A DNA stretch of 64,000 nucleotides from Roseivirga sp. E12. GTDB taxonomy: Bacteria; Bacteroidota; Bacteroidia; Cytophagales; Cyclobacteriaceae. The position numbers and the translations under genes are program-made. The stretch's first letter is position 1. Each line of letters opens with the position of its first letter. Location: NCBI RefSeq assembly GCF_017592825.1, contig NZ_JAGFMD010000007.1, positions 1 through 64,000 of the forward strand, in the 5' to 3' direction. Positions 1 through 64,000 of this stretch are shown one piece after another. The notes under the pieces are model-generated. The model had not been told where the DNA came from, ran no database searches, and saw only the letters and a program-made list of their open reading frames with translations.

Positions 1-3000
1 TCAGCTCCTTATAGCTATTCGTGGAATCAAGGATCTACCACCAAGGATGTTTCTGGTCTGGGAAGAGGAACCTATCAAGTCACTGTAACGGATAATAACG
101 GTTGTGTCATTCAAGGAGATTTTACGATCGGAGGACCTGCAGTCCTTGCAGCAACCGCCATAGTAAATGATGTAACCTGTAATGGCATTGGTGACGGCTC
201 TATCGATTTATCAACTTCGGGAGGAGTGGGTCCTTATACTTTCTTATGGGCAGATGGGGCAACTACGGAAGATCGAAGTGGATTGAGTCCGGCTAACTAT
301 GGTGTGACGATAACTGATGCCAATGGATGCTCGACTTTTAGAAATTATACCATTACAGAGCCCGCTTCCATCACCATAGGGTATACAGCTAATGATGTTA
401 ACTGTTTTGGCGATGGCAACGGGAGCATTGCTGTATCGGTAACTGGAGGAACCTTGCCGTACACATACGCCTGGAGTTCGGGTCAAACAACTAAGGATTT
501 GACCAATATTTCGGGAGGGTCATATACGCTCACGGTCACCGATAATAATGGGTGTCAAACTTCTGAGACCATAGTTGTGGATGAGCCATTAGCAGCACTT
601 TCTTCGAGTGCTACTATTACTAATGAGACTTGTTTTGGAGACAATCAGGGTGCGGTGGTATTAAATGTAACGGGGGGAACCGCACCTTACTCCTACTCTT
701 GGAATCAAGGCTCTTCATCTAAAGACATTTTCGGCCTTTCACAAGGAACTTATCAGGTAACAATCACTGATAGTAATGGCTGTTCTATACAACAAGATTA
801 TACCGTTTCAGGCCCTTCAGCGATTAGTTTGTCTGCTAATGTCAGTACAATCAGCTGTAACGGTGCCGGAGATGGGAGTATTGATTTAACAGTTGCCGGA
901 GGTACCGGGCCGTTTACTTTTGCGTGGAGTAATGGAAGTACCACCGAAGACTTAAATACCCTCACTCCAGGCACCTATGCGGTATTGGTTACGGATGTTG
1001 GTGGCTGTACCTATTCTGCTAACTATACCATTACCGAACCTTTACAGCTTTCTACCAACTTTTTGGCACAGAATGTCACTTGCTTTGGTGCTGATGATGG
1101 CAGCATTGATGTGACGGTTAGTGGAGGTACTTTGCCTTATACCTACAGTTGGGATAATGGGGAGAGTACCGAGGATATTACTGGCTTGTCAGGAGGTAAC
1201 TATGAGTTAACAGTCACCGATGCGAGAGGGTGTCAGTTGGTCACCAACATTGCGATTGGTGCACCGACAGCAGCACTAACAGCAACAGCCACTATTACCA
1301 ATACGCTCTGTAATGGTCAGCCTAATGGTATTGTGGAACTGGCTGTCACAGGAGGGACGGCACCATTCAACTATTTATGGAGCAACGGTTCAAACCAAAG
1401 AGACTTAGTCAATGTATTTGCCGGCAACTATGCTGTCACCATTACAGATGCTTCTGGCTGTGTGTTTACCGAAACCTATGTCGTGGGTGAGCCAGATGCC
1501 CTAGATATTGTTTTTGATACCACTAGTACATCCTGTTTTGGGGACTCTGATGGTTCAATCATTGCCACTGCTTCGGGCGGATCCGGACCATATTCCTATG
1601 TCTGGTCCAACGGAAGTACGAGTAAAGACCTTGTCAACATTAGTGGCGGAACCTACAACCTGACCATAGTCGATTCAAACAATTGTAGCATTACAAGGTC
1701 GGTCGAGGTTGGAGATTCCAGAGACCTTGCCGTAGACATCCAAAAACAGGATGTCTTGTGTAAGGGAGCATCGACCGGATTTATCCAGTTAGATGTCACA
1801 GGAGGTAGTGGTTCTTATACTTATACCTGGAATACCGGTCAAACCACAGATCAACTAGTCGATTTGAATGCCGGTGTTTATGAAGTATTAGTTTCAGATG
1901 CGGGAGGGTGTTCGACCACTGCCTCTATTGTCATTTCCGAGCCTGCCGAAGCATTAACGGTTGCCCTCGCTGATTATGAGGATTTGTTGTGCTTTGGCGA
2001 TCAATCAGGAATCATTAGTGCCTTGCCACAAGGTGGGATCGGTCCTTACACGTATTTATGGAGCAATGGCGAACGGACCAGCCGAATTACTGGCTTAGGT
2101 GCAGGAACCTACTCGGTGGCCGTCACCGATGCTAATGGATGCCTCGTTCAGCAATCAGTAACCATCGCGCAGCCTTCGGCCCCAATTACAATTGCCACAA
2201 CTGGAAAACTGAACCTATCATGTTTAGATGATGCAGATGGAAGCATCAATATCAATGTCACAGGAGGAACTGGACCATACGAATACCTATGGAGTACAGG
2301 AGATAGAGGAACCTCCATTGCCAACCTAAGCGCTGGGGATTATACGATCAGAGTAAAAGATGCAAATGACTGTGTAGTTGAGCGGATCTTTACAGTAACA
2401 CAACCAGAACTGCTAAGTCTGGAAGATGCGGTGGTGAATGAAAGTCAATGCTATGATGACCGGAATGGATCCATTGAGTTGAACATTAAAGGAGGAACAG
2501 GACCCTATACCTACCAATGGAGTACGGGAGCAGTAACAAAAAATCTAATAGGAATAAGTTCAGGTAGTTACGATGTGCTTGTGACCGATGCCAATGGTTG
2601 TCAGGTTCAAGGCACTTATACATTAGCCGAGCCTGAACTTTATCGCATCAGTCCTGAGGTATCCCCAATAAGTTGTGTTGGGGCAGATGATGCATCAATC
2701 TCATTGAATATTGAGGGAGGGATAGAACCGATTGCCATCCGTTGGAGCACTGGGGCTAGCACAGAAACACTCACCAACCTGAGCCCTGGCGAATATAATG
2801 TTTTGGTAACTGATAAGAACGGATGTACGATTCAGAACTCCTTCAATATTTTTGATCCACTTCCATTAACCCTTGACGCCTATATTGAGGATGCTACTAG
2901 ATGTAATGACCCTCAAAGTGGTCGGGTTAATGTAATTGTATCGGGGGGTACAGAACCTTATCAATACAGGTGGACAAATGGTGCCACGGAAGCTTCTTTA

Positions 3001-3864
3001 GTTGACGTGCTGCCAGGTACATATGTGGTAGAGGTCACTGATCGATATGGCTGTACTGTTCAAGGCACCTACACTGTGTTGCAGCCGGAACCTTTACAAG
3101 TCGGCTTTAGTACCGAGCCATATATTGATTGCGAAAATAGAATTGCCGGAACCTTGGTGAAAGTCAATGTGAAGGGAGGAGTAGGCAATTATAGATACCG
3201 ATGGTCAAGAGGAGGTAGTTCAAGCTCTGAGTTTCTAGTTACTGATCGAGGTCGAATTTCGGTGGAGGTTTCTGACGGTCGAGGCTGTTTCCGTACCAGA
3301 GCGATTGACATTGACATTCCTGAATTAGGCACGGCCGATTTTGAGTATAACGCTGAATCGATCGACTTGACGGGTGAATTAGCTTCAAATGATCCGGTTA
3401 GCTTTTTTGACTTGTCTATCGGAGAGGTTGTAGACTGGAAATGGGAGTTTGGCGATGGCTTCGACTCCGATGAGATTGATCCGATTCATACCTATGATGC
3501 TCCAGGCACTTATGAAGTGATTCTAACAGTGACCGATAGAACAGGCTGTCAGACGGTTAAATCTACCACCCTAGAAATCACCGAAGGCTATAGGATTATG
3601 GTACCTACAGCATTCACTCCTAACAATGACGGAAACAATGACTTTTTCAGACCGAGAATGCTTGGACTCACCAAGGTGAGGCTTATCATCTATAACACCT
3701 GGGGAGAGGTAATTTTTAGCACTGATGATGTAGAAACCAAAGGCTGGGATGGTACCGTCAAAGGAAAGAGAGCCGAAAATGGCAATTATGTCTTCAAACT
3801 CATAGGCGTCAGCTTCAATGGTCTAAAAGTCGAACGCGAAGGGATCTTCGCTCTAATGAAATAG
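1..3864 (+). CDS. SprB-repeat adhesin with gliding-motility C-terminal domain (5' truncated by window)
   Basis: The reading frame is open from base 1, so the N-terminus and signal peptide lie outside the window. About 15 SprB-type repeats of roughly 75 residues run to about 3310. Each carries C-(F/N)-G-x(3)-GSI, GGT-x-PYTY-x-W and a G-x-Y-x-V-x-VTD-x-x-GC ending. A PKD-like domain follows at about 3330-3590 (WKWEFGDG ... HTYDAPGTYEV). The last part, about 3595-3861, starts with PTAFTPNNDGNNDFF and matches the gliding-motility/type B T9SS C-terminal sorting domain. Proteins of this family are exported by the type IX system and carried along the cell surface in gliding. The porin-like partner gene follows after 3 bases. 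Length of the full protein is unknown. Confidence 0.93.
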   Translation, partial: SAPYSYSWNQGSTTKDVSGLGRGTYQVTVTDNNGCVIQGDFTIGGPAVLAATAIVNDVTCNGIGDGSIDLSTSGGVGPYTFLWADGATTEDRSGLSPANYGVTITDANGCSTFRNYTITEPASITIGYTANDVNCFGDGNGSIAVSVTGGTLPYTYAWSSGQTTKDLTNISGGSYTLTVTDNNGCQTSETIVVDEPLAALSSSATITNETCFGDNQGAVVLNVTGGTAPYSYSWNQGSSSKDIFGLSQGTYQVTITDSNGCSIQQDYTVSGPSAISLSANVSTISCNGAGDGSIDLTVAGGTGPFTFAWSNGSTTEDLNTLTPGTYAVLVTDVGGCTYSANYTITEPLQLSTNFLAQNVTCFGADDGSIDVTVSGGTLPYTYSWDNGESTEDITGLSGGNYELTVTDARGCQLVTNIAIGAPTAALTATATITNTLCNGQPNGIVELAVTGGTAPFNYLWSNGSNQRDLVNVFAGNYAVTITDASGCVFTETYVVGEPDALDIVFDTTSTSCFGDSDGSIIATASGGSGPYSYVWSNGSTSKDLVNISGGTYNLTIVDSNNCSITRSVEVGDSRDLAVDIQKQDVLCKGASTGFIQLDVTGGSGSYTYTWNTGQTTDQLVDLNAGVYEVLVSDAGGCSTTASIVISEPAEALTVALADYEDLLCFGDQSGIISALPQGGIGPYTYLWSNGERTSRITGLGAGTYSVAVTDANGCLVQQSVTIAQPSAPITIATTGKLNLSCLDDADGSININVTGGTGPYEYLWSTGDRGTSIANLSAGDYTIRVKDANDCVVERIFTVTQPELLSLEDAVVNESQCYDDRNGSIELNIKGGTGPYTYQWSTGAVTKNLIGISSGSYDVLVTDANGCQVQGTYTLAEPELYRISPEVSPISCVGADDASISLNIEGGIEPIAIRWSTGASTETLTNLSPGEYNVLVTDKNGCTIQNSFNIFDPLPLTLDAYIEDATRCNDPQSGRVNVIVSGGTEPYQYRWTNGATEASLVDVLPGTYVVEVTDRYGCTVQGTYTVLQPEPLQVGFSTEPYIDCENRIAGTLVKVNVKGGVGNYRYRWSRGGSSSSEFLVTDRGRISVEVSDGRGCFRTRAIDIDIPELGTADFEYNAESIDLTGELASNDPVSFFDLSIGEVVDWKWEFGDGFDSDEIDPIHTYDAPGTYEVILTVTDRTGCQTVKSTTLEITEGYRIMVPTAFTPNNDGNNDFFRPRMLGLTKVRLIIYNTWGEVIFSTDDVETKGWDGTVKGKRAENGNYVFKLIGVSFNGLKVEREGIFALMK

Positions 3865-3867
3865 CGT

Positions 3868-4896
3868 ATGAAGAAATGTCTACCCCTCTTATTGGTAATG
3901 GTAATTCTTTGCCTTGGCAAAAAAGCAAAGGCTCAAGACCCCCAGTTTTCGCAGTTTTATGCCTCTCCTTTGTACCTAAACCCCGCACTGACTGGTTCTA
4001 CCGACCGGGCAAGAGTAGGCGTTAATTATAGAAATCAATGGCCCTCTTTGACGCATTCTTTCACCACCATCTCTGCTTATTTGGACTATTTTTCAAAGGC
4101 AGCAGAAAGCGGGATTGGTGTAATTATCACTGAGCATAAAGAAGGTTTTTTGGACTTTAAGTCTAGTGAAGTTGGCCTTCTATATTCATATAAACTGAGG
4201 ATTTCAGACGCCTTGATTATGAGGACAGGAATGCAAATGTCGTATTTCAATAAGAACCTCAATTTCGAAGAACTTGTCTTCGGAAATCAGATAGATATTG
4301 ATAACGGGCAAGTGATCGGGCCGAGTGGAGAGGCTTTTGACAGAGGAGCAAGGGTCGATTTTTTAAGTGCATCCGCAGGAACGCTTCTCTATTCTAGCGA
4401 TACCTGGATAGGTTTTTCCATTCACCATATTAATAGGCCAAATCAGTCATTTCTAGATCAGGAAAGTCGGCTTGACAGAAAGTATTCGCTGCATGCCGGA
4501 TATAAGCTTATGTTTTCCAAGGGCAGGCGATTGAGAACAGTTTCTTATCAGTTTCAAGAGCGATCGGCAACATTCGCTGTCAACTACAAGTCTCAAGGAG
4601 GTTTCAGACAACTGGATGCAGGTGTCCAACTTTACTTTCAGCCGCTTGTAATTGGAGCATGGTATCGCGGCATACCGATTCAGAATGTGAATAAGGTGGC
4701 GAAGAATGAATCAATCATAGGACTCTTTGGGCTGGAGCTAAACCAAGACCTTTCTTTTGGCTATAGCTATGACTTTACCGTTTCACAGCTCGCTGGTGTT
4801 ACGGGAGGCGCACACGAGTTCTCATTGACGCTTTCCTTCGGAAAAATCGTGAAACGCACGCGAAGAGATACGATTTTGCCTTGTTTCAAGTATTAA
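3868..4896 (+). CDS. PorP/SprF family type IX secretion membrane protein
   Basis: This 342-residue protein has a signal peptide (MKKCLPLLLVMVILCLGKKAKA) and then the family's opening block, QDPQFSQFYASPLYLNPALTG. The rest is a beta-barrel pattern of alternating hydrophobic and polar residues, with blocks such as VGVNYRNQWP that are usual in PorP/SprF. Members sit in the outer membrane and help secrete or hold a cognate SprB-like adhesin that has a type B sorting domain. The gene starts 3 bases after the adhesin stop, so the two form an operon and this protein very likely serves that adhesin. There are other PorP/SprF paralogues in such genomes, so no specific symbol is given. Confidence 0.93.
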   Translation: MKKCLPLLLVMVILCLGKKAKAQDPQFSQFYASPLYLNPALTGSTDRARVGVNYRNQWPSLTHSFTTISAYLDYFSKAAESGIGVIITEHKEGFLDFKSSEVGLLYSYKLRISDALIMRTGMQMSYFNKNLNFEELVFGNQIDIDNGQVIGPSGEAFDRGARVDFLSASAGTLLYSSDTWIGFSIHHINRPNQSFLDQESRLDRKYSLHAGYKLMFSKGRRLRTVSYQFQERSATFAVNYKSQGGFRQLDAGVQLYFQPLVIGAWYRGIPIQNVNKVAKNESIIGLFGLELNQDLSFGYSYDFTVSQLAGVTGGAHEFSLTLSFGKIVKRTRRDTILPCFKY

Positions 4897-4918
4897 TCCT
4901 TCTCTTTATATTGGCTGA

Positions 4919-5407
4919 ATGAAAATACTTTTCATTCAAACTGGGGGCACCATAGATAAAGACTACCCTAAAACCAATGTCGGTTATGCATTTGAAATAG
5001 ACGAACCCGCTGTTTCTCGTATTCTAGAAAAGAGTTTCCCAGGCTTTGAATTTGAAGTAACAAGTCTTTTTAAGAAGGACAGCATGGACATGACCAATGA
5101 CGATCGTAAGGAGCTCAAGTCTTTATTGCTGACAACCGAATACTCCAAAATTGTCGTTACCCATGGGTCCGATACCATGATTCAAACCGCTCAGCTTATC
5201 GGCAATGTAAAAGACAAAACAATCCTGTTCACAGGCTCGTATAGGCCACAACGCTTTGCCGAATCTGATGCTGACTTTAACATCGGTGTGGCAGTAGGTG
5301 CGTTGAATGTTTTAACAGAAGGCACGTTTATTGCCATGAATGGTAAGGTAATGCAGCCCGAAACTTGTTATAAGCATCCAAAAACCGGGTTGTTCGAAAC
5401 GGAATAA
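4919..5407 (+). CDS. Asparaginase-domain protein, half-length
   Basis: The 162 residues match only the N-terminal domain of type I/II L-asparaginases: FIQTGGTIDKDYP carries the first catalytic threonine block (TGGTI), and VTHGSDTM corresponds to the second block (usually HGTDT). Full-length asparaginases have about 330 residues, with a C-terminal domain that completes the active site of the neighbouring subunit. That domain is absent here and the stop codon is natural, followed one base later by a gene with its own signal peptide. Small stand-alone asparaginase-domain proteins are known in bacteria, so this may be a normal short member, but activity on asparagine is not assured. No signal peptide is seen, so it is probably cytoplasmic. 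Confidence 0.8.
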   Translation: MKILFIQTGGTIDKDYPKTNVGYAFEIDEPAVSRILEKSFPGFEFEVTSLFKKDSMDMTNDDRKELKSLLLTTEYSKIVVTHGSDTMIQTAQLIGNVKDKTILFTGSYRPQRFAESDADFNIGVAVGALNVLTEGTFIAMNGKVMQPETCYKHPKTGLFETE

Positions 5408-5408
5408 T

Positions 5409-7034
5409 ATGATTTTAAGAAATATGAAAAAGGTCTTCTCATTGGCGCTTCTGTGCCTTGCCATGTCTTTAAGCGCTCAAAATGCCACTCCCCCTAAAAA
5501 CTGGTTTAACCTCGATCCTGTAGAAAACAGAGTGAATGGTGTGAGCACTGAAAAAGCTTACGAGTATTTGAAAGGAAAGGAATCGAAGACTGTAATTGTA
5601 GCAGTAATCGATTCAGGAATTGATATCCTTCATGAAGATTTGAAAGATGTAGTCTGGATAAACGAAGGTGAGATTCCGGATAATGGCATTGATGATGACA
5701 ACAATGGTTATGTAGACGATGTCTACGGATGGAATTTCATCGGTGGCAAAGACGGCACCAATGTAGATAAGGATTCTTATGCTTTGGCAAGGGAATATAA
5801 GCGATTACAACCCATTTATGAGGGAAAGACCAAGGATGACTTTAAAAAGAAAGAGCTCGAAGGTTTCGAATACTGGGAGGAAGTCAAAACAGAGTTTGAA
5901 AAAGGAGCGAATGAGTCTGCTGGTCAAATGCAATTATTGCAAAGTATAGATACGCAGTTGAGAAGGTTTAACAAACTCTTTCAGGCTTACTTTATGATAG
6001 ATACCATCACCTATGACATAGTGCAAAAAGTAAATTCTACTGATCAGACGGTACTTCAAGGGAAGGCAATTTTAAGCAGCGTCTATGAGGCCACTGACAA
6101 AGCTCTCCCACTCGACAGTCTCATTTATTTTTTGGGTCTGGACTTAGAGCAGGTGACATCTCAGTCGGGTGCTTATGACTTGGACTTTGACCCTAGAGGA
6201 ATAGTAGGAGATGATCCGAACCAGCTAGGTGAGGTGGGCTATGGTAACAATGATGTCATCGGTATTGGTACTAAGAACTTTCATGGCACACATGTGTCAG
6301 GAATTATAGCGGCAAAAAGAGGAAACGGTATTGGTATTGACGGTGTAGCCAACAATGTTAAAATCATGGCACTTCGTGCCGTTCCAGACGGTGATGAGCG
6401 TGATAAGGATGTGGCTAATGCAATTCGCTACGCTGTTGACAATGGAGCTCAGGTAATTAATATGAGTTTTGGAAAGAGCTATTCAGCACACTTAGACTAT
6501 GTCTATGAAGCCATAGAATATGCCGAATCAAAAGGGGTCCTGTTGGTCCATGCAGCGGGCAATAGTTCTAAGAATATCGATGAAGCTAACAACTTTCCGA
6601 ACGATTACATTGGGAAGAGAAAGAACATGTCGAACTGGATAGAAGTAGGTGCTTCAGATTCGGGTTTGGATGAAAATTACGTTGGTGTATTCTCCAACTA
6701 TGGCAAGAAAAATGTGGATGTTTTTGCCCCAGGAGTGGCTATTTACTCACTCGCTCCGGATAATGACTATCAAGATGCTCAAGGAACGAGCATGGCATCT
6801 CCTGTCACAGCTGGAGTTGCAGCCATGTTGCTGTCCTACTTTCCTGATCTGAAAGCTGAGCAAGTCAAAGATATTCTGATTAGATCTTCTCGCAGTTTAG
6901 ACGGGCTTCGAGTACCAACTCCGGGCTCTGGTGAAGAGGTTAAGTTTTCTGACCTCTCTGTTTCGGGCGGGATCATCAATGCCGCTGAAGCAGTGAAACT
7001 TGCAGAGTCAATGACACTCAAGAAAAAGAGATAG
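5409..7034 (+). CDS. Secreted subtilisin-family (S8) serine protease
   Basis: The 541 residues carry the complete catalytic triad: Asp68 in VIDSGID, His292 in FHGTHVSG and Ser461 in GTSMASP. A signal peptide is present, beginning MKKVFSLALLCLAMSLSAQ at the internal ATG at 5424. That ATG is the likelier start; the upstream ATG at 5409 would add only five residues. The spacing between Asp and His is about 224 residues, far more than in classical subtilisins (about 32), because of a charged, helical-looking insert. No type IX C-terminal sorting domain is visible, so the enzyme probably acts in the periplasm or outside by another route. It starts one base after the asparaginase-domain gene, so the two are probably cotranscribed. 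Two hairpins follow the stop. Confidence 0.92.
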   Translation: MILRNMKKVFSLALLCLAMSLSAQNATPPKNWFNLDPVENRVNGVSTEKAYEYLKGKESKTVIVAVIDSGIDILHEDLKDVVWINEGEIPDNGIDDDNNGYVDDVYGWNFIGGKDGTNVDKDSYALAREYKRLQPIYEGKTKDDFKKKELEGFEYWEEVKTEFEKGANESAGQMQLLQSIDTQLRRFNKLFQAYFMIDTITYDIVQKVNSTDQTVLQGKAILSSVYEATDKALPLDSLIYFLGLDLEQVTSQSGAYDLDFDPRGIVGDDPNQLGEVGYGNNDVIGIGTKNFHGTHVSGIIAAKRGNGIGIDGVANNVKIMALRAVPDGDERDKDVANAIRYAVDNGAQVINMSFGKSYSAHLDYVYEAIEYAESKGVLLVHAAGNSSKNIDEANNFPNDYIGKRKNMSNWIEVGASDSGLDENYVGVFSNYGKKNVDVFAPGVAIYSLAPDNDYQDAQGTSMASPVTAGVAAMLLSYFPDLKAEQVKDILIRSSRSLDGLRVPTPGSGEEVKFSDLSVSGGIINAAEAVKLAESMTLKKKR

Positions 7035-7046
7035 GTTTTATATAGT

Positions 7047-7079
7047 AACCGTCAGACCGCTTCAAGCGGTCTGACGGTT
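7047..7079 (+). repeat. Perfect 16-bp inverted repeat (hairpin)
   Basis: A 33-base palindrome with AACCGTCAGACCGCTT as one arm, a single central C, and the exact reverse complement as the other arm. It lies 13 bases after the subtilase stop and is not followed by a T tract. It may protect the 3' end, act as a processing site or belong to a family of short palindromic repeats. Confidence 0.75.
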
Positions 7080-7102
7080 AATGCTAATTATATTCTAAAA
7101 TG

Positions 7103-7140
7103 AACGATCCGATCGCTCAAAGCGGTTGGATCGTTTTATT
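7103..7140 (+). terminator. Rho-independent terminator of the asparaginase-domain/subtilase operon
   Basis: The arms AACGATCCGATCGCT and AGCGGTTGGATCGTT form a 15-bp stem with a CAA loop, using two G-U pairs that exist only in the + strand RNA. TTATTT follows. The two wobbles would be A-C mismatches in the opposite RNA, so the direction is that of the subtilase gene. Confidence 0.8.
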
Positions 7141-7217
7141 TCTAAATGGTTAAGATTTCTCCTAAGGACGAAATGATCTATGCGACATAGATTTGTCTAG
7201 CAATAAGGATGAAGTCC

Positions 7218-9605
7218 CTACTCGTATCGCAGTGAATCTACGGGGTTCTTTCTGGCGGTTTTGACTACTAGACTACCTACCAATAAGAAGGTGAGTAATA
7301 AGGCAGCGAACAGGCCGACAACGATCAAGGTGATATTTATAGCCGCCTGATACTCGAAGTTCAGCATCCAGTTAGAGATTGCCAGATAAGCCAATGGTGT
7401 TGCAATGACCCCAGCCAAAGCAATCAACTTTAATGTACCTGAGTACATAAAAAATACGATTTGGCCAGACATGGCACCCAAAACTTTCCGTATACCGATC
7501 TCTTTTCTTCTTTGGCCTATGTTAAAAGAAGTCAGGCCTGTTAACCCAATTAGAGAGATTAGGATACACAGAAGGGTCATGGAACTGATAAGCTTGTTTT
7601 GTGTCTGGTCAGCTTCGTATTGAGCCTTTAGTTGGTCATTTAAGAAGCTATATTCTAAGGGATAGTTTGGTAATACCTCGTCCCATTTTGCCTTTATGAC
7701 CTCCAGTGCTTCTGACAGTTGGTCTTGATTGAACTTAACAATCAGGTTACGGCCAGGTTGTGGATTATAGACAAAAACAAGAGGTTCAATCGGGTTATGC
7801 AATGAGAAGAAATTAAAGTCTCTCATCACGCCAATCACTTGGCCTGGTACCTCTTGATGAAAGAAGCCGAGTTTCTTTCCTATTGGATCATCCCAACCAA
7901 GGTTTTCGGCAGCCTTTTCATTGATGACAAAATACTGATTGCCTCGTGTCTCTTCTCCAGAATAGGTCCGACCAGCGGCAAGTGGTATTTCAAAGGTTTC
8001 GAGATAGTCCTCGTCTCCATGAATGAATTTGAATTCCTGCTGGACCATCTCACCATCCTTATCTACTGTGAAAACGATCTGGCCTACATTGGTTCCGGCA
8101 ATGAAATTAGAAGAGGTAACTTTTTCAATACTTGAACTGGCTTCGAGGACATTTTTTAATACCTGTGTGCGAGATTGGGAAATAGAATCTGCTGTGTTGA
8201 TCAAGAGTACCTGGTCTTTAGAGAAACCCATATCCTTCTTTTGTAAAAACTCGATCTGATCACGCATCAATAGCGTGCTCAGTAGCACTCCAATAGAGAT
8301 CACAAACTGAAAGAGTACCAATCCCTGACGGATCGCCTTTCCACTTTTATTGGCCACCCAATTACCCTTTAAGGCTGTAACAGTCTGGATTTTTGAAAGG
8401 TATAGTGCAGGATAAAGCCCCGAAATGAGACCCGTGGCACTTGCAACTGCAAATGATGCGAGAATAAGCTCAATGTTTTGTAGCAGCGTAAAGTCAAATG
8501 AAACACCCAGCCACGTTTGTAAAGGCGTTTGTTCAATCATAAGCCAAACCATCAATATGGATAGGCCATAGGCCAGATAGACTTGCACTAAAGATTCGAT
8601 CAGCAAGGAGACCTTTAGCTGTTGGATGTTTGTGCCTAATACCTTTCGAATAGCTATTTCTTTTGCACGAGCACCAGCACCAGCAGTGGATAAATTGATA
8701 TAGTTGATGCAAGCCAATAGTAGAATCGCCAAGCCAACTGAAGAGAATATGATAAGGTTGGTAGGATTGCCCTTAGCGAAGTCGTCATCAATCTGTTCTG
8801 CATCATAGTGTATTTCAGAAAGCCTTTGAAGCCTTATGCGATGAGACCCTTCGATTTGGTTGCCGAAAGGCATAAAGTATTTTTCATTAAATGGGCCGAA
8901 TTTGGCCAAAAGGCCCTCTTTGGTCGCACCGGGGCTTAACCTGATATAGCCAGCACAATCTGAATTCCATAAGACCTCAGAGTTGAATACCCCATCTTGG
9001 GTGGCCCATTCTCTGCCATCAACACCACTGAGTAGTATTTCGAATTTGAAGTGTGAGTTTTTAGGAATGTCTTCAAAGACAGCGGTTACCTTAAAGTCGT
9101 TGCCTTCTACCTTGATGACTTTGTTCAGGCCCGTGTCGTTCCCAAAAAGCTTCTCCTTAAGAGTCCTGGAGATAATGGCCGAATTAGGAGCTATCAATGC
9201 ACTTTCTGGATTTCCCGAAAGGAGGTTTATACCGAATATATCAAATGCCCCCTGTTCAGAATAGTAAACATGATCTTGAATGAATATCTGTTGATTGTAC
9301 TCAATCTGCGAAGCATCTAGTGGCCTGAAGCGTGCATAGCCATCTATTTCAGGAAACTCTTCCTTAAGCATTGGATTCAGCTCTGAGGCTGTATATGCGG
9401 TGTTGAATTCTACTCCTGGTGCTTGAAAAAGATGACTTACACGATATACCCTTTCATGGTTTGGATGGTGCTGATCGTAGGTCAGCTCATTCTGGAGAAA
9501 AAGGACTAACCAGATAACCGCGGATAAACCGAGTGTAAGACCAAAAATGTTAAGAAAACTGAAGAGTCGGTTTTTCCATAAAACCCTAAGTGCAAATTTG
9601 AGCAT
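7218..9605 (-). CDS. FtsX/MacB-like ABC transporter permease
   Basis: The 795 residues have the two-half layout of large Bacteroidota FtsX-like permeases. An N-terminal membrane helix (FLNIFGLTLGLSAVIWLVLF) is followed by a periplasmic MacB-type domain. Then comes a three-helix FtsX block (SSVGLAILLLACINYINLST...), a second periplasmic domain and a second FtsX block near the end (LIGLTGLTSFNIGQRRKEIGIRKVLGA). The protein ends NPVDSLRYE, an ending it shares in form with the other permeases of this window. It has no nucleotide-binding domain, and no ATPase gene is adjacent. The substrate is unknown; the family includes exporters of peptides, lipids and macrolides. It is monocistronic, and there is no prefix domain as in the cluster at 20444-32301. 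Confidence 0.92.
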   Translation of the reverse strand: MLKFALRVLWKNRLFSFLNIFGLTLGLSAVIWLVLFLQNELTYDQHHPNHERVYRVSHLFQAPGVEFNTAYTASELNPMLKEEFPEIDGYARFRPLDASQIEYNQQIFIQDHVYYSEQGAFDIFGINLLSGNPESALIAPNSAIISRTLKEKLFGNDTGLNKVIKVEGNDFKVTAVFEDIPKNSHFKFEILLSGVDGREWATQDGVFNSEVLWNSDCAGYIRLSPGATKEGLLAKFGPFNEKYFMPFGNQIEGSHRIRLQRLSEIHYDAEQIDDDFAKGNPTNLIIFSSVGLAILLLACINYINLSTAGAGARAKEIAIRKVLGTNIQQLKVSLLIESLVQVYLAYGLSILMVWLMIEQTPLQTWLGVSFDFTLLQNIELILASFAVASATGLISGLYPALYLSKIQTVTALKGNWVANKSGKAIRQGLVLFQFVISIGVLLSTLLMRDQIEFLQKKDMGFSKDQVLLINTADSISQSRTQVLKNVLEASSSIEKVTSSNFIAGTNVGQIVFTVDKDGEMVQQEFKFIHGDEDYLETFEIPLAAGRTYSGEETRGNQYFVINEKAAENLGWDDPIGKKLGFFHQEVPGQVIGVMRDFNFFSLHNPIEPLVFVYNPQPGRNLIVKFNQDQLSEALEVIKAKWDEVLPNYPLEYSFLNDQLKAQYEADQTQNKLISSMTLLCILISLIGLTGLTSFNIGQRRKEIGIRKVLGAMSGQIVFFMYSGTLKLIALAGVIATPLAYLAISNWMLNFEYQAAINITLIVVGLFAALLLTFLLVGSLVVKTARKNPVDSLRYE

Positions 9606-9698
9606 GACCGAATACTTTTATAACTAAATCTTTCGTTAAAAATAAAGTATCCAGGTCTACCATCAAACCATTACTAAAAAATTAGGTGTTTCCTCAGT

Positions 9699-9737
9699 GT
9701 TAAGAAATCTTAACGTTAATTAAGGTTAAAATAACCT
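9699..9737. promoter_or_regulatory. Two short dyads upstream of the permease gene
   Basis: GTTAAG-AAAT-CTTAAC (9699-9714) and AGGTTA-AAA-TAACCT (9723-9737) are small perfect inverted repeats about 95-130 bases upstream of the permease start at 9605. Both lie in the gap between that gene and the small RNA candidate, so they could bind a regulator of either one. The rest of 9606-9775 is AT-rich with no coding signal. Confidence 0.35.
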
Positions 9738-9775
9738 CATCAATGAAACTTTTGGGCCAAATTTGCATCTATATA

Positions 9776-9923
9776 GTAGGGTTTGTGTAGGAGCAGTTGG
9801 TATGATTATTGAAAGACACAAACACAATTGAATTTTCAGAATTACAGTCAGTAATTCTCTTCATATATAGTTAGTAGTTTATTTGTTTAGTAACCCGAGG
9901 AGTAGTTAACCTCGGGTTTTTTT
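9776..9923 (+). ncRNA. Candidate small regulatory RNA with intrinsic terminator
   Basis: This gene-free stretch ends in a clean terminator for which no coding gene exists on the + strand. Three hairpins are visible: GTTTGTGT (9781-9788) with ACACAAAC (9816-9823), GAATTAC (9839-9845) with GTAATTC (9851-9857), and the terminator stem at 9892-9918. A weak -7-like box (CAAATTTG, one mismatch to TAnnTTTG) lies shortly upstream of 9776, so the 5' end is only an estimate. The only ATG-started frame, at 9802, encodes 9 residues. The RNA family is not recognised. Confidence 0.5.
9892..9923 (+). terminator. Orphan rho-independent terminator
   Basis: AACCCGAGG (9892-9900) pairs with CCTCGGGTT (9910-9918) and is followed by a run of seven T to 9923. 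The T tract exists only on the + strand, and the neighbouring genes on both sides are on the - strand. It therefore ends a transcript that has no annotated gene, which is the main reason for the small RNA call. The stop codon of the gene at 9922-10419 overlaps its last bases. Confidence 0.8.
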
Positions 9924-10419
9924 ATTTCAAAGCTACTCTGTGCTTTATCACCTGTTCATAAAAATGGTGAATCCGAAACATTTGCTCAGCACCAACCTTC
10001 TGACCGGCTTGGGCAATCAAATACAAACCCAAGGCAATTGCGCCCATAACTGGTATGGCCCATAATATTGGGGCGGGCTTATCCAACATCAGCTGAGAAA
10101 GACCAAAGACACCAGCGAAGAGGGATAGGACACCAAGTGCGGCATAAGACATAAAGAACACTGCCCAGACACTAGGTTTCGGTCCGTAAAGGCCTCTCAC
10201 TTCCAAATTGTCTTCTGAGGTTTCTTCTAAAGTCAGCGTGAGTTGGGGAGACCAATAGTGCCGTTCTTCAGGTCTGATCTTGATGACGCAATACTGATCC
10301 GATACCAAACCTGTGAATTCATTTTCAGTATCAATCGCTTCTTGAATTCGCGTTCTAAACACCTCGGGGTTTCCGGGTATTTCTTCTTTAAATCTTGGCC
10401 TGATTCTAAGACTCGACAT
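9922..10419 (-). CDS. Small membrane protein of unknown function
   Basis: The 165-residue protein is not recognised. Residues 1-80 look like a soluble cytoplasmic domain (MSSLRIRPRFKEEIPGNPEV...), rich in charged residues and beta-prone stretches. Two hydrophobic helices follow, at about 83-108 (VWAVFFMSYAALGVLSLFAGVFG) and 116-138 (PILWAIPVMGAIALGLYLIAQ). They are followed by a short charged tail. No catalytic motif was found. It stands alone between the small RNA candidate and a divergent NTF2-like gene at 10535. The start is the first ATG of the frame; the gap of 115 bases to the divergent gene leaves room for both promoters. Confidence 0.7.
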   Translation of the reverse strand: MSSLRIRPRFKEEIPGNPEVFRTRIQEAIDTENEFTGLVSDQYCVIKIRPEERHYWSPQLTLTLEETSEDNLEVRGLYGPKPSVWAVFFMSYAALGVLSLFAGVFGLSQLMLDKPAPILWAIPVMGAIALGLYLIAQAGQKVGAEQMFRIHHFYEQVIKHRVALK

Positions 10420-10534
10420 CGTACTAAAGTTAGCAAATGCTCATCAATTCCTTAAAGGAAGAAATACATCCATTTCTGTCCCTTTCCGTTAACATAGATC
10501 GTTCACAATTCGAAACTTTTTAAACAATAACACT

Positions 10535-10903
10535 ATGAGTATACTCGCTTTAGAACAAGAATTACAAACCATGATGGGTCAGGGTCAAATGCTGGAGGCT
10601 TTTGACAAATTTTATGCTGATAATGTGGTAATGGTTGAAGCCACTGGCGAAGTCAGAGAAGGGAAAGCTTATAACCGAGAATTTGAAATTAAGTGGCTTG
10701 AGTCACTAGAAGGAATGCATGGAGGCGGTGTAACCGCTATGACCTCCAATGAGGAAACAGGCCATACCTGTACTGAAACTTGGGGAGACTTTAGTTTCAA
10801 AGGAGGTCAGCGAATGAAAATGGAGGAGGTTTCCGTCAAAAAATGGGAAGACGGTAAGGTTGTCCACGAACGCTTCTATTACGATACCAAAGGAATGGGC
10901 TAA
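10535..10903 (+). CDS. SnoaL/NTF2-like fold protein
   Basis: The 122 residues have the SnoaL-like pattern: an N-terminal helix, then FYADNVVMVEATGEVREGKA (a curved-sheet motif with the downstream RxGKxA-type turn), and beta strands ending in VSVKKWEDGKVVHERFYYD. The family holds polyketide cyclases, isomerases and many proteins of unknown role; no catalytic residues can be named. There is no signal peptide, so it is cytoplasmic. It is monocistronic and ends at a bidirectional terminator shared with the opposite NTF2-like gene. The role is unknown. Confidence 0.8.
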   Translation: MSILALEQELQTMMGQGQMLEAFDKFYADNVVMVEATGEVREGKAYNREFEIKWLESLEGMHGGGVTAMTSNEETGHTCTETWGDFSFKGGQRMKMEEVSVKKWEDGKVVHERFYYDTKGMG

Positions 10904-10921
10904 TTGAGATTGGTCCTAATT

Positions 10922-10947
10922 AAAGGGGCTCATTGAGCCCCTTTTTT
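10922..10947. terminator. Terminator between convergent NTF2-like genes
   Basis: AAAGGGGCTC (10922-10931) pairs with GAGCCCCTTT (10935-10944) around the loop ATT and is followed by further T. On the + strand the T tract is strong. On the - strand the tract is only TTTAATTA, so it should act mainly on the gene at 10535-10903. Confidence 0.8.
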
Positions 10948-10953
10948 ATTTCA

Positions 10954-11370
10954 CTACCTAATCGCTTCTCGGGTGAAAGACTTATTGATAATCTTCCATC
11001 CATCTTTAAGCTTTAGCAAAAGCATATAATCGGTGAACTTTGTGTTCCCTGAAACGATTTCAACCTTGGCATGGGCCGCATTGTTGACAATGTCTATCGA
11101 GATTATTTTACCTACTCTATCCCTAGCCTGACCTTCTTTGAAGTAACCGATATACTCGGCAATCGGTAGCCTTCTCTGACTACCATCCGGATTTACGGAA
11201 TACAAGGCCGCTGTTTCAGTAAAGGCCCTTTTAATTCGAGCGACTTGCCCTTTTGATGTCCCATCCATATAATCCATTAGGGTGGCTTCAACGGCTTCTT
11301 TGTCTGATTGGCCAAAGGCAATAAAGCTAAGACACAGGCAGGCGGACAGTGTTAGAATTGTTCTTCTCAT
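10954..11370 (-). CDS. Secreted NTF2-like protein (putative lumazine-binding type)
   Basis: The likely start is the ATG at 11370 (MRRTILTLSACLCLSFIAFGQ), which gives 138 residues with a proper signal peptide. An upstream ATG at 11412 would put 14 polar residues ahead of it. The mature part (EAVEATLMDYMDGTSKGQVARIKRAF ... WKIINKSFTREA) matches the 'putative lumazine-binding' subgroup of the NTF2 superfamily. This group is common in Bacteroidota as small periplasmic proteins, and despite the name lumazine binding is not shown for them. It converges on the SnoaL-like gene. The function is unknown. Confidence 0.8.
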   Translation of the reverse strand: MRRTILTLSACLCLSFIAFGQSDKEAVEATLMDYMDGTSKGQVARIKRAFTETAALYSVNPDGSQRRLPIAEYIGYFKEGQARDRVGKIISIDIVNNAAHAKVEIVSGNTKFTDYMLLLKLKDGWKIINKSFTREAIR

Positions 11371-11466
11371 GTTTGTTGATTTTTTGTTTTTAATCTCATT
11401 CATAGCGCTCAATTACCAAAAAGAATTTGGAAAGGTCTATGCTAAAAACAGAGTGGTTCTTCAGAT

Positions 11467-12528
11467 TTATAAATCTGAAGCTTGATCGCGGTAAGCAGCA
11501 GGGGTTTGGCCTGTAGCTTTCTTAAAAGTAGTATGGAATGTAGAGGGTGAATTGAAACCACAATCAAAGCCAATGGCTTCTACAGTAAGGTGTTGCTGTC
11601 TACGCAAGAGGTCTTTCGCTATTTCTACTCTGAAAGAGTTGACAAGTTGAGCAAAATTCTGTCCTAGCTGTTCATTGATAAAAGCCGAAAATTGATGAGA
11701 GGTCAAACCGACCATTTTGGCCAATGCAGGCATTTTCAAATCGGGATCTTTGTACAGTTCATCCTCCATGATAGTAGCTTTTATTTTTTCTCTTAGCCGA
11801 TCGATTTCTGCTTGAGGCATCAGTTTGATCTCGGCTTTTGACTTTTTGGAAGCAACTATCTGTTTGCGATTTGTTATAAGGAGCCAGGCCAATAAATAAA
11901 CTAAGAAGGAGAAGGTTATTGAGCCTGTTAAGTAAGATGTAAAGCTTGATGTAAAATAGGCCAGCCAAATGAGAAAGACACCTAAGACCACTCCGTAAGT
12001 CCAATACTCTTCTGGAAAAGACTTTTTGATTATGAACTTTTGCTTAATCAATAGATAAATAGAATAAAGGAGGTATAGCGCCCAATAGTAATAAATGCCT
12101 CTTACAATTTTTAAACTCCAGAAATAACGATTTTCACCATAAGACTCATAAAAAATGGCATAGGCAGCCAGAAGCACCATTGGGGTCAGGTGTAGAAGAC
12201 TCTTGGGGTCAAATGATTTCTGCCCTGTGATCTGCGACTTTGTGAAATAAAAGCACATTGGACCAATTGCCACGCACGCGAGTAAGCCTATAAGGATGTA
12301 GTTCTCATTAAGCCCACTATCAAAATGAAAGAATACGGACTTCCCGATTCTAATGACGAGCGCCATTAATAAGAGTCCCAAATAGATATTGGTATAAGAT
12401 CTACCTTTCTTACTGAAGAGGAAGTAGCTTGTCAAAAAGACTCCATTGAAGACTCCAAGCAGGCTGAAAACAAATAGATATTCTCTTGAAATGGCTAATG
12501 AAGTTAAATTGAGGATATTAACAGCATA
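11467..12528 (-). CDS. AraC-family regulator with N-terminal membrane domain; start codon uncertain
   Basis: The C-terminal ~110 residues are an AraC/XylS DNA-binding domain with two helix-turn-helix units (LAKMVGLTSHQFSAFINEQLG and VEAIGFDCGFNSPSTFHTTFKK). In front lies a domain of about six or seven membrane helices, as in membrane-bound AraC regulators of Bacteroidota. The first usual start codon is TTG at 12435. However, the frame stays open to 12528 and that upstream stretch encodes YLFVFSLLGVFNGVFL, which is the expected first helix of this family. No ATG, GTG or TTG occurs there, so the start may be ATT (12492), CTG or another rare codon. The coordinates give the whole open frame. It probably senses a membrane or external signal; targets are unknown. 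Confidence 0.8.
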   Translation of the reverse strand, partial: YAVNILNLTSLAISREYLFVFSLLGVFNGVFLTSYFLFSKKGRSYTNIYLGLLLMALVIRIGKSVFFHFDSGLNENYILIGLLACVAIGPMCFYFTKSQITGQKSFDPKSLLHLTPMVLLAAYAIFYESYGENRYFWSLKIVRGIYYYWALYLLYSIYLLIKQKFIIKKSFPEEYWTYGVVLGVFLIWLAYFTSSFTSYLTGSITFSFLVYLLAWLLITNRKQIVASKKSKAEIKLMPQAEIDRLREKIKATIMEDELYKDPDLKMPALAKMVGLTSHQFSAFINEQLGQNFAQLVNSFRVEIAKDLLRRQQHLTVEAIGFDCGFNSPSTFHTTFKKATGQTPAAYRDQASDL

Positions 12529-12575
12529 CTAACCTAGTAAATCTACACCACAAAAAGGATTGAAAACTGGAAAGA

Positions 12576-13448
12576 TTAACCGGGCAAAGGGATATATCCA
12601 GACTCACCCGGCACCATCTCAAATTTCTGGTCTTTCCAGTCTTGTTTTGCTTCCTCGATAAGATTTTTTTCAGTAGAAACGAAGTTCCAGTAAATGTGTC
12701 TCTCTTCTGCAAACGGCTCTCCTCCAAACAAGAAGACGTGTGTGTTTTCACCAAGAACTATTTTGCAGATATCCTCTTCTTTGGATACCAGCATATTTCC
12801 TTTCTCAATACGTTCGCTGCAAGCTTCTATGTAGCCATCAACGATAACGATGCCTACCTCACCTTTGACTTTGCCCTTTACATCAAGTACGGCCTTGTCT
12901 TTTGCTTTGGCTTCGACCATAAACAAATCAGAGAAAACCGGAACGGGAGATTCTTTTCCATAGCCCTTATCCGCCACCAAAGTAAAGTCAATGCCACCCT
13001 CATACCACCGCGATAGTTCATCGGCTGGTGTAAATGAGAATTCAGGCTTCATTTTTTGCAGGGCCTTGGGCAAAGCCACCCAAATCTGATAACCATGAAC
13101 TGGATATTCGCCTCCATCTCGAAGGGCAGCAGGCGTTCTTTCTGTATGAACAATACCTTTACCAGAAGTCATAAAGCCAACCGATCCCGGAGTTACTAAT
13201 TGCTCAGTGCCTAGGGTATCTCTGTGCATAATTTGCCCCTCAAGTAGGTAGGTCAATGTTGACAAACCAATATGAGGGTGCTGCCCAATATCCATATAAT
13301 GACCTGGCTTTATGGTGGAGGGACCCATATGATCAATAAAGATGAATGGCCCTACCATGCGCTTTTTACGGAATGGGATTAGTCTACCTACCAAAAAGTC
13401 GCCAATGTCGCGACTGCGTTCTTCAATGATTAAACCAGTATTTGACAT
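12576..13448 (-). CDS. Pirin family protein
   Basis: The 290 residues carry the bicupin pirin fold with its metal ligands in place: His57 and His59 in QHPHIG, His101 and Glu103 in IVHTER. The N-terminal domain has the family blocks FIDHMGP and TYLLEGQIMHRD. Some bacterial pirins act as quercetin dioxygenases or modulate pyruvate dehydrogenase; which applies here cannot be told. The gene starts 15 bases after the acetyl-CoA synthetase gene on the same strand, so cotranscription is likely and fits a link to acetyl-CoA metabolism. Confidence 0.92.
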   Translation of the reverse strand: MSNTGLIIEERSRDIGDFLVGRLIPFRKKRMVGPFIFIDHMGPSTIKPGHYMDIGQHPHIGLSTLTYLLEGQIMHRDTLGTEQLVTPGSVGFMTSGKGIVHTERTPAALRDGGEYPVHGYQIWVALPKALQKMKPEFSFTPADELSRWYEGGIDFTLVADKGYGKESPVPVFSDLFMVEAKAKDKAVLDVKGKVKGEVGIVIVDGYIEACSERIEKGNMLVSKEEDICKIVLGENTHVFLFGGEPFAEERHIYWNFVSTEKNLIEEAKQDWKDQKFEMVPGESGYIPLPG

Positions 13449-13463
13449 ATGGAGTTATCTAAG

Positions 13464-15368
13464 TCATTTTTGAATACCCGCCCCTTCAATAATTTTATCC
13501 ACTACTTCGGGGTTGAGCAAGGTAGAGGTATCACCTAAGCTTGAAATGTCACCACTAGCCACCTTTCTCAAAATTCGCCTCATGATTTTACCTGAACGCG
13601 TTTTCGGAAGGCCAGGAACGATTTGAACCATATCCGGTTTAGCGATCGGCCCGATAATTTTTCTAACCGTATCCTTGATTTCATCTTTTAAACTCTGCTC
13701 AGAGCGACCTTCCATATCGCAGATGACATAGGCATAAATGCCTTGTCCTTTGACATCATGTGGATAGCCGACTACTGCCGATTCAATGACTTTTGGATGC
13801 TCATTGATGGCGTTTTCGACTTCTGCGGTGCCCATCCTATGACCTGATACATTGATCACATCATCAACTCTACCGAGGATTCTTAAGTAGCCATCGTGAT
13901 CTCTTTTAGCACCATCTCCCGTAAAGTACATGCCTTTATAGGCCGAAAAGTAAACGTTCTTACATTTTTCATGATCTCCATAAGTGGTTCTGATCATAGA
14001 CGGCCAGGGAAATTTAATGCAGAGGTTTCCTTCCACATTATTTCCTTTTAGTTCGTTGCCATCGGCATCAACAATAATGGGCTGAATACCGGGTAGCGGA
14101 AGAGAAGCATGTGCTGGTTTGTTGGGAGTAATTCCCGCCAAAGCCGAGATCATAATACCACCAGTTTCTGTTTGCCACCAAGTGTCAACCAATGGGCATT
14201 TGCCTTTGCCGATATGGTCGTGATACCAATGCCAAGCCTCTTCGTTAATCGGTTCGCCCACCGAGCCAATGACTTTTAAAGATTCTAGAGAATAAGGTTC
14301 GATAGGTTCCAAGCCAAACACCTGTAATGCCCTAATGGCTGTTGGCGCTGTATAGAACTGGTTGACTTTGTATTTGTCGACAATCTCCCAAAACCTACCA
14401 GCATGGGGAAAAGTCGGTACCCCTTCGAACATTAAGGTTGTACCTCCTGCCAAAAGTGGCCCGTAGACGATATAGGAATGGCCAGTAATCCAACCGATAT
14501 CTGCCGTGCACCAATAGACATCACCAGGCGTATATTGAAAGACATTCGAAAAGGAATATTCGGCATACACCATATAACCTCCAGTAGTATGGACCACCCC
14601 TTTGGGCTTACCAGTCGAACCAGAGGTATAAAGAATGAAGAGCATGTCTTCGGAATCCATTTCTTGTGCTTTATAAGCTGTCGATTGCCCCTCGATAGCA
14701 TCATGCCACCAAATATCTCTACCGTCTTTCATAGTGACTTGGTCACCGGTACGCTTCAGTACAATTACCTTTTCAATACTTGGAGTATTTTCAACGGCCT
14801 CGTCAACCACGGCTTTCACCGGAATTTGCTTGGCTCCTCTGAAGTTACCGTCCGAAGTCAACACAGCCTTGGCCTCACAGTCATTAATTCGATCAGCCAA
14901 TGACGAAGAAGAAAAACCAGCGAATACCACAGAGTGGATAGCACCTATTCTTGCACAAGCAAGCATGGCAACCGCTGCTTCAGGCACCATAGGCATATAG
15001 ATAATGACCCTGTCTCCTTTTCTAACACCTTGAGCTTCCAAAGTATTACAGAACTGGTTGGTCATTTCATATAGCTCGTGATAGGTTACTATTCGGTTTG
15101 CGTCATTCGGGTCATTTGGTTCCCAAATAATGGCAGGAGTGTCACCTTTAGTGTGTAGGTGTCTTTCGAAAATGTTTTCGGTAATGTTGAGCTTACCATT
15201 GATAAACCACTTGACATCCGGACCATCAAAACCCCATGATAATGTCTCGTCCCAATGCTTTCTCCAATGAAAAGATTCTCCTATTCTAGCCCAGAAAGTC
15301 TCGGGGTCTAAAACACTTTTTTGGTATTCATGAAAATACCCTGACAGGGTCTGAATCTTGTTGCTCAT
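13464..15368 (-). CDS. acs: Acetate-CoA ligase (acetyl-CoA synthetase)
   Basis: The 634-residue length is usual for Acs. The AMP-binding motif YTSGSTGKPKGVVH is present, as is the acetate-pocket region VDTWWQTETGG, the hinge GRVDDVINVSGHRMGTAEVE and the C-terminal PKTRSGKIMRR. The lysine of the last motif is the one needed for adenylation and is controlled by acetylation in other bacteria. The enzyme makes acetyl-CoA from acetate, ATP and CoA in the cytoplasm. The start MSNKIQTLSGYFHEY is the expected N-terminus. It leads a two-gene operon with the pirin gene. Confidence 0.97.
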   Translation of the reverse strand: MSNKIQTLSGYFHEYQKSVLDPETFWARIGESFHWRKHWDETLSWGFDGPDVKWFINGKLNITENIFERHLHTKGDTPAIIWEPNDPNDANRIVTYHELYEMTNQFCNTLEAQGVRKGDRVIIYMPMVPEAAVAMLACARIGAIHSVVFAGFSSSSLADRINDCEAKAVLTSDGNFRGAKQIPVKAVVDEAVENTPSIEKVIVLKRTGDQVTMKDGRDIWWHDAIEGQSTAYKAQEMDSEDMLFILYTSGSTGKPKGVVHTTGGYMVYAEYSFSNVFQYTPGDVYWCTADIGWITGHSYIVYGPLLAGGTTLMFEGVPTFPHAGRFWEIVDKYKVNQFYTAPTAIRALQVFGLEPIEPYSLESLKVIGSVGEPINEEAWHWYHDHIGKGKCPLVDTWWQTETGGIMISALAGITPNKPAHASLPLPGIQPIIVDADGNELKGNNVEGNLCIKFPWPSMIRTTYGDHEKCKNVYFSAYKGMYFTGDGAKRDHDGYLRILGRVDDVINVSGHRMGTAEVENAINEHPKVIESAVVGYPHDVKGQGIYAYVICDMEGRSEQSLKDEIKDTVRKIIGPIAKPDMVQIVPGLPKTRSGKIMRRILRKVASGDISSLGDTSTLLNPEVVDKIIEGAGIQK

Positions 15369-15600
15369 AGGGAGAGAATTTACAGAGGGATAAATTGAGA
15401 AAATTTTGAGGATTATAAAACTGATTCATGCAGACAGTTACCAGAGTTTCATCAAAAACGGTGGGCGACTGGTGCATTGAATTCTCAAAATAAGTAGTTC
15501 AATAATAGAAAATTGCTGTTCGTCAAAAGGCTGTGCTGAAGCCAGTTTTATTCCCTAGGTTGTATAAAGATTCGACACTATCACTTAAATCATTTTCACC

Positions 15601-15741
15601 ATGATAAAGCTTACAGAAACTGAATCTAGTCAGGTCATCGGAGGCGACCGTTGTGCCCGTTTATACCGTAGGAGATTAAAGCTAAAACCTATGTCTAGAA
15701 GGTATATCAGAAACATGCGTAAATATCGAAGGGTCTGCTAA
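15601..15741 (+). CDS. Double-glycine leader peptide precursor with very basic core (putative bacteriocin or signal peptide)
   Basis: This 46-residue frame begins MIKLTETESSQVIGG, which fits the Bacteroidota GG-type leader pattern (K-L-(T/S)-x-x-E-x-x-x-V/I-x-GG). Cleavage after Gly15 would release a 31-residue core. The core has 11 Arg, 3 Lys and one Asp, about +13 net, three Tyr, and Cys at positions 18 and 46, which could form one ring-closing disulfide. Motifs in the core include RLYRRRLKLKP and RRYIRNMRKYRRVC. The gene ends 51 bases before a C39-peptidase ABC exporter on the same strand, the usual partner that cuts at GG and exports. The core family is not recognised. An antimicrobial or signalling role is inferred from charge and context only. 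Confidence 0.75.
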   Translation: MIKLTETESSQVIGGDRCARLYRRRLKLKPMSRRYIRNMRKYRRVC

Positions 15742-15792
15742 TGGCCATGCTAGATTGTTCTACTCTTCCTTTTTAGAATTGACTTCCAACAA

Positions 15793-17991
15793 GTGAATAA
15801 AGAAGCGCTGCTTAAAAAAGCACTGGTGCTCCAACATGATCATAAAGATTGTGGAGCTGCTTGCTTATTGATGGCCATTAAGTGGTATGGCTATCATGAT
15901 GCCTTAGAACATATAAGGGTTCTCTCTGGAACCAATGGAGATGGCGTTAGCCTGCTGGGTCTCCAACAAGCAGCCATAGAAGTAGGATTTAATGCAGAGG
16001 CTTTCAAAGCATCTCTGCATGATTTAGAATTAATCCCAGAACTTTGCATCCTGCACGTAACCAAAAAAGGAGCCTTTAACCATTTTGTCTTATGTCTTGG
16101 AAAGGAGAACGGCAAATGGTTGATAGCTGACCCCGATGATGGGGTAAAGACATACACCGACAAGCAGTTGATGAAAGAATGGGAGCAGGGGATATTCTTG
16201 AGGTTAGAGAAACCAACAAAACTGAATCTTGAAAAGAGAAGAAGACATCTTTTCAAGGGTTGGGTCTTGCCACTTTTTGAAAAGCACAGAACGCGATTAA
16301 TATTGATCGTGGGGCTGGGTATTATTCATGCCATCTTACTTTTTACGACTGCCATCTTTACCGAGCGACTAGTAGATGAATTACTCCCTTCACAAGACAA
16401 AAGCTTAATTGTAAAAAGCATTCTATTGTGGGCATTCTTACTTCTTTTGGCCCTAGGGGTTTCATATCTGCGTAACTATAGCCTTGCCATTTTTAGCCGG
16501 GAGGTAAACGCTAGTTTGATCAAAGAGTTCTTCGGAAAGCTCTTATATCTACCCAAACCATTTTTTGATAGTAAAAAGACCGGAGACCTAGTTGTTAGGC
16601 TCGAGGATGTGGAGGACATTGAGGAATCGGCTTCCAAATGGATTGAAGATGGGTTTATCAGTCTGCTCGTTGTCTTGGTAGCATTAGGTCTGCTGTTTAT
16701 TTATAGTACTCAAATCGCACTGATTAACTCAGTGCTTTTGCCTTTGCTTTTTGGAGTAATCCTTCTTTTAAAGGGGAGAATAAAGAAGTCGCAACGTCAG
16801 GCCATGGCCAGTCATGCCGCGAATAATGCAAACTATATAGATGCCATTACGGGCATGAATACAATCAAATTGAGGCAGGCAGAAGTAAGATTTACAAAAC
16901 ATGCCTTGAAGCTCTATCGATCCTTTAGAAACAAAGTCTTTCGGGCCGAAAGAGTGAATATGGACTTTGGCTTATTGGTACAACTCTTGGCCATTAGTAT
17001 TACCATCGCTGTAATCGCAATTTCTAGTATTCAAGTGCTCTATGGGAGTCTGCAAATGGGAAATTTTCTGGCAATTATCTCTATAACATCAATTGCTTCA
17101 ATAAATACGACAAACTTGGCTTACGCCTATATCGACTTTGAGCAAGCAAGAATCTCTTTTGAAAGAATGCATGAACTGGTTGGTCAAAGAACCGAGGATG
17201 TTAGTGACCCAGGACCACTTTTGTTAAGGTCTAAAAACTCACTGTTCATCAAGTCGGTGTCCTTTTCATTTCCTGGGCAAGCGGAACTCCTCAAGTCTGT
17301 TTCCATGCAATTGGACTCCGGTAAAATATGCGTGCTGTTGGGTGAAATAGGTAGTGGTAAAAGCACCTTGCTTAACGTGATTAGCACGCTATATCAGCCC
17401 GACCAAGGAGTGATAATGTTCAATGATCAGAACGTTCATGAATTCCCAACAAATTGGCGTAGAGTGATAGGCTTGGTCCCACAAGAAACGAAGATTTTCA
17501 ATACTACTTTTTGGCAAAATGTTGGGGTGAAATCAATTGGAGAGGAAAATGATATGGCTCGAACAAGGGTAGAACACTTGATCGATCAACATGGCTTTGG
17601 CCCTATTGTAGATGCTTTGCCCTTGGGTATAGATACTGTGTTGGGGGAAAACGGAGTGAAATTGTCTGGGGGACAAAAAAGGATTTTGGGCTTAATGAGG
17701 GCCCTTTACACCAAGCCAAGCGTTTTGCTGCTGGACGAAGTGACCACTTCGCTGGACCAAAATTGCCTTAACCTAGTTACGGAAATACTGAAGAAAGCCA
17801 AGCTGAGCATGCCAATTTTGCAAATAACCCATAGTCCAGTTGTAGCCTCTCAGGCAGACTATGTTTATCTCCTAGAAAAAGGGAAAACGGAGGTTCATGG
17901 TACACCCGATCAACTCCTTGAAAGGGACAATTTCTTTAGCCAGTTTTTCGAAAAAGGCATCTATTCAAGAATTAAAAAAGCCTCTGCTTAG
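15793..17991 (+). CDS. Peptidase-containing ABC exporter (C39 peptidase, membrane and ATPase domains)
   Basis: The 732 residues hold the three PCAT domains in order. The C39 protease (about 1-125) has Gln14, Cys20 in DCGAAC, His97 in FNHFV and Asp113 in ADPDDG, all catalytic positions kept. A six-helix exporter domain covers about 160-450. The ATPase has Walker A GEIGSGKS (517-524), signature LSGGQ (from 624), Walker B VLLLDE (644-649) and the H-loop His in ITHSP. It should cut GG leaders and pump the core peptide out. The start is GTG. No HlyD-type adaptor or TolC gene is adjacent, so export may stop at the periplasm or use partners encoded elsewhere. The natural cargo is the peptide at 15601-15741. 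Confidence 0.93.
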   Translation: MNKEALLKKALVLQHDHKDCGAACLLMAIKWYGYHDALEHIRVLSGTNGDGVSLLGLQQAAIEVGFNAEAFKASLHDLELIPELCILHVTKKGAFNHFVLCLGKENGKWLIADPDDGVKTYTDKQLMKEWEQGIFLRLEKPTKLNLEKRRRHLFKGWVLPLFEKHRTRLILIVGLGIIHAILLFTTAIFTERLVDELLPSQDKSLIVKSILLWAFLLLLALGVSYLRNYSLAIFSREVNASLIKEFFGKLLYLPKPFFDSKKTGDLVVRLEDVEDIEESASKWIEDGFISLLVVLVALGLLFIYSTQIALINSVLLPLLFGVILLLKGRIKKSQRQAMASHAANNANYIDAITGMNTIKLRQAEVRFTKHALKLYRSFRNKVFRAERVNMDFGLLVQLLAISITIAVIAISSIQVLYGSLQMGNFLAIISITSIASINTTNLAYAYIDFEQARISFERMHELVGQRTEDVSDPGPLLLRSKNSLFIKSVSFSFPGQAELLKSVSMQLDSGKICVLLGEIGSGKSTLLNVISTLYQPDQGVIMFNDQNVHEFPTNWRRVIGLVPQETKIFNTTFWQNVGVKSIGEENDMARTRVEHLIDQHGFGPIVDALPLGIDTVLGENGVKLSGGQKRILGLMRALYTKPSVLLLDEVTTSLDQNCLNLVTEILKKAKLSMPILQITHSPVVASQADYVYLLEKGKTEVHGTPDQLLERDNFFSQFFEKGIYSRIKKASA

Positions 17992-18003
17992 AAGAGGTCT
18001 TTT
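17977..18003. terminator. Bulged hairpin between convergent exporter and permease genes
   Basis: AAAG-CCTCT (17977-17985) pairs with AGAGG-t-CTTT (17993-18002) with one bulged T. The stop codon of the exporter lies in the loop. A-rich sequence before and T after the hairpin would give U tracts in both directions, so it may end both transcripts. Confidence 0.5.
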
Positions 18004-18005
18004 AA

Positions 18006-20366
18006 CTATTCATAGCGCAAACTCTTGACTGGGTTGGCATATACTGCTTTTAGTGAATGGTAACTCACGGTTAGAACTGTAATGAGTATAGAAGCAGCCC
18101 CAGCTATTAAAAATACAGAAGCGCCAATATTTACTCTATACTCGAAGGCATTCAGCCAGTCACTCATGAAAAAGTAAGCCAAGGGCGAAGCAATTAGAAA
18201 CCCCAGGGCTACCAGACCTGCAAAACCTTTGGTCATAGTAAGGCACAAGTGGATTAAGCCGGCACCCAGAACTTTCCGTATGCCGATTTCTTTGATGCGC
18301 TGCTCTGCAGCAAAACTGGCAAGGCCGAAGAGGCCAAGTAATGAGATGAATATGGCAATGATTGAAAAGTAGTTGGCTAGCTGTCCAATCGTATTTTCAC
18401 TACGGTAGAGTTGATCGTAACTTTCATCCAAAAACCTATAGGTAAATGGATAGTTGGGATTCAAGGTTTTCACGATACCCTCTAAGTAAGAAATATTCTC
18501 AGCGGTTTGGCCACCAGATATTTTAACGAAAGCAAATTCGCTAGACTCGGGCCTTAGGCTTATCACGATAGGCTCAATGCCTGTATGTAAAGAGCTAAAA
18601 TGAAAATCTTTGACTATGCCAATCACTTTGCCTTGTCTTCCCCAAAAAGTCACTGGATGATTAAGAGGGTTTTCCACATTCATTTTGAGTGCCGTTTGCT
18701 CATTAATGATCACATGGGCGGTATCACTTTGTAAGTTTGGATCGAAAGACCTGCCTTCAATGATTTCCATATCTAGGGTTTCAATGAAATTGTGACCAAC
18801 CTGTAACACATTAAATAGTGTTTCCTGAGAGTCGGCCTTTCCTTCCCACCGATAGCCGCCAGATGTAGATGTGCTTATGGATATAGGCGCATTACTGGCA
18901 AGGCTAGAATTTGAAAAATTTGGGTTGTCTTTTATTTGTGACAATAGAATTTCTTGCTTGTCAGGATTTCTCAACTCCCCTTCAAGTGGAATGTAGATTA
19001 TATTTTCAGTCTTGTACCCAAGGTTTTTGCTTTTGATAAAGCTCATTTGCTGATGGATTACCAATGTCGCAATGATTAGAAAAGTCGAAACCAAAAACTG
19101 GAAGACCACCAGTCCTTTTCGAACTCCCTGAGACCAACCTGAAATTCTAAAAGTACCTTTTAAGACTTGAATAGGAGAGAAACCCGAAAGTAACAAAGAA
19201 GGATATAAGCCTGCCAAAAGGCCTACTGACAAGCCAATGCCTACTAACTGAGTCACTTGACTTCCATTCGTAAGTGAAAACTCAATGTTACGCCCTATCA
19301 ATTCATTTAGTGCTGGAAGGACTAATAGTATGAGCAGCATGGCGACCAATGACGAGATGAGCGCCATAAGTATTGACTCCCCCATGAACTGGAAAATCAG
19401 TAATCGTCTGGATGAACCGACAACTTTTTTTACACCTACCTCTTTCGCTCGCTTGGTAGAACGAGCAGTCGCAAGGTTCATGAAGTTGATACTAGCAATT
19501 ATCAGGATGAAGAAGGCCACTGCCATGAATAGGCGCACATAAACGATTCTGCCACCAGACTGAATGCCATCTTCATAGTTGGAGTACAAGTATGTCTCTC
19601 CATAATTTTGTAAAAACAAGTCAATGTTTGACCCCTCACTGTTCTCTCTTATAAATGATTTAACCTTCTTGTTAAAGTCAGTTACAGACACGTTAGGTTG
19701 AAGTTTTATGAGCCCTCTTACTCCATTGTTACCCCAATCTTCTAACCATGTATTGGTTTTGGCCCAAGGGTCATACGGCATCACAAAATCAAACTGTAAG
19801 CTTGAGTTATTCGGAACGTTTTCAAAAACGCCACCAATGCTATGCTCTCCCCAACCGTTAATTGTAACCACTTGACCCAAGGCAGTTTCAGTGCCGAAAA
19901 GGCGCTCTTTGAGTGATTGAGAAATATAAACCTTGTCCGGTTGACTTAACGAATTCTCCTTTTCACCTTCAATGAAGTCTACATCAAAAATTTGGAAAAA
20001 GTCCGAGCTAGCAATACGTCCTTTTTCTTTAAAGCTTTGGTCTGCAAGAATAAATAGTCGCTCTTGTTCCCATGTGAACTGAGCCATATAGTCAACTTCA
20101 GGCATTTGAGCCTTTATGGCATCCTTTAATGGTCCAGGGTTGGCCGTTGTAGTGAAAACCGTATTACCATAGTGTTGATTTTCGAATACCTGGTAAATGC
20201 TACCGATGTCTTGATGAAATTTGTTCATCGACTTTTCGCCCTGAACATAAAGTAAGAGTAGGGTGGCTGATGCAATTCCCACCGTTAGACCTAATACGTT
20301 TAAAAGCGCATAGCCACGCTCTTTCCAAAAGACTCGGAGTGCTGTTTTGAGGATATTTTTGACCAT
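18006..20366 (-). CDS. FtsX-like ABC permease, without N-terminal prefix domain
   Basis: This 786-residue permease is the closest relative of its upstream neighbour at 20444. Both start their core with MVKN-x-x-KTALR-x-FWKERGY and share blocks such as STSGGY-x-WEGK, VIGIVKDFHFSSLH and FAAEQRIKEIG-x-RKVLGA. Unlike the neighbour it lacks the ~75-residue prefix domain and begins directly at the core. It is the third and last permease of the operon led by the PadR gene at 25708, 77 bases after the preceding gene. A 14-bp inverted repeat encloses its start codon. The pair looks like a tandem duplication. Substrate unknown. Confidence 0.92.
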   Translation of the reverse strand: MVKNILKTALRVFWKERGYALLNVLGLTVGIASATLLLLYVQGEKSMNKFHQDIGSIYQVFENQHYGNTVFTTTANPGPLKDAIKAQMPEVDYMAQFTWEQERLFILADQSFKEKGRIASSDFFQIFDVDFIEGEKENSLSQPDKVYISQSLKERLFGTETALGQVVTINGWGEHSIGGVFENVPNNSSLQFDFVMPYDPWAKTNTWLEDWGNNGVRGLIKLQPNVSVTDFNKKVKSFIRENSEGSNIDLFLQNYGETYLYSNYEDGIQSGGRIVYVRLFMAVAFFILIIASINFMNLATARSTKRAKEVGVKKVVGSSRRLLIFQFMGESILMALISSLVAMLLILLVLPALNELIGRNIEFSLTNGSQVTQLVGIGLSVGLLAGLYPSLLLSGFSPIQVLKGTFRISGWSQGVRKGLVVFQFLVSTFLIIATLVIHQQMSFIKSKNLGYKTENIIYIPLEGELRNPDKQEILLSQIKDNPNFSNSSLASNAPISISTSTSGGYRWEGKADSQETLFNVLQVGHNFIETLDMEIIEGRSFDPNLQSDTAHVIINEQTALKMNVENPLNHPVTFWGRQGKVIGIVKDFHFSSLHTGIEPIVISLRPESSEFAFVKISGGQTAENISYLEGIVKTLNPNYPFTYRFLDESYDQLYRSENTIGQLANYFSIIAIFISLLGLFGLASFAAEQRIKEIGIRKVLGAGLIHLCLTMTKGFAGLVALGFLIASPLAYFFMSDWLNAFEYRVNIGASVFLIAGAASILITVLTVSYHSLKAVYANPVKSLRYE

Positions 20367-20418
20367 TGGGCTTTGATTTGAGTTTCGAGGTTACCCCCAA
20401 GACGAGCCCAATGGTCAA
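20359..20418 (-). promoter_or_regulatory. 14-bp inverted repeat enclosing the start codon of the last permease
   Basis: TTGACCATTGGGCT (20359-20372) has its exact reverse complement at 20405-20418, with 32 bases between. In the - strand mRNA the second arm contains the start codon (CCAATGGTCAA). A stem would hide the start site and could lower or control translation. It might instead be a trace of duplicated start-region sequence. Confidence 0.5.
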
Positions 20419-20443
20419 TCATTACAATAAGATCTATTTACTC

Positions 20444-23026
20444 TCATTCATAGCGCAAGCTCTTCACCGGGTTGGCATAAGCAGCTTTCAGTGCATGATA
20501 ACTCACCGTGAGAATGGTAATCAGTAATGAAATACTGGCCGCTAGGATAAAAACCGAGACCCCTATTTGTGTTCTATATTCGAAGGATTCGAGCCAGTTA
20601 TTCATGAATGTATAGCCCAGGGGAGCTGCCAGTACAAAACCTATCCCGACTAAGAAAAGAAAGCCCTTTGACATCAGAAGGATCAGGTTAAAAATATTGG
20701 CTCCTAGAACCTTTCTTACCCCTATCTCCTTTATGCGCTGCTCAGCAGCGAAACTTGATAGGCCAAATAGACCGAGCAAGGATATGAAAACTGCTATGCC
20801 TGAAAAATAATCAGTCAAAATGCTTATGGTGGATTCGCTTTGGTAAAGCTGTTCATAGCTTTCGTCTACAAAACTGTAGTCAAAAGGATAATTCGGGTTG
20901 AGTTCAGTAACTAAACCCTCTAGGTACTCTAGACTCTCTGGAATGTTCTGACCAGTGATTCTCAAGGTCAGTGTAGAAGTAAAATTTGGACGATAGGAGA
21001 TCAACATGGGTTCGATACTCTCATGTAGTGAGCTAAAGTGAAAGTCTTTGACGATGCCTATTACACGGCCGGTTCTGTTCCAAAAAGTAACCGGCACTGA
21101 AAACGGGTCTTCCAAGTTCATGATTTTGGCGGTCTGTTCATTGATGATCAGATTCATAGTGTCGGTGGCGAGGTTCTTATCAAAACCTCTTCCCTCAATA
21201 ATTTCCATTCCATAGGTATCAGTGAAGTCAGCGTCCGATCTGATGATGTAAAAGTTGTTATCATGGTCACCTTCTTTTCCTTCCCAGGAATAACCGCCTG
21301 AAGTAGAACTCTCAATACCAATGGGCGTGCCTGACGAAAAGGAGGCATGTGTAAAATTTGGGTTGGATAGAATAGAGGTTTTTAATTGCTCGCGTATTGA
21401 TTCGTTTTGGAGAACGCCCTCCACTGGTAAGGTTACAAGGTGCTCCTTCTCATAGCCGAGGTTCTTACCCTTTATGTAATCCATTTGGCTACGAATAATA
21501 AGCGTAGAAATGATTAGTACAGTAGAGATGGTAAACTGAAAAACCACCAAACCCTTCCGCATACCATTAGACCATCCTGAACTCTTAAATGATCCCTTTA
21601 AAACACTCAAGGCTTTAAAGCCAGATAGAACAAACGAAGGGTAAATGCCAGCTAAAATGCCTACCCCGAGACCAAGGGATACCAGCAAAAGAGATTGATC
21701 CCATTGGATAAGCGAAAAAGTCATTTCCTTTCCTACCAAATGATTAAGGGGTTGGATGACAATGGATATCAAGAATCCAGCTAAGAGGGTCGATATCAGA
21801 GCCAATAGTACCGACTCTAACATAAATTGAAACTGCAATTGACTTCTAGTAGAGCCTACCACCTTCTTAACACCGACTTCTTTGGCACGCTTGGTTGACC
21901 TTGCCGTAGAGAGATTCATGAAGTTGATTACGGCTATTAGTAGAATGAAAAAGGCGACTGCCGTAAAGAGCTTGACGTATGTAATTCTTCCACCGACAAT
22001 GACTCCATTTTCATATTTGTTGTATAAATAGCGGTCTTTAAAAGGCTGAACAAAAATTCTTATTATAGATTCCTCATCGGGCATTTTGCCATCTACATAA
22101 CCCTCTATCTTGGCATTAAAATCATGCATATCTACACCGGGCATGAGCTTCGCAAGGCCCCTGATGCCATTATTACCCCATTCCTCTACCCAATTATTTC
22201 TCACACGCCATGGTTCGTATGGCATAATAAAATCAAAATCAATGGTGGTTTCGCTAGGTACATCTTCGAAAACGCCTCCAACCTGATATTGTCCCCAGCC
22301 GTCAATCTCTATTGTCTGTGATAGTGCTGCTTGATTCCCAAATATTCGCTCCTTAAAACTTTTTGAAATGTAGACTTTGGTGGGGTCTGTTAGTGAATTC
22401 TCCTTTTGACCCTCTAGGAAATCAACATCAAAAATGTGGAAGAAATCTTCGCTGGCCCATCGACCTGTCTCCTTATAACCTTGACCATTTAATACGAAAA
22501 GCATTTCTTCTGGCCATGTAAATGCTGCCATGTATTCTACTTCTGGCATGTCACCCTTGAATGCGGTAACCAAAGGGCCAGGGTTGGATTCGTAGGAGTA
22601 AATTGCTCCTGGATACGTCTGATGTTCCATGACTTGATAAATATTATCAATGTCTTTATGGAATTGATTGACAGACTTTTCGGACTGCACATATAGGAGT
22701 AGAAGCATACTGGCGGCAATGCCTACAGTGAGCCCCATTATATTCATGACTGAATAACCACGCTCTTTCCAAAAGATCCGCAATGCTGTTTTAAATATGT
22801 TTTTGACCATAGCTGTATAGATTGTTTGTCTAGTGTTGAGGTGCTTTCGTAGTAGCGAAAGTCGAAAGAGCAGTATGACATCAACCAAAAATTTGGCCTC
22901 GGCATAGCGCTTTCCTTTCCTCAAAAAATTTGATTCATAGTATTCATCCAGATCTCCAAGAATGTCTTCTTGAAAGTCAGGATGACAGTATCCTCTGAAT
23001 AGCCAAAGGGCAAATCGTTTTAACAT
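20444..23026 (-). CDS. FtsX-like ABC permease with N-terminal prefix domain
   Basis: The 860 residues begin with a cytoplasmic prefix, MLKRFALWLFRGYCHPDFQE followed by DILGDLDEYYE, the 'permease prefix domain' found in PadR-linked Bacteroidota permeases. The core starts at MVKNIFKTALRIFWKERGY near residue 73 and has two periplasmic MacB-type domains, each followed by FtsX membrane blocks. The end is NPVKSLRYE. It is the middle gene of the 25708-18006 operon, 42 bases after the preceding permease. It has no ATP-binding domain of its own. The prefix may bind an ATPase or regulator encoded elsewhere; that is inference. Confidence 0.92.
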   Translation of the reverse strand: MLKRFALWLFRGYCHPDFQEDILGDLDEYYESNFLRKGKRYAEAKFLVDVILLFRLSLLRKHLNTRQTIYTAMVKNIFKTALRIFWKERGYSVMNIMGLTVGIAASMLLLLYVQSEKSVNQFHKDIDNIYQVMEHQTYPGAIYSYESNPGPLVTAFKGDMPEVEYMAAFTWPEEMLFVLNGQGYKETGRWASEDFFHIFDVDFLEGQKENSLTDPTKVYISKSFKERIFGNQAALSQTIEIDGWGQYQVGGVFEDVPSETTIDFDFIMPYEPWRVRNNWVEEWGNNGIRGLAKLMPGVDMHDFNAKIEGYVDGKMPDEESIIRIFVQPFKDRYLYNKYENGVIVGGRITYVKLFTAVAFFILLIAVINFMNLSTARSTKRAKEVGVKKVVGSTRSQLQFQFMLESVLLALISTLLAGFLISIVIQPLNHLVGKEMTFSLIQWDQSLLLVSLGLGVGILAGIYPSFVLSGFKALSVLKGSFKSSGWSNGMRKGLVVFQFTISTVLIISTLIIRSQMDYIKGKNLGYEKEHLVTLPVEGVLQNESIREQLKTSILSNPNFTHASFSSGTPIGIESSTSGGYSWEGKEGDHDNNFYIIRSDADFTDTYGMEIIEGRGFDKNLATDTMNLIINEQTAKIMNLEDPFSVPVTFWNRTGRVIGIVKDFHFSSLHESIEPMLISYRPNFTSTLTLRITGQNIPESLEYLEGLVTELNPNYPFDYSFVDESYEQLYQSESTISILTDYFSGIAVFISLLGLFGLSSFAAEQRIKEIGVRKVLGANIFNLILLMSKGFLFLVGIGFVLAAPLGYTFMNNWLESFEYRTQIGVSVFILAASISLLITILTVSYHALKAAYANPVKSLRYE

Positions 23027-23068
23027 GGTGTTGTTAGAGACGAAGTGGGATGCTTTTTATAACGGGGA

Positions 23069-25714
23069 TTACTCATACCTCAAATTGTCTATAGGGTTTT
23101 TCTTAGCGGCTTTGAATGACTGAAAGCCTACCGTTAGCATAGCCACTATTAATACAATGGATACACCTATAAAAAAGAACATGGGGTTCAGAGTTATTGC
23201 TTCAGGATAGTCTATCAGCCAATCATTTAGATACCACCAAACGATTGGTATGGCGATTACCGAGGAGATTAGGATTAGGCCGGTAAAATTGCTGAACAGC
23301 AACCTAAGTAGTGTCTGAGTAGAGGCACCAAGCACTTTACGAATCCCGATTTCTTTTTTTCGTTGCTCTGTAATAAAGGCAGCTAGGCCAAATAAGCCTA
23401 AGCAGGCAATGATAATGGCAAGGGCAGCAAAAATTGCGAAGATGGTCTTATCTCTATTCTGATCACGGAACGAGGACTCAAATATCTGATCCAGGAATGA
23501 ATACTCGAAAGGCCGTCCCTCAGCAAATTTATTCCAGATGTTCTCCACACTGCTAATCACCTCACCAGCAGCTTCTTTGTTAAACTTCACATTTACGGCA
23601 CCTGTGCTTCTTTCTAATAATAGTGCATGAGGTTGAATAGATTCTGTCATGGATTTAAATTGAAAATCTCTCATGACTCCGATAATCGTAAAGGTCTGTG
23701 CTGTATTGCCAGCTATACCCGCCAGTGTCTTCACTTTTTTGCCGATTGGGTCTTCTGAATACCCAAATCTTCTCAAGGCAGTCTCGTTGACGACTAATGC
23801 AGTGCTGTCACTTGCGAATTCTTCAGAGAAGAAGCGCCCCTGAACTAATTCAATATCAAATGTTTCGATATAGTCATAGTCCACAGACCAATGTTGAATA
23901 GCCACACCATCTTCAGGTGATGTTGCGTCTTCTCTTAAAAGAGGAGTGTCGCTATTAATATTTGTGCCTGGTATGTAGCCACTGATAGAGACGCTTTCAA
24001 TAATGGCCTCCTTCTCCAATTCATTCTTAAAGACTTCTATCTGATTGCCCAATAATTGGGTTTCGTTAATGATAAGAATTTGGTCCTTGTTGAACCCTAG
24101 TTTTTTTGATTGCAGATAGTCGAGTTGACTGTAGATGACGATTGAAGCAATGATCAGAAAAATGGAAGTTGCGAACTGGATCACAACTAGAATATTCCTC
24201 ATCCAAGTAGATCCTTTACCACTCGTTAGCTCCCCTTTGATTACTTTGATTGGTCTGAAGCTAGAAAGGATAAATGCCGGGTAAATGCCTGCTAGAATTC
24301 CTATAATAACGGTACCTATCAAGAGGGAGAGCCACAAACCATTGGTTCCAAAAATTGGGTCGACTATAGACTTGCCTGTCAACTGGTTAAACCCGGGTAG
24401 AATCAGATAAACCATACCCACAGCTAATATCAATGCTAAACCCGCGTTGATGATTGACTCCGTTAAGAACTGGCTGATAAGCTGTTTGCGAAGTGAACCG
24501 AGTACTTTTCTTACGCCCACCTCTTTGGCTCGAACAGAAGCTCGAGCGGTAGACATATTCATAAAGTTTATGCAGGCGATCAATAGTATGAAAAGCCCAA
24601 TAATACTGAACATGTAAACCTGACTGATGGTCCCTGTTTCGCCCAATTCAAAGTCGAGTTTTGAGTGCAGGTGTATGCTTTCCAAGGGCTGTAAATAATA
24701 GTTGATTGACAGACCACCACTTGCCACGGCATCCTTATAACTCACGTTCATAAGTCGCTTTACTTGAGGACCAATATGTCTTTCAATAAACTCTGGGAGT
24801 TTTGCTTCCATGGATTCCTTTGTATGCCCTTCAGCCAGCTTTAAGTAAGTAATGAAGTTGTTGCTGAGCCAGATGTTTTGTGAGGCACTTCGATCATTCA
24901 GGGTTGTTATGAACATGTCATAATCGAAGTGCGTGTTTTCAGGAATGTCCTTAATGACTCCTGTTACTTTAAGGTCGAATTGTTCATTATACTTGATGAT
25001 TTGGCCGATTGGATCTTTTTCTCCAAAAAGTTTCTTGGCAGTACTTTCTTCAAGAACAGTCGTGTTGGGCTCATCTAGAAGGTGTTCTTTATCTCCTCGA
25101 AGCAATTGGAAATCAAAAACATCAAAAAATGATTGATCGGCATAAGTAACTCCACTTTGTCTAAAAAATTTAGAATCCACCTCGACTAGGTTGGTTGAAT
25201 TATTATGTGTTCTAGCCGCAAACTCAATTTCAGGGAAGTCTTCTTTGAGTGCTTTTGCCATTGGGTCTGGAGCCGCTGGAATATTAAAGAGGTTGTCAGC
25301 ATATTTGATATGCGTTGCTATCCTATAAATTCTTTCGGAGTCATTGATGTGTTTGTCAAAGCTGAGTTCATTTTGAACGTATATAGCAATGAATACACAG
25401 ACCGTCATACTGATAGCCAAGCCTGCTAGGTTGAGCAATGAATAGAATTTATGACGCATCATGCTCCTATACGCCATTTTTAAATTGTTTTTGACCATGG
25501 TTGTATAAATTATATTTTGAGTAAGTAAGTTGTCTTTGAGTAGTGAGAGCCTGAATAGGAGGATCGCATCAACAAGGAATTTCCGATCGGCATATTTGGA
25601 ACCCTTTTCCTCCGAATTCCACTCGTAATATTCTTCGAGGTCTCCAAGAATGTCTTCCTGGAAATCAGGATGGCAGTAACTCTTAAAAATCCAAAGACCA
25701 AGTCTTTTTAGCAT
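23069..25714 (-). CDS. FtsX-like ABC permease with N-terminal prefix domain, first of PadR operon
   Basis: The 881-residue protein opens with the same prefix type as its neighbour (MLKRLGLWIFKSYCHPDFQE, then DILGDLEEYYE). The core from MVKNNLKMAYRSMMRHKFYSL has the usual two halves, each with a periplasmic domain and FtsX helices (AALAIIIACLGLFGLAAF near the end). Core sequence differs clearly from the two permeases downstream, so this is an older duplicate. Its start overlaps the PadR gene by 7 bases, which points to translational coupling and shared control by that repressor. The substrate may be a membrane-stressing compound, as for other PadR-linked transporters, but this is not shown. 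Confidence 0.92.
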   Translation of the reverse strand: MLKRLGLWIFKSYCHPDFQEDILGDLEEYYEWNSEEKGSKYADRKFLVDAILLFRLSLLKDNLLTQNIIYTTMVKNNLKMAYRSMMRHKFYSLLNLAGLAISMTVCVFIAIYVQNELSFDKHINDSERIYRIATHIKYADNLFNIPAAPDPMAKALKEDFPEIEFAARTHNNSTNLVEVDSKFFRQSGVTYADQSFFDVFDFQLLRGDKEHLLDEPNTTVLEESTAKKLFGEKDPIGQIIKYNEQFDLKVTGVIKDIPENTHFDYDMFITTLNDRSASQNIWLSNNFITYLKLAEGHTKESMEAKLPEFIERHIGPQVKRLMNVSYKDAVASGGLSINYYLQPLESIHLHSKLDFELGETGTISQVYMFSIIGLFILLIACINFMNMSTARASVRAKEVGVRKVLGSLRKQLISQFLTESIINAGLALILAVGMVYLILPGFNQLTGKSIVDPIFGTNGLWLSLLIGTVIIGILAGIYPAFILSSFRPIKVIKGELTSGKGSTWMRNILVVIQFATSIFLIIASIVIYSQLDYLQSKKLGFNKDQILIINETQLLGNQIEVFKNELEKEAIIESVSISGYIPGTNINSDTPLLREDATSPEDGVAIQHWSVDYDYIETFDIELVQGRFFSEEFASDSTALVVNETALRRFGYSEDPIGKKVKTLAGIAGNTAQTFTIIGVMRDFQFKSMTESIQPHALLLERSTGAVNVKFNKEAAGEVISSVENIWNKFAEGRPFEYSFLDQIFESSFRDQNRDKTIFAIFAALAIIIACLGLFGLAAFITEQRKKEIGIRKVLGASTQTLLRLLFSNFTGLILISSVIAIPIVWWYLNDWLIDYPEAITLNPMFFFIGVSIVLIVAMLTVGFQSFKAAKKNPIDNLRYE

Positions 25715-26046
25715 AGCTTGAAATCAAACGCTATATCCGGAATTTGATTCCAGAGTTCGAGACGCGTTTGAATGTTGTGGTCAAGCGCGTTTTTGCCGTG
25801 AGCAGTTATTTTGAAGTATCGCTTTCTTTTGCCACCACGAGCTTTGGTTGATTCACCTAATTCAGAGGTCAGAAACCCCTTGTCTTCCATGCGTCTAAGG
25901 GCAGATTGCAATGCCCCGACAGAAACTTTACGGTTATGGCGTTCTTCGATCTCTTCTTTAATGGCAACACCATAAGCCTCACCATAGAGTACTCCAACCG
26001 TAAGCAAGACGAGTTCTTCGAACTCTCCTAACTGATATTTTTTCAT
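25708..26046 (-). CDS. PadR-family transcriptional regulator
   Basis: The 112 residues begin MKKYQLGEFEELVLLTVGVL, followed by the PadR winged-helix block (VGALQSALRRMEDKGFLTSELGES). A basic wing follows (KARGGKRKRYFKITAHGKNAL). The C-terminal dimer helix is short, as in this subgroup. PadR proteins are mostly repressors that release DNA on ligand binding and often control a drug or lipid exporter beside them. It overlaps the first permease of its operon by 7 bases. Two copies of a 19-base motif lie in its promoter, one over the -7 box, which fits self-repression of the whole operon. Confidence 0.93.
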   Translation of the reverse strand: MKKYQLGEFEELVLLTVGVLYGEAYGVAIKEEIEERHNRKVSVGALQSALRRMEDKGFLTSELGESTKARGGKRKRYFKITAHGKNALDHNIQTRLELWNQIPDIAFDFKLC

Positions 26047-26060
26047 TACAAGTAGAATTT

Positions 26061-26121
26061 AATTCCTAAATGTAGTTTTTAAAAACAGAAAGTCAAATTA
26101 AAAATTCCTAAATGTAGTTTT
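26061..26121 (-). promoter_or_regulatory. Promoter and putative PadR operator (two direct repeats)
   Basis: The 19-base sequence AATTCCTAAATGTAGTTTT occurs at 26061-26079 and again at 26103-26121, spaced 42 bases, or four helix turns. On the - strand a Bacteroidota promoter can be read: TTTG (26094-26097), 19 bases, then TACATTTA (26067-26074), one mismatch from TAnnTTTG. The -7 box lies within the proximal repeat, so a bound repressor would block transcription. The core TAAATGTAG recurs at the second PadR gene. Confidence 0.65.
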
Positions 26122-26248
26122 AATTAGAAAATGAGGACATTCACTTATCTCATTATCCTGTGTTTTTGTACCATTGTGTAGAATAAGAACCACGTTCCCT
26201 AAGATTTATTAATTGAATATATTCCTTCAAGTTGGATATATTTATTGG

Positions 26249-26974
26249 ATGACAACATCTATAGACCATCCACCCAGAAGAAGTTTTTACTTAATGTCAA
26301 TTATATTGTTAATGGCTTTTATCAGTCCACTCTATGCTTTTCAAAGCTCAGTTGAAGAAAAGGGTACTAGTTATTTTGAAGGAAGACTTAAGGTTAATCA
26401 TTCGAATGGCGGTCGCCTTCATATGGTCTCAGAGATGTTGTTTCAAGGAGATCAGTTTAGGATAAAGTTTGTCAATCCTTTATTCGCTAATGAAAGAGGT
26501 TTTGAAATACCAGAAGTAGTGTTCAACACTAAGAGCCTAAAGCGTGCAAGAATTAACTTAGGGGGATCAACTGTTGAGTATTTAGCTCAGCAACCAGTTA
26601 CTGAAAACAATAAGTCGGATGTAGAAATTACAGACGAATGGAAAGATTTTTTAGGTTATAGGTGTAGAAAATACATTGTGACAAAGGAGAATGCCAATTT
26701 TGCCATCAAGGAAACCTTTGTTCTGTGGGTGACGGATGAGATAAAAATTAACAATCTCAGCTCCTTTTCACTTTTTTCTGGCTGGGAGACTTATCTCTCT
26801 TATGCCCATGAGTTAGATGATGGTTTGGTGTTAAGGAGAGAGCTATTGAACGAAAGAGGAAAAATTGAGGCATTGGTAGAGGTTACTGAAATAATACTAG
26901 CAGAAATTGATCCGATTGAATTTAAGATACCCACTGAGGCAGAGGGTTATCAAATCATAGGCAGTGGCGGTTAA
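26249..26974 (+). CDS. Secreted protein of unknown function (DUF4412-like)
   Basis: The chosen start is the ATG at 26249, which gives 241 residues with a basic n-region and hydrophobic signal core (FYLMSIILLMAFISPLYAFQ). A TTG at 26213 in the same frame would add 12 hydrophobic residues. The mature part is mostly beta-strand and includes WKDFLGYRCRKYIVTKEN and ETFVLWVTDEIKI. This fits periplasmic proteins that follow the 'substrate attribute converted to another' pattern of DUF4412 and GLPGLI families; membership is a weak guess. It runs opposite to the PadR gene and away from it. No operon partner. Role unknown. Confidence 0.65.
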   Translation: MTTSIDHPPRRSFYLMSIILLMAFISPLYAFQSSVEEKGTSYFEGRLKVNHSNGGRLHMVSEMLFQGDQFRIKFVNPLFANERGFEIPEVVFNTKSLKRARINLGGSTVEYLAQQPVTENNKSDVEITDEWKDFLGYRCRKYIVTKENANFAIKETFVLWVTDEIKINNLSSFSLFSGWETYLSYAHELDDGLVLRRELLNERGKIEALVEVTEIILAEIDPIEFKIPTEAEGYQIIGSGG

Positions 26975-26994
26975 GTCAATAGCCCATAACAGGA

Positions 26995-27026
26995 AATAAC
27001 CCACTCATAATATCGAAAGGGTTATT
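26995..27026. terminator. Hairpin between convergent genes
   Basis: AATAACCC (26995-27002) pairs with GGGTTATT (27019-27026) in the gap between the secreted protein gene and the opposite permease gene. T tracts are weak on both sides, so terminator strength is doubtful. Confidence 0.4.
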
Positions 27027-27043
27027 CCTTGGCCTGTCAATGA

Positions 27044-29653
27044 TCATTCAGCTCTAAGGCTCTTGACAGGGTTAGATACTGCAGCTCGGACTGATTGCGC
27101 ACCGACTGTAACCCATGCTACAAGTAATGTTGAGCCAGCGGCTACCACAAAGAGGAATACACTTAAGGAAGTTCTATAGGCAAAGCCATCAAGCCAATTT
27201 TGCATAATGAAGTAGGCAATAGGGCCTGCGATCAGATTAGCGATAAGCACTAAGACAATAAACTTCTTTATAATCTGGTTTGATACTCCAGAGACGGATC
27301 CTCCGAGCACCTTTCGAATAGCGATTTCTTTTCTCTTGTCCTTGATAGTCATATTAGCGATGGAGAACATGCCTATTGCTGCAATGAACAATGCCAAAAC
27401 GGTGAGATAAAGAAGAATACTTGATAGTCTACTCTCCTGGGCATATAAATCGGAGAAAGTCTGGTCCAAGAAGAAGTATTCTAAAGGCGCACCGTTACTG
27501 ACTTCTGACCAAGTAGCCTCTATTGCTCTCAAGGTTTCGGAGACATTCTCTGTAGAAATTTTAACGTTCAGATAATCCATTGGCTCTTGTCTATAGAAGA
27601 AGGCAAAAGGCTTAATGGAAGATTTGTAATCTGTGAAATGAAAGTCTTTAACCACTCCAATTATTTTTCCGTTTCTGGTGGTTGAGTCATTTTGACGTGC
27701 CATTGGAATTTCTTTTTCCAAGTCTTCAAGGCTAATCCCCAACTCCGTGAATGCGGTTTCATTAATTATCATTGTGAGGCCTTCAGTATCCGTTGGCCTT
27801 TCTTTGGAAAAGTTTCTCCCAGCAATCAGCTCAAAGTCCATGGCTTCGACAAAGTCGGGGTCGATCACTACATAGTTCATCGTAAACTGATCAGGATAAC
27901 CAATGCCAGTTGTCCAGTTAAGACCACCTACTATGCCATTCGAAATACCGGCTTGAGCGACAGATGGGATTTTAGTAAGTTCATTTTTTAGAACATCTTG
28001 GTTGGCCACACTTTCGGCATTTTCAATGACCAATACTTGGTCTGGACCAAAACCCTTGTCCTTATTTTTCACGTGCTGTAGCTGCTGGTAGACAGCAATA
28101 GTACCAAAGATCATGAAGGCTGAAATTGCGAACTGTACCACTAGAAGCACCTTTCTAAGACCCAGAACTGATTTCCCTGAATTTTTAAAAATCCCCTTTA
28201 CTGCATTGGCCGCCTTAAAGGATGACAGGTGCAAGGCAGGGTATAGTCCAGCGATCAATCCAATTGCAATAATCATAGCTGCAATAATCAAGAAGACGAT
28301 TGTGTTTTCCGGTTGAAGTAGTGAGACCTCTTTACCAAGTATATCGCTGAGATTGACGAATAGAAATTCAGAGAAAAGGCTGCCCAGCACCAAAGCAATG
28401 ATTGTAACCAAAAGCGTCTCGACAATAAACTGGCCAACAAGTGCCTGTCTGTGTGCGCCAAAAACCTTTCTTACACCAACCTCTTTAAAACGCCTGAGGG
28501 AACCAGCGACTGTAAGATTCAAATAATTCAAACAAGAAATTAGGAGTACAAAAATGCCGAGCGCAGCGAAGATATAAATGTTGTTAATGTCTCCATTCGC
28601 CTCTAATTCCCATTTTAGATTTGACCTTAGGTGGATGTCGGTAATGGGTTGTGAATAAATGATATTATAGAATTCTGCAGGTCTTAGGTTTGATTCATAA
28701 AATGGTTGTAGTCTAGTCTCCATGTTCTGAATGTCTGCTTGAGCCACCAGTTTCATGTAGGTGTAATAGTTAAACCAACCCCAGTTTTGATCAATATTGT
28801 CAGAAGTAATTCTGCTGAGAAAGTCGAACTTGAAATGGGAATTGCCAGGCACATCTTCGAGGACCGCTGAGATGTTTAACACTCTGTTTTCTGAGGCGTA
28901 GATGGTGAGCGATTCACCAATCACATCTTCACGCCCGAAATACTTTTGGGCCATACTCTTTGTGATGACTATTTGACTCGGGTCATCGAGGGCTCCGTCT
29001 GCTTGACCGTAAAGCACTTTGAAATCGAAAACATCAAAGAAAGTGGAGTCAGTTCTCAAAAATCTTTCTTCGTAGAATTTACTCTCCTCATTCGCTCCTA
29101 TTAGGAATTTGGAGCCCCAGCTCGGGTATAGTCTGACAGAAGATTCAACCTCGGGAAACTCACTCTTTAAGGCCGGAGCGAGTGCAGGAGGTGTAGTGGC
29201 ATCAGGCAACCTTCGTCCAGTCCCGTCTACAAAATCGATAGCGACTCGATAAATTCGGTCAGAATCTTGATGGAATTTATCATAGGAGAGTTCGCCTTTC
29301 AGATAAATGAAAATGAAAATAAAGCAGGCAATGCCTACGCCCAGGCTAGCTACATTGATACCTGTGCTGCCTTTATGCTTTAGGACATTGCGCCAAGCAA
29401 ATTTTATGTGACTTCTATACATGGTAATGAAATTTGAGTTTTGACTTATTCTTTTGAGTGCAAATGGACGTAAGAAATGGAAGGCATGGAACCAATAGTA
29501 GATATTGGCTTTCCATTTGGGATTCTTTGACCTCAAGGTTTGATAGTGCTCAAAAAGATCCCCTTCAATTTCTTCCAGCAGTTCGTCTTTGCAGATTCTA
29601 TTGAGAAGAGAGCTGACCAAGCGTGGTGTTGAATATGTTTTTGGAAGTGACAT
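27044..29653 (-). CDS. FtsX-like ABC permease with second-type prefix domain
   Basis: This 869-residue permease begins with a prefix of a different type from that of the 20444-25714 genes: LLNRICKDELLEEIEGDLFE, then HYQ, followed by a hydrophobic stretch (YYWFHAFHFLRPFALK). The core starts near MYRSHIKFAWRNVLKHKG and has two periplasmic domains and two FtsX blocks, ending NPVKSLRAE. Its start codon shares base 29653 with the stop of the upstream permease, so translation is probably coupled. It is the last gene of the operon led by the PadR gene at 32291. Substrate unknown. Confidence 0.92.
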   Translation of the reverse strand: MSLPKTYSTPRLVSSLLNRICKDELLEEIEGDLFEHYQTLRSKNPKWKANIYYWFHAFHFLRPFALKRISQNSNFITMYRSHIKFAWRNVLKHKGSTGINVASLGVGIACFIFIFIYLKGELSYDKFHQDSDRIYRVAIDFVDGTGRRLPDATTPPALAPALKSEFPEVESSVRLYPSWGSKFLIGANEESKFYEERFLRTDSTFFDVFDFKVLYGQADGALDDPSQIVITKSMAQKYFGREDVIGESLTIYASENRVLNISAVLEDVPGNSHFKFDFLSRITSDNIDQNWGWFNYYTYMKLVAQADIQNMETRLQPFYESNLRPAEFYNIIYSQPITDIHLRSNLKWELEANGDINNIYIFAALGIFVLLISCLNYLNLTVAGSLRRFKEVGVRKVFGAHRQALVGQFIVETLLVTIIALVLGSLFSEFLFVNLSDILGKEVSLLQPENTIVFLIIAAMIIAIGLIAGLYPALHLSSFKAANAVKGIFKNSGKSVLGLRKVLLVVQFAISAFMIFGTIAVYQQLQHVKNKDKGFGPDQVLVIENAESVANQDVLKNELTKIPSVAQAGISNGIVGGLNWTTGIGYPDQFTMNYVVIDPDFVEAMDFELIAGRNFSKERPTDTEGLTMIINETAFTELGISLEDLEKEIPMARQNDSTTRNGKIIGVVKDFHFTDYKSSIKPFAFFYRQEPMDYLNVKISTENVSETLRAIEATWSEVSNGAPLEYFFLDQTFSDLYAQESRLSSILLYLTVLALFIAAIGMFSIANMTIKDKRKEIAIRKVLGGSVSGVSNQIIKKFIVLVLIANLIAGPIAYFIMQNWLDGFAYRTSLSVFLFVVAAGSTLLVAWVTVGAQSVRAAVSNPVKSLRAE

Positions 29654-32301
29654 TATTCGTTTCTCAAGGCATCAGCCGGATTGCTTCTGATGGTCCTGAT
29701 AGATATGCCACTGATTGTCACAAAGATTAATGCCAAGGCTGCTCCTGCCGTAAGGATGAATACAAATGGGTTGATTATATTCTGGTATGTAAAATTATCG
29801 AGCCAACGGTTCATAAAAATATAGGCAGCCGGTATAGCCACAAGGCTGGCAACGCTCCCAATAATGATGTATCGGATGTTGATGAGTAAAAGAATTTGCT
29901 TACCTGTTGCTCCAAGTATTTTGCGAATTCCAATTTCTTTAATGCGCTGTTTAATGGCTATTGACACTATGCCTATGAGACCTGCAATGGCTAGGAAAAT
30001 TGATATGCCGGAGAGTAAGGATGTTAATACCAAGGTCCTAGATTCCTCTTGATAAAGAGCCGCTATTTCATCATCCAAGAACCTATAGACAAAGTCAGTT
30101 TGAGGATATATCTCCTTATATGCCTCTTCCAGTTTAGGCAGTGTACTACTCAGGTTTTGAGCATCAATGTTAGCAACTACATAGTTGAAACCTCTTGGCC
30201 TGCTCATCATGATTAGAGGTCTAATTGGTACGTGCAACGATTTGTAATGGAAGTCTTTGACTACCCCTACAATTTGACCCTTGACGAGATTTTCATTGTC
30301 AACCCAAAAAAGGTTTTTGCCAACAGGGTTTTCCAAGTTCAAATCTCTGGCAGCGCTTTCATTGATTAGAAAAGAAACGCCTGCAGAATCTGCCGCCATC
30401 GTTTCATCAAGCATTCTGCCAGCAACAAGCTCTATGCCTAATACTTCCATGGCATCATCATCTATGAAGGCTTCGGCTGCATCAATTGTTAAAGACGGAT
30501 TTTCTTCAGTGTAAATTGGGTGTTGGTTGAACTGACCGCCAGGGACATTGGAGACGGCTGCAACCGATGTAACTCCCGCGGCTTGACTGAAAGATGTCTT
30601 CAGAAGTTCAGACCTGTTTTCATAATTAGACAGGTCAATTATAACGAGGTTCTCCTGCTTGAAGCCCAGGTCCTTTTGTTTCAAAAACCTTATCTGGCCA
30701 TTGATAATTAGGCTGCCGCTGACCATCACAATGGCCGCTACAAGCTGTACTCCCAATAAACTGTTTCTGATGGCCGCACCTCCAACTTTCTTTTTAGATG
30801 TGCCTTGTAAAATCCGGCCCGGATCTAGGGAGTTTAGATAGAAAGAAGGATAGGCTGCTGCAAGAACCGCAGTCAGAACAGTGGCACTAATCATAAAGAT
30901 CATCGGGGACGTTTGCCAGACATGATCAGCGACAATGTTACCATTTACCAATTGGTTAAATGGGTGTTCTAGGCCATAAATGGCAAAGATTGCCAAGGCC
31001 ATTGATCCAAAAGAGATAATGAGAGATTCGAAAAGAAACTGCGCCAAGAGTTGCTTCCTTTGAGCTCCCAATGTTTTCTTAACTCCGACTTCTTTAAGCC
31101 TTTCAGCAGAACGAGCGGTACTGAGATTTACAAAATTAATGATGGATATCAGAAGTATAAATAGACCGGAGATACCGTAAATAAGAAGATATGAAAAACT
31201 GCTATTTGACTCTAGCTCCCATCGCAAATTAGAATGTAAATGAATATCATGGATCGGCTGAAGTTCAAAACGTAGCTCGCCTGCTCTAAGTCGCTCTAGC
31301 CCCTCCTCAGACCAATCTAAATAGCCCTCTACCCAATTTGGTATTCTGGCTTGCAATCCTTTCGCATCACTTTCGGGTCGAAGCTTGACGTAGTTGAAGT
31401 GTCCAAAATCCGCCCACGACATCCAAGGATCATTGAAGTTGAGTGATTTAAGAGATACATAAGAAATCAGAAAGTTGAAGTGAAAATGCGAAGTGATTGG
31501 TGCATCTTCTACAACACCTACCACCTCAAGCATGTCTATATTGACATCAAGGGAAAGCCGACTGCCGACTGCCGGTTTGTCTCCGAAATACCTTTCGGCC
31601 GTTGACTTGGACAATATCACGCCCCAGGGATTTTTGAGTGCTGTTTCTGGGTTGCCTTCTATAAACTTAAAATCAAAGACATCGAAAAAAGTACTATCCA
31701 CGAAATAGCCATCGGGTTCATTGAAGCTGATGTTCTCTGCTTCAAGTGTCAGTTTGGTTGATTGTTTGGTCAGTCCGGCACCATAGATGGGGGACAAACT
31801 TACCGCAGCCTCGACTTCAGGAAGGTCTTGAACCATTGCCTGTGCCAGAGGATGGGGCGTTCTTGTTTGGGGATTCTCGCTCATCCATGCAATACGATAA
31901 ATGTCTTCAGAATTCTTGTGAAAGCGATCGTAGGAGAGTTCTTGTTGAACATGCAGATAAATCAAACCACAGACCGTAAAAGCCAGAATAAGACCCAGTA
32001 GGTTAAAAGTGGTGTGCATTTTTTGACGCCACATATTGCGCATGGCGAATTTTAAATAGCTTCTATACATAATGATGATACTTGAGTGTTGACCGAGTTT
32101 TTTTATTGCGAATGGCCTGAGAAAATTGAACATGTGGAACCAATAGGCCAGATTGGCTTTCCACTTTGGCTTTTCAGCACGTTCAACCTGATAGTGCTCA
32201 AAAAGGTCACCTTCGATTTCCTCTAACAAGCTGTTTTTGCAAACAGCTCTTAAGAGTCGATCGGCTAGTGTGGGTGGGTTATATAGGTCTTTAGATGCCA
32301 C
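29653..32301 (-). CDS. FtsX-like ABC permease with second-type prefix domain, first of PadR operon
   Basis: The 882 residues open with LADRLLRAVCKNSLLEEIEG, then DLFEHYQ, the same prefix type as the gene after it. The core starts at MYRSYLKFAMRNMWRQKMHTT. The first FtsX block contains LSTARSAERLKEVGVKKTLGA and the second VSIAIKQRIKEIGIRKILGA. The protein ends NPADALRNE. It overlaps the PadR gene by 11 bases. The two permeases of this operon may work as a pair, since FtsX-like permeases act as dimers, but a homodimer is equally possible from the sequence. Confidence 0.92.
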   Translation of the reverse strand: MASKDLYNPPTLADRLLRAVCKNSLLEEIEGDLFEHYQVERAEKPKWKANLAYWFHMFNFLRPFAIKKLGQHSSIIIMYRSYLKFAMRNMWRQKMHTTFNLLGLILAFTVCGLIYLHVQQELSYDRFHKNSEDIYRIAWMSENPQTRTPHPLAQAMVQDLPEVEAAVSLSPIYGAGLTKQSTKLTLEAENISFNEPDGYFVDSTFFDVFDFKFIEGNPETALKNPWGVILSKSTAERYFGDKPAVGSRLSLDVNIDMLEVVGVVEDAPITSHFHFNFLISYVSLKSLNFNDPWMSWADFGHFNYVKLRPESDAKGLQARIPNWVEGYLDWSEEGLERLRAGELRFELQPIHDIHLHSNLRWELESNSSFSYLLIYGISGLFILLISIINFVNLSTARSAERLKEVGVKKTLGAQRKQLLAQFLFESLIISFGSMALAIFAIYGLEHPFNQLVNGNIVADHVWQTSPMIFMISATVLTAVLAAAYPSFYLNSLDPGRILQGTSKKKVGGAAIRNSLLGVQLVAAIVMVSGSLIINGQIRFLKQKDLGFKQENLVIIDLSNYENRSELLKTSFSQAAGVTSVAAVSNVPGGQFNQHPIYTEENPSLTIDAAEAFIDDDAMEVLGIELVAGRMLDETMAADSAGVSFLINESAARDLNLENPVGKNLFWVDNENLVKGQIVGVVKDFHYKSLHVPIRPLIMMSRPRGFNYVVANIDAQNLSSTLPKLEEAYKEIYPQTDFVYRFLDDEIAALYQEESRTLVLTSLLSGISIFLAIAGLIGIVSIAIKQRIKEIGIRKILGATGKQILLLINIRYIIIGSVASLVAIPAAYIFMNRWLDNFTYQNIINPFVFILTAGAALALIFVTISGISIRTIRSNPADALRNE

Positions 32302-32638
32302 CGAAATTCAATCCTTTAAGTGCGATTTCTGGGATTTGATTGAACAGACCATTTCTTAATTCATGGTTCTTTTCTAAGGCTCTTTTTCCAGTAGCAGTTA
32401 TATTAAAGAGACGCTTACGCCTTCCGCCACGCTCATGGGTAGCTTCTGCCAGTTCTGATTTTAAGAAGCCTTTTTCTTGCAGTCTGCTAAGGGAAGAGTG
32501 CACTGCACCAATAGCTACCTTTCTTTTGGTTTGGCTGATAATTTCTTCACGAATGTTGAGGCCATAGGCTTCTGGATGCAAAACGCCTACTATGAGTAAA
32601 ACCAGTTCCTCAAATTCGCCTAATTGAGTTCCTTTCAT
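32291..32638 (-). CDS. PadR-family transcriptional regulator
   Basis: The 115-residue protein (MKGTQLGEFEELVLLIVGVL...) is a paralogue of the PadR protein at 25708, with the same winged-helix blocks (IGAVHSSLSRLQEKGFLKSEL, RGGRRKRLFNITATGKRAL). It heads a three-gene operon with two permeases, overlapping the first by 11 bases. The promoter is flanked by two inverted copies of a motif that shares its core with the other PadR locus, which suggests autoregulation and perhaps cross-binding by the two repressors. Confidence 0.93.
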   Translation of the reverse strand: MKGTQLGEFEELVLLIVGVLHPEAYGLNIREEIISQTKRKVAIGAVHSSLSRLQEKGFLKSELAEATHERGGRRKRLFNITATGKRALEKNHELRNGLFNQIPEIALKGLNFGGI

Positions 32639-32641
32639 AAT

Positions 32642-32699
32642 TCAAATTTCGTATTTGTAGAACAAACATATAAACAAAATCTACATTTACGAAATTTGA
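32642..32699 (-). promoter_or_regulatory. Promoter and putative PadR operator (inverted repeats)
   Basis: TCAAATTTCGTATTTGTAGA (32642-32661) and TCTACATTTACGAAATTTGA (32680-32699) are inverted copies with two mismatches. Between them, on the - strand, lies a -7 box TATGTTTG (32663-32670). TTCG stands 19 bases further upstream as the -33 element (32690-32693, three of four bases of TTTG), inside the distal arm. A protein bound to both arms would cover the promoter. Confidence 0.65.
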
Positions 32700-32703
32700 T
32701 CAT

Positions 32704-32744
32704 AAAAAAACGCCACTGCAATTCGAATATCGACTGCAATGGCG
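32704..32744 (-). terminator. Terminator of the DinB-family gene
   Basis: In the - strand RNA CGCCATTGCA pairs with TGCAGTGGCG (10 bp, one wobble; + strand 32735-32744 and 32711-32720) and is followed by seven U (32704-32710). It separates the DinB-like gene from the PadR promoter. Confidence 0.8.
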
Positions 32745-32767
32745 CTTTTAATAAGTGGTGTTATTGA

Positions 32768-33268
32768 CTATCTGTAGTTTGGAGGAGCGATTCCTTTCAT
32801 TCTTAAATAAGTTACAATCTGGCCTCTGTGATGAGCATTGTGGTCTAGATAAGACATCACACCAGCGGTGAAGGCATCGTTAGATTCATGGTCAATTATG
32901 AATGTGTTGATGGCATCAAACTGCTCGTTTGCCCATGTCACTAACTCCTCTTTCGTTTTTGAGTTTTCATCACCGGGGGCCCATTGTGCACCTGCACCTT
33001 GTTCGAGAGCCCTTCTGAAATAATCTATACTGTACACGATATGATAAGCCTGAGCCGCAAATGTACGCTGATCGTCATTTGGCTTGTAGTCATAGCTGTC
33101 TTCCGGCATTGCTTCCAGAACTTCAACGGTAAAGGCTTTTGAAGCATTAAGTCGGTTTTTCATCCAGTCATATCCGCCATCATCTGCAGATTTCATAGAG
33201 GTGAACAAAAGGGTAGCTGACAAAATGAGCGTTAACGCCACAGCTGATTGTTTTAAGGTAGTTTTCAT
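32768..33268 (-). CDS. Secreted DinB-family protein
   Basis: The 166 residues have a signal peptide (MKTTLKQSAVALTLILSATLLFTSMKSA) and then a DinB four-helix bundle. The three metal-ligand histidines can be placed: one in AAQAYHIVYSIDYF, and two in YLDHNAHHRGQIVTYLR. Members of this superfamily include thiol-dependent transferases and many proteins of unknown activity. A periplasmic location is implied by the signal peptide. It ends in its own terminator and appears monocistronic. The start is the ATG at 33268. Confidence 0.88.
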   Translation of the reverse strand: MKTTLKQSAVALTLILSATLLFTSMKSADDGGYDWMKNRLNASKAFTVEVLEAMPEDSYDYKPNDDQRTFAAQAYHIVYSIDYFRRALEQGAGAQWAPGDENSKTKEELVTWANEQFDAINTFIIDHESNDAFTAGVMSYLDHNAHHRGQIVTYLRMKGIAPPNYR

Positions 33269-33356
33269 GGTAGTTGTTTTTGTTGAACCTCAACTTTTTA
33301 CGTGACAGTGGCCCCTTAGTTGTCCAAGGTCATAATATTCATTGTCAAAACCTGTC

Positions 33357-34460
33357 CTATGAAAGGACTTGCACCTGGCCCTGATCGATTGAAAAAAGCT
33401 TTACGTCTTGATTAATTTCTTCGAAAATACCGAGGGTCCGTTCAGGTCTGGCATCGGTCACAAAGATTTGACCGAAAGTTTCTGAAGCAACCATTTCAAC
33501 GAGCTTGGTAATTCTAAAGTCGTCTAGTTTATCGAAAATGTCATCGAGCAAAAGCAGGGGCTTGATACCTTTCTTTTTATGCAGATAGTCGAAGTTCGCC
33601 AGTTTTAGAGCAATCAAATATGACTTCTGTTGCCCTTGAGATCCAAACTTTCGAATGGGCTTATGATCCATTAAGAAGGGAAAATCATCTTTGTGGATAC
33701 CGATGTTGGTCCGTTTGAGGATGAGATCTTTTTTAAGACTTTCGTCAAATTTTGCTCTTATATCATCAGAGAAATGGGATTCATACTGAAGGTCAACTAC
33801 CTCACTTTCTTCAGAAAGATTGGCATAATGTCCATTGACTAATTTTTGGAATGCTTTCAGAAATTTCTGGCGGGTTTTGAAGATTTCACTGCCCAGTTCA
33901 ATCAGTTTTTCAGTAAAGGGCTGCAACTGGTCGGCATCGAAAAAGTCGCGTTCAGCAAATTGCTTTAGCAGACTATTTCTCTGCTTTAGGGCATGGTTGT
34001 ATTGAATTAAAACCTGAAGGTATCGGCTGTCTGCTTGCGAAATTATAGCGTCAAAGAATTTGCGTCTGTCCTCACTTGTGCCTCGGATAACGTCTGTATC
34101 ATTCGGGGCGATGAGCACGACCGGAAATTTGCCTACATGCTCGCTGGCTCGTTTGTAGGGCTTGTCATCAAGCTTAACGAGTTTCTTTTTCCCTAATTGA
34201 AGGCCACAAATCACCGTTCGAGATTTCTCTTCTAGTTCGAAATTCCCGCGAACCGAGAAAAAGGATTCATCGTGAAGTATGCATTGCTGATCCTGTGATT
34301 GAGAGGCACTTTTGGTAAAGGAGAGATAGAAAATGGCATCTAAGAGATTTGTTTTTCCGCTCCCATTTTTCCCCAAGAAACAATTGATTTCGCTTGAAAA
34401 CTCAAGCTGAGCAGAAGGGTAATTTTTGAAATTGGATAGCCTTAACGATTCCAGGTGCAT
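33357..34460 (-). CDS. recF: DNA replication and repair protein RecF
   Basis: The ATG at 34460 (MHLESLRLSNFKNYPSA) is the likely start, giving 367 residues; a TTG three codons upstream is less likely. Walker A is GKNGSGKTNLLDAI, the signature-like block is GSQGQQKSYLIALKLA, and Walker B is PLLLLDDIFDKLD. RecF is an SMC-like ATPase that works with RecO and RecR to load RecA at single-strand gaps. The gene lies divergent to pdhA with 90 bases between the two starts. Confidence 0.96.
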   Translation of the reverse strand: MHLESLRLSNFKNYPSAQLEFSSEINCFLGKNGSGKTNLLDAIFYLSFTKSASQSQDQQCILHDESFFSVRGNFELEEKSRTVICGLQLGKKKLVKLDDKPYKRASEHVGKFPVVLIAPNDTDVIRGTSEDRRKFFDAIISQADSRYLQVLIQYNHALKQRNSLLKQFAERDFFDADQLQPFTEKLIELGSEIFKTRQKFLKAFQKLVNGHYANLSEESEVVDLQYESHFSDDIRAKFDESLKKDLILKRTNIGIHKDDFPFLMDHKPIRKFGSQGQQKSYLIALKLANFDYLHKKKGIKPLLLLDDIFDKLDDFRITKLVEMVASETFGQIFVTDARPERTLGIFEEINQDVKLFSIDQGQVQVLS

Positions 34461-34550
34461 TAATTTCAAAGTTGAGGGTTTTTGTCTTATTTTCGCACTC
34501 CTGTTTTAATAAATGAAGATAAGAGGTTAATCCTCCGAAAATATAAGGCT

Positions 34551-35582
34551 ATGGCTGCAACGAAAGGAACAAGCAAAGCAAAGGCGACTAAGAAGCCTAA
34601 ATTTTCTAAAGACCAATACATGTTCTGGTTCGAGAATATGTTGTTTCAGAGAAGGTTTGAAGAAAAGGCAGGTCAGCTTTACGGACAACAAAAGATCAAA
34701 GGATTTTGCCATTTGTACATTGGACAAGAGGCATGTTCTAGTGGATCGGTTAGTGCTTTGAAAGAAGGGGATAAGTGGATAACTGCATATCGTGATCATG
34801 GTCAACCATTGGCTTTAGGTTCTGATCCTAAGAAAGTCATGGCCGAGTTAATGGCCAAGGCCACTGGTATTTCTAAGGGAAAAGGCGGATCCATGCACAT
34901 GTTCGACAAAGAGAAAGGCTTTTTTGGCGGACATGGTATTGTAGGTGGTCAGGTGCCATTAGGTGCTGGTATTGCCTTTGCCGAAAAATATAACAAGACA
35001 GACAACTTGTGTATCTGCATGATGGGAGACGGTGCTGTAAGACAGGGAGCCTTCCATGAAGCCTTAAACATGGCAATGACCTGGAAACTACCAGTGATCT
35101 TTGTGATTGAGAACAATGGCTATGCCATGGGTACTTCCGTAGAGCGAACTTCTAACGTTAGAGAGCTCTATACATTGGGCGAGGCATTCGATATGCCATC
35201 AGCACCCGTAGATGCGATGAACCCAGAGAATGTTCATGTCGCAGTTGAAGAAGCCGCTGATCGGGCAAGAAGAGGTGACGGACCTACCTTGTTGGAGTTC
35301 AGAACTTATAGATATAAAGGACACTCTATGTCTGACCCTGCGAAATACAGGAGTAAAGAAGAAGTTGCTGAGTACAAAGACAGAGACCCAATTGAATTTG
35401 TAAGAGCTAAAATCTTGGATAACAAATGGGCATCTGCTGAAGATTTGAAGGCAATTGACGTGAAAATCAAGGCAGAAGTTGAAGAATGTGTGAAGTTTGG
35501 TGAGGAGTCGCCATACCCAGATCCTTCGGAAGCTTACAAAGATGTATATGTCCAAGACGACTATCCTTATATAATGGAGTAG
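34551..35582 (+). CDS. pdhA: Pyruvate dehydrogenase E1 component, alpha subunit
   Basis: The ATG at 34551 gives 343 residues starting MAATKGTSKAKATKKPKFSK, the lysine-rich N-terminus common in Bacteroidota PdhA; a TTG at 34482 in the same frame lies in the recF promoter region. The thiamine diphosphate motif is complete (GDGAVRQGAFHEALNMA ... VIENNGYAMGTS). The phosphorylation-loop region YRYKGHSMSDP is also present. E1 alpha joins E1 beta to decarboxylate pyruvate and acylate the lipoyl domain of E2. The E1 beta and E2 genes are not adjacent here, which is usual in this phylum. Confidence 0.95.
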   Translation: MAATKGTSKAKATKKPKFSKDQYMFWFENMLFQRRFEEKAGQLYGQQKIKGFCHLYIGQEACSSGSVSALKEGDKWITAYRDHGQPLALGSDPKKVMAELMAKATGISKGKGGSMHMFDKEKGFFGGHGIVGGQVPLGAGIAFAEKYNKTDNLCICMMGDGAVRQGAFHEALNMAMTWKLPVIFVIENNGYAMGTSVERTSNVRELYTLGEAFDMPSAPVDAMNPENVHVAVEEAADRARRGDGPTLLEFRTYRYKGHSMSDPAKYRSKEEVAEYKDRDPIEFVRAKILDNKWASAEDLKAIDVKIKAEVEECVKFGEESPYPDPSEAYKDVYVQDDYPYIME

Positions 35583-35593
35583 GTTTTAAAGCC

Positions 35594-35621
35594 TTGTTAT
35601 TCAACATTTTCTTTATATTTG
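35594..35621 (+). promoter_or_regulatory. Bacteroidota-type promoter of the TPR gene
   Basis: TTG (35594-35596), 17 bases, then TATATTTG (35614-35621), an exact match to the -7 consensus TAnnTTTG. Transcription should start near 35628, giving a leader of about 12 bases before the ATG at 35640. An upstream TTG codon at 35619 lies inside the -7 box and cannot be the start. Confidence 0.7.
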
Positions 35622-35639
35622 CGACCTAATTTTCAAGAG

Positions 35640-36329
35640 ATGGCGAAGAATAATTCTTCAGAGGAGACAAAAACCACCCAAAAATCAGCTAACACAGTTG
35701 AGCAATTCAAAAAAGAGGTGGGCCCTATTGGGTTTATTGGAGCGATTATAGGTTTAATCGTTTTGGTAGGAGCAGCTGCGATTTTCTTCCTTGACTACAA
35801 GAAAGATCAAAAGAACGACAGCGCTCAAAACGAGATTTTCCAAGCACAATACTATTACGAAAACGATAGTATCGAATCTGCACTTCTTGGTGATGGTAGA
35901 AGCTTAGGGTTTTTAGATATTATTGACATTTACAGTGGTACTGAAGTAGCAAACCTTGCACACTTCTATGCAGGCGCTGCTTACTTAAAGCAAAGAAATT
36001 ATGCCGAGGCTATTGAGTATCTCGAGAAGTTCAGTACTTCAGAGGAGATTGTTCAGGCGAGAGCGAATAAGCTTTTGGGTGACGCTTACATGGAGCAAGG
36101 AAACTTTTCAACGGCTGCTAAAAACTATTTAGATGCGGCAGAAACAGTGGATGATGAATTTTTCGCTCCTGGATATTTGTTAAGCGCATCTTTGGCCTAC
36201 GAAAAAGCTTCTGATCTTTCGGCAGCTATTAAGGCTTTGGATCAAATTATTGAAAAGTATAAGGAAGCTTCAGAGTACACTGAGGCCCGAAAACATAAGG
36301 CCCGACTAGAAGTCCTTGCCGGAAATTGA
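35640..36329 (+). CDS. Membrane-anchored TPR protein (YfgM-like)
   Basis: The 229-residue protein has a short polar N-terminus, one membrane helix at about residues 30-52 (GFIGAIIGLIVLVGAAAIFF), and a TPR domain. The repeats can be followed at LAHFYAGAAYLKQRNYAEAI, ANKLLGDAYMEQGNFSTAA and LLSASLAYEKASDLSAAIKA. This layout resembles YfgM, a periplasmic chaperone-associated protein attached to the Sec translocon. The same role is only inferred. The start is fixed by the promoter just upstream. It sits before the lumazine synthase gene but is separated from it by a terminator. Confidence 0.85.
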   Translation: MAKNNSSEETKTTQKSANTVEQFKKEVGPIGFIGAIIGLIVLVGAAAIFFLDYKKDQKNDSAQNEIFQAQYYYENDSIESALLGDGRSLGFLDIIDIYSGTEVANLAHFYAGAAYLKQRNYAEAIEYLEKFSTSEEIVQARANKLLGDAYMEQGNFSTAAKNYLDAAETVDDEFFAPGYLLSASLAYEKASDLSAAIKALDQIIEKYKEASEYTEARKHKARLEVLAGN

Positions 36330-36352
36330 TTTTAAAAGAAAATTGAATTAGA

Positions 36353-36382
36353 AGGTAAGGCGTAATGTCTTACCTTTTTTTG
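36353..36382 (+). terminator. Terminator of the TPR gene
   Basis: AAGGTAAG (36353-36360) pairs with CTTACCTT (36370-36377), a 9-base loop lies between, and a run of T follows to 36382. It ends 12 bases before the ribH start. Confidence 0.75.
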
Positions 36383-36393
36383 TTTATAGAACT

Positions 36394-36870
36394 ATGGCAT
36401 CAAGCGTAAAAAACCTCAGCGATTACACAAGTAAGAATGTTAAAGACATAAGCGAAAGCACTTTCGCGATAGTGGTGTCTGAATGGAATGAAGAAGTTAC
36501 AGAAGCTCTTTATCAAGGTGCCTTTGAAACTTTGGTAAGCCATGGAGCCAAGAAGGCTAACATTGTGAGAAAGAGTGTGCCGGGAAGTTTCGAACTGTCT
36601 CTTGGTGCTCAATGGATGGCCAAGGAAGAAGCAATTGATGCAGTGATTTGTATTGGTTGTGTGGTTCAGGGCGAGACCAAACATTTCGATTTTATTTGTG
36701 ATGCAGTGGCACATGGCATCACTAATGTGTCATTGAAGTATGATAAGCCGGTGATCTTTGGTGTACTCACACCGAACACCCAGAAACAGGCTCTAGATAG
36801 GGCAGGCGGAAAACATGGTAATAAGGGAGACGAGGCTGCCATTACCGCGATCAAAATGTTAGGCTTCTAA
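36394..36870 (+). CDS. ribH: 6,7-dimethyl-8-ribityllumazine synthase
   Basis: The 158 residues carry the family blocks FAIVVSEWNEEVTEALYQGA, VPGSFELSLGAQWMA, CIGCVVQGETKHFDFICDAV (with the His used in catalysis next to the phosphate site) and PVIFGVLTPNTQKQALDRAG. The enzyme condenses 3,4-dihydroxy-2-butanone 4-phosphate with the ribityl-aminouracil to give the riboflavin precursor and usually forms icosahedral shells. No FMN riboswitch is seen upstream. The gene lies 11 bases before the aspartate kinase gene, so both may be cotranscribed. Confidence 0.96.
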   Translation: MASSVKNLSDYTSKNVKDISESTFAIVVSEWNEEVTEALYQGAFETLVSHGAKKANIVRKSVPGSFELSLGAQWMAKEEAIDAVICIGCVVQGETKHFDFICDAVAHGITNVSLKYDKPVIFGVLTPNTQKQALDRAGGKHGNKGDEAAITAIKMLGF

Positions 36871-36881
36871 TTAGGTAGACC

Positions 36882-38201
36882 ATGCAAGTATTGAAGTTTG
36901 GCGGCACCTCTGTTGGGAGGCCTGACCGTATGAAATCTGTTGCAGAAATCATCACGCGTAATGATGAATCTAAGATTGTGGTGTTGTCGGCCCTTTCGGG
37001 AACGACCAATGCCTTAGTCGGTATTGGTGAATCGCTTGCAGCAGATGATAAAGGATCAGCGAAAGACAAAATTGATATGCTTCGAACCCATTACAATGGG
37101 TTTATTAAAGAGCTGTTAACTACAGAGGATAAGCAAGAAGAAGCGCAGGCAATCATTGAAGAGCATTTTGAGTTCTTTGGTATCACTTTGAAAATCTCTT
37201 TTAACGAGGCACTCAATAGAGATATTCTGGCTCAAGGAGAGCTGATGTCTACTAAACTTTTCACGTTATATCTACAAGAGTCAGGTATCAACGCGGCATT
37301 ATTACCGGCACTGGAGTTTATGCGTACAAACGAGGAAGAAGAGCCTGACCTTGACCTCATTGCCGAAAGGTTGAAGGAAAAGCTTAAGGAGTATAAGGAC
37401 GTCCCTTTACTGATTACTCAAGGTTACATCTGTAAGAATTATAAGGGAGAAATTGATAACCTACATCGAGGAGGGAGTGATTATACTGCCTCTTTGATTG
37501 GTGCTGCAGCGAGAGCAGATGAAATCCAGATTTGGACGGACATCGATGGTATGCACAACAATGACCCTCGGGTGGTGGATAAAACCTATCCGATCGCGGA
37601 GCTGTCCTTCGATGAAGCGGCTGAGTTGGCATACTTTGGAGCAAAAATTCTGCACCCAGCTTCCATTTGGCCAGCCCAGAAGTATGGAATTCCTGTAAAG
37701 CTTTTGAATACCATGCAGCCCGATGCCAAAGGCACGGTCATCAGCAAAACGACTATTTCTGCAGATGTAAAAGCCTTAGCAGCAAAAGATGGAATTACGG
37801 CCATTAAGGTCAAGTCGACACGTATGTTGCTGGCTTATGGTTTCTTGAGAAAGATCTTCGAGATTTTTGAAAAATACCGAACACCGATCGATATGATTAC
37901 CACTTCAGAGGTAGCGGTTTCAGTTACGATTGACGAAGACGAAAACCTTGAGAAGATCACGGACGAGTTGAGTCAATTTGGCCAGGTAGAAATCGATAAG
38001 GATCAGACGATTATTTGTGTCGTTGGCAATTTCGTAGCTGAGCAAAAGGGAATTGTGAATAAGATTTTCGAATCACTAACGGATATTCCTATCCGAATGA
38101 TCTCCTATGGTGGAAGCCGACATAATATCTCATTGCTTACCGACAGTGCCAATAAAGAACGGGCACTCAAGCGACTTAATGAGCACTTATTTGGGCTGTA
38201 A
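36882..38201 (+). CDS. lysC: Aspartate kinase (monofunctional)
   Basis: The 439-residue protein begins MQVLKFGGTSVGRPDRMKSV with the KFGGTS nucleotide motif. RGGSDYTASLIGAAARADEIQIWTDIDG is the substrate-binding block. Two C-terminal ACT domains follow (from about residue 305: AIKVKSTRMLLAYGFLRKIF, and IICVVGNFVAEQKG). It makes aspartyl phosphate, the first step to lysine, threonine and methionine. There is no fused homoserine dehydrogenase. The ACT domains imply amino-acid feedback, most likely by lysine, but the effector cannot be read. The symbol follows the family and could be another isoform. Confidence 0.94.
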   Translation: MQVLKFGGTSVGRPDRMKSVAEIITRNDESKIVVLSALSGTTNALVGIGESLAADDKGSAKDKIDMLRTHYNGFIKELLTTEDKQEEAQAIIEEHFEFFGITLKISFNEALNRDILAQGELMSTKLFTLYLQESGINAALLPALEFMRTNEEEEPDLDLIAERLKEKLKEYKDVPLLITQGYICKNYKGEIDNLHRGGSDYTASLIGAAARADEIQIWTDIDGMHNNDPRVVDKTYPIAELSFDEAAELAYFGAKILHPASIWPAQKYGIPVKLLNTMQPDAKGTVISKTTISADVKALAAKDGITAIKVKSTRMLLAYGFLRKIFEIFEKYRTPIDMITTSEVAVSVTIDEDENLEKITDELSQFGQVEIDKDQTIICVVGNFVAEQKGIVNKIFESLTDIPIRMISYGGSRHNISLLTDSANKERALKRLNEHLFGL

Positions 38202-38202
38202 T

Positions 38203-39252
38203 CTACTTGAAAACCAACTTCGCAACACTACCGCTTGGTCCTGAAGTCCAGGCTGATTTGCCTTGTTTGCTCACGGATACGGCATAATATTGTCCTTCCA
38301 TTGGAGTATAAGCATCGTCTCCAACACGGTAGTAGTCACAGCTTTCGCGGCCAACAGCCAAGATGAGGGTTTCATCGAAGACAGCAATGCCAGATCTATA
38401 GCCGCTAGGGCTTAAGTCAGCCATCACGGGAAACCAGCTCTCTCCTTTATCAGTAGTATAGGCAGCATTTATTCTGGTGAGCGAGTCTCCACGATAGTCT
38501 CCGCCTACCATTAAGCCTTCTTCCTCACTTTTAAAGTCAATAGAGAAAATACCTTGGGTTGGTTCACCAGACTGGAGGGGGGTGATGGTTTTGGACCATG
38601 TTTCTCCTTTATCAAAAGAGTAGAAGAGACTGGCTTCTGGCCCACCTAAACCGATGTATACGTTACTTTCACCATTCGTCCTCAGGCAAGTTCCGCTTGC
38701 TGCGAAGCCTCCTTGGTTGGGTTTTGATACAGGTCTTTGTTCGAAAGGCAATTCATTCCATGTTTCACCACCATCCGAAGTTTTAAGGATCAGTAATCGA
38801 CTATCAATAGCATCGCCAAAAGCAATACCCTCTTGGTCATTCCAGAAATCCATAGCATCGTAAAAAGTACCTTCTATATCACTGAAGTATTTCTGTTCCC
38901 AGGTTTGGCCACCATCGGTGGTCTTGAAGATGAGTGCAGGCAAGCCAGCACTAAGAACGATGGCCGTATTGGCATCAAAGCCTTCAACATCTCTGAAATC
39001 AATATTTTCCTGACCGGGAATGCTTACATCAGTCCAGGTTGCACCACCGTCAACCGTGCGAATGACTGTGCCACCACTGCCACTGGCCCAGGCTACTTGG
39101 TCCGATACGGCAGATAGCCCTCTAAGGCTGGCCTCAGTATTTGAAGTTTGTGGCTCCCAAGCAGGTGCTAATGCAACCTCCTTTTCTTCTTGCTTTTTGC
39201 TACTACAAGCAATTAGGAGAAGAACGATGGCTAGTGAAAAGAGCTTCTTCAT
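38203..39252 (-). CDS. YCF48-like/BNR-repeat beta-propeller lipoprotein
   Basis: The 349 residues start with a lipoprotein signal (MKKLFSLAIVLLLIACSSKK, lipobox LIAC). The rest is a seven-bladed propeller of sialidase-type Asp boxes, such as RTVDGGATWTDV, KTTDGGQTWEQK, KTSDGGETWNEL and TTDKGESWFP. This type is called 'photosystem II assembly factor YCF48-like' in databases, but in heterotrophs the role is unknown. It overlaps the upstream lipoprotein gene by 4 bases, so the two are coupled and probably act together in the cell envelope. Confidence 0.9.
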   Translation of the reverse strand: MKKLFSLAIVLLLIACSSKKQEEKEVALAPAWEPQTSNTEASLRGLSAVSDQVAWASGSGGTVIRTVDGGATWTDVSIPGQENIDFRDVEGFDANTAIVLSAGLPALIFKTTDGGQTWEQKYFSDIEGTFYDAMDFWNDQEGIAFGDAIDSRLLILKTSDGGETWNELPFEQRPVSKPNQGGFAASGTCLRTNGESNVYIGLGGPEASLFYSFDKGETWSKTITPLQSGEPTQGIFSIDFKSEEEGLMVGGDYRGDSLTRINAAYTTDKGESWFPVMADLSPSGYRSGIAVFDETLILAVGRESCDYYRVGDDAYTPMEGQYYAVSVSKQGKSAWTSGPSGSVAKLVFK

Positions 39253-40055
39253 TCTGAAGTTGCGGCTGGTTTAAGATCTGGTTTTGCAGGAGAGGTATAA
39301 ACACTTTCTGGTAACTCATCAAAAACCATAATGTCTTCCATTTTACCTCGGCCTCTGCTGCCTGAAAGCATAATGTCTTCATATTTGGCGTACTCAATCC
39401 AAGGGTTTATGAATTGTGCCTTCTCTGTTGATGTGTTAGGATAATAAGCCCATTGGCTGACGAGCTTTGTTTCTTTGTCAACCCAGACGTAATACATGTT
39501 TTGAGGAGTTCTTCCAACACCCTCAAATGTTAGGTTCAGTTTATCCGCAACTCTACCGTCTTCGGTGGCTTCTTCTCCTACATACTTAAGCGTTACACCA
39601 GAATCTTTAAGCTTGTAAGGCATTACGAGCCAGTAGGAGTCATTGATCCAGATGCTTTTGCCTCTATTGACTAACACTTGCATTGAATCGGCACTGACTT
39701 GAACTTCGTCTCCACCACGGAACACTTTCCCTGTATCATTATTGATGTTAATCAAAAAGGTAGACTCACCGGAATCGATTCTAACATTGCCTGTCCACTT
39801 GTCCCAAATCAGCTCACGTCTACCGAAGAAGTTCCAGCAGATATGGCGCGTATCGTCCCATGCCTTTCTTCCGCCCATGGCTTCCATTACCTCATCTGCA
39901 ATGGCGATGGCCTTAGCATCAGAGCCACTATTATTGAATCCTTCGGCAGCAGGGTTGCCATATACGGTCTCAGTATTGCTCTCAGTAGCGGTATTACAAC
40001 CCACAAACCCAATGGTGATCATTGCCAGGAGAAAGAAGAAGTGCTTGATTTTCAT
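39249..40055 (-). CDS. Lipoprotein of unknown function (LolA-like fold suspected)
   Basis: The 268-residue protein has a lipoprotein signal (MKIKHFFFLLAMITIGFVGC). The mature part (AIADEVMEAMGGRKAWDDTR ... VRIDSGESTFLININNDTGK) is beta-rich and resembles periplasmic proteins that share the half-barrel fold of outer membrane lipoprotein-sorting proteins. A name such as DUF6503 may apply, but I cannot verify it. It leads a two-gene operon with the propeller lipoprotein. There is no recognised catalytic motif. Confidence 0.75.
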   Translation of the reverse strand: MKIKHFFFLLAMITIGFVGCNTATESNTETVYGNPAAEGFNNSGSDAKAIAIADEVMEAMGGRKAWDDTRHICWNFFGRRELIWDKWTGNVRIDSGESTFLININNDTGKVFRGGDEVQVSADSMQVLVNRGKSIWINDSYWLVMPYKLKDSGVTLKYVGEEATEDGRVADKLNLTFEGVGRTPQNMYYVWVDKETKLVSQWAYYPNTSTEKAQFINPWIEYAKYEDIMLSGSRGRGKMEDIMVFDELPESVYTSPAKPDLKPAATSE

Positions 40056-40209
40056 AATGCTTGATTTTCGATCAAGTTAGGAAGATCCGCTTTACGGTTC
40101 AATCCATTGATCAGACTTTTGACTGTAACCTTATGCCGATTGGTGTCATCCTATTTGATAGGTGATTATGTAATCACTTACATTGCTCGTTAACTCAAAC
40201 TATACGGTC

Positions 40210-42585
40210 ATGCTCAAAAACTACTTTAAAATCGCCCTAAGGAGCCTTATAAGGCATAAGGGATATTCTTTCATTAACATCTTTGGTTTAACAGTAGGCA
40301 TTGCTGCTGCCACTCTGATTTTGCTTTATGCTCAAAGTGAGCTCAGTTATGATAAAATGCACAGCCAAGCTGAACAGATTCAGCTTCTCTATAAGGAGCG
40401 CGTTACACCTACCGGTACACAGGATACTTATGACACCTGGGCACCGACATTGGAGGCGCTTCAGGCCGATTACAGTGAGGTGTTGGGAGGAACTCGATTA
40501 ACAAGTAATCCTCTGTGGTTAAGTGTCGGTGACAAGAGGTTTTTAGAAGATGTGACTTTAACCGATCCTTCTTTTTTCACCCTCTTTGACTATTCACTTA
40601 AAGAAGGAAGTCGGGAGTCTGTTTTGAATAACATTAATGCAATTGTAATCAGTCAAGAAGTGGCCGATCGTCTTTTTCCCGGTGAAGACCCCATGGGAAA
40701 GACTATCAACGCAGAATCCTTAGATAACCAGTATATCGTAACCGGAATCTTAGGGGAGATACCTTATAACACAAGGCTTCAACCCGAGGTGGTCATACCT
40801 ATTCAAAGTCATCCGCAGTACGAAGGCATTGCAGGCAATTGGAATTCGTCATTTATGGAGACCTATTTATTGCTCCAGCCAGGAACGGATATCGAAGCCC
40901 TTGAGAGTCGATTTGAAGACTTTATCACGAAAATTTGGAACGAGGAAACGGCCTCTAATACCAATTTTAGACTACTAAACTTGTTGGATGTCTATGATCG
41001 TTTCAATGAAAACAGGCAGTATGCCTACATTCTTTTGACAGTGGCCATAGTCATCTTGACAATTGCCTCCATCAATTTCATGAACCTTGCCACGGCCAGA
41101 TCTATGGAGCGAGCTAAGGAGGCTGGAATGCGCAAAGTACTGGGAGCATTGAGGGGACAAATGATAGCTCAATACCTCATCGAGTCATTGACAATCACCT
41201 TCTTCTCATTGACATTCGGGATTATTCTTGCCTCATTATTGCTGCCAAGCTTTAATGAGTTTTATAACGTGGAGTTGACTCTCAATTTAATAGAAAACCC
41301 ACTCCAACTTGGCTTGCTGATAGGGATTGGTCTTTTTATCGGATTCTCTTCCGGACTATATCCAGCACTGTATTTGACATCACTAAAAAGTGTCGACTCA
41401 CTTAAAGGGAAGGTTTTGAAAGCACGCCCACTGGGAAAATTGGTTCGAAATGGTCTGGTGGTATTACAATTCGTTTTTTCAATCCTCCTGATTGTTGGAA
41501 CACTGGTTATTAGGAAGCAGGTAAACTTTATGAAGAATAAAGACATGTCTTTTAACAAAGCAAACCTGATGGTACTGCCCATTAGCCTTAGTGACTTTCC
41601 AAATGAGGAAGAAGGTGCAGATCAACTGACCAACTTTAGAAATACCCTGAGAAACCATAGCGCTATCACTTCATTGAATGCTACCTCATCATTGCCCGGC
41701 AATTTTCCTGGTCGATTTACTTTTGTCGTTCCCGATGGGTTCACGCCTGATCAAAGACTGAGAATGAGGTTTACCTACGTAGACCATAATTTCTTCTCGA
41801 ATTTTCAGATTAACCTTAAGCAAGGCCGAAACTTCTTGCCAGACAGTGAACAAGACAGAACGGGCTCTGCCATTGTAAACCAAGCGGCAATGGATGCTTT
41901 TGGCTGGACAGATATTGATGAAAAATATCTGAATTTTGGAAGTAGGAAAATGAAGGTAATTGCGGTTTCAGAAAACTATAATTACCAATCGCTAGCGAAT
42001 GAAGTGGCTCCGGTGATTCATTATTACCGAAGACCGACCAATGGTATTCACGGCTTTACCGTGGCACGTGTTCAAGAAGGGCGTAGCCAAGATGCCATTG
42101 AGTTGGCCAGAACCACCTGGCAGTCTGCTCTGCCTAATGTTCCTTTCGATTATTACTTTCTAGACGATCAGTTTGAACAGCTCTACGAACAGGAGGATCG
42201 ACTAACAGGGGCAATAGGGGCTTTTTCTGTTGTTGCCATTATTATAGCCTCATTAGGACTGCTTGGTCTCTCTTCGTTGATGACTACTCAAAGAACCAAG
42301 GAAATAGGCATTCGTAAAGTGCTGGGCTCTTCAGTATTCGGCATTGTCAGACTATTATCCACTTCCTTTACAAGAATGGTCTTGTTGGCCTTTATCGTTT
42401 CGGTCCCAGTGGCAGTTTATGGGTTGAACCTATGGCTTTCCGACTTTGCCTATCAAACGGATATAGGAGTATTGGTCTTTGTGGTGGCTTTATTAGGAAC
42501 ATTTGCTGTATCTATGATAACGGTAGGCATTCAAACGGCAAAGGCAGCCATGGCTAACCCAATTCAGTCGATGCGGTATGAATAA
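40210..42585 (+). CDS. FtsX-like ABC permease, single gene
   Basis: The ATG at 40210 (MLKNYFKIALRSLIRHKGYSF) gives 791 residues; a TTG nine codons upstream is unlikely. It has the usual membrane helix, two MacB-type periplasmic domains and two FtsX blocks (FMNLATARSMERAKEAGMRKVLGA and LMTTQRTKEIGIRKVLGSS). The ending NPIQSMRYE is kept. It is the only permease of the window on the + strand, has no prefix domain and no PadR gene, and is followed by its own terminator. Substrate and ATPase partner are unknown. Confidence 0.92.
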   Translation: MLKNYFKIALRSLIRHKGYSFINIFGLTVGIAAATLILLYAQSELSYDKMHSQAEQIQLLYKERVTPTGTQDTYDTWAPTLEALQADYSEVLGGTRLTSNPLWLSVGDKRFLEDVTLTDPSFFTLFDYSLKEGSRESVLNNINAIVISQEVADRLFPGEDPMGKTINAESLDNQYIVTGILGEIPYNTRLQPEVVIPIQSHPQYEGIAGNWNSSFMETYLLLQPGTDIEALESRFEDFITKIWNEETASNTNFRLLNLLDVYDRFNENRQYAYILLTVAIVILTIASINFMNLATARSMERAKEAGMRKVLGALRGQMIAQYLIESLTITFFSLTFGIILASLLLPSFNEFYNVELTLNLIENPLQLGLLIGIGLFIGFSSGLYPALYLTSLKSVDSLKGKVLKARPLGKLVRNGLVVLQFVFSILLIVGTLVIRKQVNFMKNKDMSFNKANLMVLPISLSDFPNEEEGADQLTNFRNTLRNHSAITSLNATSSLPGNFPGRFTFVVPDGFTPDQRLRMRFTYVDHNFFSNFQINLKQGRNFLPDSEQDRTGSAIVNQAAMDAFGWTDIDEKYLNFGSRKMKVIAVSENYNYQSLANEVAPVIHYYRRPTNGIHGFTVARVQEGRSQDAIELARTTWQSALPNVPFDYYFLDDQFEQLYEQEDRLTGAIGAFSVVAIIIASLGLLGLSSLMTTQRTKEIGIRKVLGSSVFGIVRLLSTSFTRMVLLAFIVSVPVAVYGLNLWLSDFAYQTDIGVLVFVVALLGTFAVSMITVGIQTAKAAMANPIQSMRYE

Positions 42586-42604
42586 GGTTTTAAACTATAG
42601 CAAG

Positions 42605-42632
42605 AGGCCGTCTATTGAGATGGCCTTTTTTT
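42605..42632 (+). terminator. Terminator of the permease gene
   Basis: AGGCCGTCT (42605-42613) pairs with AGATGGCCT (42618-42626, one G-U pair) around an ATTG loop, followed by T to 42632. Confidence 0.8.
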
Positions 42633-42851
42633 ATGCTCAAAACTTATTTTGACACTGTTTCTACAGTTCAGTCCAGAAAGATTACAGTTCATTTCACTTG
42701 GGTTTTTTGTTGTATTCATTCTTTTCATCATTGTATTGTCAATCCGCCAATAACAACAAAGCGGATTTGCCGAAGATCAAAAACTCAAGTTTCAGGTGGT
42801 GGGTTGGTCGCCCACCAAAAGCCTGAGGCAGACAACAAAAACATTACGATT

Positions 42852-44414
42852 ATGAAAGCTCAAAGTATGAAGAACAAAAGTATAATTATGGGAGTGGCGA
42901 TCGCCTTACTAGCGATTTTCACATTGGTCAACGATGCACAGGCCCAAAGGAACTCAACAACAATTTCGTCATCTAGAAATGGTGCTCGCACGATTACACA
43001 TAACTCAGGGTCGCAAAGACTTAATGTAGAGTATGATGGTGATATCGAGTTCGCTGATGACGATAAGTCGATAAAATCAATTTCAAGAGGAGGATACCTC
43101 TTTATTAGAAAGACTTCTTTCGGTAAGAGAAGAGAAATTTTAGCAGAGCCTAATTCTGATGGTACTGTAGAGTACGAATACAGAGTAGGTAGAAGAAAAG
43201 AAGAGTGGGGCAAAGAGGCCGAGGAATTCTTGGCTGATATGCTACTTGAGGTTATCAGAACTACCGGAATCGGTGCAGAATCTCGAGTAAACAGATTTTA
43301 TAAAGAAGGAGGCCTTGACGGTGTACTAAAAGAAATTAGTGCAATCAGAGGCGATTATGTCAGCCAGATCTATCTGAAGGTGCTTTTGGATGAGAAAGAT
43401 TTAAATGACAACGAGCTTGAAAAGCTGGCGGCCTATGTGCCAAGAGAATTGGATTCAGATCACTATATCACTGAAGTATTCAAAGATCACAGTGACAAGT
43501 TTTTCAAAAATGAGAAGACTACAGAAGCTTTCTTGAACGCCATCGATCGTATGGATTCAGATCACTATGTATCCATCATTTTGAAGAGAGCAATGAAAGA
43601 AGATTTGAGCGAAGCTGCTACCATTAAAGTGCTTTCTGCTGCCGAGATTATGGACTCTGATCATTATAAAACGAATGTTTTTCAAGACCTGTTAAAGCGT
43701 AGAGACCTAAGTGATAATCTAATAGATCAAATCGTTAAGTCTGCTGCAGATATTGACTCTGATCACTATGCTACTATCGTTTTAAAGAAGGCCTTGGATC
43801 GTCCAAACCTTTCTGACAAAGCTTTTGAGAATTTGATGGATGCTGTATCTAATATCGACTCAGACCACTATACTACAGAGACCTTTAAGTCTATGTTGAA
43901 CTCTCGCCAGGTGTCTGACAAAGTGGTGGAGGCTGTAATGAATAAGTTAGAGTATATGGATTCGGATCATTACAGAAATGTAATTATCAACGACCTATTT
44001 GATAATCAGGCCATCTCTTCAAAGTATTTCGATAATATCCTGAATACAGTAAATGACATTGGTTCTGATCACTATGCAAGCCAGATTTTGATCAAAGTAT
44101 TGAAAGATCAAGACTTGGATTCAGATGCGTATGCAAAAGTACTGAGTCGCGTTGCAGATATTGATTCAGATCACTACAAAGTGAATATTCTTAAAAATGT
44201 ATTGAAGGAAAGAAACTTGAAAAAGGATCACTTAGTGAGCATCTTAAAAGTTGCGGACTCAATTGGGTCTGATTACTACAAATCTGAAGTTTTGAAAGGT
44301 GCTTGTAATGCTGTTCAAGATGCGGATGACACTGTCAAGTCTCAGTTTAAAAGAGTAGCAAAAGGAATTAGGTCTGACACTTACTACGGTCGAGTAGCCC
44401 GTTGTGTAGACTAA
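42852..44414 (+). CDS. Secreted alpha-solenoid protein with 'DSDHY' repeats, function unknown
   Basis: The ATG at 42852 (MKAQSMKNKSIIMGVAIALL) gives 520 residues with a signal peptide ending near NDAQAQ. An N-terminal beta-rich part (about 27-110) contains RSRNGART-like and YEYRVGRRKEEW stretches. From about residue 200 about ten helical repeats of 34-37 residues follow, each with the core DSDHY-x(3)-(I/V)-(L/F)-K (for example DIDSDHYATIVLKKAL and NIDSDHYTTETFKSML). The last copies drift to GSDYY and RSDTY. This looks like a HEAT-like solenoid with a fixed acidic-His-Tyr patch. It precedes the LytTR operon but is closed by a terminator. Family name not known to me. Confidence 0.8.
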   Translation: MKAQSMKNKSIIMGVAIALLAIFTLVNDAQAQRNSTTISSSRNGARTITHNSGSQRLNVEYDGDIEFADDDKSIKSISRGGYLFIRKTSFGKRREILAEPNSDGTVEYEYRVGRRKEEWGKEAEEFLADMLLEVIRTTGIGAESRVNRFYKEGGLDGVLKEISAIRGDYVSQIYLKVLLDEKDLNDNELEKLAAYVPRELDSDHYITEVFKDHSDKFFKNEKTTEAFLNAIDRMDSDHYVSIILKRAMKEDLSEAATIKVLSAAEIMDSDHYKTNVFQDLLKRRDLSDNLIDQIVKSAADIDSDHYATIVLKKALDRPNLSDKAFENLMDAVSNIDSDHYTTETFKSMLNSRQVSDKVVEAVMNKLEYMDSDHYRNVIINDLFDNQAISSKYFDNILNTVNDIGSDHYASQILIKVLKDQDLDSDAYAKVLSRVADIDSDHYKVNILKNVLKERNLKKDHLVSILKVADSIGSDYYKSEVLKGACNAVQDADDTVKSQFKRVAKGIRSDTYYGRVARCVD

Positions 44415-44429
44415 TGTTTTCTATCCAAC

Positions 44430-44461
44430 CAACAGCCTCCGCTCCGGGGGCTGTTGTTTTT
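44430..44461 (+). terminator. Terminator of the solenoid gene
   Basis: CAACAGCCTCCG (44430-44441) pairs with CGGGGGCTGTTG (44445-44456) with one wobble and a CTC loop; TTTTT follows. It separates the solenoid gene from the two-component operon. Confidence 0.85.
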
Positions 44462-44533
44462 ACTTCCTTATAAATTCTCTCTCCCCTAGAAATTTGGGAG
44501 TCGTATTTATTATCTTCATCCAAACTCGCTGTT

Positions 44534-45562
44534 ATGGCCAAGCTGCTTAGGCTGCTACTTTTTACAATCATCGGCTTACTCTTTCTCTTTTATCTTTTTT
44601 ATGGAGAGTATGACGTATTGCCCAATTTGTCGAGGCACTTCAATATTTATGCCTTCACATTTATCGCTTCGACACTTACTGGTTTTGGAATATTCTATAT
44701 CAATCAGTGGCTGAATCAGCGGATTCCCTGGCGCAGGCATATCTTCGGTCGCTTCATGGCCGGCTTTGCACTTGACTTTACATTTCTAGGTGGCCTTTTA
44801 CTTATGATGGGTTGGTTGGCAAACTTGACTGGGATAGTTACCTACGAGATGTTTGCTGAAGATATGTTCATTCGACAGATCGAAATCAAACTGATCGTGC
44901 TCTGCTTTCTCACCATGTTTGTGGTGACCTTGGTTGAGTTCAACACCTTCAGTTACAATGAATACTCTGTTGGCCAAATCAGAAAACTTCGTGCCGAAAG
45001 AAAGCAACTGGAACTACAGTTTGAGGCACTAAAAAGTCAGCTTAGTCCACACTACCTGTTCAATAGTATGAACACCATTTCTTCTTTGGTGTATCGCGAT
45101 CCGCACGTGGCCGAAAACTTTATAAGGAATCTAGCCGACACCTTTAACTATGTGCTTTATACTAAGGAAGCAAAAGTTGTAACCATCAGGGAAGAGATAG
45201 AGGCACTAAAGGATTACGGTTATCTTTTGAATATTCGATATGCAGCTGCGGTCGATTTAAGGATTGAAATTGACAGCCAGTACCATGATCGATCTATCCC
45301 ACCCTTGACCTTACAGTTGTTGGTTGAGAATGCTGTGAAGCACAATATCATTAGCAATGACAATCCGCTCAAAGTCAACATCCGAGCTACGGAAGATGAG
45401 GTGATTGTTTTGAACAACAAGACAGGTTCTCCTTCGAAAACCGCAAGCCATAGGGTTGGTCTAGAGAATATTAGAAAGCGATATGCCTTCTTTACATCTA
45501 AGAACATTGAGCTTTCGGACGATGATTATTTCGAAGTTAAACTCCCAATGATCACGTCATGA
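44534..45562 (+). CDS. LytS-like sensor histidine kinase
   Basis: The 342 residues have four N-terminal membrane helices (up to about residue 140), a coiled linker, and a His_kinase domain with the phospho-acceptor His173 in SQLSPHYLFNSMN. The ATP-binding part has the N box LVENAVKHN and the G box GLENIRKRY. This is the family that pairs with LytTR response regulators. It is the first of three overlapping genes, followed by a kinase-like protein without His and by the regulator. The sensed signal is probably in the membrane, since no periplasmic domain is seen. Confidence 0.93.
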   Translation: MAKLLRLLLFTIIGLLFLFYLFYGEYDVLPNLSRHFNIYAFTFIASTLTGFGIFYINQWLNQRIPWRRHIFGRFMAGFALDFTFLGGLLLMMGWLANLTGIVTYEMFAEDMFIRQIEIKLIVLCFLTMFVVTLVEFNTFSYNEYSVGQIRKLRAERKQLELQFEALKSQLSPHYLFNSMNTISSLVYRDPHVAENFIRNLADTFNYVLYTKEAKVVTIREEIEALKDYGYLLNIRYAAAVDLRIEIDSQYHDRSIPPLTLQLLVENAVKHNIISNDNPLKVNIRATEDEVIVLNNKTGSPSKTASHRVGLENIRKRYAFFTSKNIELSDDDYFEVKLPMITS

Positions 45563-46617
45563 AAAGGAATCTATTAAGTCAGCCAATTTTCCGTCTGATG
45601 GTTCCGCCCATCTATGGGATCATGATGTATTTGCTGATCCTAATGATCAACAATAACCTTGGTCAACTCTCAGAGACTATTCTGAATGATGAACTAATGT
45701 TATGCGCAGCATTGGCTTTTCTCACTTCAGAATCTGTTCGTTTTGTGATCGTTCTGTTTGAGAGAAGGTTTCAGGAGGATTTGAGAAAGACTTCGAGCAT
45801 TGTGCTGCTTTTTGGTGCCAGTTTGCTGACCGGAGCAGTGATTAACTTCTTTACTGTCGATGCTTACTTCAGATATTTTGAAGACTTCCAGTATTTTTCT
45901 TCTTACGCCACCACTCTTTATACCATCGTTATTACCTACAGTGTCAGTTCTATGCTCTATACGCTGTTTTTTCTCAGTATTCATTTGCTTTCTATTAAGA
46001 ACGACTCTGAGTTAAAGAAGGAAGATTTGAAGCGACAGAACCTCGAACATCAGTTAGAGATTTTTAATAATGAAATCAATCCAGACTTGCTATTTCAGAG
46101 TTTAGAGACACTCATTTCATTGGTACATCACAACCTTGATAAGGCAGAGGACTTTGTCGACCGACTTGCTATTGTTTACCGCTACATTCTGGATAATAGA
46201 AAGAAAGAGGTGGTTTCCTTGGATGAGGAACTTAGGGCTTCGAAAAACCTCATTTATCTATTTAAAGAGAAGTTCCCGGAGCAGATCTCATTGGAGATAA
46301 AGAACGAGAAATTCGCCACTGGGAAATTTATGGTGCCTAATACCATACCCATGGTTTTGGATTGTATGATCAATGGTAGTATTATTTCTCCATGGCAGCC
46401 TATGAACTTAGTGATTGATTGTGCTGCAGAAGACGACTACCTTGTCATCCAACACAAAGAGAATGACAAACTGAGTAATAATAAGTACATTAAAAATCGC
46501 TACCAGAACCTTCATGAAGCCTTTGCCTTTTTCACAGACAAACCCGTGATTCAGATTAAGGCCTATGGTGACACTTTTATTAAACTGCCATTGCTAGACA
46601 TTAAAGAGAACGTATGA
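45559..46617 (+). CDS. LytS-like pseudokinase lacking the phospho-acceptor histidine
   Basis: This 352-residue protein has the same plan as its neighbour: four or more membrane helices, a coiled linker (LKRQNLEHQLEIF) and a His_kinase-type domain. The acceptor region reads NEINPDLLFQSLE, with Asp176 where the family has His (NPHFLFNSL). The N box is also lost (LDCMINGSI instead of LVENAVKHN), and no G box with GLxN is seen. It therefore cannot work as a normal kinase. It overlaps both neighbours by 4 bases. A likely role is to dimerise with or modulate the active kinase; this is inference. There are no frameshifts, so it is not a decaying gene. Confidence 0.88.
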   Translation: MKRNLLSQPIFRLMVPPIYGIMMYLLILMINNNLGQLSETILNDELMLCAALAFLTSESVRFVIVLFERRFQEDLRKTSSIVLLFGASLLTGAVINFFTVDAYFRYFEDFQYFSSYATTLYTIVITYSVSSMLYTLFFLSIHLLSIKNDSELKKEDLKRQNLEHQLEIFNNEINPDLLFQSLETLISLVHHNLDKAEDFVDRLAIVYRYILDNRKKEVVSLDEELRASKNLIYLFKEKFPEQISLEIKNEKFATGKFMVPNTIPMVLDCMINGSIISPWQPMNLVIDCAAEDDYLVIQHKENDKLSNNKYIKNRYQNLHEAFAFFTDKPVIQIKAYGDTFIKLPLLDIKENV

Positions 46618-47393
46618 GAGTATTTATCATAGAGGACGAAATACCCGCAGCAGAGAAAATCGAGAGGTTCTTACATCGCTATGACGAAAGCATAGAGATA
46701 GTCGGTCGAGCGATGAGTGTCAAGGAAACTGTCAATTGGGTGAATACCGATGGCAATGCCGACCTTCTATTGATGGACATCCAACTTACCGATGGTCTGA
46801 GCTTTGACATCTTCAAAGAGGTTCAACTCGATATTCCGGTGATTTTTACGACAGCGTATAATGAATACGCCATTGAAGCCTTTAAGGCCAACGGAATTGA
46901 CTATCTGCTCAAGCCCATCACTTTCGAAGCTTTGACTGAAAGCTTGGATAAATTCAAAAACCTGAAAACTAGACTTTCGGAGCCCGGACAGTCTGAAGCC
47001 ACTTCAGTAATTGATCTGCAGAGTGCGCTACAAATGCTGAGCAAGAGAGAGTATAAGACCCGTTTTATGGTGAAGATCGGGGAGCACATAAAGTCTGTGA
47101 CCACTGACCAAATCGAGCTCTTCTATGCCGAAGGTAGGAACGCATATATCGTAACAGATCAAGGCCGAAGGCTTATCATCGATTATAAGTTAGAGACACT
47201 GGAAGAAATGCTCGATCCACAGACATTCTTCAGGGTGAATCGAACCTTTATCATTGAGATCAATGCGATTAAAGACGTTTTGGTTTACTCAAACAGCAGA
47301 TTGAAGATCATTCTCAATATGGAATTTGACCGTGAGATCATTGTAAGCCGCGAGAAGGTGAATGCCTTTAAGAAGTGGTTTGATGGAGAGTAA
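46614..47393 (+). CDS. LytTR-family response regulator
   Basis: The 259 residues have a receiver domain with the acidic pair in IIEDEI, the phosphorylated Asp55 in MDIQLTDG and the conserved Lys in YLLKPI. The C-terminal LytTR DNA-binding domain (about 145-255) contains FYAEGRNAYIVT and FFRVNRTFIIEINAIK. LytTR proteins bind short direct repeats upstream of target promoters. The gene overlaps the pseudokinase by 4 bases and is the output of this three-gene system. The targets are unknown. Confidence 0.95.
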   Translation: MRVFIIEDEIPAAEKIERFLHRYDESIEIVGRAMSVKETVNWVNTDGNADLLLMDIQLTDGLSFDIFKEVQLDIPVIFTTAYNEYAIEAFKANGIDYLLKPITFEALTESLDKFKNLKTRLSEPGQSEATSVIDLQSALQMLSKREYKTRFMVKIGEHIKSVTTDQIELFYAEGRNAYIVTDQGRRLIIDYKLETLEEMLDPQTFFRVNRTFIIEINAIKDVLVYSNSRLKIILNMEFDREIIVSREKVNAFKKWFDGE

Positions 47394-47474
47394 TCCATTG
47401 TCGACAGTTTGTCTACTCTGATTTCATGTAGGTTATCTCGCTTCTGAATACCTTTAGTATTCATTAGTCGAACA

Positions 47475-47825
47475 ATGAATTTCACCTCAAATACATCCAC
47501 ACAACAGTCATTGTCATTTGCTTGGGAGAGAGCAAGCTTAGATGACTTCTTTCGAAAAGAATTTCAATTTTCCAGTTTGTCACCAGATAAGATTTGTGAC
47601 TTCAGAATCAAGCGACTTTTCTGGTTTTATAAAAAACTTATTGTCTATGTAATAGACGATCGCTCATCGATTGGTAAATGGAGAAGGGTGAGAAAATTAG
47701 AATCCAAAACAAAGGCGTTTGCTCGAAGTAGACGTGTTAATGAGGTAATTGAAATGCTTCGCCTTCAAAAAGAAAAGTTTGATTCCCTAGGTCATAGAGA
47801 CAAAGGTTGGTTCTGTCAGTATTGA
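47475..47825 (+). CDS. Small basic protein of unknown function
   Basis: The 116-residue protein is rich in Arg, Lys and aromatic residues (FRIKRLFWFYKKLIVYVIDD, KWRRVRKLESKTKAFARSRR) and mostly helical by pattern. No signal peptide, membrane helix or known motif is seen. It lies alone after the LytTR gene and its last 10 bases overlap the end of the opposite metallo-hydrolase gene. It could be a real orphan gene or a spurious frame; the ATG, length and codon pattern support it moderately. Confidence 0.5.
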   Translation: MNFTSNTSTQQSLSFAWERASLDDFFRKEFQFSSLSPDKICDFRIKRLFWFYKKLIVYVIDDRSSIGKWRRVRKLESKTKAFARSRRVNEVIEMLRLQKEKFDSLGHRDKGWFCQY

Positions 47826-48619
47826 ACTTCAGTGAGTGTTTTCTGGAAAACCGTTGCCTTTGGATAGTTCTCTTTGATGGCTTCCAAAGCGGATGCTGAT
47901 GGAGCTTTCGGATAGTGAATTCCGATTAGGTGCTTAGCCTTAATGTGATTGTTGATAATATCCATTCCTTCCTCGCTGCTCATATACCAATAGGGCACTA
48001 AGGCCACATCAATATTGTACTTTGTTAAGTCTACCTCCTTGAACCTTTCGGGGTTCATATCTGCATCACCCAAGTGAAGCACGCGCTTGCCACTAATCTC
48101 AATGATGAACCCCATGTTTTCTATATGGGCTGTGCGCTCACCACCAGCATGGTTGATGAAAAAAGAGTAAACTTTCAGGCCATTGATATTGTCTTCCAAA
48201 GTCTGAACCCCACGTTTATGGGCTTTTATCTGTGATGTGATCTGCGAATAATCTACATACTTGGACTCTAGCTCCCCCTTTACTTGTTCAGAACTTAAGA
48301 GCCTTGTTTCCCGATGGTTCTTGAGAAAGTTGCCTGTTAGGTTTGCCTCGAAGTGATCTCTATGAAAGTGAGTCGTCAGGATCAGATTTACTTGATCAAA
48401 AGGGCTGCTCGATTCCATCATTTGCTTCACGGTTGCTTCGCTTGGACTCAGGTAGTCCTTGTAAAAATCATCAAACAAGGCATCTATTATAGCCTTACTT
48501 CCCCCTCCCTCTAAAAGCACACCTTCATTAGCGATGTAGGTGACTTTTAAGTCTTGGGCTGAAATACTAAAGGCAGTCAGAATGAGAATGGATGTATAAA
48601 AGGCTTTCATAAGATTCAT
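47816..48619 (-). CDS. Secreted metallo-beta-lactamase-fold hydrolase
   Basis: The 267 residues have a signal peptide (MKAFYTSILILTAFSISAQ after the second ATG at 48610; the first is at 48619). The zinc motif is THFHRDHF, a further His follows in FINHAGG, and LGDADMN and GIHYP supply the later ligands. This agrees with the metal-dependent hydrolase subgroup of the superfamily (UlaG/RomA-like). The substrate cannot be told. The protein is probably periplasmic. It appears monocistronic and its 3' end overlaps a convergent gene by 10 bases. Confidence 0.9.
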   Translation of the reverse strand: MNLMKAFYTSILILTAFSISAQDLKVTYIANEGVLLEGGGSKAIIDALFDDFYKDYLSPSEATVKQMMESSSPFDQVNLILTTHFHRDHFEANLTGNFLKNHRETRLLSSEQVKGELESKYVDYSQITSQIKAHKRGVQTLEDNINGLKVYSFFINHAGGERTAHIENMGFIIEISGKRVLHLGDADMNPERFKEVDLTKYNIDVALVPYWYMSSEEGMDIINNHIKAKHLIGIHYPKAPSASALEAIKENYPKATVFQKTLTEVQY

Positions 48620-48739
48620 GTCTAAGCTTAACGAAGTTAAATGACTTGAGTTCGTATGATTGTATTAATGCTGACTAAAATATGCAAGTGGTTACGTTTT
48701 GTCTGTCGAGACCCTTAATTTTGTCAAAATTTTTTAAGG

Positions 48740-50890
48740 TTGAAGTATTACTCAATAATGCTTTTGACTGTTTGCACTTTACTTTTAGCACAGTCAGTCA
48801 AAGCACAGGTCAAATCAGTCAAAACAGATGTTCCTCCAGAAATTGATGGCATTCTGGACGATGATATCTGGTTGAAGAGTCCTCAAGTGACTGGTTTTAA
48901 AACTTTCGTCCCAGATTTTAGCAAGGACATACCCTACAAGACGATTGCTTATGTAGCGCACGACTCAGAGAATCTGTATTTCGCGATTAAGTGTTTTGAC
49001 GAGCCTAATCTAATCAAGACATCTATTGCTGCAAGAGACAGGATTAGGGCTGATGACTGGATATGCATCAACCTAGACACCTTTAATGGTGGTCAATCTT
49101 TGTTAGGTCTTTATGTAAACCCTAATGGTATTCAAATGGACACCCAGTTTGCTGCGGGGTCGGAAGATATTGGTGTGGACCTGATATGGTACAGCGCTGC
49201 AAAAATTGATGACGAAGGCTACAACGTAGAAATCAAGATCCCTTTTAAAAGTATTCGATATAGCGATGATGATGGCGATGTAGAAATGGGCGTAATTTTT
49301 GAAAGAAGAATTTCCAGACTTTCTACTCAGGTTTCTTATCCGGCATTAGATCCTGAAAAAGGGTTCGCATTTCTTACCCAAATGATGCCCTTGAACTATT
49401 CAGGTGTTAGAAAGTATACATTGTTAGAACTGCTGCCTGCCATCACGTATAGTAATAATACTGTCCAAGAAGAAGGGCGGTCCGTTAGTGAAGATAATTT
49501 TGAACCAAGCCTTACGGCCAAAATTGGCCTTACATCAGAACTTGTTTTAGATGCGACCCTTAACCCAGATTTCAGCCAGGTGGAATCGGACGCTCAGCAA
49601 GTGGAGGTAAACCAGCGCTTTGCGGTCAACTACCCCGAACGCAGACCTTTCTTTTTGGAAGGAAGTCAGAACTTTAATTTTGCTGCTACCTCTATGTTCT
49701 CACCAGTGAGGCAGGTGGTGAATACAAGGACCATTGTATCACCAAGAGGCGCCACGAAGCTAACGGGGAAGATTGGAGATAAGAATATCATTTCGACAAT
49801 CTATGCGCTGGATAGGGCAGATCAATCCCTTGCTGATTATTCTGAAGATGAGACAGCCGATGTAGGGATCATCAGATATATGCGTTCTTTTACTCAAGAC
49901 AGCTATCTGGGCTTCATTGGCACCCGAAGGTCTAGGAATGGAGGTTTCAATTCTGTGCTTGGCTTCGATGGTCAATATCGATTTAACGAGGCCAATGTAG
50001 TGAGTGGTAATTTCTTAAACTCAACTACCCAAGTAGATAAAAGCAGCAATGCCACAAGCAATAATTCAATGGCATTTAGGATTGCCAGAAACACGAGAAG
50101 CTTTAGTGGTAATATTAATATCGAAGATATTGCTCAGGACTTTCAATCTCAGGTAGGATTTATAACGAGAACAGGAATCACAAGGCTGTCGGGGTCTGTT
50201 TCTCCCAAGTTATTTCCCAAAGAGAGTTTGGTTCAAAGATGGGATTTTACCCTCTATGGATCTATCACCAAAGACAAACCAAGCGGCTTGAATGAGAGCG
50301 TGCTTTATGGATCTATAGCGGCCAATCTACCCAAGAATACGAGATTGAGTATTTCTGCCGATCGTTCTTCTGAAATATTTCAGGGCGTTGAATTTAGAGA
50401 TGGGTCAATAAGCCTTTCGGCAAGTTCTCAATTAAACAAAAGGCTTCGCGTAAGCACTAATTATGATTGGGACAATGGTATTTTCTATCAATCGGCTGAA
50501 CAGGGTTATGGTAAGCGCATTAGAAACTTCATCGATTATCAAGCCTCCGATAAATTTAACTTTCAGCTGTCCCACAATTTTGTGTCGCTTTACAGTGAGG
50601 CCACGGATGTTAAGTATTATGATCTCCATATACTTCGTGGTCGTTTGGTGTATCAAGCCAACCAGTATTTGTTTTTCAGAGCGATCGGTCAATACAATAG
50701 CCTTTCAAAGGTGTGGAGCCCCAACTTCTTGGCCTCCTTCACCTACATTCCGGGCACGGTCGTGCACCTTGGCTATGGCACTGTACTGGAGAGAACGCAA
50801 TGGGATGGCCGTCAATATGTACCTGCTGATAACTACTTACAGACCTTCAGTGGATTCTTCTTTAAGGCCAGCTATTTGTGGCGTCTGTAG
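48740..50890 (+). CDS. DUF5916-type protein with CBM9-like domain
   Basis: The 716-residue protein starts with a signal peptide (MKYYSIMLLTVCTLLLAQSVKA). A CBM9-like sugar-binding domain follows to about residue 200 (PPEIDGILDDDIWLKSPQ ... YFAIKCFDEP). The remainder has long alternating strands as in an outer-membrane barrel (LNPDFSQVESDAQQVEVNQR, then ERRPFFLEGSQNF), which is characteristic of DUF5916 proteins. The TTG start at 48740 gives the Lys of the signal peptide; an ATG at 48758 is the alternative. A -7-like box TAATTTTG ends at 48723. Its function is unknown; it is often near hydrolases. Confidence 0.88.
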   Translation: MKYYSIMLLTVCTLLLAQSVKAQVKSVKTDVPPEIDGILDDDIWLKSPQVTGFKTFVPDFSKDIPYKTIAYVAHDSENLYFAIKCFDEPNLIKTSIAARDRIRADDWICINLDTFNGGQSLLGLYVNPNGIQMDTQFAAGSEDIGVDLIWYSAAKIDDEGYNVEIKIPFKSIRYSDDDGDVEMGVIFERRISRLSTQVSYPALDPEKGFAFLTQMMPLNYSGVRKYTLLELLPAITYSNNTVQEEGRSVSEDNFEPSLTAKIGLTSELVLDATLNPDFSQVESDAQQVEVNQRFAVNYPERRPFFLEGSQNFNFAATSMFSPVRQVVNTRTIVSPRGATKLTGKIGDKNIISTIYALDRADQSLADYSEDETADVGIIRYMRSFTQDSYLGFIGTRRSRNGGFNSVLGFDGQYRFNEANVVSGNFLNSTTQVDKSSNATSNNSMAFRIARNTRSFSGNINIEDIAQDFQSQVGFITRTGITRLSGSVSPKLFPKESLVQRWDFTLYGSITKDKPSGLNESVLYGSIAANLPKNTRLSISADRSSEIFQGVEFRDGSISLSASSQLNKRLRVSTNYDWDNGIFYQSAEQGYGKRIRNFIDYQASDKFNFQLSHNFVSLYSEATDVKYYDLHILRGRLVYQANQYLFFRAIGQYNSLSKVWSPNFLASFTYIPGTVVHLGYGTVLERTQWDGRQYVPADNYLQTFSGFFFKASYLWRL

Positions 50891-50891
50891 C

Positions 50892-52985
50892 TTAGGAGAT
50901 TCTTCCCCAGTTTACGGCTGTTTTTTTTAGGGACTTAATGTGCCTGAGGATATTGCCATTCTCTGGCTTGGACAACTCTGGGTCTTCATCCAGCAAGTCA
51001 CTGGCTGCATTTCTCGCAACCTGAAGAATTTTAGTGTCTTTGGCGATATCGGCTATCAGCATATCAAGTACGCCACTTTGCTGTGTGCCTGTAATGTCAC
51101 CCGGACCACGGAGTTTTAAGTCTACATCAGCAATCTCGAAACCGTTGTTGGTGCGTACCATCGTTTCTAGCCTTGTTCGGGCTTCCTTACTCAGCTTGTA
51201 GTCGGTCATCAGCACGCAGTAGGATTGATCTGCACCACGACCTACCCTTCCTCGTAATTGGTGTAATTGGGCTAGTCCAAAACGCTCGGCATTTTCAATC
51301 ACCATTACGGATGCGTTCGGTACATTAACACCAACTTCAATCACTGTTGTCGCCACCATGATTTGTGTCTCATGTTTCACAAAACGTTGCATTTCGAAGT
51401 CCTTATCCTGAGGTTTCATTTTACCATGGACAATGCTGATGTGGTTTTCAGGAAAGGCTCGGGCTATGCTTTCATAGCCATCCATGAGGTCCTTTAAGTC
51501 GAGCTTTGAAGACTCTTCAATCAAGGGGTAGACCACGTAAACCTGCCTTCCCTTGGCAATCTCTTTTTTCATAAAACCGAAGACTTCAAGGCGCTTGGCA
51601 TCGTATTGATGAAGCGTTTTGATTGGCTTTCGGCCAGCAGGCATCTCATCAATAATCGATACATCAAGATCCCCGTATAACGTCATGGCAAGTGTTCGAG
51701 GGATTGGCGTGGCCGTCATTACCAAAATATGCGGAAATAGGCTCACGTTTTTATTCCAGAGCTTGGCACGTTGCGCTACACCAAAACGATGCTGCTCATC
51801 GATGATGGCAAGGCCAAGGTTTTTAAATTGAACGGTGTCTTCGATTAAGGCATGAGTACCTACCAGAATTTTGATTTCGCCTGAAAGTAAGCCCTCATGT
51901 ATAACTCTTCTCTCTTTAGTCTTTGACGAACCAGTGAGCTTAGCTATCCCGATATTGAGCTTATCCGCGTATTCTTTGAGCCCCTCGTAGTGCTGATCGG
52001 CCAGTATTTCTGTAGGGGCCATCATAGAGGCTTGGCTGCCAGAGCTAACAACCAATAGCATGCAGATAAATGCCACAATGGTCTTACCAGAACCTACATC
52101 ACCTTGAAGCAAGCGATTCATCTGACGACCAGACTTCATGTCTTGGTAAATCTCCTTAATTACTCGCTTTTGGGCGTTTGTTAGGTCGAAGGGTAAGTGG
52201 TCGTTGTAGAATGTAGTAAGTAGGCTTGAATCTCTAAAAACCTGTCCCTTAAATTTCTCCACTCGAGAGACCTTCAGAGTCAATAGTTTCAGTTGAATAA
52301 AGAAGAGCTCTTCAAACTTTAATCGAAAAATGGCCTTTTGTAGCAGCTCACTATTGGAAGGGAAATGAATATGCCATAGGGCGAAGTGTTTTTCGATTAA
52401 GCCGAACTGGTCGCTGAGTTGTTGTGGCAGTGTTTCATAGATGTGGCGTTCTGCAAGCACCATCACTTGGCGAACCAACTTGGAAAGTGCCTTACTATCC
52501 AGAAACTTGGCCTTCATCTTTTCGGAAGTATGATATACAGGTTGTAGAAAAGAAGTTTTCTCATTTTGAGTGGTAAGGACTTCTATTTCGGGATGGGCGA
52601 CATTGATTTTTCTTCCAAAAGCAGCCGGTTTACCAAATACCACATAGTCTACCCCAAGCCTAAGCTTTTTACTCACCCAGGGTATGCCTTTAAACCAAAC
52701 CAATTCAATTTCTCCAGTATCATCAGAAAAGCGAGCAACGAGGCGTTTCTTTCTAAGCTCACCAACGGTATCAAGCTTTGTGATTCGACCCTTCATTTGC
52801 ACAAAGGGCATGTCAGCATGTACCTCTGATATTTTCTGGAATTTGGTTCGATCCTCATACCGAAAAGGGTAATGTTGGATTAAGTCCCCATAAGTAAACA
52901 AGCCAAGTTCTTTACCGATCAGGGCAGCTTTTTGCGGACCAACTCCTTTAAGAAATTCGATACTGGTATCGAAGAATGAAGGCAT
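50892..52985 (-). CDS. recG: ATP-dependent DNA helicase RecG
   Basis: The ATG at 52985 (MPSFFDTSIEFLKGVGPQKA) is the expected RecG N-terminus and gives 697 residues; the 26 upstream codons look like noise. The wedge OB domain is followed by helicase motifs: Walker A LLQGDVGSGKTIVAF, DEQH in IIDEQHRFG, TATPIPRT, and QLRGRVGRG near the end. RecG remodels stalled forks and Holliday junctions. It ends one base after the DUF5916 gene on the opposite strand, so the two overlap in their 3' untranslated parts. Confidence 0.97.
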   Translation of the reverse strand: MPSFFDTSIEFLKGVGPQKAALIGKELGLFTYGDLIQHYPFRYEDRTKFQKISEVHADMPFVQMKGRITKLDTVGELRKKRLVARFSDDTGEIELVWFKGIPWVSKKLRLGVDYVVFGKPAAFGRKINVAHPEIEVLTTQNEKTSFLQPVYHTSEKMKAKFLDSKALSKLVRQVMVLAERHIYETLPQQLSDQFGLIEKHFALWHIHFPSNSELLQKAIFRLKFEELFFIQLKLLTLKVSRVEKFKGQVFRDSSLLTTFYNDHLPFDLTNAQKRVIKEIYQDMKSGRQMNRLLQGDVGSGKTIVAFICMLLVVSSGSQASMMAPTEILADQHYEGLKEYADKLNIGIAKLTGSSKTKERRVIHEGLLSGEIKILVGTHALIEDTVQFKNLGLAIIDEQHRFGVAQRAKLWNKNVSLFPHILVMTATPIPRTLAMTLYGDLDVSIIDEMPAGRKPIKTLHQYDAKRLEVFGFMKKEIAKGRQVYVVYPLIEESSKLDLKDLMDGYESIARAFPENHISIVHGKMKPQDKDFEMQRFVKHETQIMVATTVIEVGVNVPNASVMVIENAERFGLAQLHQLRGRVGRGADQSYCVLMTDYKLSKEARTRLETMVRTNNGFEIADVDLKLRGPGDITGTQQSGVLDMLIADIAKDTKILQVARNAASDLLDEDPELSKPENGNILRHIKSLKKTAVNWGRIS

Positions 52986-53223
52986 GTGCCAATTTAAGTA
53001 TTCAATCAGTAAAATCGTGGTAGAGGCCCAAGTAACAAAGGCAAAATATAACCTGTTTCTCAATGGAGAAGGCCTTATGTCTTGAGATCTTAAAGAACAT
53101 CATATCAAAGTATTTATTGAATATATCAAATAAAATAATATTTAATATTTACTAAAATCTTGATAAAACACTATGAATGAGATTTTTGATTTTGTAGATT
53201 CATAGGGAATTAAAATTTAAGCT

Positions 53224-53535
53224 ATGAAATATCGAAAACTGAAAATTGTCTTAGTTCTGGGTATAATAATGTTTAGTGCGGCAAAATTAGATGCTGCCTC
53301 TTGTAGAACAGGTGGTCCAGGATCAAAAGGTTGTACTTATGGCTATACATTTTTTTGGGGACTCATTGGGGAGACCTACACAGTTTCCTGTGGTGATTGT
53401 CAATATGCATGTTGTACCAAGTCTGATGGAAAGTGTATAACGCGCTATTCTGATAATCCAGCCCACAAATGTCATCCTGACAATATCGACTTACCGGGTG
53501 TAGGAGGACCAGGCCAAATTGTGGATAAAACATAA
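53224..53535 (+). CDS. Small Cys-rich secreted protein (NVEALA-like)
   Basis: The 103 residues start with a signal peptide (MKYRKLKIVLVLGIIMFSAA, then KLDAAS). The mature part has eight cysteines, in SCRTGGPGSKGC, SCGDCQYACC and two single KC sites. The GGPG-x(n)-C and Y-A-C-C blocks recall the small NVEALA proteins of Bacteroidota, which often stand beside six-bladed-propeller lipoproteins, as here. The NVEALA signature itself is not present, so this is a resemblance only. It may be a disulfide-stabilised envelope or extracellular peptide. Gap to the propeller gene is 49 bases. Confidence 0.65.
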   Translation: MKYRKLKIVLVLGIIMFSAAKLDAASCRTGGPGSKGCTYGYTFFWGLIGETYTVSCGDCQYACCTKSDGKCITRYSDNPAHKCHPDNIDLPGVGGPGQIVDKT

Positions 53536-53584
53536 CCTCAGACTTTTGCTTTGATTGACTTCAACATGTTGTAGAAAACAGTTT

Positions 53585-54730
53585 ATGAAACCACTGACCG
53601 CAATCTTCTTGGTGTGTTCACTATGTATTGCTTCTTTATGTTGTTGTGATTCTAGGCAAAATGTTGTCCGGCAAGAAAAAACTGAGGAGGGTATGCTTTT
53701 GGTAGACCCGAATAAGGCAGATGTCACTCCATTTGCTAGTTTATTCAAAGACCTCAGAGTCCTTGAGCTCAAGAGCCCTAGTGAATATAATCTTGCTATA
53801 ATTTCCAAGGTTGATATTGATGGCAGAGCCATTTATGCGCTTGATAGAGTTTTTAGCAGAAGAATCAATAAGTACAATTTCAAGGGGGAGTTACAAAGTA
53901 GTTTTAGTGTATATGATTCAGATACTTTGAACCTTAAGAATATAGACGACTTCTATCTCCTTGAAGAATCTATTTTCATACTTGATTCAGAAGGGAAACA
54001 GGTTTTCGAACTTAATTCTGATCTAAAAATTAGAAATAGGTTCCATTTCAGTTTCTCCGCACATAAACTAGCTGTTAGCAATACTCAATTCTATTTTTTC
54101 AGGAATGAATTTGCTTACAACTTAGAAGATGAGAGCTATTTCTATAATTACATTAATACGGATTTAGAGGGTAGCATATCTTACACCAAGTATCCGTTCA
54201 CGATTGAATTAGGGACCAAATTAAGACTGTCGGTAAAAGAGTCTTTCAGCCGATCTTCTGATAATATTTATTATACGCAATGGTTGACTGACACCATTTT
54301 CCGAGCCACTAAATCCGGTTTAGAAAAGGCATACATAGTTGATTTTGGAGAGAAGAAAGCAAGAGGTTCGCTAATGCAAAACCCTGAAAAAGTTAAGGAG
54401 AAGCTCATGGCAGACCCTACTGCCTTTGCTTCTGGCATTTGCTTTTTTCTAGAGGAATCGGAGTTCTTATCATTTCAATACGTTTATAACGGGGGTCCTC
54501 ATTACTTTTATTTAGATAAGGAAACGGGTAATTCATTCATTTCAAATTTTATAAGCTTTGAAGGCAACTTTGTTCCCTTTCCTGTTGGTCATCACAAAGA
54601 GAGATTCATAGCAGCTATTGACGAATACCAAATAGAACAAGGTTTCTACAATGAATTAGAGGGCATTGATATATACAATGAGGTAGTTAATAATGGGAGA
54701 AATTATGTTGTAACCTATGATCTAAAATGA
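53585..54730 (+). CDS. Six-bladed beta-propeller lipoprotein
   Basis: The ATG at 53585 (MKPLTAIFLVCSLCIASLCC) gives 381 residues with a lipobox (IASLC). The rest shows the propeller pattern of 6-bladed (BF3164/TolB-like) lipoproteins, for example SKVDIDGRAIYALDRVFSRR, FKGELQSSFSVYDSDTLNL and FYLLEESIFILDSEGKQVFE. Such proteins lie next to small Cys-rich peptides in many Bacteroidota; the function is not known. The next lipoprotein starts one base after its stop, so they share a transcript. Confidence 0.85.
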   Translation: MKPLTAIFLVCSLCIASLCCCDSRQNVVRQEKTEEGMLLVDPNKADVTPFASLFKDLRVLELKSPSEYNLAIISKVDIDGRAIYALDRVFSRRINKYNFKGELQSSFSVYDSDTLNLKNIDDFYLLEESIFILDSEGKQVFELNSDLKIRNRFHFSFSAHKLAVSNTQFYFFRNEFAYNLEDESYFYNYINTDLEGSISYTKYPFTIELGTKLRLSVKESFSRSSDNIYYTQWLTDTIFRATKSGLEKAYIVDFGEKKARGSLMQNPEKVKEKLMADPTAFASGICFFLEESEFLSFQYVYNGGPHYFYLDKETGNSFISNFISFEGNFVPFPVGHHKERFIAAIDEYQIEQGFYNELEGIDIYNEVVNNGRNYVVTYDLK

Positions 54731-54731
54731 A

Positions 54732-55451
54732 ATGAGAACAATCGCTTTATTTATTCTAGTCATATTGTCATTGCAGTCTTGTGGGGTTGAGCAGACAAAA
54801 GGCCATGAGGGGGCAGTCAAATCAGACACCATAAGAACCTTCACTAACTCTAGCTATGGTATATTAATTACAAAGAGTAAGAGTACTCAAGAAACAGGGT
54901 CTTCTGAGGGGCCACAATCATTAAGGTTTTTGAATAAAGAGCTGAAAGAAGTAATTAAAACTAGCCTTGAATCAATAAAGACTTTGGCCTCATTCGAGAA
55001 CCTGAAGATGGCACCAGAAATCATTTCAGTTGATTTCAACACATTCGAAAATCTGGGTCTTGTAAGTCGAGATTCAATCTTACTCCACGAAGTCCTTGAT
55101 GCCTATGGCCTGGATTATGAAAGAGACTCGATTCAGAGAGAAGGTTATTGGCTTCGAGCAAAGAGTGATGTAGAAGAATTGTCTGAAGAATTATATTTCT
55201 CATCAGTCAGTTCTAGTTCTAGTGTAGGCCTGAAGGGAGCAACTGCTGAAGATCTATTGAAATCGCTAAGCTTTAATTACTCAGGAAGATTTTTTGGAAT
55301 AGACGTGCATAATAGTGCATTTAGATATGATCTAGAATATAGGCTGCGAGATATAGAAAGTGTATTGGATGACCTAAAAAATGCATTCCATGTCAATGAC
55401 ACAATAATTAAGGTGCAGGCCTTTAGATTCTTTCGGAAAGAGCAACACTAA
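54732..55451 (+). CDS. Lipoprotein of unknown function
   Basis: The 239 residues start with a lipoprotein signal (MRTIALFILVILSLQSCG). The mature part is polar with several helical segments (LRFLNKELKEVIKTSLESIK) and a Ser-rich loop (SSVSSSSSV). The C-terminal part (YRLRDIESVLDDLKNAFHVN) looks helical. No family is recognised. It follows the propeller lipoprotein by one base and probably works with it. Confidence 0.75.
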   Translation: MRTIALFILVILSLQSCGVEQTKGHEGAVKSDTIRTFTNSSYGILITKSKSTQETGSSEGPQSLRFLNKELKEVIKTSLESIKTLASFENLKMAPEIISVDFNTFENLGLVSRDSILLHEVLDAYGLDYERDSIQREGYWLRAKSDVEELSEELYFSSVSSSSSVGLKGATAEDLLKSLSFNYSGRFFGIDVHNSAFRYDLEYRLRDIESVLDDLKNAFHVNDTIIKVQAFRFFRKEQH

Positions 55452-55544
55452 CTCTGGCTGGATTGGTTGTGCTTTAGCAGCAGGTGAGTTCATTCAATGA
55501 TATTGGGGAAATAGGAGTGCCTTTGATTCTGTTGAAGATAGAAC

Positions 55545-55940
55545 ATGATTAGTCGTACCATTATACTAATAGGCATCGCGGTTTTGGTTTCTACCATAAA
55601 CGTTTTGTCTGATCCAAGGAAATACTTTAATGGGCTTTTTAAAGAGGCTCAGGACGAGACAAAATCAGAGGGGATGTACTTGGTCATCATTATACTGACA
55701 CTAATCGGGCTACCCTTATATTTCATACTTAATGCTTCGATAGAAGTAATAGATTTGGCAGCAGTAGTTGTTATGTCGATGGTTTTTCTTTGGAAAACCT
55801 ATGAAGTTTTCAGGTCGCCTAAGACTTATTTTATTGGCCTTTTTAAAGGTGTAGACGATCCTATGAAATCTTCTCAAGAGCCTTTAGGGTTGATGATTTT
55901 CTCCGCGATCGTTGTGTTGTCTTATTTTCTAAAGATGTAG
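55545..55940 (+). CDS. Small membrane protein with internal duplication
   Basis: The 131 residues hold four hydrophobic helices, two per half. Each half has a cytoplasmic-looking motif: DPRKYFNGLFKEAQDETKS at about 23-41, and SPKTYFIGLFKGVDDPMKS at about 91-109. They are clearly repeats of the pattern P-(R/K)-x-YF-x-GLFK-x(3)-D-x-x-KS. No family is recognised. It is the last gene of the small + strand group and is separated from it by 93 bases. Confidence 0.7.
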   Translation: MISRTIILIGIAVLVSTINVLSDPRKYFNGLFKEAQDETKSEGMYLVIIILTLIGLPLYFILNASIEVIDLAAVVVMSMVFLWKTYEVFRSPKTYFIGLFKGVDDPMKSSQEPLGLMIFSAIVVLSYFLKM

Positions 55941-55979
55941 GATAGTGAATAGGTTCAACGGATAGAAGTGGATTTTGGA

Positions 55980-56570
55980 TCAATATTTCCACTCGAAAGA
56001 GTTGAGCATTTGCAACACATCCTTCTTGATGAAGTTGATGATTGGCTGCAGTGAGTCGTTTTTGGTAGCCGTATTGAAGTATAAAGCACCTCGAAAAAAG
56101 TGCTTTGTCGAGTCAGAAGTAAAGAACTGCAATTGCGTGGGTACTTCTCCCTCTAACTGGGTTAAACTAGCCACCTGACCTCGTGGCATTGCCACCAGCG
56201 TTTCTTCTATACCATAGGCTCTGACATCATGTCTCATGGATAAGGCAAAGGCCTCATTCAGCAAAGTGCTCGACTCATTGTTATTTTCTGCCAAGTCTTT
56301 GTAAGTGATCTGCAATAATGCCTCAAAATCTTTGTAGTACAGGTTGGCCCAATAACGATCTGCATTGGCATTAGAGTCGCTCGATAATTGGGCATAGCTT
56401 GAATATTCGAATTGATAAGGAAAAGTATCTGGAAGTGCCTGATAGGCATTTTCTGGAAGATCGATCCGGTTGTAACCCTTCGGTTTTGGAAGATAGACCT
56501 CTTCGCATGCCGAAATGATCAGCATAAGTATTAGCGAGGATTGGATAATGTATCTTCTGCGAAGCTTCAA
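55980..56570 (-). CDS. gldD: Gliding motility lipoprotein GldD
   Basis: The 196-residue protein has a lipobox (LMLIISACEE) and the characteristic GldD start, YLPKPKGYNRIDLP. The downstream RYWANLYYKDFEALLQITYK is also typical. GldD is needed for gliding and for stability of the type IX machinery in flavobacteria, where it forms complexes with GldG and others. It follows gldE by one base, an order that is conserved in the phylum. Confidence 0.94.
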   Translation of the reverse strand: MKLRRRYIIQSSLILMLIISACEEVYLPKPKGYNRIDLPENAYQALPDTFPYQFEYSSYAQLSSDSNANADRYWANLYYKDFEALLQITYKDLAENNNESSTLLNEAFALSMRHDVRAYGIEETLVAMPRGQVASLTQLEGEVPTQLQFFTSDSTKHFFRGALYFNTATKNDSLQPIINFIKKDVLQMLNSFEWKY

Positions 56571-56571
56571 G

Positions 56572-57906
56572 TTAAGCGGTTGGTTTGATCAAAACACGAA
56601 TTCGTTTTATGCGCCTTGCGTCCACAGCGACTATCGTAAAGAGAAAGTTTTCGAACTCAATCTTTTCTCCTGCTCTTGGAAGCTTGGCGTTTATTTCGAG
56701 TAACAGGCCTCCAAGCGATTCACTTTCCCCCTTCACTTTATCAAAGAGAGAGGGCTCTACTTCCACAATTTTGCAGAAATCGTTTAGCGTGGTTTTGCCT
56801 TCGAAGATATACGTAGAGTTATCAAGTTTATTGTACGCTACATCTTCGTCATCGAACTCATCATTAATCTCACCAACAATTTCCTCGATGATATCTTCCA
56901 TCGTGATTAGACCGGAAGTACCGCCATACTCATCGACAATTATGGCCATATGGACTCGCTGCGCTTGGAAATCCTTAAGTAGGGCATCGACCTTTTTGTT
57001 TTCTGGCACAAAGAAACCAGGCCTCAATAATGCCTGCCATGCAAAGTCTTCCTCTTTGTCTATGTGCGAAATCAGGTCCTTGATATACAAGATTCCTTCG
57101 ATTTTATCTATTGTTTCATTAAAGGCTGGGATTCTGGAAAAGCCACACTTGTTGATTTTGTCCATCAATTCGTGAAAGTCCAATTCAATGTCCACGGCAG
57201 TAATGTCCATTCTGGATTTCATCACTTGCTTTACTCCAAGCGTACTAAAGTTTACAATGCCCTTGAGAATGCCTTTTTCCTCCTCGGTCGTGTCTTCGCC
57301 CGTGGTGATTTCCAATGCTTGATTCAATTCATCTACCGTAAGGTTTTGTCCCTTTTTCTCTACATTCCTTTCGATCACATTAGTGACTGAGATTAAGAGA
57401 AAAGAGAAAGGCCTGAGAATTCGTTCTAAAAAGAGCAGTCCTTTTGCAGTGGTCTTAGCGAAGGTTGCATTGTGTTGATTTGCGAAATTCTTTGGTACTA
57501 CTTCACCAAAAAAGAGAATAATGAATGTGACAATGATGGTCAAGGTCAGAACGACTGCCCCTTCTGGGGTCTTAGTATCGACCAGTGTCCAAGTAAAGAA
57601 GGTGGCTAAAGTTACTATGGCGATGTTGATCAGGTTGTTCATGATCAATATAGTAGCCAGTAGGTACCGCTTTCGATCTAGCAGTTTTATGATGGCATTT
57701 CCTGAAGGAGTGTTTTCTTCCTTGAATTCAGAAAGCTGTGTTCTGTCCAATGAAAAGAAAGCTACCTCTGACCCAGAAATAAGTGCGGACGCGAGAATAA
57801 GCAAAATGAAGGCAACTCCATTAATTATCACATAACTACTGGAGAGTTCTACGAACTGGGAAAGGAGCACTAAACTAGGCTCGGGGTCGTCTGCGGGTAA
57901 GTCCAA
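56572..57906 (-). CDS. gldE: Gliding motility-associated protein GldE (CNNM/CorC-type transporter domain)
   Basis: The 444 residues comprise a DUF21/CNNM membrane domain with about four helices (LILASALISGSEVAFFSLDR), a CBS-domain pair (about 200-330, with MDITAVDIELDFHELMDKIN and MAIIVDEYGGTSGLITMED) and a CorC_HlyC domain at the end. GldE is a partner of GldD in gliding and type IX function. Relatives act in Mg2+ or Co2+ efflux. The start is TTG; no ATG fits the known N-terminus. It follows ssb by 21 bases in a conserved block. Confidence 0.94.
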   Translation of the reverse strand: MDLPADDPEPSLVLLSQFVELSSSYVIINGVAFILLILASALISGSEVAFFSLDRTQLSEFKEENTPSGNAIIKLLDRKRYLLATILIMNNLINIAIVTLATFFTWTLVDTKTPEGAVVLTLTIIVTFIILFFGEVVPKNFANQHNATFAKTTAKGLLFLERILRPFSFLLISVTNVIERNVEKKGQNLTVDELNQALEITTGEDTTEEEKGILKGIVNFSTLGVKQVMKSRMDITAVDIELDFHELMDKINKCGFSRIPAFNETIDKIEGILYIKDLISHIDKEEDFAWQALLRPGFFVPENKKVDALLKDFQAQRVHMAIIVDEYGGTSGLITMEDIIEEIVGEINDEFDDEDVAYNKLDNSTYIFEGKTTLNDFCKIVEVEPSLFDKVKGESESLGGLLLEINAKLPRAGEKIEFENFLFTIVAVDARRIKRIRVLIKPTA

Positions 57907-57927
57907 ATTGTACTTTTTAGTCCAACA

Positions 57928-58371
57928 TTAGAATGGTAAGTCGTCTGTATCATCCTCCGGAATACTAGATACGGGACTTTCCACGGCTGGGTTGGCGGCA
58001 GCATTACCTTGAGGAGCTGCGGCTCCACCTCCACCTTCTGGACGGCCGCCCAGTAAAGTCAATTCACGGCCCACTACTTCAGTAGTGTAGCGTTTATTAC
58101 CATCCTGATCGTCCCAAGAGCGAGTTGTCAACTTACCTTCAATATACACTTGACCTCCCTTTTTTAAAAATCGCTCTGCAATTTCGGCAAGTGGGGTCCA
58201 AAGTACTACGTTATGCCATTCAGTATTGGTCACGCGTTCGCCTTGCTTGTTTTTATAGGTTTCGCTTGTTGCTAACGAGAAGTTAGCCACTGCTCTGCCA
58301 TTGTCTAAATGACGTACTTCTGGGTCTTTGCCCAAATTACCAACCAAGATTACTTTGTTTACTCCTGCCAT
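57928..58371 (-). CDS. ssb: Single-stranded DNA-binding protein
   Basis: The 147 residues form an OB-fold ([20 protein letters not shown], then [20 protein letters not shown] and [19 protein letters not shown]). A flexible Gly/Pro/Ala-rich linker follows, and the acidic tip DDTDDLPF binds partner proteins. It lies between mutY and gldE, 39 bases after mutY, in the block conserved in Cytophagales and flavobacteria. Confidence 0.97.
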
Positions 58372-58410
58372 GTTATTTACTTAATTTAAGATTGAGCTGG
58401 ATGAATCTAA

Positions 58411-59514
58411 TTAAAAAATCTCTTTTTGCAAATAGTTTTGAATCAGTATCGGTTTAGGTAATTCCTGCACCTTGCCTAATTCAAATGCCTTCAGTTTTTT
58501 GCTATTAGAAAGCGCTTCAAAGTTACCTAAATCCTTGACCTTAACCCTAATGAAACGGGCGAAAATTCGTTGATGTGTTAGCACATGTTTCACCTCCTCG
58601 GAAAAATCGATCACTACAAGCCCTTCTATACTGATCTCTTTTAAAACAGATTCTTCTGAAAGTGATTCAGGGCTTTCCAAAAGGCTAAAATCATATAACC
58701 CCTGCCAAACATCTTTTGGCCCTCGTTCTTTCATGAGCAGCTTGTCACCAAACTCATAGACATAATAATAGAAAAAGCGATTTCTGACTTTGACTTTTTT
58801 AGTTTTAACTGGCAACACCTCCTGCTTGCCAGTATTAAAAGCATAGCAGAAACTGCTCATTGGACAAATTGCGCATGCAGGACTCTTCGGAGTACATTGT
58901 ATGGCACCAAAGTCCATGATGGCCTGATTGAACTCTCCTGGAGCCTTTTTATCAATAAGCGTATTGGCTTTTGTTTCGAAGATTTTTAAGGTTTTACTAT
59001 TAGAGATATCATCTTCAATGCCAAAAACACGACTGAGTACCCGATAGACATTGCCGTCTACCACTGCATTGGGTTTGTTAAATGCGATTGAGGCAATCGC
59101 TGCCGCAGTGTATCGCCCAATTCCTTTGAGTTTCAGTAATTCCTCGAAGCTCGATGGAAATTCTCCTCCCAAGTCATTAGAAACAGTTTTAGCACAGGCA
59201 TGCAGGTTTCTGGCCCTCGAATAATAGCCTAAACCCTGCCAAAGGCGTAATACCTCACTTTCAGGAGCTGTCGCAAGGTCATTCACAGTGGGATACTGTT
59301 CTATAAATTTCAAATAGTAAGGCATACCTTGCTTGACCCTCGTCTGCTGCAAGATGATCTCAGATAGCCATATTTTATAAGGATCATCCGTTTGCCGCCA
59401 TGGCAAATCCCTTTTTTGATGATCATACCAGCTAATTAATTGATTTACAAATATTTCGCTTTCCAAAGCAGATGTGGAGGGCTTATTAGGTGTCGGTGCT
59501 GAAGGGTTCTCCAT
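58411..59514 (-). CDS. mutY: A/G-specific adenine glycosylase
   Basis: The 367-residue protein has the MutY helix-hairpin-helix (LKGIGRYTAAAIASIAF), the catalytic Glu in LSEIILQQTRV and Asp in VVDGNVYRVLSR. A 4Fe-4S motif is C-x(6)-C-x(2)-C-x(5)-C (CTPKSPACAICPMSSFC), and a C-terminal NUDIX-like domain reads 8-oxoguanine. It removes adenine opposite 8-oxoG. It heads the mutY-ssb-gldE-gldD block and is divergent to the HU gene, 111 bases apart. Confidence 0.96.
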   Translation of the reverse strand: MENPSAPTPNKPSTSALESEIFVNQLISWYDHQKRDLPWRQTDDPYKIWLSEIILQQTRVKQGMPYYLKFIEQYPTVNDLATAPESEVLRLWQGLGYYSRARNLHACAKTVSNDLGGEFPSSFEELLKLKGIGRYTAAAIASIAFNKPNAVVDGNVYRVLSRVFGIEDDISNSKTLKIFETKANTLIDKKAPGEFNQAIMDFGAIQCTPKSPACAICPMSSFCYAFNTGKQEVLPVKTKKVKVRNRFFYYYVYEFGDKLLMKERGPKDVWQGLYDFSLLESPESLSEESVLKEISIEGLVVIDFSEEVKHVLTHQRIFARFIRVKVKDLGNFEALSNSKKLKAFELGKVQELPKPILIQNYLQKEIF

Positions 59515-59625
59515 TTTTTTTGGGAATACGTTTTTTAATTAGTCACGAACCCTTAATTTTGCAGGCCAAAATAACTGGGAATAAGTTTTTTACACAATTT
59601 TATTAACCTAAAAATATAAGTTACA

Positions 59626-59928
59626 GTGACTAAAGCAGATGTTATCAATCAGATAGCCGAAAAGACCGGAATTGACAGGTCTGATGTTACTACAACTGTT
59701 GAGACCCTTTTTGCGGTAGTGAAAGACTCAATGGCGGAAGGAGAGAACATTTACGTGAGGGGATTCGGAAGCTTCGTGAACAAGAAGAGAGCTAAAAAAA
59801 TTGCTAGGAACATATCGAAAAACACGGCAATCGTGATTGACGAGCATTATGTACCAAGCTTTAAACCTTCAAAGGTTTTTATCGAACAAGTGAAAGGCAG
59901 CGACAAAGTAAAAGCTGCTAATAATTAA
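59626..59928 (+). CDS. HU/IHF-family DNA-binding protein
   Basis: The 100 residues have the HU fold, TKADVINQIAEKTGIDRSDV, followed by MAEGENIYVRGFGSFVNKKR and the PSFKPSK C-terminal block. The start is GTG. HU-type proteins bend DNA and help compact the nucleoid. A -7-like TAATTTTG (59554-59561) fits a promoter about 65 bases upstream. It is divergent to mutY and is followed 23 bases later by a TPR gene. Confidence 0.95.
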   Translation: MTKADVINQIAEKTGIDRSDVTTTVETLFAVVKDSMAEGENIYVRGFGSFVNKKRAKKIARNISKNTAIVIDEHYVPSFKPSKVFIEQVKGSDKVKAANN

Positions 59929-59951
59929 TATTATAAGCCTAAATAGGCTTT

Positions 59952-60767
59952 ATGAATAAGTTTCAGGTATTACTTGTTGTTATTGGAATTCTACTTATAG
60001 TGGGCATTTACAGCCTTCCTAAGGTGGTAGTAAACAATGAGGGTACCGAAGAAGCAGCGTTTATCGATGAGACCATTCCAGGTGGAATAGTTGATCATAG
60101 TACTGAAATTCCGGAAGAGGTTCAACCTCGGATAGTTTTTTGGAAGGACAGATTGATCAGCAACGGTCGAATTCAGCCAAACATTGAATCACTTGATTCG
60201 CTCATGGCTGTCTTCATAGAGATAAATAAATATGACAGTGCAGCCTATTATGCTGCCTTATATGCTGAAGAACTTAATCAAATACCACTCTGGCAGAAGG
60301 CCGGAGATGCTTATTTCGAAGCATTTACTTTTGCTTTGGATAAGCCAAAAATTGATTTCCTAGGAGGTAAAGCACGAGAGATTTATCAAAAGATACTCGA
60401 AAAGCAGCCAGACAATTATGATGTCAAGCACAATGTCGCAATGACTTATGTGTCTTCATCGAACCCAATGCGAGGAATAATGATGTTAAGGGAGATTTTG
60501 GAGCAAGATCCAGATAACCAACGAACATTGATGAGCATGGGTAGAATGTCAATTCAAACCAATCAGTTTGGAAATGCCGTAGAGCGATTTGAGGCCTATG
60601 TGCAATATTACCCACAGGATATCGAAGGAATTTTCTTTTTAGGAGTGTGCTATTATGAAACTGGCCAGATGGTCAAAGCAAAAGCACAGTTCAATAAAGT
60701 TAAAGAATTAGGTGCCGATGAGCAGATCATTACTGCTGTAGACGAGTACCTGGAAAGAATAAGTTAA
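59952..60767 (+). CDS. Membrane-anchored TPR protein
   Basis: The 271-residue protein starts with a membrane helix (MNKFQVLLVVIGILLIVGIY) and a disordered stretch. TPR units follow (VKHNVAMTYVSSSNPMRGIM, LMSMGRMSIQTNQFGNAVER, GIFFLGVCYYETGQMVKAKA). It is conserved in this locus between HU and RNase E/G in related bacteria as far as I can recall. Function unknown; TPR proteins mediate protein contacts. Probably periplasmic with its anchor in the inner membrane. Confidence 0.8.
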   Translation: MNKFQVLLVVIGILLIVGIYSLPKVVVNNEGTEEAAFIDETIPGGIVDHSTEIPEEVQPRIVFWKDRLISNGRIQPNIESLDSLMAVFIEINKYDSAAYYAALYAEELNQIPLWQKAGDAYFEAFTFALDKPKIDFLGGKAREIYQKILEKQPDNYDVKHNVAMTYVSSSNPMRGIMMLREILEQDPDNQRTLMSMGRMSIQTNQFGNAVERFEAYVQYYPQDIEGIFFLGVCYYETGQMVKAKAQFNKVKELGADEQIITAVDEYLERIS

Positions 60768-60787
60768 AACATTAAAAAATTACAATT

Positions 60788-60877
60788 ATGCCTTGCGGTA
60801 AAAAAAGAAAAAGACATAAGATTTCTACTCACAAGAGAAAGAAGAGGCTAAGAAAGAACAGACATAAGAAGAAGTAA
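60788..60877 (+). CDS. Small basic ribosomal protein, AURKAIP1/mS38 (bS22-like) type
   Basis: This 29-residue frame reads MPCGKKRKRHKISTHKRKKR and ends LRKNRHKKK. It is nearly all Lys, Arg and His, as in the tiny Bacteroidota proteins of the AURKAIP1/COX24 domain (relatives of mitochondrial mS38 and actinobacterial bS22). Members lie on the small ribosomal subunit. It follows the TPR gene by 20 bases and precedes RNase E/G, a usual neighbourhood. It is easily missed because of its length. Confidence 0.85.
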   Translation: MPCGKKRKRHKISTHKRKKRLRKNRHKKK

Positions 60878-60941
60878 TTGACTTCATTTTTATGTGCTAT
60901 ACACGAATAACAGTTCTTTTTTAACATAAAATACTATCACA

Positions 60942-62498
60942 TTGAGTAATGAATTAATTATTAATTCAACTCAGAGTGGATGTCGTATAGCCCTTCTTAA
61001 AAACAAGAATTTAGTTGAATTTCATCATGATAATGATGAAACCAAATTCAATGTCGGAGATATATACTTGGGTACAGTCAAGAAGATTGTACCAGGTTTG
61101 AATGCCGCGTTCATTGATATTGGATACGAAAAAGACGCTTTTCTGCATTATTTGGATTTAGGTCCACAGATTAGGTCTTTGAACAAGTATACCAAACAAG
61201 CCTTAACCAATAAGAATATTACTGGAGGTTTAGGCAAATTCAAGAACGAACCAGACATTAATAAGCTTGGCAAAATGAGCCAGGTTTTGACAAAGGGACA
61301 AAAAATACTTGTTCAGGTTGTCAAAGAACCCATTTCAACTAAGGGGCCACGACTCACTTGTGAGTTGTCGATAGCGGGGCGCTACATGGTTTTAGTGCCT
61401 TTCTCTGATGCTATCAACGTTTCGAAAAAAATCACCGATGGTGAAGAGCGTAAAAGACTTTTGCGTTTAATTTCATCTATTAAGCCTGAAGGTTTTGGCG
61501 TCATCATTAGAACAGTAGCCAAGACTAAAAGCGTTTCAGAATTAGACAAAGATCTTCGTAATCTTCAGGAAACCTGGAAAGAGGGTATAAAGAAGCTACA
61601 TCAAGTCAAGCCGAGAGATAAGGTTATTGGCGAGGTGAGCAGAGCTTCTTCTCTTTTGAGAGATATTCTGAATGAATCTTTTGACAGTGTTGTCTCAGAT
61701 GACAAAGAGATTCATGAGGAGATCAAGGGTTTCATCCAGAAGATTGCGCCTGAAAAGGAAAAGATCGCTAAGCTGTACAATGGCAAAGCGAAAATCTTTG
61801 AGTCTTTTGATGTCGAAAAACAGCTGAAATCACTCTTCGGTAAATCTGTAAGTCTGCCAAAAGGAGGCTACTTGATCATTGAGCATACGGAGGCCCTGCA
61901 CGTTATTGACGTGAATAGTGGCAATAAGTCCAATGCTGGTGCTGATCAAGAGTCGACTGCATTACAAGTCAATATGGAAGCTGCCAAGGAGGTAGCTCGC
62001 CAATTGCGACTTCGAGATATGGGAGGCATCATTGTCATCGACTTCATTGACATGAGAAGAGCTGAGAATAAAAAGCAGCTTTATCAGTTCATGAAAGAAC
62101 AGATGAGTGAGGATCGTGCTAAAAACACCATCCTACCACTATCTAAGTTTGGACTGATGCAGATCACTCGTCAAAGAGTTAGACCTGAGATGAATATTGC
62201 TACTCGCGAAGTTTGCCCTACTTGTAATGGTACTGGTAAAGTGAGTGCGACTATTTTGGTCTCAGATCAGATTGAAAAGAATATAGAATACATTTTGAGT
62301 ACTCAGAACGAGAAAGGTGTGGCAGTAGCCTTGCACCCATTCTTACATGCTTACTTCACTAAAGGTGTCTTTTCTAAAAGATGGCAGTGGTACAGAAAGT
62401 ATCATACCTGGGTGAAAATTGAGAAAGACAGTTCTTTGGGACTCTCCGATTATACCCTCTACAATAAGATGGGAGAAGAGATCGAAATGAAAGCTTAA
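60942..62498 (+). CDS. rng: Ribonuclease E/G family endonuclease
   Basis: The 518 residues start at TTG (MSNELIINSTQSGCRIALLK). An S1 RNA-binding domain (VGDIYLGTVKKIVPGLNAAF, then IDIGYEKDAFLH) is followed by the catalytic metal site (HVIDVNSG and GIIVIDFIDM). A Zn-link motif CPTCNGTG (with only one CxxC) lies near the end. It matches the RNase G size class, not full RNase E, as there is no long C-terminal scaffold. It processes rRNA and mRNA. It is followed by a terminator. Confidence 0.95.
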   Translation: MSNELIINSTQSGCRIALLKNKNLVEFHHDNDETKFNVGDIYLGTVKKIVPGLNAAFIDIGYEKDAFLHYLDLGPQIRSLNKYTKQALTNKNITGGLGKFKNEPDINKLGKMSQVLTKGQKILVQVVKEPISTKGPRLTCELSIAGRYMVLVPFSDAINVSKKITDGEERKRLLRLISSIKPEGFGVIIRTVAKTKSVSELDKDLRNLQETWKEGIKKLHQVKPRDKVIGEVSRASSLLRDILNESFDSVVSDDKEIHEEIKGFIQKIAPEKEKIAKLYNGKAKIFESFDVEKQLKSLFGKSVSLPKGGYLIIEHTEALHVIDVNSGNKSNAGADQESTALQVNMEAAKEVARQLRLRDMGGIIVIDFIDMRRAENKKQLYQFMKEQMSEDRAKNTILPLSKFGLMQITRQRVRPEMNIATREVCPTCNGTGKVSATILVSDQIEKNIEYILSTQNEKGVAVALHPFLHAYFTKGVFSKRWQWYRKYHTWVKIEKDSSLGLSDYTLYNKMGEEIEMKA

Positions 62499-62502
62499 AC
62501 AT

Positions 62503-62530
62503 AAAAAACCCCGACTTGTCGGGGTTTTTT
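62503..62530. terminator. Bidirectional terminator
   Basis: AAAAAACCCCGAC (62503-62513) and GTCGGGGTTTTTT (62518-62530) form a perfect GC stem with A and T tracts on both sides, between convergent genes for RNase E/G and the outer membrane barrel protein. Confidence 0.9.
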
Positions 62531-62531
62531 A

Positions 62532-63182
62532 TTAGAACTTAATTCCGAATTCTAGACTGAAGAGACTGCTCTTCACTTTAAAGTCATCGTATATAGGGTT
62601 CTGAGTCTTGACTTGGTTCAGAAAGCCGATATAATAGTTAAGGCCGGCATAAACTCGTGTGTTGACTCCAATACTCCTTTCGAGTCCACCTCCAAAGTTT
62701 CCTGATAGATCGACACTCTGGAATTCACTTACAAAACCAACTCCCGGGGTTTCGTTATCGGTGTTTAACCTAATTTCAGGAACAACTCCAAAGTTGAAGA
62801 ATACCTTTGTGTCCAATATAACTTCATTGGTATATAATTTTAGGAGCAGAGGTAGTTGAAGGTACTCGTGATCATAACGTTCTGACACGGTTTGGCCTGC
62901 CAGAACACCTGGGTCTGTAAGGCTTATGCGAGTCGCTTTAGAAGCAAAGTTCAATCCGGCATGAAGAATGTAATTTTCTTTAAAGGGTAAATCGACAAAA
63001 GCACCGATCAGGAATTTAATTGCGGATCCGTCTTTTTGAATGTCAGTATTGTTCCCATCTGTAGAAGTACGAGAAAGTGAAAGTGATGGACCTACCTTGA
63101 TGCCAATTCTATAGTCCTGCTGAGCAGTGGCAAATTGACCTATAACCATCAGAATGATGGCTGAGAAAATGTATTTCTTCAT
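62532..63182 (-). CDS. Outer membrane beta-barrel (PorT-like) protein
   Basis: The ATG at 63182 gives 216 residues with a signal peptide (MKKYIFSAIILMVIGQFATA); an upstream ATG would add 8 residues. The mature protein has about eight beta-hairpins, as in small Bacteroidota barrels of the PorT family. Typical strands are YRIGIKVGPSLSL, YILHAGLNFASK and STRVYAGLNYYIGF-like blocks. The ending FSLEFGIKF has the terminal aromatic of outer membrane barrels. Specific function is unknown. It is divergent to gldB. Confidence 0.85.
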   Translation of the reverse strand: MKKYIFSAIILMVIGQFATAQQDYRIGIKVGPSLSLSRTSTDGNNTDIQKDGSAIKFLIGAFVDLPFKENYILHAGLNFASKATRISLTDPGVLAGQTVSERYDHEYLQLPLLLKLYTNEVILDTKVFFNFGVVPEIRLNTDNETPGVGFVSEFQSVDLSGNFGGGLERSIGVNTRVYAGLNYYIGFLNQVKTQNPIYDDFKVKSSLFSLEFGIKF

Positions 63183-63226
63183 GTTCGATAAAATAAATAA
63201 ATACATTTGTCATTTAAAAAGAGGAG

Positions 63227-64000
63227 ATGCTTAAACGGTGCTTAATTCTAGTTTTATTATCGGCTTTGGTAGCCTGTTCTAATGATGACTCTTGTGATAG
63301 TGATATAGACTTATCAGATATCAGTCTTGATTTTGAATTTGAGAACCTCACGCATACGTTAAACGAGATAGAAAGTACAGAAGCACTCAATATCTTTTTT
63401 GAGAAACACCCAGTGATCAGAGACGAGTTCTTCGAGTATGGTGGTCGACCAACAGAGGAACAAGTGCTTACGGACTTATCCAAACTAGTTCAAAATCCTG
63501 AAATCAAAGCAGTGTTTCAGACAAACTCCTACAGTGCTTTTGAGGAGGTATTGGACAAGAATAGAGACCTAAGGGAGTTTTTGAGCTATGATTATCTCTC
63601 AGTTAACAAGGGAAAAAACCTTAAGCATCTCTATGAGATGATATCTGGTTCGCGGATCATGTCATTAACCGGAAGGGAAAGCACCAGTGTAGAACCATTG
63701 AGGAATTACCTCAATGCTAACCCAAAAGAAAAGGATTACTACTATACAATTTTCGCTTATCGCTCGGATGACCAATTATTGAAGGATAACTACGAACTAT
63801 TGCAGAACCCTTTTGTAGATACTCTTTACCAAGAAACAATGAGTCTCATTGATGCGGGTATGGTGAGTTATGAGCTAGATAGGGCATACAAGAGAGTAAA
63901 GAAGGCTTATCCGAACTTTACTCCCCCAAAAGTTCAGACTGTTTACTCTGGGTTTGGTAAGGACATATACCTCACTGATTCTCTGTTGATCATTGGACTT
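63227..64000 (+). CDS. gldB: Gliding motility lipoprotein GldB-like (3' truncated by window)
   Basis: The frame starts at ATG 63227 and is still open at the end of the window (258 codons). MLKRCLILVLLSALVACSND is a lipoprotein signal with lipobox LVAC. The downstream HPVIRDEFFEYGGRP, and the block VQTVYSGFGKDIYLTDSLLI just before the end, match GldB. GldB is needed for gliding in flavobacteria. Its -7-like TACATTTG lies at 63202-63209. It is divergent to the barrel gene at 62532. Confidence 0.85.
   Translation, partial: MLKRCLILVLLSALVACSNDDSCDSDIDLSDISLDFEFENLTHTLNEIESTEALNIFFEKHPVIRDEFFEYGGRPTEEQVLTDLSKLVQNPEIKAVFQTNSYSAFEEVLDKNRDLREFLSYDYLSVNKGKNLKHLYEMISGSRIMSLTGRESTSVEPLRNYLNANPKEKDYYYTIFAYRSDDQLLKDNYELLQNPFVDTLYQETMSLIDAGMVSYELDRAYKRVKKAYPNFTPPKVQTVYSGFGKDIYLTDSLLIIGL

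What the first reader, a model, noticed from the sequence alone, without database searches (positions are those of the whole stretch)
15601..15741. Unannotated GG-leader peptide with a highly basic core next to a C39 exporter
A 46-residue frame has a typical Bacteroidota GG leader (KLTETESSQVIGG) and a 31-residue core with about +13 net charge, three Tyr and two Cys at its ends. It is 51 bases upstream of a complete peptidase-containing exporter. The combination matches a bacteriocin or signalling peptide system, and I do not recognise the core. Leader-and-exporter logic is established knowledge; the role is inference.
Basis: partly seen in the sequence, partly recalled or inferred. Interest (0 to 1): 0.85.

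Follow-up and report, generated by a model that had tools for sequence, protein, structure and literature searches.

The report
Arginine-rich two-cysteine secreted peptide with exporter
A tiny, strongly conserved, very positively charged peptide gene sits in front of the pump that should cut and export it, forming a stripped-down bacteriocin-like unit with distant relatives in other Bacteroidota; what the peptide does is not yet known.

Summary
The frame is real and is a gene. Orthologues precede the same exporter in two other genomes of the genus. Against the nearer one, 23 codons differ silently and 2 by amino acid; the peptide is 44/46 identical, its exporter about 64%. Leader, core, charge (+13), cysteines and 51-base gap are as described; the exporter is complete.

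The exporter groups (99/99) with five flavobacterial exporters that also carry short GG-type peptides, mostly Arg-rich with Cys near both ends; one shares GGDRCSRL with the G002 orthologue. Core-only similarity is clear for two of nine such peptides, so a wider family is probable, not proven. Other loci of this exporter type mostly carry a TM protein (22 of 23) and a thiol oxidoreductase (19 of 23), a bacteroidetocin-like layout; the three window-type loci have neither.

Best reading: a two-gene bacteriocin-like secretion unit for a disulfide-closed, perhaps helical-hairpin, cationic peptide. Export is well supported by sequence; antibacterial action is inference. Signalling or action on the producer is not excluded, and the strong conservation leaves room for either. 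New variant of a known kind.

The parts
15497..15532 (+). Conserved upstream block with two GTTC half-sites 21 bp apart; possible regulatory site
   Evidence: Conserved in G000, G001 and G002, starting 104, 104 and 103 bases before the ATG; one exact match per genome. The spacing alone is no more common in the window than chance.
15601..15741 (+). 46-aa precursor peptide gene, stop included
   Evidence: Orthologues in G001 and G002 and strong bias to silent change.
15601..15645 (+). 15-residue double-glycine leader MIKLTETESSQVIGG
   Evidence: GG conserved in 3 of 3 orthologues; cleavage after GG is inferred from family logic.
15646..15738 (+). 31-residue core, net +13; Cys codons at 15652-15654 and 15736-15738
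   Evidence: both Cys invariant in 9 of 9 aligned peptides of A7 (L095's two peptides left out).
15793..17991 (+). Peptidase-containing ABC exporter, 732 aa: C39 about 15820-16212, transmembrane about 16297-17094, ATPase about 17290-17745
   Evidence: Pfam; C20, H97, D113 and Q14 invariant in 6 of 6 aligned exporters (their catalytic roles are recalled); Walker motifs and LSGGQ present.
18006..20366 (-). Convergent MacB-like FtsX permease, 786 aa; membership of the unit doubtful
   Evidence: Pfam MacB_PCD and FtsX. Such permeases lie downstream in G001 and G002 too, but the genome has at least 150 MacB_PCD domain matches.

Best explanation
A two-gene secretion unit. The 46-aa precursor is recognised by its GG leader; the exporter's C39 domain cuts after GG and pumps the 31-aa core across the inner membrane (supported by sequence, conservation and pairing, not by experiment). 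Outside the cytoplasm the two terminal cysteines pair and close two short Arg-rich helices around a central Pro-x-Ser turn (inferred). The peptide then acts as a bacteriocin-like antibacterial on related Bacteroidota, drawn by charge to the anionic envelope and binding a conserved target there (inferred, from the bacteroidetocin-like layout of related loci). How it crosses the outer membrane is open; flavobacterial relatives encode a MacB-like permease and an HlyD-type adaptor, which suggests a second step there (inferred).
For: Conserved peptide-exporter pair in 3 of 3 genomes that have this exporter, of 19 in the genus. dN 0.043 for the peptide against 0.28 for the exporter, G000/G001. Complete exporter. 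Exporters with family-type peptides form one clade, 99/99, in a tree of 26. Core similarity to L145a: 0 of 3000 shuffles as good; L145b: 11 of 3000. Related loci have the TM protein (22 of 23) and thiol oxidoreductase (19 of 23) of a bacteroidetocin-like layout (PMC6671954 passages). Permease and adaptor follow the exporter in 5 of 5 flavobacterial family loci and 0 of 18 others.
Against: No activity, transcript or mass is shown. No immunity gene was recognised, though bacteroidetocins lack one too. TM protein and thiol oxidoreductase are absent in 3 of 3 window-type loci, so nothing recognised makes the disulfide. Five of nine cores show no significant similarity to the window cores. Near-invariance between G000 and G001 is unlike an arms-race toxin. 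The hairpin is unmodelled; the helical moment of the first half of the window core is unremarkable (p 0.30; second half 0.03). The leader type also occurs in another GG system of the genome, so leader similarity alone is weak.
Confidence: 0.5

Rival explanations
1. The secreted peptide acts on the producer's own envelope (a periplasmic or surface effector that binds LPS, peptidoglycan or a membrane protein), not on competitors.
For: Peptide conserved about as well as the neighbouring acetyl-CoA synthetase (44/46 against 613 of 635 codons, stop counted) while the exporter is 64% identical; no immunity gene recognised; no outer-membrane adaptor in the window-type loci.
Against: Only 3 of 19 genus genomes have it, so it is not a general need; the related exporters carry diverse bacteriocin-like cargo.
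Confidence: 0.2
2. A signalling peptide sensed by kin or by the producer.
For: Strong conservation of the core; a conserved single-copy upstream block with 21-bp spaced half-sites, the spacing used by LytTR regulators (PMC6193735 passages).
Against: No kinase, LytTR or receptor gene recognised beside it; the half-site letters do not resemble the listed LytTR repeats.
Confidence: 0.15
3. The frame is an attenuator-type leader or a chance frame, not a secreted peptide.
For: Small frame with 11 Arg codons directly before a gene.
Against: Protein-level conservation of leader and core with silent change; no Rfam match at E <= 1; the 5' region folds no better than shuffles (z 1.21, -1.27, -0.65); no terminator-like site listed between the two genes.
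Confidence: 0.03

Closest known systems
Bacteroidetocins, class IIf (PMC6671954; target BamA, PMC8546649; passages of both, and section 14 of the first)
   Same: Bacteroidota; 15-residue GG leader; small Cys-containing basic core; ABC exporter with peptidase; no immunity gene; the wider loci of this exporter type show peptide, TM protein and thiol oxidoreductase
   Different: Core 31 aa, +13, two Cys, against 42 aa, +2 or +6, four Cys in bacteroidetocins A and B; window-type loci lack TM protein and thiol oxidoreductase; homology to bacteroidetocin genes not tested
Bactofencin A, class IId (PMC6081437, passages)
   Same: Very cationic short peptide with one disulfide and a C-terminal Cys
   Different: 22 aa, Cys7-Cys22, charge mostly in an N-terminal tail, Lactobacillus, dltB-type immunity; no relation shown
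Gallocin A peptides, class IIb (PMC10100652, passages)
   Same: Modelled helical hairpin closed by a disulfide, GG leader
   Different: Two peptides, few charged residues, Streptococcus, own immunity peptide; no relation shown
MacAB-TolC export of periplasmic disulfide-bonded peptides (review PMC5985334, passages)
   Same: A MacB-like permease and HlyD-type adaptor follow the exporter in 5 of 5 flavobacterial family loci
   Different: Pfam shows no ATPase domain in that permease; the window has only convergent permeases and no adaptor was found

Membership tests
GG-leader cargo of a C39 exporter | Short leader ending in GG, conserved in relatives | tested here: met
GG-leader cargo of a C39 exporter | Adjacent complete peptidase-containing exporter | tested here: met
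GG-leader cargo of a C39 exporter | Cleavage after GG and export | not testable with these tools
   Needs mass spectrometry
Bacteroidetocin (class IIf) | Leader of 15-16 aa with GG and at least two Cys in the core | tested here: met
Bacteroidetocin (class IIf) | TM protein gene in the locus (present in all 19 published regions as the paper states; thiol oxidoreductase in most) | tested here: not met
   Profiles built from related loci: 0 of 3 window-type loci; equivalence of these TM proteins to the published ones not tested
Bacteroidetocin (class IIf) | Sequence relation to bacteroidetocins A and B | not tested
Proposed DxC[SA]RL peptide family (this work) | Exporters of one clade | tested here: met
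   8 of 8 exporters in one clade, 99/99, tree of 26
Proposed DxC[SA]RL peptide family (this work) | Core similarity beyond composition | tested here: inconclusive
   Clear for L145a and L145b; L095a and L096 suggestive; five of nine not significant
Bacteriocin (any class) | Antibacterial activity | not testable with these tools
   No assay

The most novel reading that the evidence does not exclude
The peptide founds a new class of secreted, disulfide-closed, Arg-rich helical hairpins of Bacteroidota, more conserved than its own exporter because it binds an invariant target. It is released by the C39 exporter into the periplasm and, at least in Flavobacteriaceae, carried across the outer membrane by a dedicated MacB-like permease and adaptor in a second step.
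Probability: 0.25. Interest if true: 0.75.

Novelty: new variant of a known kind. Interest (0 to 1): 0.5.

Why it matters
The bacteroidetocin papers leave open how such peptides leave the cell across the outer membrane and how producers survive them (PMC6671954 and PMC8546649, passages). A minimal two-gene unit, beside relatives with an extended operon that adds a MacB-like permease and an adaptor, makes both questions testable. A peptide conserved better than its exporter points to a fixed target.

Tried and rejected
Rfam at E <= 1 gave nothing for 13000-20000. Pfam and NCBIfam gave nothing for the window peptide at E <= 1; for relatives one irrelevant weak match, GrpE at E 0.034. PDB profile search: best E 0.47, a designed protein. 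Plasmids: two weak partial hits, E 0.7, under an alcohol dehydrogenase annotation. Genome contigs with the peptide: 39 stretches matched a pattern, none confirmed. RNA folding upstream: no better than shuffles. [quoted passage not shown] The MacB-like permease as part of the window unit: kept only as a doubtful lead, because the genome has at least 150 such domain matches (150 of 208 candidates scored), and the profile of the flavobacterial permease did not list the G002 permease next to the exporter (three best hits printed per locus, two shown). The flavobacterial exporters' missing LSGGQ was first read as degenerate; it is PSGGE with Walker motifs present. Weak peptide matches (E 0.00016 to 1) were not pursued beyond fetching four of their regions (L089-L092), which were not analysed. 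L100 (Flavivirga, 30%) and the other weaker loci were only passed through a motif screen in part.

Rows dropped: in the first tree my motif filter missed nine loci; seven (L086, L093-L096, L125, L145) were added to the second tree, L018 and L020 stayed out, and L011, L012, L015 were removed. Not in the tree: L126, L130, L131 (in-frame stop), L151 (exporter split in two frames), L133 and the remaining loci. One search left out L144 (contig of the same length as L096's, same genes), L133 and L150. Profiles were built from rows of the same set (12, 11, 5 and 5 rows), so those rows match by construction; the same holds for the A1 and A7 rows. A7 leaves out the two L095 peptides and the L096 frame.

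Full report
Observation. The 46-aa frame at 15601-15741 (+) is as described: a 15-residue leader ending in GG, a 31-residue core with net +13, Cys at core positions 3 and 31, three Tyr, 51 bases before a 732-aa exporter. The exporter has Peptidase_C39, ABC_membrane and ABC_tran domains. Q14, C20, H97 and D113 of the peptidase are invariant in six aligned exporters; their catalytic roles are recalled. Walker motifs and LSGGQ are present.

It is a gene. In two other genomes of the genus (G001, G002) the same frame lies directly before the orthologous exporter. The peptides are 44/46 and 27/46 identical with the window's. Between G000 and G001, 21 codons are the same, 23 differ silently and 2 change an amino acid; base differences by codon position are 6/1/22. 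Peptide dN is 0.043 (NG86, dS saturated; YN00 gives 0.046 with dS 1.29) against 0.28 for the exporter (NG86, dS saturated). The neighbouring acetyl-CoA synthetase (Pfam ACAS_N and AMP-binding) is identical at 613 of 635 codons' residues, stop counted. So the peptide is held about as well as a housekeeping enzyme while its exporter differs at 265 of 731 aligned residues.

Distribution. A profile of the three orthologues (A1) matches strongly in 3 of 19 genus genomes and in the same 3 of 390 genomes drawn from the order (these rows are in the model; all other matches have E 0.00016 or weaker). A nine-row profile (A7) gives, at E <= 0.01 in 395 genomes of the class, the window's genome (strong, and a weak second place at its other GG system) and one weak match, G732 at 0.003. 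In 349 genomes of the family of G738 it gives G803 (its rows are in the model) and two weak matches, G796 and G1106; the G796 match is the leader of an unrelated glycine-rich peptide. It missed G849, whose contig has the same length as that of L096 and so holds a family-like frame, so diverged members escape this search. The exporter at 49% or more occurs in 3 of 59 relatives searched, 19 of them of the genus, the window's genome included. The unit is rare. No tool named the organism; that it belongs to the Cytophagales is my inference from the kinship tables.

Neighbourhood. In G000 and G001 the unit lies between the acetyl-CoA synthetase gene (minus strand) and MacB-like FtsX permeases (convergent, minus strand) with a PadR regulator behind them; G002 keeps permeases and PadR, with other genes between the unit and the synthetase (in G001 and G002 read by sequence likeness). 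The genome has at least 150 MacB_PCD domain matches, so such a permease as a neighbour carries little weight. A terminator-like hairpin on both strands separates exporter and permease (17980-17998).

Upstream. A block at 15497-15532 is conserved in all three genomes, with two GTTC half-sites 21 bp apart, starting 104, 104 and 103 bases before the ATG. Two overlapping patterns of the block each match exactly once per genome; with three mismatches a few more places appear, as they do for reversed control patterns. The half-site spacing by itself is no more common than chance in the window (3 found, 1.89 expected), and it is absent before the first peptide of 5 of 5 flavobacterial loci. LytTR regulators bind 9-bp repeats mostly 12 bp apart (PMC6193735, passages), the same spacing; the letters do not resemble those listed. 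This is a lead only.

Wider relatives. A scan of genome contigs with the three exporters gave 23 loci, four of them flavobacterial at 34-36% identity, L093-L096, and one at 30%, L100, not followed. A search of 349 genomes with the L094 exporter gave 10 at E <= 1e-120, among them L145 of G803 (58%) and L144 of G849 (66%). Before the operons of L093-L096 and L145 lie short GG-type peptides. L145 has three, two starting MKTLSLNESSSVMGGD[RK]CSRL and one MKSIELNTLSEIIGGDYCSRI; L094 has one; L093 two, one with AG in place of GG; L096 one frame with no ATG (ATT in the expected place); L095 two that fit poorly, one with SG or AS in place of GG. The stretch GGDRCSRL is identical in G002 and L145a. Whole-peptide alignments of the window peptide with L094 and L093b beat nearly all of 2000 shuffles, but mostly through the leader. 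Core-only profile test, shuffles of 3000 at least as good: L145a 0, L145b 11, L095a 24, L096 55, L094 436, L093b 586, L095b 1474, L093a 2071, L145c 2803. After allowing for nine tests only L145a and L145b stand. Leaders alone are weak evidence: another GG system of the window's genome (L088) has leaders such as ISQVESSQIMGG.

Exporter tree. In a tree of 26 exporters the three window-type and five flavobacterial exporters form one clade, 99/99, in 100% of 200 bootstrap trees. This supports common descent of the system without using the peptides, although the branches leading to the two groups are long (1.1 and 1.2) and L095's peptides fit poorly.

Operon content. Profiles of the TM protein and the thiol oxidoreductase find them in 22 of 23 and 19 of 23 loci of other exporters and in 0 of 3 window-type loci. 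The MacB-like permease and HlyD-type adaptor directly after the exporter occur in 5 of 5 flavobacterial family loci and 0 of 18 others; the window-type loci have only distant permease matches and no adaptor. The related loci resemble bacteroidetocin regions: peptide, TM protein, thiol oxidoreductase, ABC exporter with peptidase, no immunity gene (PMC6671954, passages and section 14). The equivalence of the TM proteins was not tested. The window-type unit has only peptide and exporter.

How it may work. Cleavage and export follow from the family logic and the conserved pairing. The helical moment is notable (p <= 0.03) in 5 of 10 half-core segments tested; in the window core only in the second half (0.03; first half 0.30), and in neither half of G002. 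A disulfide-closed helical-hairpin bacteriocin (gallocin A, PMC10100652, passages) and a highly cationic one-disulfide bacteriocin (bactofencin A, PMC6081437, passages) show that each trait occurs in bacteriocins; neither is shown to be related. In flavobacterial relatives the permease and adaptor suggest a second step across the outer membrane, as MacAB-TolC does for a periplasmic disulfide-bonded peptide (review PMC5985334, passages). Pfam shows no ATPase domain in that permease and I saw no ATPase gene beside it in the frame lists, so this is a hypothesis.

Verdict. A real gene and very probably a secreted peptide; antibacterial action about even; signal or self-acting peptide possible. By operon content it is not a bacteroidetocin as published, though it may work like one. 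No paper describing this peptide showed up in seven library searches, seen as listings of the best papers only; none searched for its letters, and the library holds open-licence papers only.

Noticed in passing
L088:6188-7600 (+) with an exporter frame at 9341-11542 (-), G000:C32: A second GG-leader system in the same genome: four tandem 77-80 aa precursors, three with ESS-type leaders ending in MGG, near another C39-type exporter (27% identical to the window's). The 239-aa frame next to that exporter has no Pfam match at E <= 1e-5.
   Followed up: partly
whole genome G000; in the window e.g. 7218-9605, 18006-25714, 27044-32301: At least 150 MacB_PCD domain matches in one 4.7-Mb genome (150 of 208 candidates scored), most in frames of about 800-900 aa, in long tandem runs: a large expansion of MacB-like FtsX permeases.
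   Followed up: no
window 15497-15532: Single-copy conserved upstream block with GTTC half-sites 21 bp apart, at the same distance from the ATG in three species; possible regulator site.
   Followed up: partly
L083:9931-10128, L084:12001-12420, L085:13584-13766, L125:4403-5806: Other exporters of this type carry quite different GG- or GS-leader peptides, in L125 as six tandem frames: a varied cargo repertoire.
   Followed up: no
L126, L130, L131 (G059, G738, G126) and L151 (G863): Exporter frames broken by an in-frame stop or split in two frames: decay or sequence errors.
   Followed up: no
L096:2752-2922: Family-like peptide frame with no ATG, GTG or TTG before the leader; ATT stands in the expected place.
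   Followed up: no
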